Below the pieces are notes generated by a model, which saw only the letters and a list, made by a program, of their open reading frames with translations, did not search any database and had not been told where the DNA came from. Made by a program: the position numbers and the translations under genes. Of a stretch of DNA of 47,655 bases, positions 1 through 47,655 are shown in pieces. The DNA comes from Prolixibacteraceae bacterium (GTDB lineage: Bacteria > Bacteroidota > Bacteroidia > Bacteroidales > Prolixibacteraceae), in contig JAGODU010000014.1 of assembly GCA_017998095.1 (NCBI GenBank), positions 1 to 47,655 on the forward strand, read 5' to 3'. Positions within the stretch are counted from its first letter, which is position 1; each line of letters starts with the position of its first letter.

Positions 1-1
1 T

Positions 2-325
2 GATAATTGGAAATTCCCAAAGGATACCCTTAACATGAATGAGAGTAAAATTAAGTGGGCTAATACAACCCGAAAGCTATTACCTAAAAAGATTTTCTAT
101 ACTGCCGATAATATTGATACTCCTTTCCCAATTCTTTCTGATGGTCAAAGGGCTGTCTCTAAAGGGTTCCAGCTTTATAAAAATGAACCGGGTGCACCGC
201 AAAATATGCCTGCTATAATGATAATTGATAAAGATGGTATTCTTCGCTATAAGTATTTAAGTCAGGATACTAAGGACAGACCTACTTACGATTATCTTTT
301 CAAAATAATGGATGTGATTCTTTGA
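2..325 (+). CDS. Thioredoxin-fold / peroxiredoxin-like protein, C-terminal part
   Basis: The reading frame is open to the left edge of the window, so only about the last 107 residues are present; the ATG at position 35 is probably internal. The visible part has the thioredoxin-fold pattern of AhpC/TSA or TlpA-type proteins: a TPFPILSD segment, a cis-proline-like stretch (NMPAIMIIDKDG) leading into a beta strand, and the DKDGILRYKY turn followed by a C-terminal helix. The redox cysteine region would lie upstream of the window, so peroxiredoxin and thiol-disulfide reductase cannot be separated. A hairpin terminator lies about 210 bases downstream. The fold is fairly sure; the exact function is not. 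Confidence 0.6.
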   Translation, partial: DNWKFPKDTLNMNESKIKWANTTRKLLPKKIFYTADNIDTPFPILSDGQRAVSKGFQLYKNEPGAPQNMPAIMIIDKDGILRYKYLSQDTKDRPTYDYLFKIMDVIL

Positions 326-533
326 TTCAGCTTCATATTCGCAATCTGCTGCTCTAACTATATATTCTATTTTTACTCTATTTTATAATGATATTAAAAT
401 GATATCACTAAAATCGTAATAATATACTAAATATCAAAGGAAAATAATAAATATATTTACTGAGGCAATATTTTATTTTTATTGAATAGTAGAATATTCT
501 ATGAATGTTAAGACAAGATTGATTTTTAAAATA

Positions 534-585
534 AAAACACCGGCTATTTGGTGACCAACGATAGTCCAAAAGCCGGTGTTTTTTT
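534..585. terminator. GC-rich hairpin, probable terminator
   Basis: The arms AAAACACCGGCT and AGCCGGTGTTTT pair perfectly. A second inner pairing, TTTGG with CCAAA, extends the stem across a one-base bulge and leaves a 14-base loop. The right arm runs into seven T residues. It lies about 210 bases after the first gene's stop and may end its transcript; the A-run on the left would also let it work on the minus strand. Confidence 0.65.
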
Positions 586-637
586 AAACAAACCTTTTTG
601 AGAAATTTCAATTTAAATTTCTCTACCCAAAAATCAA

Positions 638-678
638 AATCTAATGAACCTAACTAAATCTAATCTAACCTAACTAAA
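638..678. repeat. Short degenerate tandem repeat (CTAA-rich)
   Basis: Two adjacent copies of a unit of about 20 bases, AATCTAATnAACCTAACTAA, differ by one or two bases. Within them, AACCTAACTAAA occurs exactly at 647-658 and 667-678. No function is evident. Confidence 0.5.
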
Positions 679-979
679 CTGTAATATGAAAAACAAATCG
701 AAAACTTTATTTTATTAACCTAAACTTGTATTAATAACGCTAAATTATATCCATTAAGTATGAATTGATTTTTTTTTAAGAATTTTTAACAATGGTTAAC
801 ATTTTGCATTATTGATTATGGTGAATATGCTGTTCTATATCAGACGTATAACAGTTTAATAAATGTTTTAGGTTTCTTAAAAGATTAACTTTTTTTGCTT
901 TTTTAAAAGTGTAAATTACTCCAGGTTATAATTATATTCTGTTTTTTACTAACTGATGGGAATAGCATTTTTTCAACTT

Positions 980-1099
980 TTATACCCGCCACTCATTGCA
1001 ATAAGTTTTACGGCCACAGGTTTTGCAGTGGGAACCAATCCATACATTATCGAATTGCTGCATTAGCTTATTGATACGCGACAACTTCGTACCAACTTC
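980..1099 (-). pseudogene. Possible 3' remnant of a gene with a cysteine-knuckle motif
   Basis: On the minus strand an open stretch of 39 codons, with an internal ATG at 1063, ends at a TAA (980-982). It encodes a plausible C-terminus with H-C-x2-C-x5-C (HCKTCGRKTYC), followed by NEWRV. It is cut off upstream by a stop inside the palindrome at 1086-1177. The aromatic/cysteine content looks more protein-like than the surrounding AT-rich DNA, which suggests the decayed end of a gene, perhaps mobile. I do not recognise the family, and chance is not excluded. Confidence 0.2.
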
Positions 1100-1177
1100 T
1101 TACCAAGTACCTATCAAATACCATAAGAATGATTGCTTATGGTATTTGATAGGTACTTGGTAAGAAGTTGGTACGAA
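1082..1177. repeat. Perfect 42-bp inverted repeat with 11-bp internal periodicity
   Basis: Bases 1086-1127 are the exact reverse complement of 1136-1177 (42 of 42), around an 8-base loop, AATGATTG. The left arm, with four bases before it, is four degenerate 11-base units: CAACTTCGTAC, CAACTTCTTAC, CAAGTACCTAT, CAAATACCATA. There is no T-run after either arm, so it does not look like a simple terminator. It could be a non-autonomous mobile repeat, a dispersed Bacteroidota intergenic palindrome or a multi-site protein-binding element. Confidence 0.9.
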
Positions 1178-1245
1178 TGAAGTATGTATTCAATTATTAC
1201 AGGAAAAGAATTAAAATTTAAATGAAATACCTCATGAAATTGCAA

Positions 1246-1259
1246 GACAAACGTTTGCA
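1246..1259. promoter_or_regulatory. Distal LacI-type operator upstream of kduI
   Basis: The ten-base palindrome CAAACGTTTG is at 1248-1257, with the consensus CA flank on the right side only (GACAAACGTTTGCA). It matches the perfect palindrome between lacI and kdgK. It is 270 bases upstream of the proximal kduI operator, a distance compatible with looping. Assignment to the LacI protein encoded at 6694-7722 is inference. Confidence 0.65.
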
Positions 1260-1515
1260 TGATTTTAATTTATTTGGCATATTTTCAGAAATATTTGTCT
1301 TGATTTTATTTGATTATTTTATAATAAGCAATAGATCAAGAGAGTAAAATATAAATTGAAACGCATTTTGATTTTACAAGATCATAAAATATTATTTATG
1401 ATTTTGTCTTCAAAATTTTTTTTAAAAGAAAAAAATAGTATTTTTATTTCATATTCTTATTTTATTTATTCTTAATAATACATATATAGTTGTAAATAAG
1501 CATTATAAACATAAG

Positions 1516-1529
1516 TGCAAACGTTTGAA
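1516..1529. promoter_or_regulatory. Proximal LacI-type operator of kduI-kduD
   Basis: TGCAAACGTTTGAA matches the lacI-kdgK operator at 12 of 14 positions and ends nine bases before the kduI ATG. A weak -7-like TATAGTTG lies at 1485-1492, so the operator would sit at or just past the transcription start and act as a block. Confidence 0.75.
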
Positions 1530-1538
1530 TAATATATT

Positions 1539-2381
1539 ATGACACTAAAGACAGATAATAGATTTGCAGTACATCCGCATGATTTTAAGAAATACGATAC
1601 TCTGCGTATAAGGAACGAATTTCTTGTTTCAGAAGTGATGATTAATGATCAGATAACTTTAACGTACAGTCAATATGATAGATATATTGTTGGAGGGGCA
1701 GTGCCTGCAACAAAAGAATTGAATCTGGATGTTTTTGATTCTTTGAAGGCAGATTACTTTCTTGAAAGGAGAGAAATGGGAATTATTAATGTTGGTGGCA
1801 GCGGAAAAGTAAAGACCAGCGATACTATTTATGAACTTGGATACAAGGATGCCCTATACCTTGGAAAAGGAACAAAGGACGTTGTCTTCATATCGGATGA
1901 TTATACAAATCCTGCTCATTTCTATATTAATTCGGCTCCTGCTCATAAGGAATATCCTTCTAAAATAGTAACGCTTGCTGATGCTAACGTAATCAAGGCC
2001 GGCTCTTCTGCTACATCAAATGAAAGACAGATAAATCAGTTGCTGATTAATAAAGTTGTACAAACCTGTCAGCTTCAAATGGGGATGACGGAGCTTAAGG
2101 AAGGGAGTGTTTGGAACACAATGCCGGTTCATACTCATGACAGAAGGATGGAAGCTTATTTTTATTTCAATGTACCTAAAGGTCAGGCTGTTTGCCATTT
2201 CATGGGGCAACCTGATGAAACTCGTCATATCTGGATGAAAAACGAGCAGGCTGTTCTTTCTCCTGCATGGAGTATTCATAGCGCTGCCGGAACAGCAAAT
2301 TACACTTTTATTTGGGGTATGGCTGGTGAAAACCTTGATTACGGAGATATGGATGTCTATCAACCTGATGAACTGAAATGA
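1539..2381 (+). CDS. kduI: 5-dehydro-4-deoxy-D-glucuronate isomerase (KduI)
   Basis: This enzyme isomerises 5-keto-4-deoxyuronate (DKI), formed from unsaturated galacturonate or glucuronate released by lyases, to 3-deoxy-D-glycero-2,5-hexodiulosonate. At 280 residues it is the family's usual length. The cupin metal ligands known from the E. coli enzyme are recognisable at His198, His200 (MPVHTHDRR), Glu205 and His247 (WSIHSAAG). The C-terminal [10 protein letters not shown] segment is also typical. The ATG follows the LacI operator by nine bases. It is co-directional with kduD, 51 bases downstream, which performs the next step, so the two form an operon for lyase-derived uronates. Cytoplasmic. 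Confidence 0.96.
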
Positions 2382-2432
2382 AAACGTCAAAGGAAAATTT
2401 GCAGAAGCAGTAAATAAAAACTAAATATTAAG

Positions 2433-3236
2433 ATGATTTCAGAATTATTTGATTTAAAAGGAAAGATAGCCCTTATTACCGGTGGCACTCACGGTATAGG
2501 GATGGCAATTGGCAAAGTACTTGGTCAGGCCGGTGCAAAGATTTGTGTTAACGATCTTATGGAAGAAAGGCTTGCTGCATGCAAGGAGGAATATGCCAAA
2601 GAAGGAATTGATGTTTTTACCCTTGTTTTCGATGTGACAAACGAGGCGGATGTTGATAAGGGTATAAGTATAATTGAAAAGGAAGTTGGAACAATAGATA
2701 TTCTTGTTAATAATGCAGGTATTATTAAAAGGATACCTATACTTGATATGCCAATTTCTGATTATAAACAAGTGATTGATGTTGATCTTGTTGCTCCGCT
2801 AATTGTATCAAAAAGGGTAGCCCCGAATATGATTAAAAAGAGAAGCGGAAAGATAATCAATATGTGTTCTATGATGAGTGTTTATGGGAGAAATACTGTG
2901 TCAGCATACGCCTCAGCAAAGGGTGGGTTAAAACTTCTTACTGCAAGCATGACCTGTGAATGGGCAAAATACAACATTCAGGTTAATGGAATTGGTCCCG
3001 GATATATTGCTACTTCGCAAACTGCAGCTATTCGTGAGGGTAATCATCCATTCAATGATTTAGTTATGACCCGTACACCGGCAGGACGTTGGGGACAGCC
3101 GGAAGATGTAGGGAATGCAGCATTGTTCCTGGCTTCCAAAGCAAGTGATTTTGTTAACGGTCATGTGCTTTACGTTGACGGAGGAATACTTGCTAATTTT
3201 GGATATGTTAAAGGTGAAAATGAGATTCCTGAGTAA
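2433..3236 (+). CDS. kduD: 2-dehydro-3-deoxy-D-gluconate 5-dehydrogenase (KduD), SDR family
   Basis: A short-chain dehydrogenase that reduces the KduI product to 2-keto-3-deoxygluconate (KDG) with NAD(P)H. The classical SDR motifs are present: TGGTHGIG at residues 17-24, NNAG at 93-96, and the catalytic set Ser146, Tyr159 and Lys163 (YASAK). The 267 residues and the RIPILDMP and ISDYKQVIDVDL segments match KduD-type enzymes. It follows kduI directly. Its product feeds the kinase and aldolase of the operon at 7835. It converges on the minus-strand gene ending at 3246, with only nine bases between them and no clear terminator. Confidence 0.93.
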   Translation: MISELFDLKGKIALITGGTHGIGMAIGKVLGQAGAKICVNDLMEERLAACKEEYAKEGIDVFTLVFDVTNEADVDKGISIIEKEVGTIDILVNNAGIIKRIPILDMPISDYKQVIDVDLVAPLIVSKRVAPNMIKKRSGKIINMCSMMSVYGRNTVSAYASAKGGLKLLTASMTCEWAKYNIQVNGIGPGYIATSQTAAIREGNHPFNDLVMTRTPAGRWGQPEDVGNAALFLASKASDFVNGHVLYVDGGILANFGYVKGENEIPE

Positions 3237-3245
3237 TATAAGGAA

Positions 3246-3824
3246 TTAAATAAACAAAGTTTTTGACTCGAAAACTATAAAAGCGTATAAGGCATATCTT
3301 ATGATTCTGCTTATTGAGTATAGAGTGAATTTTCCATAATCGAAACGGATGGCCCCCATTATGAGGCATATAGTTGACCATGGAAGTGGTGTCATGGCAG
3401 CAATTATGATCAAAGCGGGGCCAAATTTTTGAACCCAGGGAATATATTTAATAAAGAACTTTCTTTTATAAAGCTTTTCACTGAATCGATTATATAGCAA
3501 TCGGCCTATGAAGTATGCCAAATGACCTGCAAGTAAAGAAACTAAAGTAAAGAATGCAACATTAAGTATGTAAACTCCTGTGTCTCCAAGATTTAAAGAC
3601 CAGTACATAAATAATTCGGGAGGAAAGAGACCAAAGAAAACTTCCGATCCAATATAAATAAGGTAAATGATAAGCGGTTTGCTGTAAAATTTCTGAATCC
3701 AGAATTCTGGATTGAGATCTATGACTGTCTTTTTAAATATTATGGCAAATACAATGATAATAGCAAGATATAATATTGCCCTGAGAGTGAACTTTAATAT
3801 AAACCTTGATTTTTCATTCTGCAT
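3246..3824 (-). CDS. DedA/VTT-like integral membrane protein
   Basis: A 192-residue hydrophobic protein with about five membrane segments, the first near residues 12-30. The central and C-terminal part (VQKFGPALIIIAAMTPLPWS, then GAIRFDYGKFTLYSISRI) resembles the VTT/SNARE-associated (DedA, YqaA) domain, in which a helix-breaking Pro-containing re-entrant loop precedes G-x-x-x-F/Y-x-x-F. DedA-family proteins act in lipid scrambling and membrane homeostasis; the role here is unknown. It starts nine bases after the lipoprotein gene at 3834-4727, so the two are probably co-transcribed. Confidence 0.7.
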   Translation of the reverse strand: MQNEKSRFILKFTLRAILYLAIIIVFAIIFKKTVIDLNPEFWIQKFYSKPLIIYLIYIGSEVFFGLFPPELFMYWSLNLGDTGVYILNVAFFTLVSLLAGHLAYFIGRLLYNRFSEKLYKRKFFIKYIPWVQKFGPALIIIAAMTPLPWSTICLIMGAIRFDYGKFTLYSISRIIRYALYAFIVFESKTLFI

Positions 3825-3833
3825 GCTGGTAAG

Positions 3834-4727
3834 TTACAACTTTTTCAAGTAATATGTTCTTTCAAGTCTTTTGTCATACCAAACTTCAATAGTATCGCTA
3901 TCAATTATAATTTTCACAAGATAACCCTTACTGTTTTCAAATAAATATCCTGTATCAGTTTTAATAAGGATGAAAGGGTTATTATAACCGTATTTGAATT
4001 TGAATTCAATTTTATCATTTAATCGGGCGATATCAAAATATTTTTTTATACTAATCTTGTTTTCATCTATCTGGCTTATGCGTTTTTTATCAAATCCTGA
4101 TTTAATAACATATTCATTTTCACTTTCCTTTGTAATTGAAGGAGGCAAGATATTGATTAAGCCATATTTATATGAAATTTTTTCATTTGAAATATCGATA
4201 GTATTTGTTGAAGAGAAAAGTCCGCTTTCCTTGATTGTAATCTTATCGTCAAAGAGGGTGATTTTGTCGACTGAATTTCCAAGCAGGCTTTCGCTGATGC
4301 GTGATATTTCATTACCTTCCTTGATGACTTTATAAATATTTTTGCCAAAGAGAGTTGGCGTTTCACATACTATCTGATAATTTTTAGTTTCTTCAGTATT
4401 AAATAGTTCCGGGATATTAAGAAACAGGTTTTCATTTATATCAAGAAATACTCCTTTACAAATGCGAAATCCCAATGGGTGATAATTTGCATCAGTAGTT
4501 ACAGTTTCTTTTGTACTATCTGATGTGCTTTTTTCTTCAGTATATGTGTTTCTATAAATATCTTCTCTCATCAATAATAATTCGGTTCCGGGTTTAAGGT
4601 TTAACTTATATGGTTCTTCACCGGAATTGTATGATTTTAGGTATTTGTAGTTTGAGTAAAAACATCCTTGAAGCATCAAGAGACATATTATCAGAGATAT
4701 CTGTATAGTATGATTTAGATTTCTCAT
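3834..4727 (-). CDS. Lipoprotein of unknown function
   Basis: The ATG at 4727 is preferred over an in-frame TTG six codons upstream, because it gives a clean lipoprotein signal: MRNLNH, a hydrophobic helix, then LMLQGC with the lipidated cysteine at residue 22. The mature protein is about 275 residues, rich in beta-strand-like alternation, Lys, Asp and Ser, with no family I recognise. A -7-like TATATTTG lies on the minus strand at 4743-4750, only 15 bases before the ATG. It sits directly upstream of the VTT membrane protein gene, so both probably act at the envelope. Confidence 0.65.
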   Translation of the reverse strand: MRNLNHTIQISLIICLLMLQGCFYSNYKYLKSYNSGEEPYKLNLKPGTELLLMREDIYRNTYTEEKSTSDSTKETVTTDANYHPLGFRICKGVFLDINENLFLNIPELFNTEETKNYQIVCETPTLFGKNIYKVIKEGNEISRISESLLGNSVDKITLFDDKITIKESGLFSSTNTIDISNEKISYKYGLINILPPSITKESENEYVIKSGFDKKRISQIDENKISIKKYFDIARLNDKIEFKFKYGYNNPFILIKTDTGYLFENSKGYLVKIIIDSDTIEVWYDKRLERTYYLKKL

Positions 4728-4778
4728 AGTTTTGGTTTTATTCAAATATAAAATAAAGTATTAAAAGAGATGAAAAAT

Positions 4779-4807
4779 AAAAAAAGGGACGAAAGTCCCT
4801 TTTTATT
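4779..4807 (-). terminator. Hairpin terminator after the uxaC-small protein unit
   Basis: AAAAAGGGAC and GTCCCTTTTT pair around a GAAA loop on the plus strand; on the minus strand the hairpin is followed by a T-rich run. It abuts the stop codon of the coiled-coil gene and separates it from the lipoprotein gene. The symmetric A/T tails would also work for the plus strand. Confidence 0.8.
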
Positions 4808-5126
4808 ATGCTTTTGGTTCTTCAGGAATATCGTCATTGTCCTTTTTGAACACTGAGAATATTTTTGAAAATCCTTCCTTAAATGATTCTGTACTTTCAG
4901 CGAATGCATCTTTTAATTCATCCCATTTATCTTCAGCTGCATCAACGAGGGCATCGTATTTCGCCTGAAGTTCATCTTTTTTTGCTTCAAGCTTTTCGAT
5001 TTGTTCTGCATAAGTTTCTTTTAGATCAGCTTCAGCTTCTTCTTTTTTTAATTTAAGTTCATCGATTTTGGCAAAGATGTCGTCGATACTTTGTTTTGCT
5101 TTTTCTTTAAATTCTTGTTGTTCCAT
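4806..5126 (-). CDS. Small acidic coiled-coil protein
   Basis: A 106-residue soluble protein that is almost entirely charged helix: heptad-like Glu/Lys/Asp/Leu repeats span residues 5-95, followed by an acidic tail (DDIPEEPKA). There is no signal peptide, membrane segment or catalytic motif. It starts 23 bases after the uxaC stop and ends at a terminator, so it looks like the last gene of the lacI-uxaC transcript. Low-complexity helical proteins like this are hard to assign; a scaffold, stress or apolipoprotein-like role is possible but unsupported. Confidence 0.6.
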   Translation of the reverse strand: MEQQEFKEKAKQSIDDIFAKIDELKLKKEEAEADLKETYAEQIEKLEAKKDELQAKYDALVDAAEDKWDELKDAFAESTESFKEGFSKIFSVFKKDNDDIPEEPKA

Positions 5127-5149
5127 AATTTTTTTTGAATTTTAATATT

Positions 5150-6550
5150 TTAGAAATTAAAATAACGTTTTGCATTGTTGTAACTGATGTCTTTGACTAT
5201 CCCTCCAACTAGATCAAAATCATGGGGAATTTCGCCATTTTCCATGTCATTACCAAACAGATTGCACATTATTCTTCTAAAATATTCATGACGCGGGAAA
5301 GAAAGGAAGCTTCTTGAATCAGTAAGCATACCAATAAATTGGCTAATGAGACCTAAGGCAGATAAAGAATTCATTTGAGCTGTCATTCCAAGTTTTTGAT
5401 CGAGGAACCACCATCCTGAGCCGAACTGTATTTTTCCTGCAACAGGTCCTTCATTGAAGTTGCCAAGCATAGTTGCTATCATTTCATTATCTGCAGGATT
5501 GATATTGTAAAGGATAGTCTTAGTAAGTTTTTCTTCGCTGTTTAACTTATTAAGGAATTTAACAAGATTAGCAGCAACTTTAAAGTCACCAATTGAGTCG
5601 TAACCTGTATCAGGACCAAGGATGCTGAACATTCTGGTATTATTATTTCTCAATACTCCATAGTGAAATTGTTGAACCCATCCTTTAGCGTGGTCCATTC
5701 TTGCAAATTCAAGGAGCATGAAAGATTTGAATTTTTTGAGTTCTTTCTTTTCAAGAGATTTTCCTTTTCGTACCTTCTTGAATATCTTATTGATTTCATC
5801 CTGAGTAAAGTCCTCTGCATAAAATTCTTCAAGGCCATGGTCAGATACCCTGCATCCTGTGCTGGCAAAGAAGTCATGTCTTTTTTGAAGAGCAACAAGC
5901 AGATCGTCGGGAGTATTAATTTCAATTTCTGCAATAGCGCTAAGTTTATCGATGTATGCATTATAAACTTCCGGATTATCAGCATTCATAGCTTTATCAG
6001 GACGCCATGCCGGAAAAGCTTTAAATGGTGTTTCCATAGAAGCAATTTTTAAATGATATTCAAGATTGTCGATAGGGTCGTCGGTAGTGCAGAGAACATC
6101 TACTTTCATTTTATTAAGCAGACCATGTACAGAATATTCCGGTGTCTGAAGCAATTTTTCAGTCTTGGCATAAATATCTGCTGCTGTCGAAGGATTTAGT
6201 AGGTCATCTATTCCGAAATATCTTTTTAATTCGAGATGAGTCCAGTGATACAAAGGATTACGTAATGTATATGGTACTGTTTCAGCCCATTTTTCAAATT
6301 TTTCAAAATCTGAAGCATTCCCTGTTATGAATTTTTCATCGACGCCAAAAGCTCTCATTGCTCTCCATTTATAATGGTCTCCTTTGAGCCATATTTGAGT
6401 TGGATTTTTAAAGTTGATATTATCAGCAATTTCCTGAGGGGGGAGATGATTATGGTAATCAATGATAGGCATTTCTGCTGCATAATCGTGATATAAACGT
6501 TCAGCTGCCTTTGAGTTCAGCATGAAGTTGTCGTCCATGAATTTTTTCAT
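5150..6550 (-). CDS. uxaC: Glucuronate/galacturonate isomerase (UxaC)
   Basis: Interconverts D-glucuronate with D-fructuronate and D-galacturonate with D-tagaturonate, the first step for saturated hexuronates. The 466 residues match UxaC. An amidohydrolase-type His-x-His (DYHNHL, His33 and His35) follows the conserved N-terminus, and the C-terminal LTDSRSFLSFPRHEYFRR segment is diagnostic for the family. It lies on the minus strand behind lacI with a 143-base gap containing no clear operator or terminator, so it is probably read from the lacI promoter. The next two steps are encoded across the divergent promoter by uxaE and the SDR at 9573. The start could be Met1 or Met5. Confidence 0.95.
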   Translation of the reverse strand: MKKFMDDNFMLNSKAAERLYHDYAAEMPIIDYHNHLPPQEIADNINFKNPTQIWLKGDHYKWRAMRAFGVDEKFITGNASDFEKFEKWAETVPYTLRNPLYHWTHLELKRYFGIDDLLNPSTAADIYAKTEKLLQTPEYSVHGLLNKMKVDVLCTTDDPIDNLEYHLKIASMETPFKAFPAWRPDKAMNADNPEVYNAYIDKLSAIAEIEINTPDDLLVALQKRHDFFASTGCRVSDHGLEEFYAEDFTQDEINKIFKKVRKGKSLEKKELKKFKSFMLLEFARMDHAKGWVQQFHYGVLRNNNTRMFSILGPDTGYDSIGDFKVAANLVKFLNKLNSEEKLTKTILYNINPADNEMIATMLGNFNEGPVAGKIQFGSGWWFLDQKLGMTAQMNSLSALGLISQFIGMLTDSRSFLSFPRHEYFRRIMCNLFGNDMENGEIPHDFDLVGGIVKDISYNNAKRYFNF

Positions 6551-6693
6551 ATAATAATGTTTTATTTTTAATTTTCGAATGAAACATACTCTCCTGATTA
6601 CATTACACTTATTTTCAACGCTGTGAAATCTCTAATAATTTCAGTCAAGATTGTTTCTTATTAGTTTATTTTATTTTAACACACACAAACCTA

Positions 6694-7722
6694 TTAAATA
6701 TTTTTCTTTATAGAAGTTTCTCTAATAATCAATTTTGGTTTAAGAACGATTTTTCTTGGTATAAACTCATCAGAATTAGAGTTTAACTGTTCCAGGAGGA
6801 GGTTAGCAGCAGCTTTCCCCATTTCCTCGCTGTATTGTTCAACGGTTGTCAGTTTTGGGTGTATAAGTTCTGCAAAAGGTTCATTGGAATAACCTGTAAC
6901 TGCAATATCTTCAGGTACTTTAACTCCGTTATCTTGACAAGCCTGGAGAACTCCCATTGCCATATAGTCAGAAGTTGCAAATACTACCTCTGGGATATTT
7001 TTATTATCTATCAGCTCTTTCATATAATTATAAGCTACCTGCAATACAGGTGTAGCTTCAAAGCATTTCATTTTATTTAAATCGATGTTATTTTCTTCGA
7101 GAGCTTTTTTGTAGCCGTTAAAACGGTTTCTGTAAATGCTTGAAGTTCTGGGTCCTCCCATCCATAAGAAGTCTTTGTATCCTTGTTCTATAAGGTGAAT
7201 TGCAGTTTCATAAGAACCAGCTTCATCGTCATTTTCAACTTTATTTACATTCATCTTATTTGAAACTCTGTCAAACATTACAATTGGGATGTGAGCGTTG
7301 ATTGCTTTATGTAAATGTTTAACTTCATGTGTTTCAACTGAAATTGAAATGAGAATTCCACCAACTCGATTTGCAATAAGAGTTTCCACGTTTTCAATTT
7401 CCTTTTCATATCTTTCTTCCGACTGGCAAATAATAAGAGTATACCCTGCAGGATTAAGAATACTTTCCACTCCGGTAATTACGTTAGAGAAGAAGTGACG
7501 ATTAATCCTGGGAACAATCATGCCGATAGTATTTGCTTTTCCTTTTCGGAGGTTTGACGCAATAGTGTTAGGACGATATTGAAGTTCCCGGGCAGTGTCC
7601 CATACTAATTGTTTGGTTTGACTGCTTATTTTAGGGTGGTCGTTCAGAGCCCTTGAGACAGTAGAAGCCGTAATATTCAAGGCTTTTGCTATATCTTGAA
7701 TTGTAGCTTGTTTCTTTGACAT
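6694..7722 (-). CDS. LacI-family transcriptional regulator of the hexuronate genes
   Basis: A 342-residue regulator with the LacI helix-turn-helix at residues 7-30 (ATIQDIAKALNITASTVSRA), the hinge region near LRKGKANTIG, and a periplasmic-binding-protein-like effector domain (residues about 62-340; TTVEQ near the end is typical). It is divergent from the kdgK operon, and the gap contains an 18-bp perfect palindrome that is the likely autoregulatory site. The same palindrome before kduI suggests it controls the whole locus. The effector, perhaps KDG or a related keto-acid, is not shown by the sequence. Confidence 0.92.
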   Translation of the reverse strand: MSKKQATIQDIAKALNITASTVSRALNDHPKISSQTKQLVWDTARELQYRPNTIASNLRKGKANTIGMIVPRINRHFFSNVITGVESILNPAGYTLIICQSEERYEKEIENVETLIANRVGGILISISVETHEVKHLHKAINAHIPIVMFDRVSNKMNVNKVENDDEAGSYETAIHLIEQGYKDFLWMGGPRTSSIYRNRFNGYKKALEENNIDLNKMKCFEATPVLQVAYNYMKELIDNKNIPEVVFATSDYMAMGVLQACQDNGVKVPEDIAVTGYSNEPFAELIHPKLTTVEQYSEEMGKAAANLLLEQLNSNSDEFIPRKIVLKPKLIIRETSIKKNI

Positions 7723-7753
7723 CTATATTGAAATGTAAAATAAGTTTTCGGTT

Positions 7754-7779
7754 CAAATATATAAAAAAAATAATGCAAA
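7754..7779 (-). promoter_or_regulatory. Probable lacI promoter
   Basis: On the minus strand a perfect -7 element TATATTTG (7754-7761) lies 31 bases before the lacI ATG. A TTTG (7776-7779) inside the operator could serve as the -33 element, although the 14-base spacing is shorter than usual. Binding at the operator should therefore repress lacI as well. Confidence 0.5.
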
Positions 7780-7789
7780 CGTTTGCATT
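7772..7789. promoter_or_regulatory. Perfect LacI-type operator between lacI and kdgK
   Basis: AATGCAAACGTTTGCATT is an 18-bp perfect palindrome with a central CG, as is typical for LacI/GalR-family operators. It sits between the divergent lacI and kdgK genes and includes the -33 TTTG of the kdgK promoter. Confidence 0.9.
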
Positions 7790-7812
7790 GTATCACTCTT
7801 TTTTTAATTTTG
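7782..7812 (+). promoter_or_regulatory. Promoter of the kdgK operon
   Basis: A Bacteroidota-type promoter: -33 TTTG at 7782-7785 and -7 TAATTTTG at 7805-7812 (consensus TAnnTTTG), spaced by 19 bases. The -33 element is part of the operator palindrome, so regulator binding would directly block sigma-factor contact. The expected start is near 7819, leaving a leader of about 15 bases. Confidence 0.75.
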
Positions 7813-7834
7813 TGATAAAATTCTGAAAATAGTT

Positions 7835-8869
7835 ATGAAGAAAGTTGTTACGTTCGGAGAGATAATGTTGCGATTGGCAACTCCCGGTTTTTTAAGGTTT
7901 GATCAGACTGATCAGTTCTCAGCTACGTTTGGAGGTGGCGAAGCTAATGTTGCGGTTTCGCTTGCAAACTATGGTATTGAAGTTGATTTTGTTAGTCGTC
8001 TTCCGAAGAATGATATAGGATTGGCATGCATGAAAGACCTAAGGAAATATGGAGTTGGGGTAAGCAATATAATTTGGGGAGGAGAAAGGTTGGGTATATA
8101 TTATCTTGAAACCGGTGCTGTTAATCGCGGTAGTAAGGTGATTTATGATAGGGCTCATTCCTCTGTTTCTGAAATAAAAATTGGGATGATTGACTGGGAT
8201 GAGGTTTTTGAAGGTGCAACATGGTTTCATTGGACAGGAATAACTCCGGCAATTTCACAAGGTGCGGCTGATGTTTGTCTTGAAGCTTGTAAAAAGGCAA
8301 ATGAAAAAGGAATTACAGTTTCATGTGATTTGAATTACAGAAAAAATCTTTGGAAATATGGTAAAAGTGCAAAGGAAGTAATGCCTGAACTGGTTGCATG
8401 TTGTGACATAATCCTTGGAAATGAAGAAGATGCAGAGAAAGTATTGGGCATAAAACCCGAAGGTGTTGATATAACAGGAGGTCATGTTGAAGGTAAAGCT
8501 TATGAATCTGTATCAAGGCAAATAATGACTGATTTTCCACGTTGCAAGAAAGTTATTACAACTTTGAGGGGGTCGGTGAATGCTAACAATAACAGCTGGA
8601 CAGGTGTTTTATGGAACGGTAGGTCTTTATTTGACGCACCTACTTATCAGATAACACATATTGTTGACCGGGTAGGAGGAGGAGATTCATTCATGGGCGG
8701 CTTGATTTATGGGTTGATTACATGGCCTGAAGATGATAAGAAAGCCCTCGGATTTGCAGTAGCAGCTTCAGCTCTTAAGCACACTATTTATGGTGATTAC
8801 AACAGAGTATCGGTCGATGAAGTTGAAAAGCTTATGGAAGGAGATGCTACAGGAAGGGTAGCCCGTTAA
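7835..8869 (+). CDS. kdgK: 2-keto-3-deoxygluconate kinase (KdgK), PfkB family
   Basis: Phosphorylates KDG to KDPG, joining the KduI-KduD branch to the Entner-Doudoroff aldolase. The 344-residue protein has the PfkB N-terminal signature GGGEANVAVSLANYG (residues 33-47), the ribokinase-fold core with CDLNYR at 164-169, GNEEDA, and the C-terminal catalytic motif VGGGDSFMGG with Asp284 as the likely base. It is the first gene of a nine-gene operon and lies directly behind the operator-promoter. The aldolase gene follows after 29 bases, which supports KDG as substrate. Compare the divergent second kinase at 10464. Confidence 0.93.
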   Translation: MKKVVTFGEIMLRLATPGFLRFDQTDQFSATFGGGEANVAVSLANYGIEVDFVSRLPKNDIGLACMKDLRKYGVGVSNIIWGGERLGIYYLETGAVNRGSKVIYDRAHSSVSEIKIGMIDWDEVFEGATWFHWTGITPAISQGAADVCLEACKKANEKGITVSCDLNYRKNLWKYGKSAKEVMPELVACCDIILGNEEDAEKVLGIKPEGVDITGGHVEGKAYESVSRQIMTDFPRCKKVITTLRGSVNANNNSWTGVLWNGRSLFDAPTYQITHIVDRVGGGDSFMGGLIYGLITWPEDDKKALGFAVAASALKHTIYGDYNRVSVDEVEKLMEGDATGRVAR

Positions 8870-8898
8870 TTTAAAAAAAGCAAAATAAAAAAAGCAAG

Positions 8899-9576
8899 AT
8901 GGCAAAATATTCCAGAATAGAAGTTTTTCTGAAAATGAAAGAAACAGGCATGGTTCCCTTGTTTTATAATCCTGATGCCGAAGTGTGTAAAAAAATGGCA
9001 AAGGCTTGTTACGATGGTGGTGCCAGGGCGTTTGAATTTACCAATAGGGGTGAGTTTGCTCAGGAAGTATTTAAGGAATTATCTTTATTTGCTAAAGCCG
9101 AACTACCGGGAATGGCAGTAGGTGTAGGATCTATTGTTGATGCCGGAACTACTTCAATGTATATTCAGCTTGGAGCTGACTTTATAGTATCTCCAATCAT
9201 GAATCCCGAAATGGCAAAGGTTTGCAACCGAAGGAAAATATTATGGTCGCCTGGTTGTGGCACTTTATCAGAAATAAATCAGGCAGAAGAGTTGGGTTGT
9301 GAGCTTGTAAAGATATTCCCTGCTGAACAAATTGGTGGACCTGCTTTTGTTGCATCAATCAAGGCGCCTTGTCCATGGACTGATATAATGCCATCGGGAG
9401 GAGTGACACCTGAATATGATAATATTAAAGCATGGTTTAAGGCAGGAGCAACTTGTGTTGGCATGGGATCTCAGCTAATGAAAAAGAGTTATTATACTGA
9501 TAACAAATATGATGAGCTGGCAGTTAAAGTTAAAGAGACAATAGAACTTATACAAAAAATAAAATCTGAATTATGA
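8899..9576 (+). CDS. kdgA: KDPG/KHG aldolase (KdgA/Eda)
   Basis: Splits 2-keto-3-deoxy-6-phosphogluconate into pyruvate and glyceraldehyde-3-phosphate. The 225 residues form the class I aldolase TIM barrel, with Glu46 in FEFTNRG and the Schiff-base lysine Lys138 in LVKIFPAEQIGG, followed by the phosphate-binding MPSGGVTP and GMGSQL loops. Its stop overlaps the start of the next gene (ATGA at 9573-9576), indicating translational coupling. Confidence 0.95.
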   Translation: MAKYSRIEVFLKMKETGMVPLFYNPDAEVCKKMAKACYDGGARAFEFTNRGEFAQEVFKELSLFAKAELPGMAVGVGSIVDAGTTSMYIQLGADFIVSPIMNPEMAKVCNRRKILWSPGCGTLSEINQAEELGCELVKIFPAEQIGGPAFVASIKAPCPWTDIMPSGGVTPEYDNIKAWFKAGATCVGMGSQLMKKSYYTDNKYDELAVKVKETIELIQKIKSEL

Positions 9577-10427
9577 TAACAACAAATGAACTATTAGGTC
9601 TTGAAGGTAAATCGGCTGTAATAACCGGTGCCGGGGGTGTTATATGCAGTAAAATTGCAGAAGGTCTTTGCAGCGTAGGTATGAATGTTTTTCTTCTTGA
9701 TTTGAATGAAGAAGCTGCTAAGGCTGTAGCAGGAGAATTAAAAACGAAATATCCGGAACAAACAATAGTAGGATTAAAATCTAATGTTCTTGACAAAGAA
9801 TCTCTTGAAAGCGTCAAAGTTGAAATTTTAAAACATGTCGATGCAATCGATTACATCATAAATGGAGCAGGAGGTAATTCCCCAAAAGCAACAACCCAGG
9901 CAGAGCAAATAATAAAGGGTGAAACAGATGAAATGACGGATTTTTTCAGCTTACAGATGGATGGTTTTGATCATGTATTCAACCTTAATTTTAAAGGTAC
10001 ATTATTACCTACAATGGTTTTTGCTAAAGAAATGATATCAAGAGGGTCAGGTGGAGTGTTGAATATATCATCTATGAATGCTTTCAGACCTTTAACAAAG
10101 ATTCCGGCATATTCAGCAGCGAAATCTTCAATAAATAATTTCACGGAATGGCTTTCTGTCCATTTTGCAAAGACAGGTGTAAGGGTAAACGCTATAGCTC
10201 CGGGATTCTTTCTTACTAATCAGAATAGGTTCCTCATGATTGATGAAAAAACAGGTGATCTTTCGCCAAGGGGAAACAAGATTATAAATAATACTCCAAT
10301 GGGAAGATTTGGCGAGATTGATGAGCTTATAGGAACTACGATTTATCTTTTATCAGATATGTCAAAGTTTGTTACAGGAATAGTCATTCCGATTGACGGT
10401 GGCTTTAGCGCATTCAGCGGAGTATAA
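9573..10427 (+). CDS. uxuB: SDR-type D-mannonate oxidoreductase / fructuronate reductase (UxuB-like)
   Basis: A 284-residue short-chain dehydrogenase predicted to reduce D-fructuronate to D-mannonate with NAD(P)H. The nucleotide motif is TGAGGVIC (18-25), the GGV-x-C variant I associate with SDR-type UxuB (as in Bacillus) rather than the classic TGxxxGxG. NGAGGN (98-102) replaces NNAG and carries the usual UxuB-like insertion before the next helix. The catalytic set is Ser166/167, Tyr180 and Lys184 (YSAAK). It overlaps kdgA by four bases. UxaC and UxaE, which supply fructuronate, are in the same locus. It is not homologous to the long-chain E. coli UxuB; the substrate is inferred from family and context. 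Confidence 0.85.
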   Translation: MITTNELLGLEGKSAVITGAGGVICSKIAEGLCSVGMNVFLLDLNEEAAKAVAGELKTKYPEQTIVGLKSNVLDKESLESVKVEILKHVDAIDYIINGAGGNSPKATTQAEQIIKGETDEMTDFFSLQMDGFDHVFNLNFKGTLLPTMVFAKEMISRGSGGVLNISSMNAFRPLTKIPAYSAAKSSINNFTEWLSVHFAKTGVRVNAIAPGFFLTNQNRFLMIDEKTGDLSPRGNKIINNTPMGRFGEIDELIGTTIYLLSDMSKFVTGIVIPIDGGFSAFSGV

Positions 10428-10463
10428 TAATAATCAAACTAATTATTTTAAAATTTATATGAT

Positions 10464-11543
10464 ATGAGCATTCAACTTAAAAAAGAATATACATTTTCAT
10501 TACTTGTTCCAACTAGTATGGGAGTCAGAATAACGCCTGTAAACGGTCAGCCCGTTCACAGCAGTGATACATTCAAGATGCAGGCAACAAGTGCAGAAAC
10601 CAATGTGGCAAGTATACCTTCATTTTTAGGCTTGCCGGTCAAAGTGCTTACCACCTTTGTAAAAGGAAGCCCGGTTGCACAATTTATAAAGAGCAATCTT
10701 TTAAGCAGGAATATGGTTTTTGAAGGACCGGAAGTAGATCAGGGAGGACCGTGGGGATATCGTCATCAGTTTAATATTGCTGATAGTGGTTATGGCTCAA
10801 GGGGGCCAAGAGTTCAGAACGATCGGGCTGGCGAAGTTGGCAGGACATTAAATGTAAAAGATTTTGATCTTGAAAAAATATTCGGTAAAGAAGGCGTACA
10901 GATTGTTCATTTATCGGGACTTATTGGGGCACTTTCGCCAGAAACGAGCAAGTTCTGTCTGGAAATAGCCAGAGCAGCTAAGAAACATGGAACCAGAATA
11001 GCCTTTGATCTTAATTTCAGGGCATCCTTTTGGAAGGGACGTGAAAAAGAGTTGCATGACATATTTACTGAGATAGCCTCATTGTCAGATATTCTTGTCG
11101 GGAATGAAGAGGATTTCCAGTTATGTCTTGGAATTGAAGGTCCGGAAGCTGGTGGTAAAGGATTGAACGATAAGATTGACAGCTTTAAGGAAATGATAGG
11201 CAGAGTTAAAAAGGCATTTCCAAATGCAACGGTTTTTGCAACAACATTACGTCAGGTTATCAGTACGAATGAACATTTATGGGGTGCGATTATGCTTGAG
11301 AACGACAACTGGCATGTAATTGAACCAAGGCAAATTACTGTACTTGATCGTATTGGTGGTGGCGATGGATTTGTTGGCGGATTACTCTATGGAATATTAA
11401 AATGCTGGGAACCTGAAAAGTGGGTACAGTTTGGATGGGCAACTGGAGCTTTGGCAACGACTTTTCTAACAGATTATGCACAACCGGCAGATGAGGAAAT
11501 GGTTTGGAGTATCTGGCAAGGAAATGCAAGAGTAAAGAGGTAA
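10464..11543 (+). CDS. Divergent PfkB-family sugar/sugar-acid kinase
   Basis: A 359-residue paralogue of KdgK from the same operon. The C-terminal half keeps the kinase core: FDLNFRASFW (181-190), GNEEDF (213-218) and catalytic RIGGGDGFVGG (Asp301). The N-terminal sugar-contacting signature is altered: TSAETNVAS (42-50) where KdgK has GGGEANVAV, so the glycine turn is lost. The lid region near 90-125 (GGPWGYRHQF, then GYGSRGPRVQND) is also unlike KdgK. This suggests a substrate other than KDG. Position before a LarA-like epimerase and gnd makes gluconate (giving 6-phosphogluconate) a candidate, which is inference. A 152-base gap follows. Confidence 0.8.
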   Translation: MSIQLKKEYTFSLLVPTSMGVRITPVNGQPVHSSDTFKMQATSAETNVASIPSFLGLPVKVLTTFVKGSPVAQFIKSNLLSRNMVFEGPEVDQGGPWGYRHQFNIADSGYGSRGPRVQNDRAGEVGRTLNVKDFDLEKIFGKEGVQIVHLSGLIGALSPETSKFCLEIARAAKKHGTRIAFDLNFRASFWKGREKELHDIFTEIASLSDILVGNEEDFQLCLGIEGPEAGGKGLNDKIDSFKEMIGRVKKAFPNATVFATTLRQVISTNEHLWGAIMLENDNWHVIEPRQITVLDRIGGGDGFVGGLLYGILKCWEPEKWVQFGWATGALATTFLTDYAQPADEEMVWSIWQGNARVKR

Positions 11544-11695
11544 ACAATATATCAAGTGATATGAATTATATCAACCTAATAAATAACTTAGTTTAGTTCT
11601 TTAAAATATATCAATAATTTGATAAATTACACAAAATATATAAATACCAAATTAATAATGTTGTGGTTATATATGTAAAATAAAAAACTAAGGAT

Positions 11696-12670
11696 ATGAA
11701 ATTAAGAACTTTATTTGGGGTTTTACTTGTCTCTTTAATCTTCAGTTCTTGTAAGATGGGAGGAGATGTGAAGATTGGGTTTCTGATTCATTCACTGGCG
11801 AACAGCAGGTGGCAGGGAGATTTAAAGTATTTGAAGGAAAAAGCTGGAGCAAACGGGGTTGAAATTATCGTTAAAGAAGCAAATAACGATGAAGATATCC
11901 AGTTGAAACAGGCAGAAGAGCTTATCAAAGACGGAGTAGATGTTTTAATTGTTGTTGCAGCTAACCAAAATACAGCAGCAGCTATTGTAAGGGAAGCAAA
12001 TGACAAAGGTGTTCCGGTCATTTCGTATGACAGACTTATTAGAAATGCAGAGTTGAGTTGTTATCTGTCGTTTAACTATGAAGACGTGGGCAAGCAAATG
12101 ATTGAATACGCAGTATCGAAGAAGCCGGAAGGTAATTATATCTTTCTTTGGGGAGATGCTTCTGATGCAAATGCACGTTTTATTAGTAAGGGACACCTTG
12201 AGGCTATTAAACCATACCTTGACAATGGTAAGATTAATGTTATCAGCAGGCAGTATATTGATGATTATTCATCACCGGCAACAGTAAATGCAATAAGTGA
12301 GATTTATAACTTCACGAGTAAACCTATTGATGCTGTTATTTGTGGAAGTGGAACAATGGCTGAAGCAGTGGTTGATTTCTTTAAAAAGGAAGAGTACCCT
12401 TCTCATATTATAATAACCGGACAAGATTTAACTGCAAAATCTCGTTTACTAATAAAAGAAGGAAAACTCGATATGACTGTACATAAATCCGTAAAAGACC
12501 TTGCATACAGTGCAATAGATGTTGCATTAGACCTTGCCAAAGATGGACGTTTGAAAAAAGGCAGGGATTATAAATATGTAAATAATGGACGAAAAGATAT
12601 TCCTTCTATACTATTACCTGCTACAACTGTTTCGATTCAGAACCTTGACAAATTTGTAAATGCAGATTAA
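11696..12670 (+). CDS. XylF/RbsB-like periplasmic sugar-binding lipoprotein (orphan)
   Basis: A type I periplasmic-binding protein (Peripla_BP_4/XylF-like) of 324 residues. The N-terminus is a lipoprotein signal with the lipidated cysteine at residue 19 (FSSCKMGG). KIGFLIHSLANSRWQGD, VDVLIVVAANQNTAAAIV and VISYDRLI are typical of D-xylose-binding proteins; TGQDLTAKS matches the second lobe. It would sit in the periplasm, anchored to a membrane. No ABC ATPase or permease is encoded nearby and uptake is provided by the MFS gene at 15489, so the protein may be a capture or sensing component. The ligand is probably a sugar or sugar acid of this pathway. Confidence 0.85.
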   Translation: MKLRTLFGVLLVSLIFSSCKMGGDVKIGFLIHSLANSRWQGDLKYLKEKAGANGVEIIVKEANNDEDIQLKQAEELIKDGVDVLIVVAANQNTAAAIVREANDKGVPVISYDRLIRNAELSCYLSFNYEDVGKQMIEYAVSKKPEGNYIFLWGDASDANARFISKGHLEAIKPYLDNGKINVISRQYIDDYSSPATVNAISEIYNFTSKPIDAVICGSGTMAEAVVDFFKKEEYPSHIIITGQDLTAKSRLLIKEGKLDMTVHKSVKDLAYSAIDVALDLAKDGRLKKGRDYKYVNNGRKDIPSILLPATTVSIQNLDKFVNAD

Positions 12671-12695
12671 AAAATAATTTCATAAACTATTTATA

Positions 12696-13982
12696 ATGAT
12701 ATATTTTGAAAAAGGATCGGCAGATTCCATATTAAAAGATGAAGATTTAAAAGCTGGCTTATTTAAAGCACTGGATAATCTTGGAAACAAGAAAAAAGTA
12801 ATGGCAATTCCCCCTGATTATACCAGGTTGCCATCAAAAGCAGGCATACTTACTTCTTATGTATTTGAATATTATAAAAGCAATCTTAAAGATATACTTC
12901 CAGCCTTAGGAACACATACAGCGATGACAAACAGTCAGATAGAACATATGTTTCCTGGTGTAGATAAAAATTTGTTCAGGGTACACGACTGGCGAAATGA
13001 TGTTGTAACTATTGGGGAAGTTCCGGGTTCTTATGTGCAAGAAGTTTCTGGGGGTAAGGTTAATTTCAATTGGCCGGCACAAGTGAACAAGCTTCTTGCA
13101 GAAGGTGGACACGATCTTATTCTTTCATTGGGACAAGTCGTTCCTCATGAAGTAGTTGGAATGGCTAATTACAACAAAAATATCTTTGTTGGAACTGGTG
13201 GTTCAGAAGGTATAAATAAAAGTCATTTCATTGGGGCAGCCTATGGGATGGAAAAAATGATGGGAAGAGCTGATACTCCTGTGAGGAAGGTTTTCAACTA
13301 TGCATCTGAAAAGTTTGCTTCAAATCTGCCGATTGTATATGTGCAAACTGTAGTCGGAGTTGATAAAAACGGTTCTCTTGTAACAAGAGGGTTATTCATA
13401 GGAGATGATTTTGAAGTTTTTCAAAAAGCGGCGGAACTTTCGATGAAAGTGAACTTTGATATGGTTGAAAAACCGCTTGAGAAAGTTGTTGTATGGCTTG
13501 ATCCTACTGAATTTAAAAGTACATGGCTTGGAAATAAAAGTATATATAGAACCAGAATGGCAATGGCAGATGGGGGAGAACTAATTGTATTGGCTCCTGC
13601 ATTAAAAGAATTTGGTGAGGACAAGATTATTGACGGATTAATTAGAAAATACGGTTATAAAGGAACTCCATACACTTTGAAGATGGTTGAAAAAAATGAT
13701 GACCTGAAACAAAATCTGGGAGCTGCAGCTCATTTGATTCACGGATCATCGGAAGGAAGGTTCAGTGTAACATATTGCCCTGGTAAGAATCCTGAAAACC
13801 TTACAAGAGAAGATATTGAAAGTGTAGGTTTTATATTTGGAGATTTAGATGAAATGTGTTTGAAGTACAATCCTGAATCATTGAAAAATGGATTCAACAT
13901 ACTTGAAAATGGAGAGGAGATATTTTACATATCAAATCCAGCATTAGGGTTATGGGCATATAAAGACAGGTTTACAGATTGA
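12696..13982 (+). CDS. LarA-family nickel-pincer hydroxyacid racemase/epimerase
   Basis: A 428-residue LarA-domain protein (DUF2088 N-terminal domain). Active-site residues of lactate racemase can be placed: GTHTAMT with His74, His97 in VHDW, His151 in PHEVVG, Lys161 and His177 (NKSH). The 10- and 16-residue spacings from His151 to Lys161 to His177 equal those of His174, Lys184 and His200 in Lactobacillus plantarum LarA, where the lysine tethers the nickel-pincer nucleotide and the last histidine binds nickel. The canonical SGGxK stretch is replaced by ANYNK. The family epimerises alpha-hydroxyacids at C2. In this operon the pair D-mannonate/D-gluconate fits best, by inference. LarB/LarC/LarE cofactor genes are not in the window. 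Confidence 0.85.
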   Translation: MIYFEKGSADSILKDEDLKAGLFKALDNLGNKKKVMAIPPDYTRLPSKAGILTSYVFEYYKSNLKDILPALGTHTAMTNSQIEHMFPGVDKNLFRVHDWRNDVVTIGEVPGSYVQEVSGGKVNFNWPAQVNKLLAEGGHDLILSLGQVVPHEVVGMANYNKNIFVGTGGSEGINKSHFIGAAYGMEKMMGRADTPVRKVFNYASEKFASNLPIVYVQTVVGVDKNGSLVTRGLFIGDDFEVFQKAAELSMKVNFDMVEKPLEKVVVWLDPTEFKSTWLGNKSIYRTRMAMADGGELIVLAPALKEFGEDKIIDGLIRKYGYKGTPYTLKMVEKNDDLKQNLGAAAHLIHGSSEGRFSVTYCPGKNPENLTREDIESVGFIFGDLDEMCLKYNPESLKNGFNILENGEEIFYISNPALGLWAYKDRFTD

Positions 13983-14019
13983 TAATCTAAAATAAAAGAA
14001 ATAAATAAAACAAAATACT

Positions 14020-15474
14020 ATGGCAAAAAAAGCAGATATTGGATTAATCGGATTAGCTGTAATGGGTGAAAATCTGGTTCTTAATATGGAAAGTAAAGGA
14101 TTCACAGTTGCGGTATTTAACCGTACTGTTGAGAAAGTAGATAATTTTATCAATGGCAGGGGAGCAGGTAAGAAGTTTATAGGAGCCCATTCGATTGCCG
14201 AGTTTTGTGCATCTCTTGAAAGACCAAGAAAAGTTATGATGCTGGTAAAAGCAGGTCAGGCGGTAGATGACTTTATCGAATTACTTTTACCTTATCTCGA
14301 ATCGGGAGACATAATTATTGACGGAGGTAATTCACATTTTCCAGATACAATCAGGAGAACAAAGTATGTTGAAAGCAAAGGGCTATTATATATTGGAACC
14401 GGAGTTTCCGGCGGTGAGGAAGGCGCATTATTAGGACCTTCAATGATGCCTGGTGGTTCACCTGCTGCATGGCCTCATGTTAAAAACATTTTCCAGGCAG
14501 TAGCAGCAAAGGTAGAAGATGGTTCACCCTGTTGTGACTGGGTTGGAGAAGATGGAGCAGGTCATTTTGTGAAGATGGTTCACAATGGGATTGAATATGG
14601 TGATATGCAAATCATAACAGAAGCCTATCATTTGATGAAAGATATTCTTGGAATGACTGCTGATGAAATGCATCTAGCTTTCAAAAAATACAATGAAGAA
14701 GAATTGGGGTCGTACCTGATTGAGATAACAAGAGATATATTGGCTTATAAAGATGAAGACGGTTCAGCTTTGGTTGAAAAGATTCTTGATACTGCCGGAC
14801 AAAAGGGTACAGGAAAATGGACAGGAATTTCAGCACTTGATTTGGGTATACCACTCACATTGATAGGAGAATCTGTGTTTGCACGTTGTCTCTCAGCACA
14901 GAAAGATTTAAGGGTCATGGCTTCAAAGGAAATATCAGGTCCAATGCCTGAATTCAAGGGAGACAGGAATCAATTTATTGAAGATATTAAGATGGCTCTT
15001 TACGGTGCAAAGATTATATCTTATGCTCAGGGATATAACTTAATGATGGAAGCTGCAAAAGAATATGGATGGAATTTGAATTACGGGGGTATTGCTTTAA
15101 TGTGGAGGGGAGGATGTATCATCCGTTCAGTTTTCCTTGGTGATATTAAAAAGGCATTTGATAATAACCCTGCTTTACCGAACTTATTGTTAGATCCATT
15201 CTTCAAAGAAACAATAGAAAAAGCTCAGGCAGGATGGAGAAGAGTATGTGCAACAGCATTATCTAATGGTATACCTGTACCGGCCTTAACATCAGCTTTA
15301 TGCTATTTTGATGGATTTAGAAGTGAAAGGCTACCTGCTAATCTTTTACAGGCTCAGCGTGACTACTTTGGAGCACATACTTATGAAAGAATTGATAAAC
15401 CAAGGGGCGAATTCTTCCATACAAATTGGACAGGTCGTGGAGGAGATACCGCATCAACAACTTACACAGTATAG
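14020..15474 (+). CDS. gnd: 6-phosphogluconate dehydrogenase, decarboxylating
   Basis: Oxidises and decarboxylates 6-phosphogluconate to ribulose-5-phosphate. It is full length at 484 residues: GLIGLAVMGENL (8-19) is the dinucleotide fold; FNRT (33-36) is the NADP-type loop; GVSGGEEGA (128-136), Lys185, His188, Asn189 and Glu192 (HFVKMVHNGIEYGDMQ) form the active site; and the C-terminal FHTNWTGRGG closes the neighbouring subunit's site. It follows the LarA-like gene by 37 bases. Finding gnd inside a uronate operon rather than with zwf and pgl suggests that 6-phosphogluconate is made by this pathway. Confidence 0.97.
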   Translation: MAKKADIGLIGLAVMGENLVLNMESKGFTVAVFNRTVEKVDNFINGRGAGKKFIGAHSIAEFCASLERPRKVMMLVKAGQAVDDFIELLLPYLESGDIIIDGGNSHFPDTIRRTKYVESKGLLYIGTGVSGGEEGALLGPSMMPGGSPAAWPHVKNIFQAVAAKVEDGSPCCDWVGEDGAGHFVKMVHNGIEYGDMQIITEAYHLMKDILGMTADEMHLAFKKYNEEELGSYLIEITRDILAYKDEDGSALVEKILDTAGQKGTGKWTGISALDLGIPLTLIGESVFARCLSAQKDLRVMASKEISGPMPEFKGDRNQFIEDIKMALYGAKIISYAQGYNLMMEAAKEYGWNLNYGGIALMWRGGCIIRSVFLGDIKKAFDNNPALPNLLLDPFFKETIEKAQAGWRRVCATALSNGIPVPALTSALCYFDGFRSERLPANLLQAQRDYFGAHTYERIDKPRGEFFHTNWTGRGGDTASTTYTV

Positions 15475-15488
15475 TAAACCTTAGAAAC

Positions 15489-16949
15489 ATGACAAACTAT
15501 AAAACCGATCAGGGTAATGGTAAAATGACTAACTACAGATGGGTTATCTGTGTTATGTTGTTTTTTGGTGTTGCAATAAATTATATGGATCGTCAGGTAC
15601 TTTCTCTGACTTGGAAGGACTTTATTGCTCCGGAGTTTCATTGGACAAACAGTCATTATGGTACGATAACATCTCTTTTTTCAATTTTTTATGCATTAAG
15701 TATGCTTTTTGCCGGCAGGTTTATTGACTGGCTGGATACAAAAAAAGGATTTCTGATAGCAATTGGTGTTTGGTCACTTGGTGCATGTCTTCATGCATTT
15801 TGTGGTATTGCTACATCAGGAATACTTACCGGAGAATGGTTTGTAGGATTTGAAAAAGCTAAAGAATTAATTGCTTCAGTTGACAATATAGGTAAAGTTA
15901 TTAATGTAAGCGTTGCCTTATTTGTATTTGCCCGGTTTGTTCTAGCACTTGGAGAATCAGGAAACTTCCCTGCATCGATTAAGGCTACAGCTGAATATTT
16001 TCCTAAAAAGGACAGGGCATTTTCAACTAGTATCTTTAATTCAGGTGCAACTATAGGCGCTTTGATTGCTCCTCTTACAATACCGGTAATAGCTCATTAC
16101 TACGGATGGGAGATGTCGTTTATTATTATTGGTGCCCTAGGTTTTATCTGGATGGGTTTTTGGGTGTTTGTTTATAAAAAACCATATGCAAATCCTAAGG
16201 TTAATAAGGCAGAATTGGATTATATACATCAGGATAATGATCATCACACTGTTGATGAAAACGGAACAGTAAAACGTAAACTTACCTTCTTTGAATGTTT
16301 TAAATACAAACAAACGTGGGCGTTTGCTTTTGGGAAATTCATGACTGACGGAGTTTGGTGGTTTTACTTATTCTGGACACCGGCTTATTTAAGTTCAGTA
16401 TATGGCTTGGCTTCAGATAACAATACTGCAAAACTATTAATTTTTGTTCTTTATGCAATAACAATGTTGTCTATTGTAGGAGGATGGCTTCCAACTTATT
16501 TTGTAGATAAGAAAGGTATGAACCCTTATGCCGGGAGGATGAAATCAATGTTGATATTTGCTTTCTTGCCTTTGTTAGCTCTTCTTGCTCAGCCATTAGG
16601 GAACTATTCATATTGGTTTCCGATTATTATAATAGGAATTGCAGGAGCTGCCCATCAGGCATGGTCAGCAAATATATTTTCTACAATTGGAGATATGTTT
16701 CCACGAACAGCCATAGCTACAGTTACGGGCATTGGAGGTATGGCAGGAGGAATAGGATCATATATCATTAACAAAGGTTCAGGTAAGCTATTTGATTATG
16801 CTGAAATTACGCAAATGAAGTTTATGGGTTTTGAAGGTATAAAATCAGGATATTTCATTATTTTTTCAATCTGTGCCGTAGCGTATCTGATAGGATGGAT
16901 AGTTATGAAATCACTGGTTCCTAAATATAAACCCATAGTAGTGGAATAA
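15489..16949 (+). CDS. exuT: Hexuronate MFS transporter (ExuT-like)
   Basis: An anion:cation symporter-type MFS protein with 12 predicted membrane segments. The first segment ends in the family hallmark NYMDRQVLS, and GESGNFPASIKATAEYFP marks helix 4 and its loop, as in ExuT, GudP and DgoT. An insertion of about 30 residues after helix 3 (TGEWFVGFEKAKEL onward) is unusual compared with E. coli ExuT but, as I recall, common in Bacteroidota homologues. The ATG at 15489 is preferred to an in-frame TTG overlapping gnd; a second ATG at 15525 is also possible. It probably imports galacturonate, glucuronate or unsaturated uronates for the operon. Confidence 0.87.
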   Translation: MTNYKTDQGNGKMTNYRWVICVMLFFGVAINYMDRQVLSLTWKDFIAPEFHWTNSHYGTITSLFSIFYALSMLFAGRFIDWLDTKKGFLIAIGVWSLGACLHAFCGIATSGILTGEWFVGFEKAKELIASVDNIGKVINVSVALFVFARFVLALGESGNFPASIKATAEYFPKKDRAFSTSIFNSGATIGALIAPLTIPVIAHYYGWEMSFIIIGALGFIWMGFWVFVYKKPYANPKVNKAELDYIHQDNDHHTVDENGTVKRKLTFFECFKYKQTWAFAFGKFMTDGVWWFYLFWTPAYLSSVYGLASDNNTAKLLIFVLYAITMLSIVGGWLPTYFVDKKGMNPYAGRMKSMLIFAFLPLLALLAQPLGNYSYWFPIIIIGIAGAAHQAWSANIFSTIGDMFPRTAIATVTGIGGMAGGIGSYIINKGSGKLFDYAEITQMKFMGFEGIKSGYFIIFSICAVAYLIGWIVMKSLVPKYKPIVVE

Positions 16950-16960
16950 ATAATAATGAA

Positions 16961-18208
16961 ATGAGAAAAATAAGTAAATATTCATTTGGCATTGGTGATC
17001 GTTTTGGTCACCAGGGCAAGGCTCAGTTAAAAGCATTTATAGCAGCAAAAGAACAACTTGGAATTGAATTTACTCCGGTTTGGAATAAATCATTCCGTGA
17101 ACATTCAATAATTGGGACTCATCCTTCAGAAGTAAGGAAAGAAGCTGATGAAGCAGTAAATGTCCTTGGATGGAAGGGAGATTACTATGTAGATGCTGAT
17201 CATATTAATTTTAAAAATGTAGATTCTTTCATAGATGCATCTGATTTTTTTACTATTGATGTAGCTGATTTCATTGGAAAGGGAGCATCCGAAGAAAAGA
17301 TAAATGAGTTTGTAGAAAACCATAAAAGTTTTCTTGGTAAATTCAATATTCCCGGAATTACTGATTCTTTCATTATTGAAGAGGATTATTTAAAGAAATT
17401 TGCAGCTAATTATCTGAATGCAATAGAAGAAGCATCAAAGGTATTTAGATTTCTTAACGAAAAAAAAGGTGAAGGCAACTTTGTTCCTGAAGTATCATGT
17501 GATGAGACAGACACGCCGCAATCGCCTCTTGATATGTTTTTCATTTTGAAATTGCTCTCAGATTATAAGGTGCCAGCACAAACAATAGCACCAAGATTCT
17601 CGGGAAGATTCAACAAAGGAGTTGATTACGTAGGAAATCTTGTACTTTTTGAAAAGGAGTTTGAACAGGATCTGTTAGTTATCGACTATGCAGTAAAACA
17701 ATTTGGATTGCCTGACAATCTGAAGCTTAGTGTGCATTCAGGAAGTGATAAATTTTCTATATATCCGATAATTGGGAAACTGATCAAGAAGCACGATAAA
17801 GGTATTCATATAAAAACAGCTGGGACAACCTGGCTCGAAGAGATAGCCGGACTTGCTATATCCGGAGGAGAAGGTCTTTCTCTTGCTAAAGAAGTATATA
17901 CTTCTGCTTACGAAAAGATGGATGAACTTTGTGCTCCCTATGCATCAGTTATTGATATAAAATTGGAAAGGTTACCAAAACCGGAGGTTGTACAGACTTG
18001 GACAGCAGAGCAATTTGGCAATGCAATTGTGCATAACCAAAATTGCAGCGAATATAATCCGGATTTAAGGCAATTAATACACGTAGGTTATAAGATTGCA
18101 GCAAAAAAAGGTGAAGTTTATTATTGTGCATTAGAGAAGTTCGAACCTAATATTGAAAAACAAGTTTTTGAGAATATTTTCAACAGGCATATGATGCTTT
18201 TAAAGTAA
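16961..18208 (+). CDS. uxaE: D-tagaturonate 3-epimerase (UxaE)
   Basis: A 415-residue protein of the UxaE family, known from Thermotoga, which converts D-tagaturonate to D-fructuronate and lets galacturonate enter the glucuronate branch. Recognisable parts are the N-terminal KYSFGIGDRFGHQGKAQL, DADHINF near residue 79, EVSCDETDTPQSP in the middle and KTAGTTWLEE in the C-terminal half. It starts 11 bases after the transporter and is the last gene before the terminator. With UxaC and the SDR it completes galacturonate to mannonate without UxaB/UxaA. Assigned by overall sequence resemblance and context. Confidence 0.85.
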   Translation: MRKISKYSFGIGDRFGHQGKAQLKAFIAAKEQLGIEFTPVWNKSFREHSIIGTHPSEVRKEADEAVNVLGWKGDYYVDADHINFKNVDSFIDASDFFTIDVADFIGKGASEEKINEFVENHKSFLGKFNIPGITDSFIIEEDYLKKFAANYLNAIEEASKVFRFLNEKKGEGNFVPEVSCDETDTPQSPLDMFFILKLLSDYKVPAQTIAPRFSGRFNKGVDYVGNLVLFEKEFEQDLLVIDYAVKQFGLPDNLKLSVHSGSDKFSIYPIIGKLIKKHDKGIHIKTAGTTWLEEIAGLAISGGEGLSLAKEVYTSAYEKMDELCAPYASVIDIKLERLPKPEVVQTWTAEQFGNAIVHNQNCSEYNPDLRQLIHVGYKIAAKKGEVYYCALEKFEPNIEKQVFENIFNRHMMLLK

Positions 18209-18228
18209 AAAGATTTAATTTTAAAATT

Positions 18229-18270
18229 AAATGCTGCCCTTTTATTTAAAAGTGCAGCATTTTTGTTTTT
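18229..18270 (+). terminator. Terminator of the kdgK-uxaE operon
   Basis: AATGCTGC and GCAGCATT form the outer stem, with inner pairing of CTTTT with AAAAG, followed by a T-rich run. It begins about 20 bases after the uxaE stop. No other strong hairpin was seen between 7835 and here, supporting a single nine-gene transcript. Confidence 0.85.
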
Positions 18271-18344
18271 ATATTAAGCGAATTATAAAAATCTTTGATA
18301 ATTTCATGGATTGTTTTTAACTTTCCAATCAATAAATTATTACT

Positions 18345-19154
18345 ATGACAGTCAAAAACAGTGATACAGGAGAAAGCACTGAAGGGAAAGGTAAAGTGAA
18401 ACCTTGCGAAGAAAAAATTGACCAGTTGAAACTTGAAATTGAGAATCTCAAAAAAGAAGTCGCAAAGGCCAAAATGTTTTCTCTTGCTGTTTTATCAAAT
18501 TTAAGTCATGAGATCAGAACTCCTCTTAACGGGATTATGGGATTCACGGAAATAATAGCAGATCCTTCGATTTCAAATCAAGAGAGAAATTATTATTCGG
18601 ATATTATTACTGAGAGTAGCAATATGTTACTTTCCATAATAACTGATGTCTTAGATATTTCAAAAATAGATTCCGGAACATATAGAGTATATCCAATACA
18701 ATTTGATCTTAATGATCTTATGTTTCAGATATATATTAATTTCAAGCCTCATGCTGAAAAAAAAGAATTACAGTTATTTCTTGAGAATGTAATAAGTACT
18801 CCTTTTAGGATAGAATCTGATCCTGCAATAATTGAAAAAATTCTAAAGAAACTTATAGATAATGCATTAAAATTTACCAAACAGGGATATGTAAAATTTT
18901 ATTATCGGGAAGAGAAGAATAAGATAGTTTTTTATGTTGAGGATACTGGAATTGGAATAAGAGAAGAAATAAGGGAATCTATCTTTAAAAAATTTACTAC
19001 GCAACCTGTTTCTCAATCACGGCATTTGGGAGGTACTGGTATAGACCTTTCTTTATGTTTTGGTTTAGTAAAATTGCTTGGGGGTGACATAAAACTAAGT
19101 TCAAAATGTGGTATTGGGTCTGTTTTTAGCTTCTCTATTTCAAATATCAAATAA
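18345..19154 (+). CDS. Soluble sensor histidine kinase without a sensor domain
   Basis: A 269-residue kinase: charged N-terminal region with a coiled coil (about 23-45), a HisKA dimerisation helix with His55 (SHEIRTPLNG), and an HATPase domain with Asn173 (IDNALKF) and DTGIGI at 200-205. There is no membrane segment, PAS domain or receiver. The G2 box reads GGTGIDLSL (229-237) instead of the usual GGTGLGLSI, so one glycine is replaced by Asp. No response regulator is adjacent. It may act on a distant regulator or through a partner bound by the coiled coil. Confidence 0.85.
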   Translation: MTVKNSDTGESTEGKGKVKPCEEKIDQLKLEIENLKKEVAKAKMFSLAVLSNLSHEIRTPLNGIMGFTEIIADPSISNQERNYYSDIITESSNMLLSIITDVLDISKIDSGTYRVYPIQFDLNDLMFQIYINFKPHAEKKELQLFLENVISTPFRIESDPAIIEKILKKLIDNALKFTKQGYVKFYYREEKNKIVFYVEDTGIGIREEIRESIFKKFTTQPVSQSRHLGGTGIDLSLCFGLVKLLGGDIKLSSKCGIGSVFSFSISNIK

Positions 19155-19212
19155 AAAACCACTTTTTCATATTTTGTATAGGATCAATTAATCCAATTTC
19201 TAAGTAAAAGTT

Positions 19213-19220
19213 TAAATTTG
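19213..19220 (+). promoter_or_regulatory. Possible -7 element of ispG
   Basis: TAAATTTG matches TAnnTTTG and lies 26 bases before the ispG ATG. No good -33 TTTG is seen at the expected distance. Confidence 0.35.
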
Positions 19221-19246
19221 CTTTTGAAATAAATGGAAGATCAGTT

Positions 19247-21100
19247 ATGAAAGATCGTAACTTTAATTACTGTAAAACGCTTACAGAGTACAGACGGGAA
19301 AAGACACTTGAAGTAAATATCGAAGGAGTACCACTCGGTGGTTCTAACCCTATACGTATTCAATCAATGACAGATACAGATACTATGGATACTGATGCTA
19401 CAGTTGAGCAGTTTATTAGAATTGTTAAAGCCGGAGCAGATTATGTAAGGATAGCTGTTAAAACATCTAAGGATGCTGAAAATCTAAAGGAAATTAAAGA
19501 AAAAGTTCGGGAAAGAGGTTATAAGACACCTATAATAGCTGATGTTCATTTTTCACCAAAAATAGCAGAAATTGCAGCCAGATATGTTTCAAAAGTTAGA
19601 ATCAACCCTGGTAATTTTTATGATAAAAGAGCCCAGTTTGAAAGGATTATATATACAGATGAAGATTACAGACTGGAGTTGAATAATCTTGAAGAAGCTT
19701 TGGTGCCTTTCATTCAAACTTGTAAAGAATATGGAACAACAATTAGAATAGGGGCAAACCAAGGTTCTCTTTCTGACAGAATAATGAGTCGTTATGGAGA
19801 TACACCTGCAGGTATAGTAGAATCTGTAATGGAATTTTTACGCATTTGTCGTAAGTATGAGTTTCATGATATCGTAATATCAATTAAATCATGGAATACT
19901 CGTACAATGGTGTATACTGTCAGACTGATGAATTACAAGATGCGTCTTGAAGATATGAATTATCCGTTCCATATAGGTGTAACAGAAGCAGGTGAAGGTG
20001 AAGATGGCAGAATACGTTCTGCTGTTGGAATAGGAACATTACTTATTGATGGGATAGGTGATACTATAAGAGTTTCATTGACTGAAAAACCTGAAAATGA
20101 AATACCATTCGCGAAGAGACTGGTTGAGATAGTTACTAACAGGAAAGGGCACGAAATAATTGATGCACCTGGATTTGCACAAATTAATCCTTTTGAATTT
20201 GAAAGAAGATATGGCAGACCGGTCAGGAAGATTGGAAACAGAAGGCCTCCGGTTGTTATTGCATCTCTTAACGGAAATGAAATAATGGAAGTGTCTAATT
20301 TAAACGGTAAACTAGAACCCGATTATTATTACGATGGCCGATACGTTATTAATAGGTTGAATAAGCGATTCCCAATTTTATCCCTGGAGGATTATCTATA
20401 TAATGACATATATCAAAGTACTCATAGATTTATACGAACTACAAGAAAGGAATTTATAGCGTTCAGAGAAAATAATCCTGAAATAGTACAGAAACTTAAA
20501 GCAGAAAGGAAAGCTGTTATAATGCTGGAATCAGATAATGCCAACAGATACGCTGATATGCGAGCATTCTTTATGATTATGGAATCAATTATATGCAGGT
20601 TATCTGTTATTCTTTGTGGTACTTATAGCGAAAGCAGGCTTAAGGATCTTCAGCTAAAGGCTGCCACTGATTTAGGTGGTCTTTTTATCGATGGTTACGG
20701 TGATGGCATATTACTTGAAAACGAAAATGATGATATATTTTATTCTGATCTTAAGAATACAAGTTTCGCAATACTGCAGGCAACAAGGATGAGAATTACT
20801 AAATCTGAGTTTATTTCTTGTCCAGGATGTGGAAGAACTCAGTTTGATTTACATAAGACAACACTTGAAGTTAAGAGTCATTTCTCACATCTTAAACATC
20901 TTAAGATAGGTATTATGGGTTGTGTGGTTAACGGTCCCGGGGAAATGGGAGATGCTGATTACGGTTTTGTTGGAGCAGGCAATGGAAAGATTAACTTGTA
21001 CAAGGGGCAGAAAGTAATTAAAAGGCATATACCGCATGAAGAAGCAGTATTTGAACTTGAAAAGATAATCAGAGAAAATAACGACTGGGTAGAAAACTAA
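19247..21100 (+). CDS. ispG: 4-hydroxy-3-methylbut-2-enyl-diphosphate synthase, long form (IspG/GcpE)
   Basis: Makes HMBPP from MEcPP in the MEP isoprenoid pathway. At 617 residues it is the long form, like the plant/Bacteroidota type, with an extra domain between the TIM barrel and the iron-sulfur domain (about 380 residues in E. coli). The N-terminal barrel begins IRIQSMTDTDTMDTDATV and contains VRINPGNF. The C-terminal [4Fe-4S] ligands are visible in SCPGCGRTQFD (near 20815-20850) and MGCVVNGPGEMGDADYG (near 20915-20960). Convergent with the epimerase gene at 21124. Confidence 0.96.
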   Translation: MKDRNFNYCKTLTEYRREKTLEVNIEGVPLGGSNPIRIQSMTDTDTMDTDATVEQFIRIVKAGADYVRIAVKTSKDAENLKEIKEKVRERGYKTPIIADVHFSPKIAEIAARYVSKVRINPGNFYDKRAQFERIIYTDEDYRLELNNLEEALVPFIQTCKEYGTTIRIGANQGSLSDRIMSRYGDTPAGIVESVMEFLRICRKYEFHDIVISIKSWNTRTMVYTVRLMNYKMRLEDMNYPFHIGVTEAGEGEDGRIRSAVGIGTLLIDGIGDTIRVSLTEKPENEIPFAKRLVEIVTNRKGHEIIDAPGFAQINPFEFERRYGRPVRKIGNRRPPVVIASLNGNEIMEVSNLNGKLEPDYYYDGRYVINRLNKRFPILSLEDYLYNDIYQSTHRFIRTTRKEFIAFRENNPEIVQKLKAERKAVIMLESDNANRYADMRAFFMIMESIICRLSVILCGTYSESRLKDLQLKAATDLGGLFIDGYGDGILLENENDDIFYSDLKNTSFAILQATRMRITKSEFISCPGCGRTQFDLHKTTLEVKSHFSHLKHLKIGIMGCVVNGPGEMGDADYGFVGAGNGKINLYKGQKVIKRHIPHEEAVFELEKIIRENNDWVEN

Positions 21101-21123
21101 GTATGTTATTTAACAATACCTTT

Positions 21124-22086
21124 TTATGAATATTCCTGGTTATACCAATTTATAAAATTTATTATTCCTTCATTAAAATTATAATTGGGTTTATAATTTA
21201 GTAAAGCTCTGGCTTTTGTTATATCAGCATATGTAATATCAACATCACCCGGTTGTAAAGGTTCCTTAATAATGTCGGGGTTTTTTTTCATTATTCTGTA
21301 TACAGTATTAATCATTTCCTTTAGAAAAATAGGTTTATTGTTCCCAAGGTTTATGATTTCATATACTTTTTCATTTTTTGAAATGTATCTGATTGAACCC
21401 AATATACCTCTAATAATATCATTAATGTAAGTATAATCTCTGGCAGTATTTCCTTCTCCATACATTGTAACTGGTTTTCCTTTCTTTATTTGACTTACAA
21501 ATTTGTGTATTGCAAGATCTGGACGCTGCCGAGGACCGAATACAGTAAAGAAGCGAAGATTTATAACATTTATTTTAAAGTTATAAAAGTAAGTATACGT
21601 TAACAGTTCACATGCTTTTTTAGTTGCTGCATAAGGTGAAATAGGATTTGAAACATCCATTTTCTCGGAGAAAGGAATTTCTTTAATGTTTCCATATACA
21701 GAAGAAGAAGAAGCAAAAATAAGCTTATTTATATTGCGGGTTCTCATTTCTTCAAGTAAGTTTTGAGTAGCAACAATGTTTGCCTCGATAAATCCTACGG
21801 GATCATCAAATGATGGTCTGACGCCTGCCTTGCCTGCAAGATGAATAACAAGGTAAATATCATCAGGGAAAAGGCTATTTAGAATCGCCTTTTTTGAAAG
21901 GTCTGCTCTAATAAAGGTGAAATTTGGGTTATTTTCAAAAACTGACAGGTTTTTCTTTTTTATGTTTATATCATAAAAAGGATCGAAATTGTCTATACCT
22001 ACTACTTCCACTCCTTTATCAAGAAGTATTTCAGTAAGGTGAGAACCAATAAAACCTGCACAACCGGTAACCAAAATCTTTGCCAT
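21124..22086 (-). CDS. NAD-dependent epimerase, UDP-glucuronate 4-epimerase-like
   Basis: A 320-residue extended SDR of surface-polysaccharide type. The NAD motif TGCAGFIGSH is at 7-16; IDNFDPFYD (31-39), AGKAGVRPS (84-92) and FGPRQRPD are characteristic of the UDP-GlcA 4-epimerase/CapI group. The catalytic set is SSSSVYG (126-132), Tyr152 and Lys156 (YAATK). It would interconvert UDP-glucuronate and UDP-galacturonate for capsule or LPS. It stands alone; the substrate is inferred from motifs only. Confidence 0.83.
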   Translation of the reverse strand: MAKILVTGCAGFIGSHLTEILLDKGVEVVGIDNFDPFYDINIKKKNLSVFENNPNFTFIRADLSKKAILNSLFPDDIYLVIHLAGKAGVRPSFDDPVGFIEANIVATQNLLEEMRTRNINKLIFASSSSVYGNIKEIPFSEKMDVSNPISPYAATKKACELLTYTYFYNFKINVINLRFFTVFGPRQRPDLAIHKFVSQIKKGKPVTMYGEGNTARDYTYINDIIRGILGSIRYISKNEKVYEIINLGNNKPIFLKEMINTVYRIMKKNPDIIKEPLQPGDVDITYADITKARALLNYKPNYNFNEGIINFINWYNQEYS

Positions 22087-22167
22087 ATTTTCAATTTAAG
22101 GTTTTGCAAAATACTAAATTCAAATAACAATTTCATTGCATGAGCTATAGATTTGTAATTTGCTACT

Positions 22168-22824
22168 TTAAATAGGGTTTATAATAGTTGGGTTGTTGTT
22201 ATTATAATTGACTATTAAGTTTCTTGTATACATTATTAATCCTCCCAAATTGCTTAAGAATAAAACAGGATCAAAACGCAAAATAGCATAAATAATAGTT
22301 AGTAATGCACCAAAAAAACTTATAATCCAGAAACCCGGTATTAGTATGGATGCTTTATTTTTTTCTGCAATAATCCATTGATATATAAATCTGAATGTGA
22401 AAATTATTTGTGCTGTAATACCAAAAATCATTAGTTGAGTTGGCATATTTTTTTTGGAAATTAAATTCAGGGAATTGAAATCAGGAGATATTAATAGTAT
22501 CAGAATAAAAGCAGGAGGAATGAATGGAATTAGATACCTGAAATATGCAGGAATTTTTCTCCAGGATTTACCAATCTGAAGATTTCTTATGTATATATAA
22601 AATGTAATTAATTGACCAATAATGATAGCAGGATCATTTCTCAATATTCCGTATGTCATCATAATTATTGATGCAATCAGACTTATTTGCCAAAATATTA
22701 CCGGAGAAATAATTTTTTTTGCCTTTTCAGTCTTGATCCATTGAATAAAAGATCTGGCAAAAAATAATAATTGAGCGATAAAGCCAATAGAAAAGATTAT
22801 TAAATCAGTATATGATAAATTCAT
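22168..22824 (-). CDS. Lipid A biosynthesis N-terminal-domain (LAB_N) membrane protein
   Basis: The ATG at 22824 is preferred over an in-frame TTG five codons upstream. The 218-residue protein has about six membrane segments in two related halves: each carries the signature F-x-x-R-F/S-x-x-Q-W followed by P-x-x-F-W (FFARSFIQWI with ISPVIFWQIS; FTFRFIYQWI with LIPGFWIISF). This is the duplicated LAB_N domain, related to small PQ-loop-like transporters and often linked to lipid A modification loci. No glycosyltransferase partner is adjacent. Confidence 0.8.
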   Translation of the reverse strand: MNLSYTDLIIFSIGFIAQLLFFARSFIQWIKTEKAKKIISPVIFWQISLIASIIMMTYGILRNDPAIIIGQLITFYIYIRNLQIGKSWRKIPAYFRYLIPFIPPAFILILLISPDFNSLNLISKKNMPTQLMIFGITAQIIFTFRFIYQWIIAEKNKASILIPGFWIISFFGALLTIIYAILRFDPVLFLSNLGGLIMYTRNLIVNYNNNNPTIINPI

Positions 22825-22840
22825 ACAATTGTTGGACAAA

Positions 22841-22872
22841 AAACAAGAGCCTCATTTATGAAGCTCTTGTTT
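22841..22872 (-). terminator. Terminator after yebC
   Basis: AAACAAGAGC and GCTCTTGTTT pair exactly around a 12-base loop, with A/T-rich flanks on both sides. It lies just past the yebC stop on the minus strand and upstream of the LAB_N gene. Confidence 0.75.
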
Positions 22873-22878
22873 AATATG

Positions 22879-23589
22879 TTATGCAATATTTGTAAAAACC
22901 TGTTGAACATCTTCATCTTCTTCAATCTTATCAATTAGTTTTTCAACTTCCTCCAGTTGTTCTTCAGTTAATTCAATCGGGGCAGTAGGAATATATTGTA
23001 GATTAGCCTTCGTAATTTCAATTTTTGCATCTTCGAAAGCTTTTGTTAAAGATCCGAAGTTAGTGAAATCGGCATACGCATAGAAAGTACCGTCATCACT
23101 GGTAAGTTCTTCCAGTCCGGCATCTATTAGTTCCATTTCAAGTTCTTCTTTATCTTTACCTGTTGGCATTTCAAATTGAATGACAGCTTTTCTGGAGAAC
23201 ATATTAACCATTGAGCCGGAAGGAGCCAGTCCTGCACCCCATTTGTTAAATATCCATTTCATGTTGGCAACAGTTCTGGTGTGATTGTCAGTCATACATT
23301 CAACCAGAATCATTACTCCAAAAGGACCTTTGCCTTCATATAATTCTTCTAAATAGCTTTCAGCATCTTTGCCTGATGCACGCTTAATTGCAGCATCTAT
23401 ATTTGCTTTGGGCATATTTTGAGCTTTAGCGTTTTGAATTGCTGTACGTAAAGCAGCATTCATTTCCGGATCAGGAACTCCCGCTTTGGCTGCTACAGTT
23501 ATTGCTTTTCCTAGTTTAGGAAAAATACGTGACATTTTGTCCCAACGTTTTTCTTTGGCCGCTCTGCGGTATTCAAATGCTCTTCCCAT
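22879..23589 (-). CDS. yebC: YebC/PmpR-family DNA-binding protein or translation factor
   Basis: A 236-residue protein of the YebC/TACO1 family. It starts [12 protein letters not shown], the Bacteroidota version of the MAGHSKW start, and contains [15 protein letters not shown] and [14 protein letters not shown], both family hallmarks, and an acidic C-terminus. Members bind DNA as regulators or help ribosomes through proline stretches; which applies here is not visible. It is divergent from lepA. Confidence 0.93.
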
Positions 23590-23740
23590 GATGTTAAAAT
23601 TAATTAGGCTACGAAAATAGGAAATCCATCTTTTTTAATAAACTATCATTGGAAAAAAATGATGATAAATTTGAAAAAATGTTGATTTATAAATGAATAT
23701 TACCTTATTAATAATAATGATGTCAGCTGATTGCTCATAT

Positions 23741-23769
23741 TTTGCGATTAAAAAAATCGATTATCTTTG
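23741..23769 (+). promoter_or_regulatory. Promoter of lepA
   Basis: -33 TTTG (23741-23744) and -7 TATCTTTG (23762-23769) are separated by 17 bases, a full match to the Bacteroidota consensus. The leader to the lepA ATG is about 50 bases. Confidence 0.75.
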
Positions 23770-23826
23770 CGAAGATTTTTAAAGAGTAGTTAAAAATTCA
23801 GAATATCAGAGAATTATATACAATTG

Positions 23827-25614
23827 ATGAAGAATATCCGAAATTTTTGCATTATTGCTCACATCGATCATGGAAAGAGCACGTTAGCTGACAGACTTTT
23901 GCAAGTTACAGGGACTATAAGTGAAAGAGACATGACCGATCAGGTGCTGGATAATATGGATCTGGAAAAGGAGAGGGGGATAACCATAAAAAGTCATGCA
24001 ATTCAGATGAATTATGAACTTGATGGTCAAAAATACATTCTTAACCTTATTGATACTCCGGGACATGTTGATTTTTCTTATGAAGTTTCAAGGTCTATTG
24101 CCGCATGTGAAGGAGCTCTTTTAATAATTGATTCAACTCAAGGTATTCAGGCACAAACAATTTCTAACTTATATCTAGCTATTGAGCACGATTTGGAGAT
24201 AATCCCTGTTTTGAATAAAATGGATTTGCCAAATTCGATGCCCGAAGTTGTAGAAGACCAGATAATTGAGCTTATTGGATGTAAGAGGGATGAGATTATA
24301 CGGGCTAGCGGCAAAACAGGGGAAGGAGTAGATGAAATTTTAAGAAGAATCATAAATGTAATCCCTCCACCGGTTGGAGACCCTGAATCTCCTTTGCAGG
24401 CTCTCATCTTTGATTCTGTTTTTAATCCTTTCAGAGGTGTTATTGCTTACTATAAGATTGAAAACGGAACACTTAGAAAAGGAGATAAAGTTAAATTCTT
24501 TGCAACTGATAAGGAATATACTGCAGATGAAATTGGTGTTTTATGTATGGGGCTTGATATTAGAAATGAGCTTAAGGCAGGTGATGTAGGATATATTATT
24601 TCTAATATAAAATCAGCTAAGGAAATTAAGGTTGGAGATACAATTACTCATTCTAAAGGCGGATGTGAAAACAGAATTGATGGTTTCCAGGAAGTGAAAC
24701 CAATGGTTTTTGCCGGTGTTTATCCTGTAGAAAGCGATGAATACGAAGATCTAAGGGCAGCAATGGAAAAACTTCAGTTGAATGATGCTTCTCTTACTTA
24801 CGAACCTGAATCTTCTGTTGCATTAGGCTTTGGTTTCAGGTGCGGCTTTCTTGGTTTATTACACATGGAAATTATTCAGGAAAGACTGGATAGAGAATTT
24901 AACATGAATGTAATAACAACTGTTCCTAACGTTGAATATATAGTTCATACAAAAAAAGGTGAAGAATTTACTATTTATAATCCATCAGGAATGCCTTCTG
25001 TGGTTACAATAGAAACTATCGAAGAACCTTATATAAGAGCACAGATTATTACAAGATCTGAGTTTATTGGCGCTATAATGACTTTATGCCTTGAAAAAAG
25101 AGGGACATTAATCAAACAGGAATATATTAGTTCAGACAGAGCAGAATTATCTTTTGATCTGCCTCTAGCAGAGATTGTATTTGATTTCTATGATAAACTT
25201 AAAAGTATCTCAAAAGGTTATGCTTCTTTTGATTATCATTTGATAGGACACAGACCTGCCCGATTAGTTAAATTAGATATATTGTTGAATAGTGAACCAG
25301 TTGATGCTTTATCATCACTTATTCATCAGGATAATGCTGAAAGATTTGGGCGCAGAATGTGTGAAAAATTAAAGGAGTTAATTCCCCGTCAACAATTTGA
25401 TGTAGCTATTCAGGCAGCAATTGGAGCTAAAATAATTGCCAGAGAAACAGTAAAGGCTGTTAGAAAGGACGTAACTGCTAAATGTTACGGGGGAGATATT
25501 ACTCGTAAAAGAAAGCTTCTTGAAAAACAAAAAGCCGGAAAAAAACGAATGAAGCAGGTTGGTAATGTAGAAGTTCCTCAAAAAGCATTTCTAGCTGTTT
25601 TGAAGCTCGATTGA
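23827..25614 (+). CDS. lepA: Elongation factor 4 (LepA)
   Basis: A ribosome-associated translational GTPase, 595 residues. The P-loop [10 protein letters not shown] (11-20) is followed by [14 protein letters not shown] and the LepA-specific C-terminal domain ([19 protein letters not shown] near the end). The ATG at 23827 is used rather than the TTG just before it. It converges on the response regulator gene with only five bases between stops and no clear hairpin. Confidence 0.97.
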
Positions 25615-25619
25615 CTTAT

Positions 25620-26309
25620 CTACTTTACAATCTTAAACCCAACTCCATGAACATTTATGATGTTCACTTTGGGATCTTTACTCAGTATTTTTCTTAGTTT
25701 AGCAATATATACATCCATGCTTCGTGTATGGATGTAATCTTCATCTTCCCAAACAACTCTTATGATTTCCTGTCTGTCGATTGTTTTATTTGGATTGGCA
25801 ACTAAAAGCCTAAGTATATCGTTTTCTTTTGTTGTAAGTTTTATTTCTTCAGTTCCAAATGTCAGAATCTGTTTTGCTGGGTTGAAAAGATATGAACCTA
25901 TATTAAATACAAAACTATTTTCTTCATTAATATTTGGGTATGATCTTCTCAGAACTGCTTCAATCCTGAATAACAATTCTTCCATGCTGAAAGGTTTAGT
26001 AATATAATCATCAGCACCTAATTTAAATCCTTCTATGATATCCTCCTTAAGATTTTTAGCAGTTAAAAAAATAATTGGAGTATCAGGACTTATCATTTTT
26101 ATGTTATTCGCAAGTGTAAAACCATCTTTTTTGGGCATCATCACATCAAGAAGACATAAGTGGAAAAAGTTTCTTTTAAATGCCATATATGCAATCTCTC
26201 CGTTAATGTACAAATCAGTATGATATCCTTTTATGATCAAATATTCTTTAAGTAACAGCCCAAGATTAGTATCATCCTCAGCTAATAGAATTTTATATAC
26301 TGGTTTCAT
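25620..26309 (-). CDS. OmpR-family response regulator (RprY-like)
   Basis: A 229-residue regulator with a receiver domain (acidic pocket EDD at 11-13, phospho-acceptor Asp55 in LLDVMMPKKDG, Thr83, Lys105 in ITKPFSMEEL) and a C-terminal winged helix (LTTKENDILRLL to HGVGFKI). The order, the one-base stop-start overlap with the kinase (TAATG) and the sequence resemble RprY of Bacteroides, so the pair is probably RprXY-like. RprXY is reported to be important in Bacteroides; the signal here is not evident. Confidence 0.9.
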   Translation of the reverse strand: MKPVYKILLAEDDTNLGLLLKEYLIIKGYHTDLYINGEIAYMAFKRNFFHLCLLDVMMPKKDGFTLANNIKMISPDTPIIFLTAKNLKEDIIEGFKLGADDYITKPFSMEELLFRIEAVLRRSYPNINEENSFVFNIGSYLFNPAKQILTFGTEEIKLTTKENDILRLLVANPNKTIDRQEIIRVVWEDEDYIHTRSMDVYIAKLRKILSKDPKVNIINVHGVGFKIVK

Positions 26310-27874
26310 TATTTTTCTTTTGTTTGAATGTTGATAATAAAATTAGTTCCTTTATTTAATGCACTTTCAACCTTTATTTTTCCATTGTGAGCTTCGATAA
26401 TTTTATTGACATAATGAAGACCTAATCCAAAACCTTTTACATCATGAATATTCCCTGTTGGAACACGGTAAAAACGTTCAAATATTTGCTTTTGATGCTC
26501 TTTTGCTATCCCAATTCCATTATCTTTTATTGTAACAGATATCTCATTCTTAATGTTTTCAGTTTCAATTTCTATTATTGGTTCTACTTTACAATATTTT
26601 ACAGCATTGTCCAAAAGATTAAAAAGGACATTTGTAATATGAACTTCATCACCATAAATATAATGGGATGTTGCATTTAGGTTGAATATTATTTGTCCTC
26701 CATAGGAATGTACTTTTAACTCGAATGTAGAAACAACGGATTCAATAATTGAATGCAAGTCAATAATTTTAAACTTTAATTTTAATCTGCCTTCGTTGAA
26801 AATTGCTGTTTGCAATACCTTTTCAACTTGCATACTAAGTCTTTTACTTTCTTCAAAAATGACTCCTGAAATCCTGTCTATTGATGCAGTACTGTTATTA
26901 ACCGAATCATCCCGTAACATTTGTGAAGCTAAGGATATAGTAGATATAGGAGTTTTTAATTCATGTGTCATGTTATTTATGAAATCATTTTTGATGGCTG
27001 ATAATTTCTTTTGTTTGAATATAATAGCTACTGTATAAGCAAAAATTCCAATTATTAAAGCTACCAAAAAGAAAGTTGGTAAAAGCATAAAACTTGTTGA
27101 AAATAAAAATTGTCTTCTGCTCCCGGGAAAATAAAGCTTTAAATAGTTAGGTTTCTGGGATCCCAGATCATTTATAAAAAGAGGAGTCTGGTGTTCATTT
27201 TTTCTATTGTTTTTATAGTTCCCGGAGCTGATTATTACTTTTTCTTCTCCACTATTATATGATTTAACGGCATATTCATAGGCCAAATTTATGCCATTAA
27301 ATCGCATTTCATCATCAAGAAGGCGTTTCAATATATCCTTATCAATACGTTGTTCAATTGGCCTGTTTGACATCATATATTGATATTGTAAGTTTCTTGT
27401 AAATGCATCTCTTTCCTGAAGACTCTGAAAAAACTTTTGCCTTTCCCAATCGGCAAGTTCAGTTAACTCAGTAAAAAGGTCTGATTCAAGAATGTTATTG
27501 CTGTTTGAAATATCAATTACAGTGTCACTTTGTTGTACAGAAGCTTTTGCATGTACTCTTCCTGATTGATCCTGTGAAAGGTTAAATGAAAAGTTTATTT
27601 GTTTCTGATTAATTATGTCGTTATTTGATGAAGTATTATTCGTACTTGGTTTTTTAGGAACAACGTTCTGAAAATAACCTTTTAAATACATTTGTTTTAT
27701 TTCTTCCTCTTCAAGTCGTGAGGCAACATGGATCAGACATCTTTTTACCAGCTGTCCGAACTGATCCTCTTTAATACGGGATGCTTTATTGATTATATTC
27801 ATTTGAACTAGAATCAATAATGTTACAACAATTGACATTGTTGCAATAAGAAGATAAATTTTATGCTTTCCCAT
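26309..27874 (-). CDS. Membrane sensor histidine kinase (RprX-like)
   Basis: A 521-residue kinase: membrane helix at 7-27, a periplasmic domain of about 225 residues rich in Asn and Gln, a second helix near 258-285, then HisKA (MTHELKTPISTISL) and HATPase (LDNAVKYC, DNGIGI, GFGLGLHYV) domains. It is translationally coupled to the response regulator downstream. A -7-like TATCTTTG is on the minus strand at 27880-27887, so close to the ATG that the transcript could be nearly leaderless. Confidence 0.92.
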   Translation of the reverse strand: MGKHKIYLLIATMSIVVTLLILVQMNIINKASRIKEDQFGQLVKRCLIHVASRLEEEEIKQMYLKGYFQNVVPKKPSTNNTSSNNDIINQKQINFSFNLSQDQSGRVHAKASVQQSDTVIDISNSNNILESDLFTELTELADWERQKFFQSLQERDAFTRNLQYQYMMSNRPIEQRIDKDILKRLLDDEMRFNGINLAYEYAVKSYNSGEEKVIISSGNYKNNRKNEHQTPLFINDLGSQKPNYLKLYFPGSRRQFLFSTSFMLLPTFFLVALIIGIFAYTVAIIFKQKKLSAIKNDFINNMTHELKTPISTISLASQMLRDDSVNNSTASIDRISGVIFEESKRLSMQVEKVLQTAIFNEGRLKLKFKIIDLHSIIESVVSTFELKVHSYGGQIIFNLNATSHYIYGDEVHITNVLFNLLDNAVKYCKVEPIIEIETENIKNEISVTIKDNGIGIAKEHQKQIFERFYRVPTGNIHDVKGFGLGLHYVNKIIEAHNGKIKVESALNKGTNFIINIQTKEK

Positions 27875-27956
27875 AATGTCAAAGATAAATCATTTATGAA
27901 GTAGTGAAACTTCATTTAACAATTTTTAACATTTAAAGGGTAATTGTGTTAAAATT

Positions 27957-28718
27957 TTATGGATTGGTTGATTCTACGCCAGTATCCGAATCGTTATTTA
28001 TATTGTTTAAAGCTTCTCTGGCAGCACTTTGCTGAGATTCTTTTTTAGAACTGCCATAACCTTTTCCTTTGATCTGACTGTCAATTTCAACAGAAGAAAC
28101 AAAAATACTGAACTTGCTGTTTGGCGATAATTCTTCTTCGGTCTGAAAATTCACTTCACACTTGTTTTTCTGCCCCCATTCAATAAGCTGACTTTTATAA
28201 TTATTATCTTGCTCTTCCATTTTATTCAAGTCAACATATTCGTTCAAGAAACGTTTGATAATTACATACCTTGCTTTTTCAAATCCTTTATCAAGATATA
28301 CGGCTCCAATCAACGCTTCCAATGCATCACCATATATATTGCTTGCTGTAGTATTGCCAATTGTCCTCGATTTTATGAATTTATGAAGTCCGGTTTCATT
28401 TATAAGCTGAGTAAGAAATGCCCTGTTTACTAATTTTGATCTCATTTGGGTTAGAAATCCTTCTCCTCTTTGTGGAAATCTGTTATACAAATATTCTGCA
28501 ACTACAGCTCCCAGAATTGCATCTCCAAGGTACTCCAGTCTTTCATTGTTGATTAGTTTGCCCATTGAATCAGTAATGGATGCTGATTTATGGATAAAAG
28601 CGATATCGTATAGTTTGGTATTACCCGGATAAAATCCGATAATATCTTTTAAAAATAAATAAAACTCTTTCCTTGGAGAAGAAAAGAGCTTTATCCTTTG
28701 AAAAAAATATTTGATCAT
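27957..28718 (-). CDS. rnc: Ribonuclease III
   Basis: Double-strand-specific endoribonuclease for rRNA and mRNA processing. The 253-residue protein carries the RNase III signature NERLEYLGDAILG, a second catalytic-helix motif (YGDALEALIGAVYLD), and a C-terminal dsRNA-binding domain starting at YKSQLIEWGQ and ending near the SSKKESQQSAAREAL helix. Its ATG overlaps the fabF stop (ATGA at 28715-28718). acpP-fabF-rnc is a standard bacterial order. Confidence 0.96.
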   Translation of the reverse strand: MIKYFFQRIKLFSSPRKEFYLFLKDIIGFYPGNTKLYDIAFIHKSASITDSMGKLINNERLEYLGDAILGAVVAEYLYNRFPQRGEGFLTQMRSKLVNRAFLTQLINETGLHKFIKSRTIGNTTASNIYGDALEALIGAVYLDKGFEKARYVIIKRFLNEYVDLNKMEEQDNNYKSQLIEWGQKNKCEVNFQTEEELSPNSKFSIFVSSVEIDSQIKGKGYGSSKKESQQSAAREALNNINNDSDTGVESTNP

Positions 28719-29959
28719 TTTATTTTTTTGAAAATGATAGAAGCATTATGTCCGCCAAAACCAAATGTATTGCTTAATGCATATTCAACCTTGCGGCTTT
28801 TTGCTTTATTAAAAGTGAAATCAAGATTAGGATCTACCTCAGGATCTAATTCAAACTGATTGATTGTTGGAGGTATTAAACTATTCTTTATAGCCAGAAT
28901 GGCAGCAATGCTTTCAGCAGCGCCTGCCGCACCTAAAAGATGTCCGGTCATTGATTTTGTAGAACTGATACTTAATTTGTATGCATGTTCTCCAAATGTT
29001 CTTTTTATGGCATTAGGTTCAGCGATATCACCCAATCCGGTGGAAGTACCATGAACATTGATATAGTCAATCATCGACACATCAATTCCTGCATCTTCAC
29101 AAGCAAGTTTCATTACCAATGAAGCACCTCCTCCTTCAGGATCAGGAGCCGTCATATGATATGCGTCTGCAGTAAGAGCACCACCGACCACTTCTGCATA
29201 AATATGAGCACCTCGTTTGACCGCATGTTCATATTCTTCAAGGATTAATGCCGCACCACCCTCAGCCATTACAAATCCATCACGATCTTTATCAAAAGGC
29301 CGTGACGCTGTTTTTGGATCATCATTTCTTGTTGAAATTGCCTTCATTGAATTGAACCCGGCAACCCCCGCAGGTGTTATTGCCATTTCTGATCCTCCTG
29401 TAACAATCATATCTGCTTTACCCATTCTAATATAAAATAAAGCATCAATTATTGCATTAGCTGATGAAGCGCAAGCTGTAACCGTTGTAAGATTAGGTCC
29501 TCTAAATCCATACTCGATTGAAATGCAACCACTGGCCATATTTGCAATCATCTTAGGAATAAAAAAAGGAGATGTCTTAGGATTTGCGTCATTTAAACCT
29601 CTCACTTCTTCCTCAAAGGTTTGAATTCCTCCAATACCAGCTCCCCAAATAACGCCGACTCTGTCCTTGTTGATTTTTTCCAAATCGATGTTTGAATCAA
29701 GAATTGCCTGCTTGGCTGAAACTAACGCAAATTGTGTGAATAAATCATATTTTCTTGCGTCTTTTCTGTCGAAGTGATTGGCAGGATCCCAATTCTTCAC
29801 CTCGCAGGCAAACCTTGTCTTATGTGTGGTAGCATCAAAACGGGTGATAGGTCCTGCACCACTAACACCATTACTTAGGCTATTCCAATATTCTTCAACA
29901 TTGTTCCCTATCGGGTTAATCGTGCCAAGGCCCGTTACAACAACTCGTTTTAATTCCAT
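28715..29959 (-). CDS. fabF: 3-oxoacyl-[acyl-carrier-protein] synthase II (FabF)
   Basis: Condensing enzyme of fatty acid elongation. The ATG at 29959 (MELKRVVVTG) is chosen over an upstream GTG that would overlap acpP; this gives 414 residues, the family length. The Cys-His-His triad is at Cys163 (TACASSANA), His303 (NVHGTSTGLGD) and His340 (SMTGHLLGAAG). acpP lies 19 bases upstream. Confidence 0.97.
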   Translation of the reverse strand: MELKRVVVTGLGTINPIGNNVEEYWNSLSNGVSGAGPITRFDATTHKTRFACEVKNWDPANHFDRKDARKYDLFTQFALVSAKQAILDSNIDLEKINKDRVGVIWGAGIGGIQTFEEEVRGLNDANPKTSPFFIPKMIANMASGCISIEYGFRGPNLTTVTACASSANAIIDALFYIRMGKADMIVTGGSEMAITPAGVAGFNSMKAISTRNDDPKTASRPFDKDRDGFVMAEGGAALILEEYEHAVKRGAHIYAEVVGGALTADAYHMTAPDPEGGGASLVMKLACEDAGIDVSMIDYINVHGTSTGLGDIAEPNAIKRTFGEHAYKLSISSTKSMTGHLLGAAGAAESIAAILAIKNSLIPPTINQFELDPEVDPNLDFTFNKAKSRKVEYALSNTFGFGGHNASIIFKKIK

Positions 29960-29978
29960 GTGAAAAGGGAAAAGTTTA

Positions 29979-30215
29979 TTACTTACTGTTTTCTTCGATG
30001 TACTTAATAGCTTCACCTACGGTGCTGATTTTTTCTGCTTGATCATCAGGTATTGCCATATCAAATTCTTTTTCGAATTCCATAATTAACTCTACTGTAT
30101 CAAGTGAATCAGCTCCTAAATCATTTGTGAAGCTTGCTTCAGGTGTAACTTCGCTTTCATCAACACCTAATTTGTCAACGATGATTGCTTTAACTTTTCC
30201 TGCAATGTCAGACAT
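29979..30215 (-). CDS. acpP: Acyl carrier protein
   Basis: A 78-residue acidic helical protein with the phosphopantetheine site Ser37 in the invariant [11 protein letters not shown]. First gene of the acpP-fabF-rnc operon; divergent from purN. Confidence 0.97.
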
Positions 30216-30260
30216 AGTTGTAATTTTTAGTTATAATTAAACTTTATTTTTTTAACGCTG

Positions 30261-30293
30261 CAAAGTAATAAAGAAACAAATCAAATTTCCAAA
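30261..30293 (-). promoter_or_regulatory. Probable promoter of acpP-fabF-rnc
   Basis: Minus-strand TTTG (30290-30293) and TTACTTTG (30261-30268, one mismatch to TAnnTTTG) are 21 bases apart, 46 bases upstream of acpP. Confidence 0.45.
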
Positions 30294-30332
30294 TTTTATA
30301 CCTCGGAGCTTTAATCAAATGAAAGGTTATTT

Positions 30333-30340
30333 TATTTTTG
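30333..30340 (+). promoter_or_regulatory. Probable -7 element of purN
   Basis: TATTTTTG matches TAnnTTTG and lies 43 bases before the purN ATG; the -33 region is weak. Confidence 0.45.
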
Positions 30341-30383
30341 TAAAAAAATAATTGAGTGAAATATTCATCTTAAAATTCTATAA

Positions 30384-30947
30384 ATGAAAAAAATAGCCAT
30401 CTTCGCTTCTGGTTCCGGATCCAATGCTGAAAATATTGCCCGATATTTTAACAATAATGAAAATTTGAACATCAAATGCATTTATTCGAATAAGGTAGAT
30501 GCTTTTGTTCTTGAAAGAGCAAAAAAATTTAACATCCCTACTTTTGTCTTTTCAAAGCATGATTTTTATGAAACAGATATAGTATTCAACCATTTAAAAA
30601 GCGAAAAAGTTGATTTAATTGTGTTGGCAGGTTTTTTATGGTTAATTCCTGAAAACCTCACCCAAAACTTCATTATCATAAATATTCACCCTGCTCTTTT
30701 GCCTAAATACGGAGGTAAAGGGATGTATGGAGATAAAGTACATAAAGCTGTTGTAGAAAATGGCGAGAAAGAATCAGGTATCACAATCCATTATGTAAAT
30801 GAAATTTATGATGAAGGAAAAATTATTTTTCAGGCTAAGTGCAATGTCCTGCCGGATGATACTCCGGATGATGTAGCATCTAAGGTACATGCACTGGAAT
30901 ATGAGTATTTCCCAAAAGTTATTGAAAAATTGTTATTTGGAAGCTAG
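30384..30947 (+). CDS. purN: Phosphoribosylglycinamide formyltransferase (PurN)
   Basis: Third step of purine synthesis, using 10-formyl-tetrahydrofolate. 187 residues: the phosphate-binding FASGSGSNAENI (7-18), and catalytic Asn100 and His102 in NIHPALLPKYGG with Asp143 in YDEGKIIF. Its last 15 bases overlap the end of the convergent peptidase gene. Confidence 0.95.
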   Translation: MKKIAIFASGSGSNAENIARYFNNNENLNIKCIYSNKVDAFVLERAKKFNIPTFVFSKHDFYETDIVFNHLKSEKVDLIVLAGFLWLIPENLTQNFIIINIHPALLPKYGGKGMYGDKVHKAVVENGEKESGITIHYVNEIYDEGKIIFQAKCNVLPDDTPDDVASKVHALEYEYFPKVIEKLLFGS

Positions 30948-32201
30948 AATATTCTTTTGTACCGGAATTATTGAAGGATTGGTTATTTCAGCTTTTAAAG
31001 AATCTCTTAAAACTATGAATTGCTGAAAATTCTCTTTGCTTATAGGTTCAACAGGAGGAGCATTTACTTTTAATGGATTAACAGGTAGATTGTTCTGAAA
31101 AATTCTGAAATCAAGATGAGGCCCTGATGAAAGCCCGGTAGATCCAACGTAACCTATTAATTGCCCTTGTTTTACTCTGCTGCCTTCCTTGATTCCGTTG
31201 GCAAATTTGCTCAGGTGCATATATTGAGAAATATATACTGAATTGTGTTTGATATTCAAGTAATTGCCTCCGCCACCACTTTGATATGCCTTCCGGACAA
31301 TTACTCCGTCACCAATAGAATAAACCGGTGTTCCTGATGGTGCAGCATAATCAACTCCATGATGAGGTCTGTGTATCTTTAATACAGGATGTAAACGATT
31401 GTTTGAGAAATGAGAACTAATCCTTGAGTAATTTAAAGGGGCTTTTAAGAACGCTTTTTTTAAACTATTCCCCTTTTCATCAAAATACCCCGATTGTCCC
31501 TTATTTTCGAAATAACAAGTAAAAATTGAATCATTACCACTCTCATATGAAGCAGCATATATCTTCCCAATTCCAATGGGCTTGTCATCAATATATTTTA
31601 CATCATATAATGCTTTAAACCTGTCACCCTTCTGTATTCCAAAAAAGTCAACTGTCCATGCAAAAATATCCGAAAGTTCAACCGCTAAAAGAGGATCAGC
31701 TCCCTGTTCAACAAATGTATCCCATAATGATGTTCTGATTTCTCCTGAAAAAAGAACTCTTTTCAATTCATATTCCTTTTGCCCTTTCTCTATTTTAATC
31801 GTATCTGTAAGATTAAACTTGTAATAATCAACAGGATTTTCTTCATATATTAAATATGAAGGCAGACTGTCTTCTTTACAGCTAACAAGATAACAAAGGT
31901 TCCCTGATTTAATTTTACGAAAATCAAATATCCCTACACTTTCCTTAACAATATTATCAACCACAGAACAGCTTATTCCATTCATGCAAAGGATATCTGA
32001 AATATTTTGATTTGGTCTGATTTTAAGGGTATCAATTTTAAGGGTGTCTATTGTTAATCCCCATACTTTCCTAAGTTCCGGCTCAACAATTATTGGCTCA
32101 TTCTTAGTTAGTTCAATTATAGGTATAACTACATTCCTTACCCCTAAAAAGATAAGCAAAAGAGTAGCTATAGTCAATATTATAGTCCTAAGTATCTTCA
32201 T
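30933..32201 (-). CDS. M23-family cell-wall metalloendopeptidase
   Basis: The ATG at 32201 (MKILRT, then an uncleaved-looking membrane helix at 5-30) is used instead of an upstream TTG. The 422-residue protein has an N-terminal region resembling OapA/LysM-like spacer domains and a C-terminal M23 (LytM) domain: HHGVDYAAPSGTPV gives His280 and Asp284, and GPHLDFRI gives His362. The third zinc-ligand motif is HLD rather than the canonical HLH, a variant that I recall from other Bacteroidota M23 proteins. Probably periplasmic and acting on peptidoglycan crosslinks. Confidence 0.88.
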   Translation of the reverse strand: MKILRTIILTIATLLLIFLGVRNVVIPIIELTKNEPIIVEPELRKVWGLTIDTLKIDTLKIRPNQNISDILCMNGISCSVVDNIVKESVGIFDFRKIKSGNLCYLVSCKEDSLPSYLIYEENPVDYYKFNLTDTIKIEKGQKEYELKRVLFSGEIRTSLWDTFVEQGADPLLAVELSDIFAWTVDFFGIQKGDRFKALYDVKYIDDKPIGIGKIYAASYESGNDSIFTCYFENKGQSGYFDEKGNSLKKAFLKAPLNYSRISSHFSNNRLHPVLKIHRPHHGVDYAAPSGTPVYSIGDGVIVRKAYQSGGGGNYLNIKHNSVYISQYMHLSKFANGIKEGSRVKQGQLIGYVGSTGLSSGPHLDFRIFQNNLPVNPLKVNAPPVEPISKENFQQFIVLRDSLKAEITNPSIIPVQKNILASK

Positions 32202-32292
32202 TATTATTTTATAGTCGTTAATATTACAAAAATGACATTTCAAATTACAAAATCAAAATTTTAAATGTTAAATATGAAATGTCAATTGTTTT

Positions 32293-33159
32293 TTATCCCT
32301 TTAACTGCTCAAATCCCTGTCCGTATACTCCCATAACACTTCCCATAGATATAAAAGCATTTTTGTCAACTTCTTTGATCATTTTAAAAATTGAACCCGT
32401 TTCTCTTTTTCGGACTATTGTCATGATGATTTTTTGCGGTTCATTTGTATAACCTCCCATCCCGTCAAGTATTGTTACACCGCGACGGTTGTCTATTAAT
32501 ATCCTGTCCTTGATTTCTTCCCATTTATCGGAGAATATAAATATCTGTGCCGATTGATTAAAACCGTTTAAATATGCATCAAGTGAGTATGAAACAACCC
32601 ACATTGAAACATATCCATAGACCAATTTTTCAGCTGAACGGAAAACAAGCCATGATGAAGCAATTATTAATACATCACAGTACATAATTACTCTTCCCGG
32701 ACTTACACTCTTGTATTTTGTTACCAGCATTGCTATAATATCTGTTCCTCCGGTACTGCCTCCCTGACTGAAAACCAATCCCAATCCTACACCCCCAAAA
32801 ATTCCTCCCAGCACGGCTGAAAGAAATGTATCATTAATAATTGGCTGATTAATGATTTTAGGTAGAATAGAAAGCATTACTGAGATTATTATCATGTTGA
32901 CTATGGTCTTGGTGCCAAAACTTGCACCTATTTGCTTAATTGCCAAAACAACGAGTATTGCATTGATTGCAAAATAGGTTACACCTACCGGAATCCCGGT
33001 TTTATAAAAGACAAGTGCTCCAACTCCACTTATGCCACCCCCGTTTATTTCAGCTGGTATCAGAAACATCGTCCATCCAAGTGAGTACAACAACATCCCC
33101 AGAAACATAATAAAATATGATTCTGTTATTTCAAGGTATTTTTTTAAAGTACTTTTCAT
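32293..33159 (-). CDS. YitT-family membrane protein
   Basis: A 288-residue protein with an N-terminal DUF161 region of five to six membrane helices (GGGISGVGAL and GGSTGGTDIIAMLV are family hallmarks) and a C-terminal cytoplasmic DUF2179 ferredoxin-like domain (RRGVTILDGMGGYTN, KMIKEVDKNAFIS). Transport substrate is unknown. It stands alone. Confidence 0.9.
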   Translation of the reverse strand: MKSTLKKYLEITESYFIMFLGMLLYSLGWTMFLIPAEINGGGISGVGALVFYKTGIPVGVTYFAINAILVVLAIKQIGASFGTKTIVNMIIISVMLSILPKIINQPIINDTFLSAVLGGIFGGVGLGLVFSQGGSTGGTDIIAMLVTKYKSVSPGRVIMYCDVLIIASSWLVFRSAEKLVYGYVSMWVVSYSLDAYLNGFNQSAQIFIFSDKWEEIKDRILIDNRRGVTILDGMGGYTNEPQKIIMTIVRKRETGSIFKMIKEVDKNAFISMGSVMGVYGQGFEQLKG

Positions 33160-33350
33160 TTGATTATAATTTATTCCTTATATGTAAAATATAATCTGCA
33201 TAATGCTTATTATCAAATTCCTGATCAATATTAAAAGTCAGACTCGTTAAATTTAACTCATATGTATTTGAGGACGCGAAAAAAGCCGTTATGCGATAAT
33301 TAAAGAATGATTTTAATCAATACTTTAAAGGTAAAGTATAATTTTATTTT

Positions 33351-33380
33351 TTTGACATGTTGATCTTTATTTTATATTTT
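33351..33380 (+). promoter_or_regulatory. Possible promoter of the PorT-like gene
   Basis: TTTG at 33351-33354 and TATATTTT at 33373-33380 (one mismatch to TAnnTTTG) are 18 bases apart, 25 bases before the ATG. Confidence 0.35.
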
Positions 33381-33405
33381 CACCAACCGGAAAAACCTAT
33401 TTGGA

Positions 33406-34257
33406 ATGAATTTGAGAGGAATATATTTAATTAATTGCAGATCTGTTATCATAACTGTAATCCTGTTGTTTACTGTTGAAATGTCTTTTAGTCAACAAGG
33501 GCCATGGTTCAAAGAAAAGGAAAAATTTATTGAAAGTTGTTGTCATCTTGAAATATTTGGGGGAATTACTCTGCCCGGAATGAAATATTCCGATCCGGCT
33601 GTAAGTAAATATGATAAAGATTTATTTGTTTTACCCGATTTCGGTGCATCTTTAAGATATCAAAAGATTAAACCCTTTTCTTTTGGTGCCCGTATTTCAT
33701 ATTCAGGTATGGGGGTGCATTTTTCTGATATATCAGATATTAATACTCAAGGTTCTACTAAAGTTGGATATTCATTAAAGATATATTACCTAACTTTATC
33801 TTCTCCTTTTGAATATCAGGTTGATATAATTAAATCAATAAGAGGTGGAAATCCTAAAACTTTTTTTTACCTGACTCCATACGTTTCAACTCCCTTGTCA
33901 GCGACTGTTGAATCATCAAATACAAACTTAAAACTTAAGCCCGGAAAGGATATCAGGAACTTTGACTGTGGTGCTGAAGTGGGATTCGGATTCAGAATCC
34001 CAACCTTCTCTCTGGAAGACAGGAGCAACCTAATTTTAAGATTTTCTTTTCTGCAGAGTTTTATTGATTCTTATCCAGATGATAATAATAAAGTATTAAA
34101 TCAGAAGCTTTTGGTTGTTGACGGGACAAGATATAATTCAGTAGCTAAAGTAACTCTGTGTATCGAAATTCCATTGAAACCCCAAAAGGTTATATCTTAC
34201 ACTGCAGGTGGCGATGGCAAGAAAAATTATAAGAAAGTAGTCAATATAAAGGATTAA
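33406..34257 (+). CDS. PorT-like outer-membrane beta-barrel protein
   Basis: A 283-residue secreted protein with a signal peptide (hydrophobic segment about 14-28, cleavage near MSFSQ). The mature part alternates polar and hydrophobic residues with aromatic strand ends and Gly-rich turns (FGASLRYQKIKPFSFGARIS, EVGFGFRIP), as in eight-stranded Bacteroidota barrels (PorT/outer membrane protein beta-barrel domain). The function is not defined; a structural, T9SS-related or small-porin role is possible. Confidence 0.7.
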   Translation: MNLRGIYLINCRSVIITVILLFTVEMSFSQQGPWFKEKEKFIESCCHLEIFGGITLPGMKYSDPAVSKYDKDLFVLPDFGASLRYQKIKPFSFGARISYSGMGVHFSDISDINTQGSTKVGYSLKIYYLTLSSPFEYQVDIIKSIRGGNPKTFFYLTPYVSTPLSATVESSNTNLKLKPGKDIRNFDCGAEVGFGFRIPTFSLEDRSNLILRFSFLQSFIDSYPDDNNKVLNQKLLVVDGTRYNSVAKVTLCIEIPLKPQKVISYTAGGDGKKNYKKVVNIKD

Positions 34258-34261
34258 AAAA

Positions 34262-34290
34262 AACACCGGTTTTATTTTTCCGGTGTTTTT
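34262..34290. terminator. Bidirectional terminator between the PorT-like gene and leuS
   Basis: AACACCGG and CCGGTGTT pair around a T-rich 10-base loop, preceded by an A-run and followed by a T-run. It serves two convergent genes. Confidence 0.85.
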
Positions 34291-34303
34291 AATATCTGAT
34301 TTT

Positions 34304-36964
34304 TTATTTTACTACTATATTAATAATCTTTTTAGGAACTATAATAAATTTTACTATTTCTTTCCCTTCAATCCACTTTGCAGACATTTCATTTGTCAAT
34401 ACCGCTTTTTCTATTTCTTCGGTTGAAATTGAAATCGGTAATTCCATTTGAAATCTCATTTTTCCATTGAAAGATACAGGATACAACACTGTGTCTTCAA
34501 TAAGGTAATTTCCATTGAATTCCGGCCAGTCTTGTTGGCTAACTGAAGGTTTATTCCCATACAGCGACCAAATTTCCTCAGCAATGTGCGGAGCATAGGG
34601 AGCAAGTACTTTCATAAAAGTTTCAGCTGTTTCTTTTGTTACTTTTCCTTTTTTATAACAATGATTTGTGAAAATCATCATTTGAGAAATTGCTGTATTA
34701 AACTTCAGGTCTTCAATGTCATCACCAACTTTCTTGATGGTTTGATGCAGTACCTTTAGTGTTTCTTTGTCTTCATCTCCTTCAAAAAGGTTGTTAGTGT
34801 CAGAAAAGAAATACCAAACTCTTCTCAGAAAATTGAATACTCCTTTTACTCCGTTTTCTGTCCATGGTTTTGTAGCATCAAGCGGTCCCATAAACATTTC
34901 ATAAAGGCGGAGTGAATCAGCACCATAACTTTTTACTACATCATCAGGATTAACAACGTTCTTTAGCGATTTTGACATTTTTGCCACTATCTGCTTAAGC
35001 TCTTCTCCGCTGTTTATGTGGAAGTATTTGCCATCCTTTTCTTCAACCAGGTCAGATGTAACTTTCGATCCGGAACTTGTTTCGTATGCAAAAGCAAGAA
35101 TCATCCCTTGATTGAAAAGCTTTTTATATGGTTCATTTGTTGATACTATTCCAAGGTCGAAAAGTACTTTATGCCAAAACCTGCTGTATAATAAATGTAG
35201 TACGGCATGCTCAGCTCCTCCCACATAAAGATCAACCGGCATCCAGTAGTTTTCCTTTACTTTGCTGAAAGGTTCACTATCATTGACAGGATCTATATAT
35301 CGAAGATAATACCAGCATGATCCTGCCCATTGTGGCATTGTATTGGTTTCTCTTCTTCCTTTTCTGCCATTACTGTCTTTCACTTCAAGCCAATCTGTTG
35401 CATTAGCCAAAGGAGATTCTCCTGTTTCACTTGGCAGATATTTATCAGTTTTGGGAAGCTCTACCGGTAATTCTGAATCATTTAAAACTGTCACTTCTCC
35501 ATCTTCCCAGTGAATTATTGGAAATGGTTCTCCCCAGTAACGCTGGCGACTAAAAAGCCAATCCCTGATTTTATAATTTGTAGTTGCTTTTCCAAGATTG
35601 TTTTTCTCAAGCCAATCGGTAACTACTTTTATTCCTTCTTGTTTGTTGAGGTTGTTTATATCGAGACCTAATTCTTCATTCGAAGAATTGATATATAATC
35701 CGTCTTCTGTCCAGCAAGCATTTCCCTGTAATACTTTTTCTCTCAGATCAATATCATCTGTCTTAGGATTGAGAATGCAAATTATTGGCAATTCAAATGT
35801 TTTGGCAAATTCAAAGTCCCTTGTATCATGAGCAGGCACAGCCATTATTGCACCGGTCCCATATCCCATGAGAACGTAATCAGCAACCCAGATTGGAATA
35901 AGCTTTCCGGTTAAAGGGTTTTTAACATACCTTCCTGTAAAAACTCCTGTCTTTTCTTTGGCAAGTTCAGTTCGGTCAAGGTCACTTTTCAATGCAGCTG
36001 CTTTTATGTAAGCTTCTACTGCTTCTTTTTGATCATTAGTGACGATTTCATTCACCATTAAATGTTCAGGTGCAATTACCATATAGGTTGCTCCGAAAAG
36101 TGTATCAGGACGAGTTGTATATACTCTTAGTGATTTGCCAAGACCATCTATTTCAAAATCAACTTCTGCTCCGGTTGATTTTCCAATCCAGTTGCGCTGC
36201 ATATCCTTAACGCCAAGTGGCCAGTCTAAATCATCAAGACCTTGTAATAATCTTTCAGCATAAAGCGGAATACGGAGCATCCATTGTTTAAGAAACCTTC
36301 TTTCTACTTCTTTTGTCCCGCATTTCTCATGTGATCCGTCATTTAATACTTCCTCGTTGGCACAAACTGTTTTGCAATGTTTGCACCACCATACCTGAGC
36401 GTTATCGTAATAAGCAAGCCTTTTTGAATTGATATATTCAACGATTGCTTCCTTCCCTTTTGATTTGATATCTTCAGGAATAATCAATTCATTAATAGGT
36501 CTTCCTTTTTGCAAATCTTTATCAAACCATGTATTATACAGACGGATAAATATCCATTGTGTCCATTTGAAATAACCCGGATCAGTAGTATTTATTTCTC
36601 TGTCCCAGTCATAACTCAATCCAAGTGATTGTATCTGACGTCTGAAAGTGTCGCAATTCTTTTGAGTTGTTATTGCAGGGTGTGTGCCTGTTTGAATAGC
36701 ATATTGCTCAGCGGGCAATCCAAATGCATCCCAACCCATAGGATGTAATACGTTAAAACCCCGGGCTCTTTTATAGCGGCATATTATATCTGTGGCAGTA
36801 TATCCTTCCGGGTGACCTACATGCAAGCCTGCACCTGATGGATAAGGGAACATATCAAGACAATAAAATTTTGGCTTTGACATGTCAGCTTCACTTGCAA
36901 AAATTTTATTTTCAAGCCAGTATTCCTGCCATTTTTTCTCAAATTCAGTAAAAATATAATCCAT
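34304..36964 (-). CDS. leuS: Leucyl-tRNA synthetase
   Basis: A class I synthetase of 886 residues. The HIGH motif is [14 protein letters not shown] near residue 47, a zinc-knuckle-like [13 protein letters not shown] is present, the CP1 editing domain contains [19 protein letters not shown], and the KMSKS loop is [16 protein letters not shown]. The anticodon-binding and C-terminal domains complete a full-length enzyme. Confidence 0.97.
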
Positions 36965-37351
36965 TTTTAAATGACTTATAGGGATTTAACAATTAGGGGG
37001 CAAAAATAGGAAAAAGATTAAGAGCAAACAGTTATATGTATTTAAAAATTCAAGTTTTTAATTTGAACTTAAACCTGCAAAATGCTATTCATTAATTATT
37101 GTAAGTTTTATTGTAAAAATCAAATATTTAAATTAGCTGAAAAGTATTTTGAATTACCTTAATTTATTGGCTTTTGAAATATCTTATATGTCAGGATGAT
37201 TTCTTTTTTTATGAACTAAAGCGTAATTTTTATTTATTTTAATTAGAAAGGTAACAAAAGTCATTAAAAAAACAGTTTGAAAACATGTGATTAAAAACAA
37301 ATATTAGTTAACTTTATATACGAGATAAACGAAATATTAATTAGCCTGACC
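36965..37351. other. AT-rich intergenic region between leuS and the small helical protein
   Basis: Divergent upstream region of 387 bases. It carries the leuS promoter near its left end; for the plus-strand gene only a weak -7-like TAACTTTA (near 37310) was seen. No RNA gene or further repeat is evident. Confidence 0.5.
37001..37028 (-). promoter_or_regulatory. Promoter of leuS
   Basis: Minus-strand TTTG (37025-37028) and TATTTTTG (37001-37008), 16 bases apart, 37 bases before the leuS ATG. Confidence 0.6.
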
Positions 37352-37786
37352 ATGAGAGATAAAATTTTACAACTATTAACTGACGGTGATTTTTACCTGA
37401 AGGAAGCCAAATCTAAGTTTCTGATGAGGCAGGATGAAGACCAAAGTGATGCTGCGCGAAGTTGTAGTAAAGCAATTAAAAGATATCTCGAAGCATATAA
37501 GTGCTTCCTGACATCAAGATTTATTTATACTACGAATTTTCATATTATGGTTCGGGAAATTCTGCAATATGACCCTGAATTTATGAAATTCTACGATAGG
37601 ATATTTAAAATAAAATGCTTTGCAGAAGAATCTAAAAGATATAATGAAGATTTCTTCTTATATGACGATGAAGTTAACAGTTCTATTGATGCTGCTCTGG
37701 ATATAAGGAGTTATGTTTCTCAAAAGATTCATAATGAGCACCCGTTTCTTTCAGAGTTTATTGGAACAAGTTTTATGGCAATCTGA
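37352..37786 (+). CDS. Small helical protein, possibly HEPN-like
   Basis: A 144-residue all-helical, charged, cytoplasmic protein. The helix with SDAARSCSKAIKRYLEAYKC and the following R-x-I-Y-T-T-N-F-H region recall HEPN domains (small four-helix proteins, some of them RNases or nucleotidyltransferase partners), but a clear R-x4-6-H catalytic motif was not found. No partner gene is adjacent and a hairpin terminator follows. The assignment is tentative. Confidence 0.6.
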   Translation: MRDKILQLLTDGDFYLKEAKSKFLMRQDEDQSDAARSCSKAIKRYLEAYKCFLTSRFIYTTNFHIMVREILQYDPEFMKFYDRIFKIKCFAEESKRYNEDFFLYDDEVNSSIDAALDIRSYVSQKIHNEHPFLSEFIGTSFMAI

Positions 37787-37792
37787 AAATTT

Positions 37793-37812
37793 AAAGCCTC
37801 GTAAGAGGCTTT
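37793..37812. terminator. Bidirectional hairpin terminator
   Basis: AAAGCCTC and GAGGCTTT pair around a GTAA tetraloop between two convergent genes. Confidence 0.75.
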
Positions 37813-37813
37813 C

Positions 37814-38488
37814 TTATTTTATTACTCTTTTATAGAGGGGAATCTTGTAATATATAGAATAATTAAATCCAGCAGCAGTATTGTTTAATGGCCGACCATA
37901 TCCGGGAATGTTGTAAGGCTCCAGTACATCATCATCGCTCACACCTATCATAATTCTTATCCTTGCTGACCATCCGAGATAAAAATTATTAAATAATCTT
38001 GCCCTTATTCCTGCTCCAACTTCAAGCCAGTTTGCTCCTAACCATGTACTTACAGTTTGGCCCCCCTTGAAATCACCCCAATACGAATCCGTAATGCTGA
38101 TATTCGATGCCTGATGGGCAAAGGTTGTAAAACCGTATCTTAAGCCAACAAACATTTTATCTTCACTTTCAGTATCTATATGTTTCATGAAATTATAATC
38201 GGCACCCAAACGTGTATATACACCATCTGATGAGTAAGTATAGCCTTTATTAATGAAGTTTGTCGACTGAGATCCAACCTCTGCTGCAAGAAATAAATCC
38301 TTTATTATTTCAAAGTCTCCTGATACTTCCCAACCTAATCTGGTTGTATCAATAAAAGGCACAATAAATTTTGATAAATCACACCCAATGCTAATACCAT
38401 TCCATTCCCTTTCCTGAGCTTTTACTTCCGGAATAATTAATGCTAATGATAACAACAGGCTAAAAATATATTTTGATATTTTCTTCAT
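37814..38488 (-). CDS. DUF6048-like outer-membrane barrel protein
   Basis: Start chosen at the ATG at 38488, giving a standard signal peptide (MKKISKYIFSLLLSLALIIP, cleavage near VKAQ); ATG 38494 and TTG 38503 are alternatives. The 224-residue mature barrel-like protein has aromatic/Gly strands (VFRY-type segments, LGWSARIRIMIG). It overlaps the end of the upstream lipoprotein gene by about 29 bases, so the two are translationally linked. The pair DUF6452-DUF6048 recurs in Bacteroidota; I assign this by resemblance and context. Function unknown. Confidence 0.7.
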   Translation of the reverse strand: MKKISKYIFSLLLSLALIIPEVKAQEREWNGISIGCDLSKFIVPFIDTTRLGWEVSGDFEIIKDLFLAAEVGSQSTNFINKGYTYSSDGVYTRLGADYNFMKHIDTESEDKMFVGLRYGFTTFAHQASNISITDSYWGDFKGGQTVSTWLGANWLEVGAGIRARLFNNFYLGWSARIRIMIGVSDDDVLEPYNIPGYGRPLNNTAAGFNYSIYYKIPLYKRVIK

Positions 38489-38939
38489 TTCCATATTCAA
38501 CAAGATCTTTCCTGATCCAAAGGGAATCTATCAGATTATTAGATACTTCATAATTTGTAATGTTATAATAATTTACAAACCCGCATTCATGTGATACCAG
38601 TTTTAAATATTGAGTATAAACAAAAGTCAGGGTATCCTTAATGCCGGATTCAAATTCCATTATAAAGGATGAAGTGTCGGAAATCATAGAAAGGGGTAAT
38701 GCAATCGTTTTAATTTCTTTACTTTTGCCATCGTAAAATACAGTTAAAGAATCATTTAAGAGATAAACCTTCAAAGAATCAATAAGTGTATCCTGAAGTG
38801 ATTTTCCGTCAAACGTGTAAAATCCAATATTTGCCCTTACTCCGTCGGAATATTCGCAAGGATCGGCAGTACATGAACTTACTGCTACAATTATGATTAT
38901 TAATCTGATGAAATTCTTTATTCCTTTTTGAAAATACAT
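38460..38939 (-). CDS. DUF6452-like lipoprotein
   Basis: A 159-residue protein with a lipoprotein signal (helix 11-20, SSC with Cys23) and two further cysteines (PCEYSDG, HECGF) that could form a disulfide. Predicted beta-rich. Its stop lies inside the start of the barrel gene downstream. It is possibly an envelope partner of that barrel. Function unknown. Confidence 0.7.
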   Translation of the reverse strand: MYFQKGIKNFIRLIIIIVAVSSCTADPCEYSDGVRANIGFYTFDGKSLQDTLIDSLKVYLLNDSLTVFYDGKSKEIKTIALPLSMISDTSSFIMEFESGIKDTLTFVYTQYLKLVSHECGFVNYYNITNYEVSNNLIDSLWIRKDLVEYGNEENIKIYF

Positions 38940-39010
38940 TTCTTGCTTTTTACTTATAACGCCACAAACTTACAAATTAGTTTACAATCATTCCGATGTT
39001 AAAAACTTGT

Positions 39011-39042
39011 TTTGTATGCTTTGAACTTTTCTATTTACTTTG
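39011..39042 (+). promoter_or_regulatory. Possible promoter of the metallo-beta-lactamase gene
   Basis: TTTG at 39011-39014 and TTACTTTG at 39035-39042 (one mismatch) are 20 bases apart and 15 bases before the ATG. Confidence 0.4.
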
Positions 39043-39056
39043 CTGAAAAATTTTCT

Positions 39057-39815
39057 ATGATTGAAATTTGTGCACTGGCTTCAGGTAGCAATGGAAATTG
39101 CTACTATATAGGTAATGAGAATGAGGCAATTCTGATTGATGCAGGTATAAACTGCAAACAAATTCTTCTCAGAATGACTGCTGTTGGCCTGGATCCTCTT
39201 AAGGTAAAGGCTGTTTTTATTACTCATGAACATGTTGACCATATTTGCGGCACTAAAGTTTTCTGTAACAAACACACAATCCCCGGTTTTTTTACACCGG
39301 GGACTTATTATAACGCATCACACGACCATAGACCCAAATTATATAGCTTTCTGCAGACAGGTCAATCGTTTAACTTCGGGGCTTTCACTATTCATGCTTT
39401 TTCAAAGAACCATGATTCTGCAGAACCCTGCAGTTTCAGAGTTGAGATTGAAGATGTCAGCATAAGTGTTTTGACTGATATTGGTACCCCTTGTAAAAAT
39501 GTAACTGACCATCTTAAAGAAAGTGATATCCTTTTCCTTGAAACCAACTATGATGAAAAGATGCTTTGGGAAGGAAATTATACCTGGCCTTTGAAAAAAA
39601 GAATAGCTTCAGACCATGGACATTTATCTAATGTTCAGGCATATAATCTTGTAAATGATAATGCAAACGGACGTTTGAAAACGATTTTCCTCTCCCATCT
39701 TTCAGGGGAAAATAATAAACCTGAAATTGCTGTTGAAGTATTTTCAACCTTAAACGAAAAATACAGAATTATTTGTACTTCAAGACATCAGCCAAGTGAA
39801 TTGATTAAAGTTTAA
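39057..39815 (+). CDS. Metallo-beta-lactamase-fold hydrolase, YycJ/WalJ-like
   Basis: The ATG at 39057 (MIEICALASGSNGNCYYIG) is the family start; an upstream TTG was rejected because it lies in the promoter. The 252-residue protein has the metal motif THEHVDH (His57, His59, Asp61, His62), then SVLTDIGTP and a late SDHGHLS histidine motif. YycJ-type enzymes are probably nucleases linked to DNA repair or cell-wall signalling. Stand-alone gene. Confidence 0.9.
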   Translation: MIEICALASGSNGNCYYIGNENEAILIDAGINCKQILLRMTAVGLDPLKVKAVFITHEHVDHICGTKVFCNKHTIPGFFTPGTYYNASHDHRPKLYSFLQTGQSFNFGAFTIHAFSKNHDSAEPCSFRVEIEDVSISVLTDIGTPCKNVTDHLKESDILFLETNYDEKMLWEGNYTWPLKKRIASDHGHLSNVQAYNLVNDNANGRLKTIFLSHLSGENNKPEIAVEVFSTLNEKYRIICTSRHQPSELIKV

Positions 39816-40025
39816 AAAGTGAAATGGGTTTTATTCACTTTTAATTTCAATAGAAAAGAAAAACAATTTTGATTATATAGTTTTATTCATGTTTAGTGAT
39901 TCTATTAATTTATTGAACTAAAATTCTATTTATAATAAGGCTCACGATATGTTTAAATTTTTTTAAATTGCTGACTTTTACTGAAAAGAATTATTTACCT
40001 GATTTACTAATCTAATTTAATTGCA

Positions 40026-41789
40026 ATGATTGCTACAAGAACATTTGATTATCTGGATATTCTGAAAACGCAGTTTCCCAAAGACGATATTTTTGCTCAG
40101 TCTATTAATGGTAATTGGAAGAAGTGCAGTGTTGATGAATATGTAGAAGCATCGTGGAATGTAGCATCAGCTTTGTTAGCTAAAGGATATAAACCTGAAG
40201 ATAAAGTTGTTGTTGTTTGTAATAACCGGACAGAATGGAATTTTCTCGATATGGGGTGTACTCTATCCCGCTTGATAATGGTGCCGGTCTATCAAACACT
40301 TGGCTTAGATGAATTTTTACATGTTTTCAATCATTGTGATTCAAGATTAATTGTTCTTGGAAATAGATTCCTTTACGAAAAGCTTAGTCCGGTAATTGCA
40401 AAAATGGATCATGAAGTTGAGGTGATGACAATCGATAAATACAATGATGTTTTCAGTTTTGAAGATTTGATCGAACTTGGTAAGAAGAATCGTCATATAT
40501 ATGATTCTGTTATAGAAAAGAATATAAAAGAAGTGTCTCCTGATGATGTAGCTACAATTATTTACACATCAGGTACTACTGGACTTTCTAAAGGAGTGAT
40601 GCTTACTCACCGCAATCTGACCTTTGATTCATATTCACATGCAAAACGTCAGACTGAAGGCCCTCAGCATAAGATGCTTAGTTTTCTGCCATTGTGCCAT
40701 GCTTATGAAAGGACTATGAATTATGAGTTCCAGCAATTGGGGATAAGCACATATTACGCTGAAAATTTATCTACAGTACAAAGGGATATAGCAAGTATTC
40801 ACGGTGATGGCTTTTGTGCTGTTCCCAGGGTTTTGGAAATGATGTACTCAAAGTTTGAAAATGCCGGGAAAAATCTGACAGGCATAAAAAAAATAATATA
40901 TAAAAGGGCTTTACGCTTTGCCAACAATTATGATAATTCAAACGATAATTTTCTCTATAAGTTTGTTCACGGGCTTTTCGATAAGCTTGTTTACAGCAAA
41001 TGGAGAGATGCTTTTGGAGGACATGAGATGTGGGTAGTTACAGGAGGAGCGGCTATTAATCCCAACATAATACGTTTATTTACTGCAGCTAAGCTCCATA
41101 TTTATCAGGGATATGGCATGACTGAAACATCGCCGGTTATTTCAGTAAATTCACCAGCCAATAATGTTCTGGGAACCAATGGTGAACCTATTGATGATGC
41201 TGAACTGAAATTTGCTGAAGATGGTGAAATACTTGTGCGCGGGCAGCATGTAATGAAAGGTTATTATAAGGACGAAAAGGCAACCCGCGAAATAATTGAT
41301 TCTGAAGGATGGCTGCACACGGGGGATATAGGCTATCTCCAGGATGGTAAATATCTGATGATTACAGACCGAAAGAAAGAAATATTCAAGCTGTCTTCCG
41401 GTAAATACATTGCTCCACAGGTAATTGAAAATAAATTCAGAGGGTCTTCTTATATTTCAAATTGCATTGTTTTTGGAGAAAATGAAAGTTATGCTTCGGC
41501 AATAATCCTTCCTGATATGGAAGAAATTCGTCATTGGTGTAAAAAAAATAATATCGATACTGAAGTTGATAATATTGAACTCCTTAAGAATAGAAAAGTA
41601 ACAGAACTCCTTAATAAAGAGGTTTCTGCTATTAATAAAAATCTTTCAGATTATGAAAGAATAAAGAAATGCTTCTTTTCTGCTGATTCGTGGACTGTAG
41701 AAAACGGGCTTCTTTCACAAACCCTTAAACACAAGAGGAAAAATATTCTTGCTAAATATAAATCTTTTATAAAAGAGGCTTATAATTAA
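40026..41789 (+). CDS. Long-chain fatty acid-CoA ligase (AMP-binding)
   Basis: A 587-residue ANL-superfamily enzyme. The ATP-binding P-loop YTSGTTGLSKG is at 180-190, followed by YQGYGMTETSPVIS, GWLHTGDIG and DRKKEIFKLSSGKYIAPQ. It resembles FadD15/ACSL-type membrane-associated ligases. It would activate free fatty acids for lipid synthesis or turnover. The terminator hairpin overlaps its last codons. Confidence 0.93.
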   Translation: MIATRTFDYLDILKTQFPKDDIFAQSINGNWKKCSVDEYVEASWNVASALLAKGYKPEDKVVVVCNNRTEWNFLDMGCTLSRLIMVPVYQTLGLDEFLHVFNHCDSRLIVLGNRFLYEKLSPVIAKMDHEVEVMTIDKYNDVFSFEDLIELGKKNRHIYDSVIEKNIKEVSPDDVATIIYTSGTTGLSKGVMLTHRNLTFDSYSHAKRQTEGPQHKMLSFLPLCHAYERTMNYEFQQLGISTYYAENLSTVQRDIASIHGDGFCAVPRVLEMMYSKFENAGKNLTGIKKIIYKRALRFANNYDNSNDNFLYKFVHGLFDKLVYSKWRDAFGGHEMWVVTGGAAINPNIIRLFTAAKLHIYQGYGMTETSPVISVNSPANNVLGTNGEPIDDAELKFAEDGEILVRGQHVMKGYYKDEKATREIIDSEGWLHTGDIGYLQDGKYLMITDRKKEIFKLSSGKYIAPQVIENKFRGSSYISNCIVFGENESYASAIILPDMEEIRHWCKKNNIDTEVDNIELLKNRKVTELLNKEVSAINKNLSDYERIKKCFFSADSWTVENGLLSQTLKHKRKNILAKYKSFIKEAYN

Positions 41790-41810
41790 TCAGTATAATT
41801 ATAAGCCTTT
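41776..41810 (+). terminator. Terminator overlapping the end of the acyl-CoA ligase gene
   Basis: AGGCTTATAATTA (41776-41788) pairs exactly with TAATTATAAGCCT (41796-41808) around a seven-base loop; T-rich bases follow. The left arm contains the last codons and most of the stop codon. Confidence 0.7.
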
Positions 41811-41855
41811 ATATTTGAATTCTTAACAGCTATAATTTAGCTGAATTATAATCGA

Positions 41856-43007
41856 TTATTTATTTCTGATAATCATTTTTCTGCTAATTGAATATTTATT
41901 TGTTTTTAAGGTGTAGAAATATAAACCCTCAGAAATATTATTTGTTTCAAACATTACATTATGCTTGCCTTTTGTATAAGCTTTTCCGGCAAGTTCTTTA
42001 ACTTCAACACCAAGTATATTATATACTTTTAGAGAAACATAAGTGTCATCAGGAATTGAAAAAGAAATATTTGCACTTTTTGAAACAGGATTTGGATAAT
42101 TTTGTTCTAACGAATATTTGTTTAATATTTCAGCAGTTTCTTTGCTTAAAGTTGAAGTGTCGGGCACATATCCTAAAATTGAAAGCATTTTCTCTCCGTA
42201 TCTTTTACCTAATTCTCTGTATCCTGCTGAGTTGAAATGAAGGTTATCAGTTGCGTCAGTGCATCCCTTAGATGAAATAACATGTGAATTAGGGATAACC
42301 TGAGGAAGCTTTGCAATCATGGTATTAGCTCCGGCACAAATGCCACCCTGATCAGCATTTACAACTTCACCTGCAAGCAAAGGAATAGAATCAGGATTTA
42401 AAGAAAGATCAGCCATGAGGTTGTCATATACTTTTTTAACTTTTGCAGTCCATTGGTTATCACCTGTATTAGATTCTCCCTGATGAAGCAATATTCCTTT
42501 TATCACTCCGTCTTTCTGAGCCAATTGAGCCAATTCTACAAGACGTCCGTATGGATTTCCTCCATATTCATTGATGATATTCTTCATCCATGATTCTACT
42601 GTGGCTGAATAAGTCTGATAATTATCCTTATCATACAACTCAATTTTACATCCGGCCACTGAAACATTTATAATGCCGACTTTTTTATTAGCCGGAAGGT
42701 TTGCTACCATTGTTCTGCCAAAATAATCAGCAGGAGATAACCCTGTATAACATCTGGTAAGAGGTGGAACTGCTGTATACCAGTTTCCTTTTGTTCTGCT
42801 TAAATTTGAGCAGTTGATTGCTTCCATAACCTTGAAGCGACTGTCAACCTGTTTGTCCTGAGGTTCTATTGTTCCTTGCCCTTCCATGTTAGATTGGCCA
42901 AAACAAAGGAAGACATAAAAGTCAGGATCCTGAGAAAATACCTTCAATGAGAAAAGATTTAAACTCATCAAAAAGGAGATGATTAGTAAGAATTTTTTTA
43001 CATTCAT
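41856..43007 (-). CDS. Secreted sialate O-acetylesterase/CE6-type esterase with T9SS sorting domain
   Basis: A 383-residue secreted SGNH hydrolase. A signal peptide (1-25, VFSQ) is followed by FLCFGQSNMEG with nucleophile Ser39, HQGESN at 175-180, and DNLHFNSAGY supplying Asp254 and His257. The domain (SASA, carbohydrate esterase family 6-like) removes acetyl groups from sialic acid or xylan/pectin-type glycans. Residues from about 302 form a Por-secretion C-terminal sorting domain (NYPNPVSKSANISFSIPDD, then GLYFYTL and a basic end), so it is exported by the type IX system to the surface or medium. Likely part of polysaccharide breakdown. Confidence 0.88.
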   Translation of the reverse strand: MNVKKFLLIISFLMSLNLFSLKVFSQDPDFYVFLCFGQSNMEGQGTIEPQDKQVDSRFKVMEAINCSNLSRTKGNWYTAVPPLTRCYTGLSPADYFGRTMVANLPANKKVGIINVSVAGCKIELYDKDNYQTYSATVESWMKNIINEYGGNPYGRLVELAQLAQKDGVIKGILLHQGESNTGDNQWTAKVKKVYDNLMADLSLNPDSIPLLAGEVVNADQGGICAGANTMIAKLPQVIPNSHVISSKGCTDATDNLHFNSAGYRELGKRYGEKMLSILGYVPDTSTLSKETAEILNKYSLEQNYPNPVSKSANISFSIPDDTYVSLKVYNILGVEVKELAGKAYTKGKHNVMFETNNISEGLYFYTLKTNKYSISRKMIIRNK

Positions 43008-43180
43008 TGTTAGAAATTTTTAATAAGACAGTCGTTTTTTATACTGTCGATTGTTAATTTTTGCGGTGCATAAAAATATTAATTTTATTTTATTTTAAAG
43101 GTTAAATAAAGGGGGCAGAATTCTTTCCTGATAGTTTTGTTTTTCAAATATTCTGCAATAATATGTACTAAACAAGCAAA

Positions 43181-43205
43181 CTGATATTTGATTGATACAT
43201 ATCAG
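43181..43205. promoter_or_regulatory. Inverted repeat upstream of the solute-binding protein gene
   Basis: CTGATAT and ATATCAG flank 11 bases, 65 bases before the ATG. It could be a binding site for a dimeric regulator; no matching site was noticed elsewhere in the window. Confidence 0.3.
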
Positions 43206-43269
43206 AAAAAATTGATTAATTTAAAACCCTGAAAGTTTTATTGCAATCAAAAGGGGATAGATTATTATT

Positions 43270-44664
43270 ATGTTTTTGTTGAATATGTTGATTTATATGA
43301 GTATGCATCGCAACTTCTTAATATGGATATTTTTAGCTGTTATAACTGTCTTATCTGTGTCATGTTCTTCCGATGATAAGGAAGTAATCAGTAGTGGCAA
43401 GGCACTTAATCAGCAAAAAGTGCAACAAGTAAAAATCAGGTGGCTTGGGCAATGGTACAATGAGGGAAAGAAAGAAACTTTAATTCGAGAAATGGCCAGA
43501 GAATTTGAATTCCTTAACCAGGACATTGACATTGAATTGCAATTTCCTTATCAAATGGCTCAGATTGATAGTTTTGCCGATCCTTTCAGAAGAGTTGCAG
43601 ATACAATTTTAAGTTGGGTGCAAGATGACAGATGGCCATTTGATATTTTTGTTTGTGACAAGTGGTTTTATGAAGATGTTGCTAAAGTTAGCGGTGATGA
43701 TTTTTGGGGTCAAAAACATCTGGTTGACTTTAAGAATGAGAAGTGGTTTAAAGATGCACATAAAGATTATGTTTTAAATTCCCCTGAATATATTGGCAAC
43801 TTTGGGGATATTGCTCCCGGTGCTTTTATCGAAGGTATGTGGGATCTTCTTTTCGTTAGTTCAGAAGTTGAAAATAAGCTTGGAATAAAGGTCAAGGATT
43901 ATGATATGACTATGGATGATTTTATTGAATATGCAAGGATTGTTCATCAATACAATCAGTCTCATCCCGATAAAATTACTTTGTGTGCTACAAATTATAA
44001 GTCCATTGAATTTCTTATGAGTCACGTAATATTGACAGAGATTGGTGATGTAAGGAAGAGTAGCTCAGCAGAGCAATTGGCTGCTATATCAAATGTATTT
44101 AAAAAACTTGAAATATTATCTAAATATAATCCTGTTGAGCAGTATCATGTTTATGCAAATGACAGGGAATTAAAGCACGATAAGGCTTTGTTTCATCTTC
44201 ATTCTACCTGGGTAACGATGTTCTGGCAAAGATCAAACCCGGAGGGAGAAAAATTAATGAGGCCATGCGAGTTTCCTTCTATGCCGGGGAAAAAAGCTCA
44301 GGCTTATGCAGGAACATATAATGCAATATTTGCGATTCCTAAAAAAGCAAGGAATAAGGATGCTGCAATAAGGTTCATGAAATATATGAGCACAGTTGAT
44401 ATTGCTGAGAAATGGGAGAAATACTCAAAATGTCCTACCGGACTTAATAGCAGAATTTCAGTTAATGAATTCGGAACTGATGCTTTTGGAAACTTATCAA
44501 AGCACATGATTAAAAAATACGATAACAGAATGGCTGAAATAGTACTTGCTAAAGACCTTTTCAATGGCAATCAACGGCATTTAAATTTCCATGTTTTTGA
44601 CGTGGCAAATGGTAATATGACTGCAGATCAGGCAGTAAACAGTATTCGAAGTCAAATGAGATAA
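43270..44664 (+). CDS. Family 1 extracellular solute-binding lipoprotein (orphan)
   Basis: A 464-residue lipoprotein resembling ABC sugar-binding proteins of the MalE/UgpB type. The signal has Cys32 (SVSCSSDD); alternative starts are Met10 and Met12. The mature protein begins KIRWLGQWYNEGKKETL and contains the lobe motif GMWDLLFVS, a late AYAGTYNAIFAIPKKARNKD and AAIRFMKYMS. No permease or ATPase is adjacent; the gene is monocistronic, with a terminator right behind it. Flanking carbohydrate-active enzymes point to an oligosaccharide ligand, perhaps for sensing. Confidence 0.82.
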   Translation: MFLLNMLIYMSMHRNFLIWIFLAVITVLSVSCSSDDKEVISSGKALNQQKVQQVKIRWLGQWYNEGKKETLIREMAREFEFLNQDIDIELQFPYQMAQIDSFADPFRRVADTILSWVQDDRWPFDIFVCDKWFYEDVAKVSGDDFWGQKHLVDFKNEKWFKDAHKDYVLNSPEYIGNFGDIAPGAFIEGMWDLLFVSSEVENKLGIKVKDYDMTMDDFIEYARIVHQYNQSHPDKITLCATNYKSIEFLMSHVILTEIGDVRKSSSAEQLAAISNVFKKLEILSKYNPVEQYHVYANDRELKHDKALFHLHSTWVTMFWQRSNPEGEKLMRPCEFPSMPGKKAQAYAGTYNAIFAIPKKARNKDAAIRFMKYMSTVDIAEKWEKYSKCPTGLNSRISVNEFGTDAFGNLSKHMIKKYDNRMAEIVLAKDLFNGNQRHLNFHVFDVANGNMTADQAVNSIRSQMR

Positions 44665-44689
44665 AATAGATAGTATACAGATAGATTAT

Positions 44690-44721
44690 AAAAAAAGCGA
44701 CTTGATAAAGTCGCTTTTTTT
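44690..44721. terminator. Bidirectional terminator between the binding protein and beta-galactosidase genes
   Basis: AAAAAAGCGACTT and AAGTCGCTTTTTT pair perfectly around a GATA loop, with A and T runs on either side. Both flanking genes converge on it. Confidence 0.9.
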
Positions 44722-44734
44722 GTTTCGTCACACA

Positions 44735-47655
<2,921 letters not shown>

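Follow-up and report, generated by a model that had tools for sequence, protein, structure and literature searches.

The question raised by this locus is what becomes of the D-mannonate that its enzymes are predicted to make. The window (the whole 47,655 nt stretch of DNA that was analysed) carries genes for UxaC, UxaE and a UxuB-type reductase, and a tblastn search of it with the UxuA of a relative gave no match. In the same operon are a LarA homolog, a second PfkB-family kinase and Gnd. Net conversion of mannonate to ribulose-5-phosphate through these three proteins, with the LarA and kinase steps in either order, is the probable answer.

Gene content and predicted regulation

The genes named by the first-pass annotation were all confirmed in identity and position by profile matches (Table 1). 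UxaE gave no NCBIfam match and was recognised by Pfam. The listed TTG start of the MFS gene, which overlaps gnd, is probably too early; in four relatives (L001, L002, L003 and L097) a TRAP transporter occupies the same end of the operon, its DctP, DctQ and DctM subunits being confirmed by Pfam in L001. The XylF-like protein has no ABC transporter adjoining it, and few kin have one (L001, L002, L020, L058 and L097, at 43–45% identity).

Table 1. Features of the window, with positions, strands and supporting matches
Feature	Position	Strand	Evidence
Operator-like sites, ≤3 mismatches	1244–1261 (upstream of kduI); 38698–38715
Operator-like site directly upstream of kduI, with 3 mismatches	1514..1531	+
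KduI, 5-keto-4-deoxyuronate isomerase	1539..2381	+	NF002091, 432 bits (cut-off 250)
SDR, KduD by context	2433..3236	+	Best model NF005488 'gluconate 5-dehydrogenase', 430 bits (cut-off 369)
UxaC, glucuronate/galacturonate isomerase	5150..6550	-	NF002794, 627 bits (cut-off 387)
LacI-family regulator of the regulon	6694..7722	-	PF00356, PF13377
Predicted LacI operator, perfect 18-base palindrome	7772..7789	.	Between lacI-uxaC and the kdgK-to-uxaE genes
KdgK, 2-keto-3-deoxygluconate (KDG) kinase	7835..8869	+	PF00294; 492 bits over the kinase portion of the fusion model NF041633, short of its cut-off of 700
KdgA, KDPG aldolase	8899..9576	+	NF005499, 351 bits (cut-off 275)
UxuB function: SDR fructuronate reductase / D-mannonate oxidoreductase	9573..10427	+	NF006132, 375 bits (cut-off 281)
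PfkB-family kinase of sugar acids, proposed 6-kinase for gluconate (or mannonate)	10464..11543	+	PF00294
XylF-like periplasmic sugar-binding lipoprotein	11696..12670	+	PF13407, 162 bits; lipoprotein call by eye
Proposed hexonate 2-epimerase, LarA superfamily group 18	12696..13982	+	NF052594, 650 bits (cut-off 500)
Gnd, decarboxylating 6-phosphogluconate dehydrogenase	14020..15474	+	TIGR00873, 756 bits (cut-off 427)
MFS uptake protein, ExuT-like by context	15426..16949	+	PF07690
UxaE, tagaturonate-fructuronate epimerase	16961..18208	+	PF16257, 202 bits (cut-off 27)

The regulon is predicted from one operator together with gene order. At up to three mismatches the operator has four matches in the window, compared with 0.11 expected by chance. 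Its 16-base core occurs exactly in 8 of 183 loci, with kdgK downstream in all eight and lacI adjoining in seven; the eighth locus (L020) is truncated by a contig end.

The locus may be read as a hexuronate operon of the pectin side that has two exits. UxaC would isomerise galacturonate or glucuronate, UxaE would convert tagaturonate to fructuronate, and UxuB would reduce fructuronate to D-mannonate. The LarA homolog would then turn this into D-gluconate by inversion at C2, the divergent PfkB would phosphorylate the product at C6, and Gnd would decarboxylate the resulting 6-phosphogluconate to ribulose-5-phosphate, regaining the reducing equivalent used by UxuB if the cofactor is common to both. 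The second exit, KdgK-KdgA, would handle the KDG made by KduI-KduD, and by UxuA in organisms that have it. In the unsaturated-uronate branch KduI-KduD-KdgK-KdgA, as first annotated, KduI and KdgA exceed their cut-offs. KduD is a name given by context because the 2433..3236 protein scored below the cut-offs of the KduD models and matched best as a gluconate 5-dehydrogenase. Gene identities, linkage, joint inheritance and the retention of catalytic residues were observed directly; from the whole we infer substrates, flux, cofactor and which of the LarA and kinase steps comes first. A literature search found no assay of enzymes from the exact set of group-18 LarA, PfkB and Gnd.

The LarA homolog, the kinase and their linkage

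The 12696..13982 protein belongs to LarA group 18 by both score and signature, and GntE2 of Thermotoga maritima is a solved relative of it (4NAR, E 6e-40). In LarA numbering the residues binding the nickel-pincer nucleotide (NPN) are R75, K184 and H200 and the catalytic residues D72, H108, H174 and K298, as given in the accessible text of PMC7583248. The window protein has the cofactor and catalytic residues D41, R44, H74, H151, K161, H177 and K281, and its loop E152-V153 is the E-V loop of groups 18–20. A comparison of 121 genomes, 51 of them having LarC and 70 lacking it, showed the NPN-binding and catalytic residues to be kept in all 121, and group-18 larA is under strong purifying selection where this was measured. 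In 2020 a hexonate epimerase role was put forward as a hypothesis for group 18 (PMC7583248, accessible text), and the accessible parts of the literature on the LarA superfamily name no assayed member of the group. The substrates proposed here for the window protein are D-mannonate and D-gluconate, or their 6-phosphates. To what was known of group 18, the pfkB and gnd gene context and the occurrence without larBCE are added. An enzyme that was until now, as far as the accessible texts go, a prediction would gain partner genes and a well-defined substrate on which it can be tested.

The 10464..11543 kinase reached the cut-off of none of the listed NCBIfam kinase models. Its best match among solved structures is a KDG kinase (2AFB, E 2e-30), and it keeps Arg121, Arg186 and Asp301, every one of them conserved in 95% or more of 128 sequences; the two arginines we take to be the sugar-acid arginines of KDG kinases, and Asp301 the catalytic Asp. 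The structural match, together with the KDG-making enzymes of the regulon, would suit a second KDG kinase, with Gnd a housekeeping pentose-phosphate gene placed here by chance. This explanation is very doubtful. The operon already has a KdgK, which is 69–84% identical to its counterparts in related loci where these were found, and Tyr89 and Tyr104 of KdgK, presumably the substrate tyrosines, are replaced in PfkB by Asn104 and Asn119, each in at least 95% of the 128 sequences. The PfkB scores 90 bits against the KDG-kinase model NF041332, whose cut-off of 440 is also missed by the window's own KdgK (222 bits). A chance position for Gnd is at odds with the linkage between gnd and larA described below.

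Relatives were examined in a set of 50 and then in a family set of 108 genomes, in which joint inheritance was counted; 27 genomes are common to both sets, and many of the genomes are MAGs. Within 8 kb of larA, in 39 loci with full context, gnd was present in 38, pfkB (at least 60% identity) in 33 and a relative of uxuB (at least 38% identity) in 33. The larA-pfkB-gnd linkage, with varying gene order, is seen in Bacteroidota, Kiritimatiellae and Melioribacteraceae (lineages as the records name them). In one Melioribacteraceae locus (L059) the genes form a single run, lacI-uxaE-uxaC-TRAP-uxuB-pfkB-larA-gnd. The six loci lacking this PfkB include Firmicutes and Treponema records. A replacement kinase was sought in L069, one of the Firmicutes loci L068, L069 and L071, and none of its three classified larA neighbours is a kinase. 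Phosphofructokinase-type genes near larA in L062, L074 and L076 gave matches to ordinary models of phosphofructokinase.

Group-18 larA is carried by 101 of the 108 family genomes: 99 have both larA and pfkB, two larA only, none pfkB only and seven neither. UxaC tends to occur with larA (96 with both larA and UxaC, five larA only, three UxaC only, four neither; p = 0.0007). Conversion of mannonate to 6-phosphogluconate and on to ribulose-5-phosphate, the path first annotated, remains the best reading of uxuB-pfkB-larA-gnd given the linkage, joint inheritance and active-site signatures, with either the LarA or the kinase step first.

UxuA and the nickel cofactor genes

The same path had been described as a bypass of UxuA, which is not established: in seven of seven close relatives examined, uxuA lies in a GH67 alpha-glucuronidase operon. 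A uxuA gene under the same LacI operator, named at the outset as evidence against a bypass, is present in one of these seven (G122), where an extra uxuA sits between uxuB and pfkB in the larA operon behind an identical operator; in the window the uxuB-pfkB gap is 36 bases. These observations, and the fact that KdgK-KdgA come first in the operon, could mean that the classical route through UxuA is the principal exit and that larA-pfkB-gnd serves gluconate or another imported hexonate, sharing the operon only through its inducers. Such an arrangement is judged improbable. The GH67 operons carry their own UxuB, and their operator-like site differs by two bases in the three checked. Among the 99 family genomes with UxaC, 38 have larA and no UxuA match, and uxuA was not found in the genome (G036) of L059, which has the complete set of other genes.

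UxuA matches were found in 64 of the 108 family genomes (54 above 300 bits), and of 155 loci, 12 (nine distinct records) hold uxuA together with larA or pfkB. UxuA and the LarA branch thus often occur together. An enolase-superfamily mannonate dehydratase (ManD) was considered as a UxuA substitute and rejected for the ten proteins classified, whose best score was 160 against a ManD cut-off of 550. All 22 genomes with larA and with neither LarC nor a UxuA match above 300 bits have MR_MLE_C matches; the ManD classification covered ten matched proteins from seven of these genomes, including two of the four in G089. From their lengths, the other two in G089 are guessed to be MenC-like and enolase.

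The model for group 18 is titled 'nickel-dependent putative hexonate epimerase', and the epimerase step had likewise been called nickel-dependent, which is unsafe. The genes larB, larC and larE, by whose presence in the same genome an NPN-dependent enzyme would be recognised, are below cut-offs in 57 of the 101 larA-bearing family genomes, so that an NPN-enzyme reading is hard to square with the data. LarC is present in the other 44; the LarE set is the same minus G061 (a fragment), and the LarB set the same minus G121. LarB, LarC and LarE of a second relative also gave no tblastn match in the window. Among cultured relatives, Tangfeifania diversioriginum is LarBCE-negative; Maribellus maritimus is LarBCE-positive. 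Many relatives retain a nickel-type enzyme though the known cofactor-making genes were not found in them, and in the LarBCE-less genomes every cofactor residue of the larA product is kept (56 of 56 compared). Additional LarA homologs were considered as an explanation for LarBCE in the LarC-positive genomes and rejected: a further Lar_N protein above cut-off occurs in ten family genomes, six with LarC and four without, and this split does not explain the pattern.

Conservation of larA without larBCE raises the question of where the nickel cofactor comes from, or whether it is needed. Tentatively, and with slightly less than even confidence, group-18 LarA may work as a hexonate epimerase without LarBCE, either because neighbouring organisms supply NPN or a precursor, because NPN is made by some novel route, or because another cofactor occupies the unchanged NPN site. 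If so, LarBCE-less genomes would tend toward UxuA as a fallback. A parallel is offered by B12 auxotrophs, which acquire the vitamin from neighbours and retain MetE. UxuA is retained in 35 of 57 larA genomes without LarC and in 17 of 44 with it (p = 0.028). Independent pairs on the tree gave 4.0 in this direction against 0.8 in the opposite one, with a median p of 0.25, so that this retention is a hint only.

Comparison with known uronate routes

With the Ashwell isomerase route (UxaC-UxuB-UxuA-KdgK-KdgA) the locus has UxaC, the UxuB function, KdgK and KdgA in common; it differs in that UxuA is not in the window and that three proteins are extra, namely the LarA homolog, the second PfkB and Gnd.

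A second comparison is with the galacturonate-to-phosphoketolase route of Lactobacillus suebicus, which according to the accessible text of PMC6978723 likewise proceeds from mannonate to 6-phosphogluconate and ribulose-5-phosphate and is redox-cofactor-neutral. Phosphorylation there precedes epimerisation: extracts made no gluconate from mannonate, and with ATP phosphorylation came first (PMC6978723, same text). The same order could apply here, PfkB making 6-phosphomannonate from D-mannonate and LarA epimerising it to 6-phosphogluconate for Gnd. This is rather unlikely, and its share of the likelihood lies inside that of the net route, being the same route in another order. Members of LarA groups 19 and 20, in which features of the group-18 signature recur, use free mannonate (PMC7583248, accessible text), and the genes of two key L. 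suebicus enzymes, that of the epimerase included, are given as unknown in the accessible text of PMC6978723.

The idea of a uronate-to-gluconate route is itself not new; what is new is the variant with a group-18 LarA and a PfkB kinase. As far as the available texts go, a 2012 study had already suggested the route for Thermotoga (cited in PMC6978723), mannonate/gluconate epimerase activity was demonstrated for T. maritima in 2020 (PMC7583248), and the T. maritima UxaR pectin operon aldH-pelB-gnd-uxaRED-gntEK follows the same logic, from galacturonate to mannonate, a LarA-family C2 epimerase, a kinase and Gnd, glucuronate being served by an operon of its own, kdgAK-uxuBA (PMC3750489). Its epimerase GntE is placed in group 20 (PMC7583248) and not group 18, and its regulator is of the GntR family (PMC3750489) and not LacI. 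Uptake by MFS or TRAP proteins and the kdgK-kdgA pair heading the operon are further differences at the present locus. The T. maritima kinase GntK is presumably of the FGGY family, whereas the kinase here is a PfkB (PF00294). Epimerase, kinase, Gnd and the uronate-to-mannonate genes are again found in one predicted regulon, but with another kinase family and another regulator family.

The near universality of the epimerase gene (101/108 genomes) suggests that this little-tested branch is no Thermotoga oddity. Records of at least two other lineages, Melioribacteraceae (L059) and Kiritimatiellae (L065), likewise have larA, pfkB and gnd together, the kinase belonging to another family.

Organisation of the hexuronate regulon

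The 47.7 kb window carries a hexuronate regulon, in which lacI-uxaC on the minus strand diverges at a single LacI operator from kdgK-kdgA-uxuB-pfkB-(xylF-like)-larA-gnd-MFS-uxaE on the plus strand. The 16-base core of this operator was found exactly in 8 of 183 retrieved loci. It lies upstream of kdgK in all eight and adjoins lacI in seven, the contig of the eighth stopping at that point. The named closest matches of the window LarA in the genome collection belong to Prolixibacteraceae and related Bacteroidota, according to record titles, from which all locus taxonomy was taken; many of these relatives are MAGs. UxuA, LarB, LarC and LarE proteins of relatives, used as queries, found no match in the window.

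Coordinates of regulon features within the window
Feature	Position	Remark
kduI and kduD-like SDR gene	1539–3236	preceded by two weaker operator copies
kduI neighbour	2433–3236	passes the gluconate 5-dehydrogenase model; below the cut-offs of KduD models
LacI operator	7772–7789	perfect 18-base palindrome
uxuB	9573–10427	
pfkB	10464–11543	PfkB-family kinase
xylF-like gene	11696–12670	sugar-binding protein, inside the operon
larA	12696–13982	LarA superfamily, group 18
gnd	14020–15474	
histidine kinase gene	18345–19154	269 aa; immediately 3′ of uxaE

The XylF-like protein has no adjoining ABC permease or ATPase, is 43–45% identical in the few relatives possessing one, and is possibly a sensor or a leftover. 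The histidine kinase is short, with scant room for a sensor part, and a 262 aa histidine kinase likewise follows uxaE in locus L001.

The putative LarA epimerase, the PfkB kinase and their linkage

The first-pass annotation had read larA, pfkB and gnd as a possible route from mannonate through gluconate and 6-phosphogluconate to ribulose-5-phosphate. The proposal of a route from mannonate by way of gluconate to 6-phosphogluconate goes back to Rodionova et al. 2012 (as cited in PMC6978723 and PMC7583248), and T. maritima GntE2, the protein of structure 4NAR, was shown in 2020 to turn D-mannonate into D-gluconate (PMC7583248), so that novelty is confined to the features of this variant: a group 18 epimerase, a PfkB kinase, a LacI regulon and missing cofactor genes. 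Phosphorylation precedes epimerisation in the conversion of mannonate to 6-phosphogluconate described for L. suebicus (PMC6978723), and a eukaryotic gluconate 2-epimerase was demonstrated in 2024 (PMC11770544).

The window LarA scores 650 bits against the NCBIfam LarA group 18 model ('putative hexonate epimerase', cut-off 500), and its nearest solved structure is 4NAR (E 6e-40). Hexonate epimerisation by group 18 is put forward as a hypothesis, without an assay, in PMC7583248, which also supplied the residue list for the comparison. Aligned with 4NAR, the protein retains the residues for catalysis and for binding the nickel-pincer nucleotide (NPN) cofactor (D41, R44, H74, H151, K161, H177 and K281), and H151 is followed by the E-V loop described there as a feature of groups 18–20. 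All listed residues are unchanged in every one of the 121 genomes compared, of which 51 have LarC and 70 lack it.

The best solved relative of the PfkB protein by sequence is the 2-keto-3-deoxygluconate (KDG) kinase 2AFB (E 2e-30), and it reaches 90 bits against the KDG-kinase model (cut-off 440), where the window's own KdgK reaches 222. An alignment of 128 of these kinases with 25 KdgK proteins from the same loci showed catalytic Asp301 and arginines R121 and R186 to be common to both groups. The KdgK residues Tyr89 and Tyr104 are replaced by Asn104 and Asn119, each in at least 95% of the 128. In the Thermus KDG kinase, the two arginines presumably bind the KDG carboxylate and the tyrosines touch its chain. 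Given these residue roles, the kept arginine pair and the replaced tyrosine pair suggest a sugar-acid kinase with an altered substrate. Gluconate and mannonate both fit, and sequence does not discriminate between them. No PfkB gluconate kinase appears, judged by title and the start of the abstract, among the literature matches listed.

Linkage was scored within 8 kb of larA at identity thresholds of 60% (gnd, pfkB) and 38% (uxuB). In the 39 of 78 LarA loci with full context (no less than 4 kb on the upstream side and 5 kb on the downstream side), gnd was found in 38, pfkB in 33, uxuB in 33 and all three in 33; one or more is missing in L061, L062, L068, L069, L072 and L076. When truncated loci are also counted, gnd is found in 64 of the 78, pfkB in 64 and uxuB in 55. 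The window-type order, pfkB-larA-gnd, becomes pfkB-gnd-larA in L035, uxaE-uxaC-TRAP-uxuB-pfkB-larA-gnd in Melioribacteraceae L059 (TRAP and UxaE by Pfam), larA-uxuB-gnd-pfkB in Kiritimatiellae L065 and gnd-larA-uxaE in Firmicutes/Bacillota L068, L069 and L071. Linkage that persists through such reshuffling is stronger evidence than a single conserved operon.

Co-inheritance was scored in 108 genomes from the family of genome G006 (the family set), requested at a completeness of at least 90%. larA is present in 101 and the kinase (E 1e-60 or better) in 99; 99 have both, two only larA, none only the kinase and seven neither. In one of the two exceptions, G121, larA lies at the tip of a 7.2 kb contig. 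larA is likewise associated with UxaC, the counts being 96 with both, five with only larA, three with only UxaC and four with neither (p = 0.0007); of the three with only UxaC, two carry a UxuA above 300 bits. Both comparisons leave relatedness uncorrected.

In many relatives (such as L004, L010, L013 and L025), larA and gnd are separated by genes for an oxidoreductase of the Gfo/Idh/MocA type and a PdxB-like 4-phosphoerythronate dehydrogenase, found in 47 and 48 of 79 loci compared; in the window they are not. In two Treponema records (L074:2191-3516 and L076:8606-9946), an ATP-dependent phosphofructokinase gene is directly 5′ of a group 18 larA, overlapping it in L074; gnd was not found in either locus. 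Loci L026 and L028, on separate scaffolds of a single Mariniphaga sediminis genome, agree over the whole 21,278-base larA region, which points either to a large duplication or to an artefact of assembly.

UxuA and a proposed second exit at mannonate

The pathway reading depends partly on the absence of uxuA; the branch had been proposed as a nickel-dependent bypass of UxuA. No UxuA match was found in the window or in 38 family genomes with UxaC and larA. In all seven close relatives examined (G001, G002, G003, G070, G071, G121 and G122; LarA 79–81% identical), uxuA and a second uxuB adjoin a GH67 alpha-glucuronidase gene, assigned by Pfam in G001 and G002 and by similarity in the others. Loci L020 and L058 are equally close by LarA and stand outside this count. 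UxuA occurs in 24 of the 50 genomes behind the loci and in 64 of the 108 family genomes (54 above 300 bits, the remainder weaker or partial).

A LacI gene heads the GH67 operon in six of the seven relatives, the seventh contig stopping within GH67, and an operator-like site upstream of it differs from the window operator at 2 of 14 bases (G001–G003 checked). The retention of uxuA in separate GH67 operons suggests a division in which UxuA would seem to serve xylan-derived glucuronate and the window-type operon pectin-derived galacturonate. T. maritima similarly has a gnd-bearing pectin operon (gnd-uxaRED-gntEK) apart from its kdgAK-uxuBA operon (PMC3750489), but there one regulator controls both.

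This division has exceptions. G122 has uxuA inserted between uxuB and pfkB, under an operator identical to that of the window; the first-pass annotation had named a uxuA under this operator as refuting the bypass, and a relative thus shows it. Of the 155 retrieved loci that hold larA or pfkB, 12 (9 distinct records) contain uxuA. The LarA branch is better read as an additional exit from mannonate, at times the only one, than as a bypass. KdgA is present in 46 of the 50 locus genomes, so that nearly all of them would also have the KDG exit.

LarA in genomes without LarB, LarC and LarE

Within the family set, LarC was found in 46 genomes and LarE and LarB above cut-off in 45 each, the LarE set lacking only G061, whose match is fragmentary, and the LarB set only G121. 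In the remaining genomes, LarB and LarE matches fall far short of cut-off and probably represent common homologs. Group 18 larA and LarC are not associated (both 44, larA only 57, LarC only 2, neither 5; p = 0.70), and LarC is present in 16 of 50 genomes spanning the family and outside. Thus, 57 family genomes carry larA with no larB, larC or larE above cut-off, and the cofactor residues are intact in the 56 compared. Absence is not merely a draft-genome effect, since LarBCE is missing from seven genomes whose larA contig approximates the whole genome length (G073, G075, G084, G089, G090, G092 and G119); it is present in three similar ones (G051, G072 and G120).

On a FastTree tree of 99 family LarA proteins and that of the window (omitting G078 and the split gene of G063), the minimum number of changes in LarC state is 22, and LarC is absent throughout one group of 20 genomes, Maribellus and Draconibacterium among them. 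Median dN/dS of larA, by a simple counting method on pairs with dS 0.05–1.5, is 0.032 (48 pairs) and 0.021 (3 pairs) in two groups without LarC, and 0.040 (40 pairs), 0.041 (4) and 0.031 (2) in three with it; pfkB, gnd and uxuB give 0.017–0.058. No internal stops were found in the larA matches checked. G089, a single 6.24 Mb contig, encodes UxaC, UxaE, KdgA, UxuB, PfkB, LarA and Gnd, with no UxuA match and no LarBCE above cut-off. Two of the four enolase-superfamily proteins of this genome were classified, and both fall outside ManD.

Maintenance of larA under constraint where LarBCE is missing suggests that the enzyme would obtain NPN from outside, that NPN is made by another route, or that NPN is not needed. 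An unchanged cofactor is favoured, as K161 and H177 are invariant. No report of larA without larBCE was among the literature matches listed, in a search with most subscription literature outside its coverage. The reverse, larBCE without larA, has been reported (PMC11796402). In G112 and G123, which have larB, larC and larE, no Lar_N protein was found; the family may thus contain a further NPN user.
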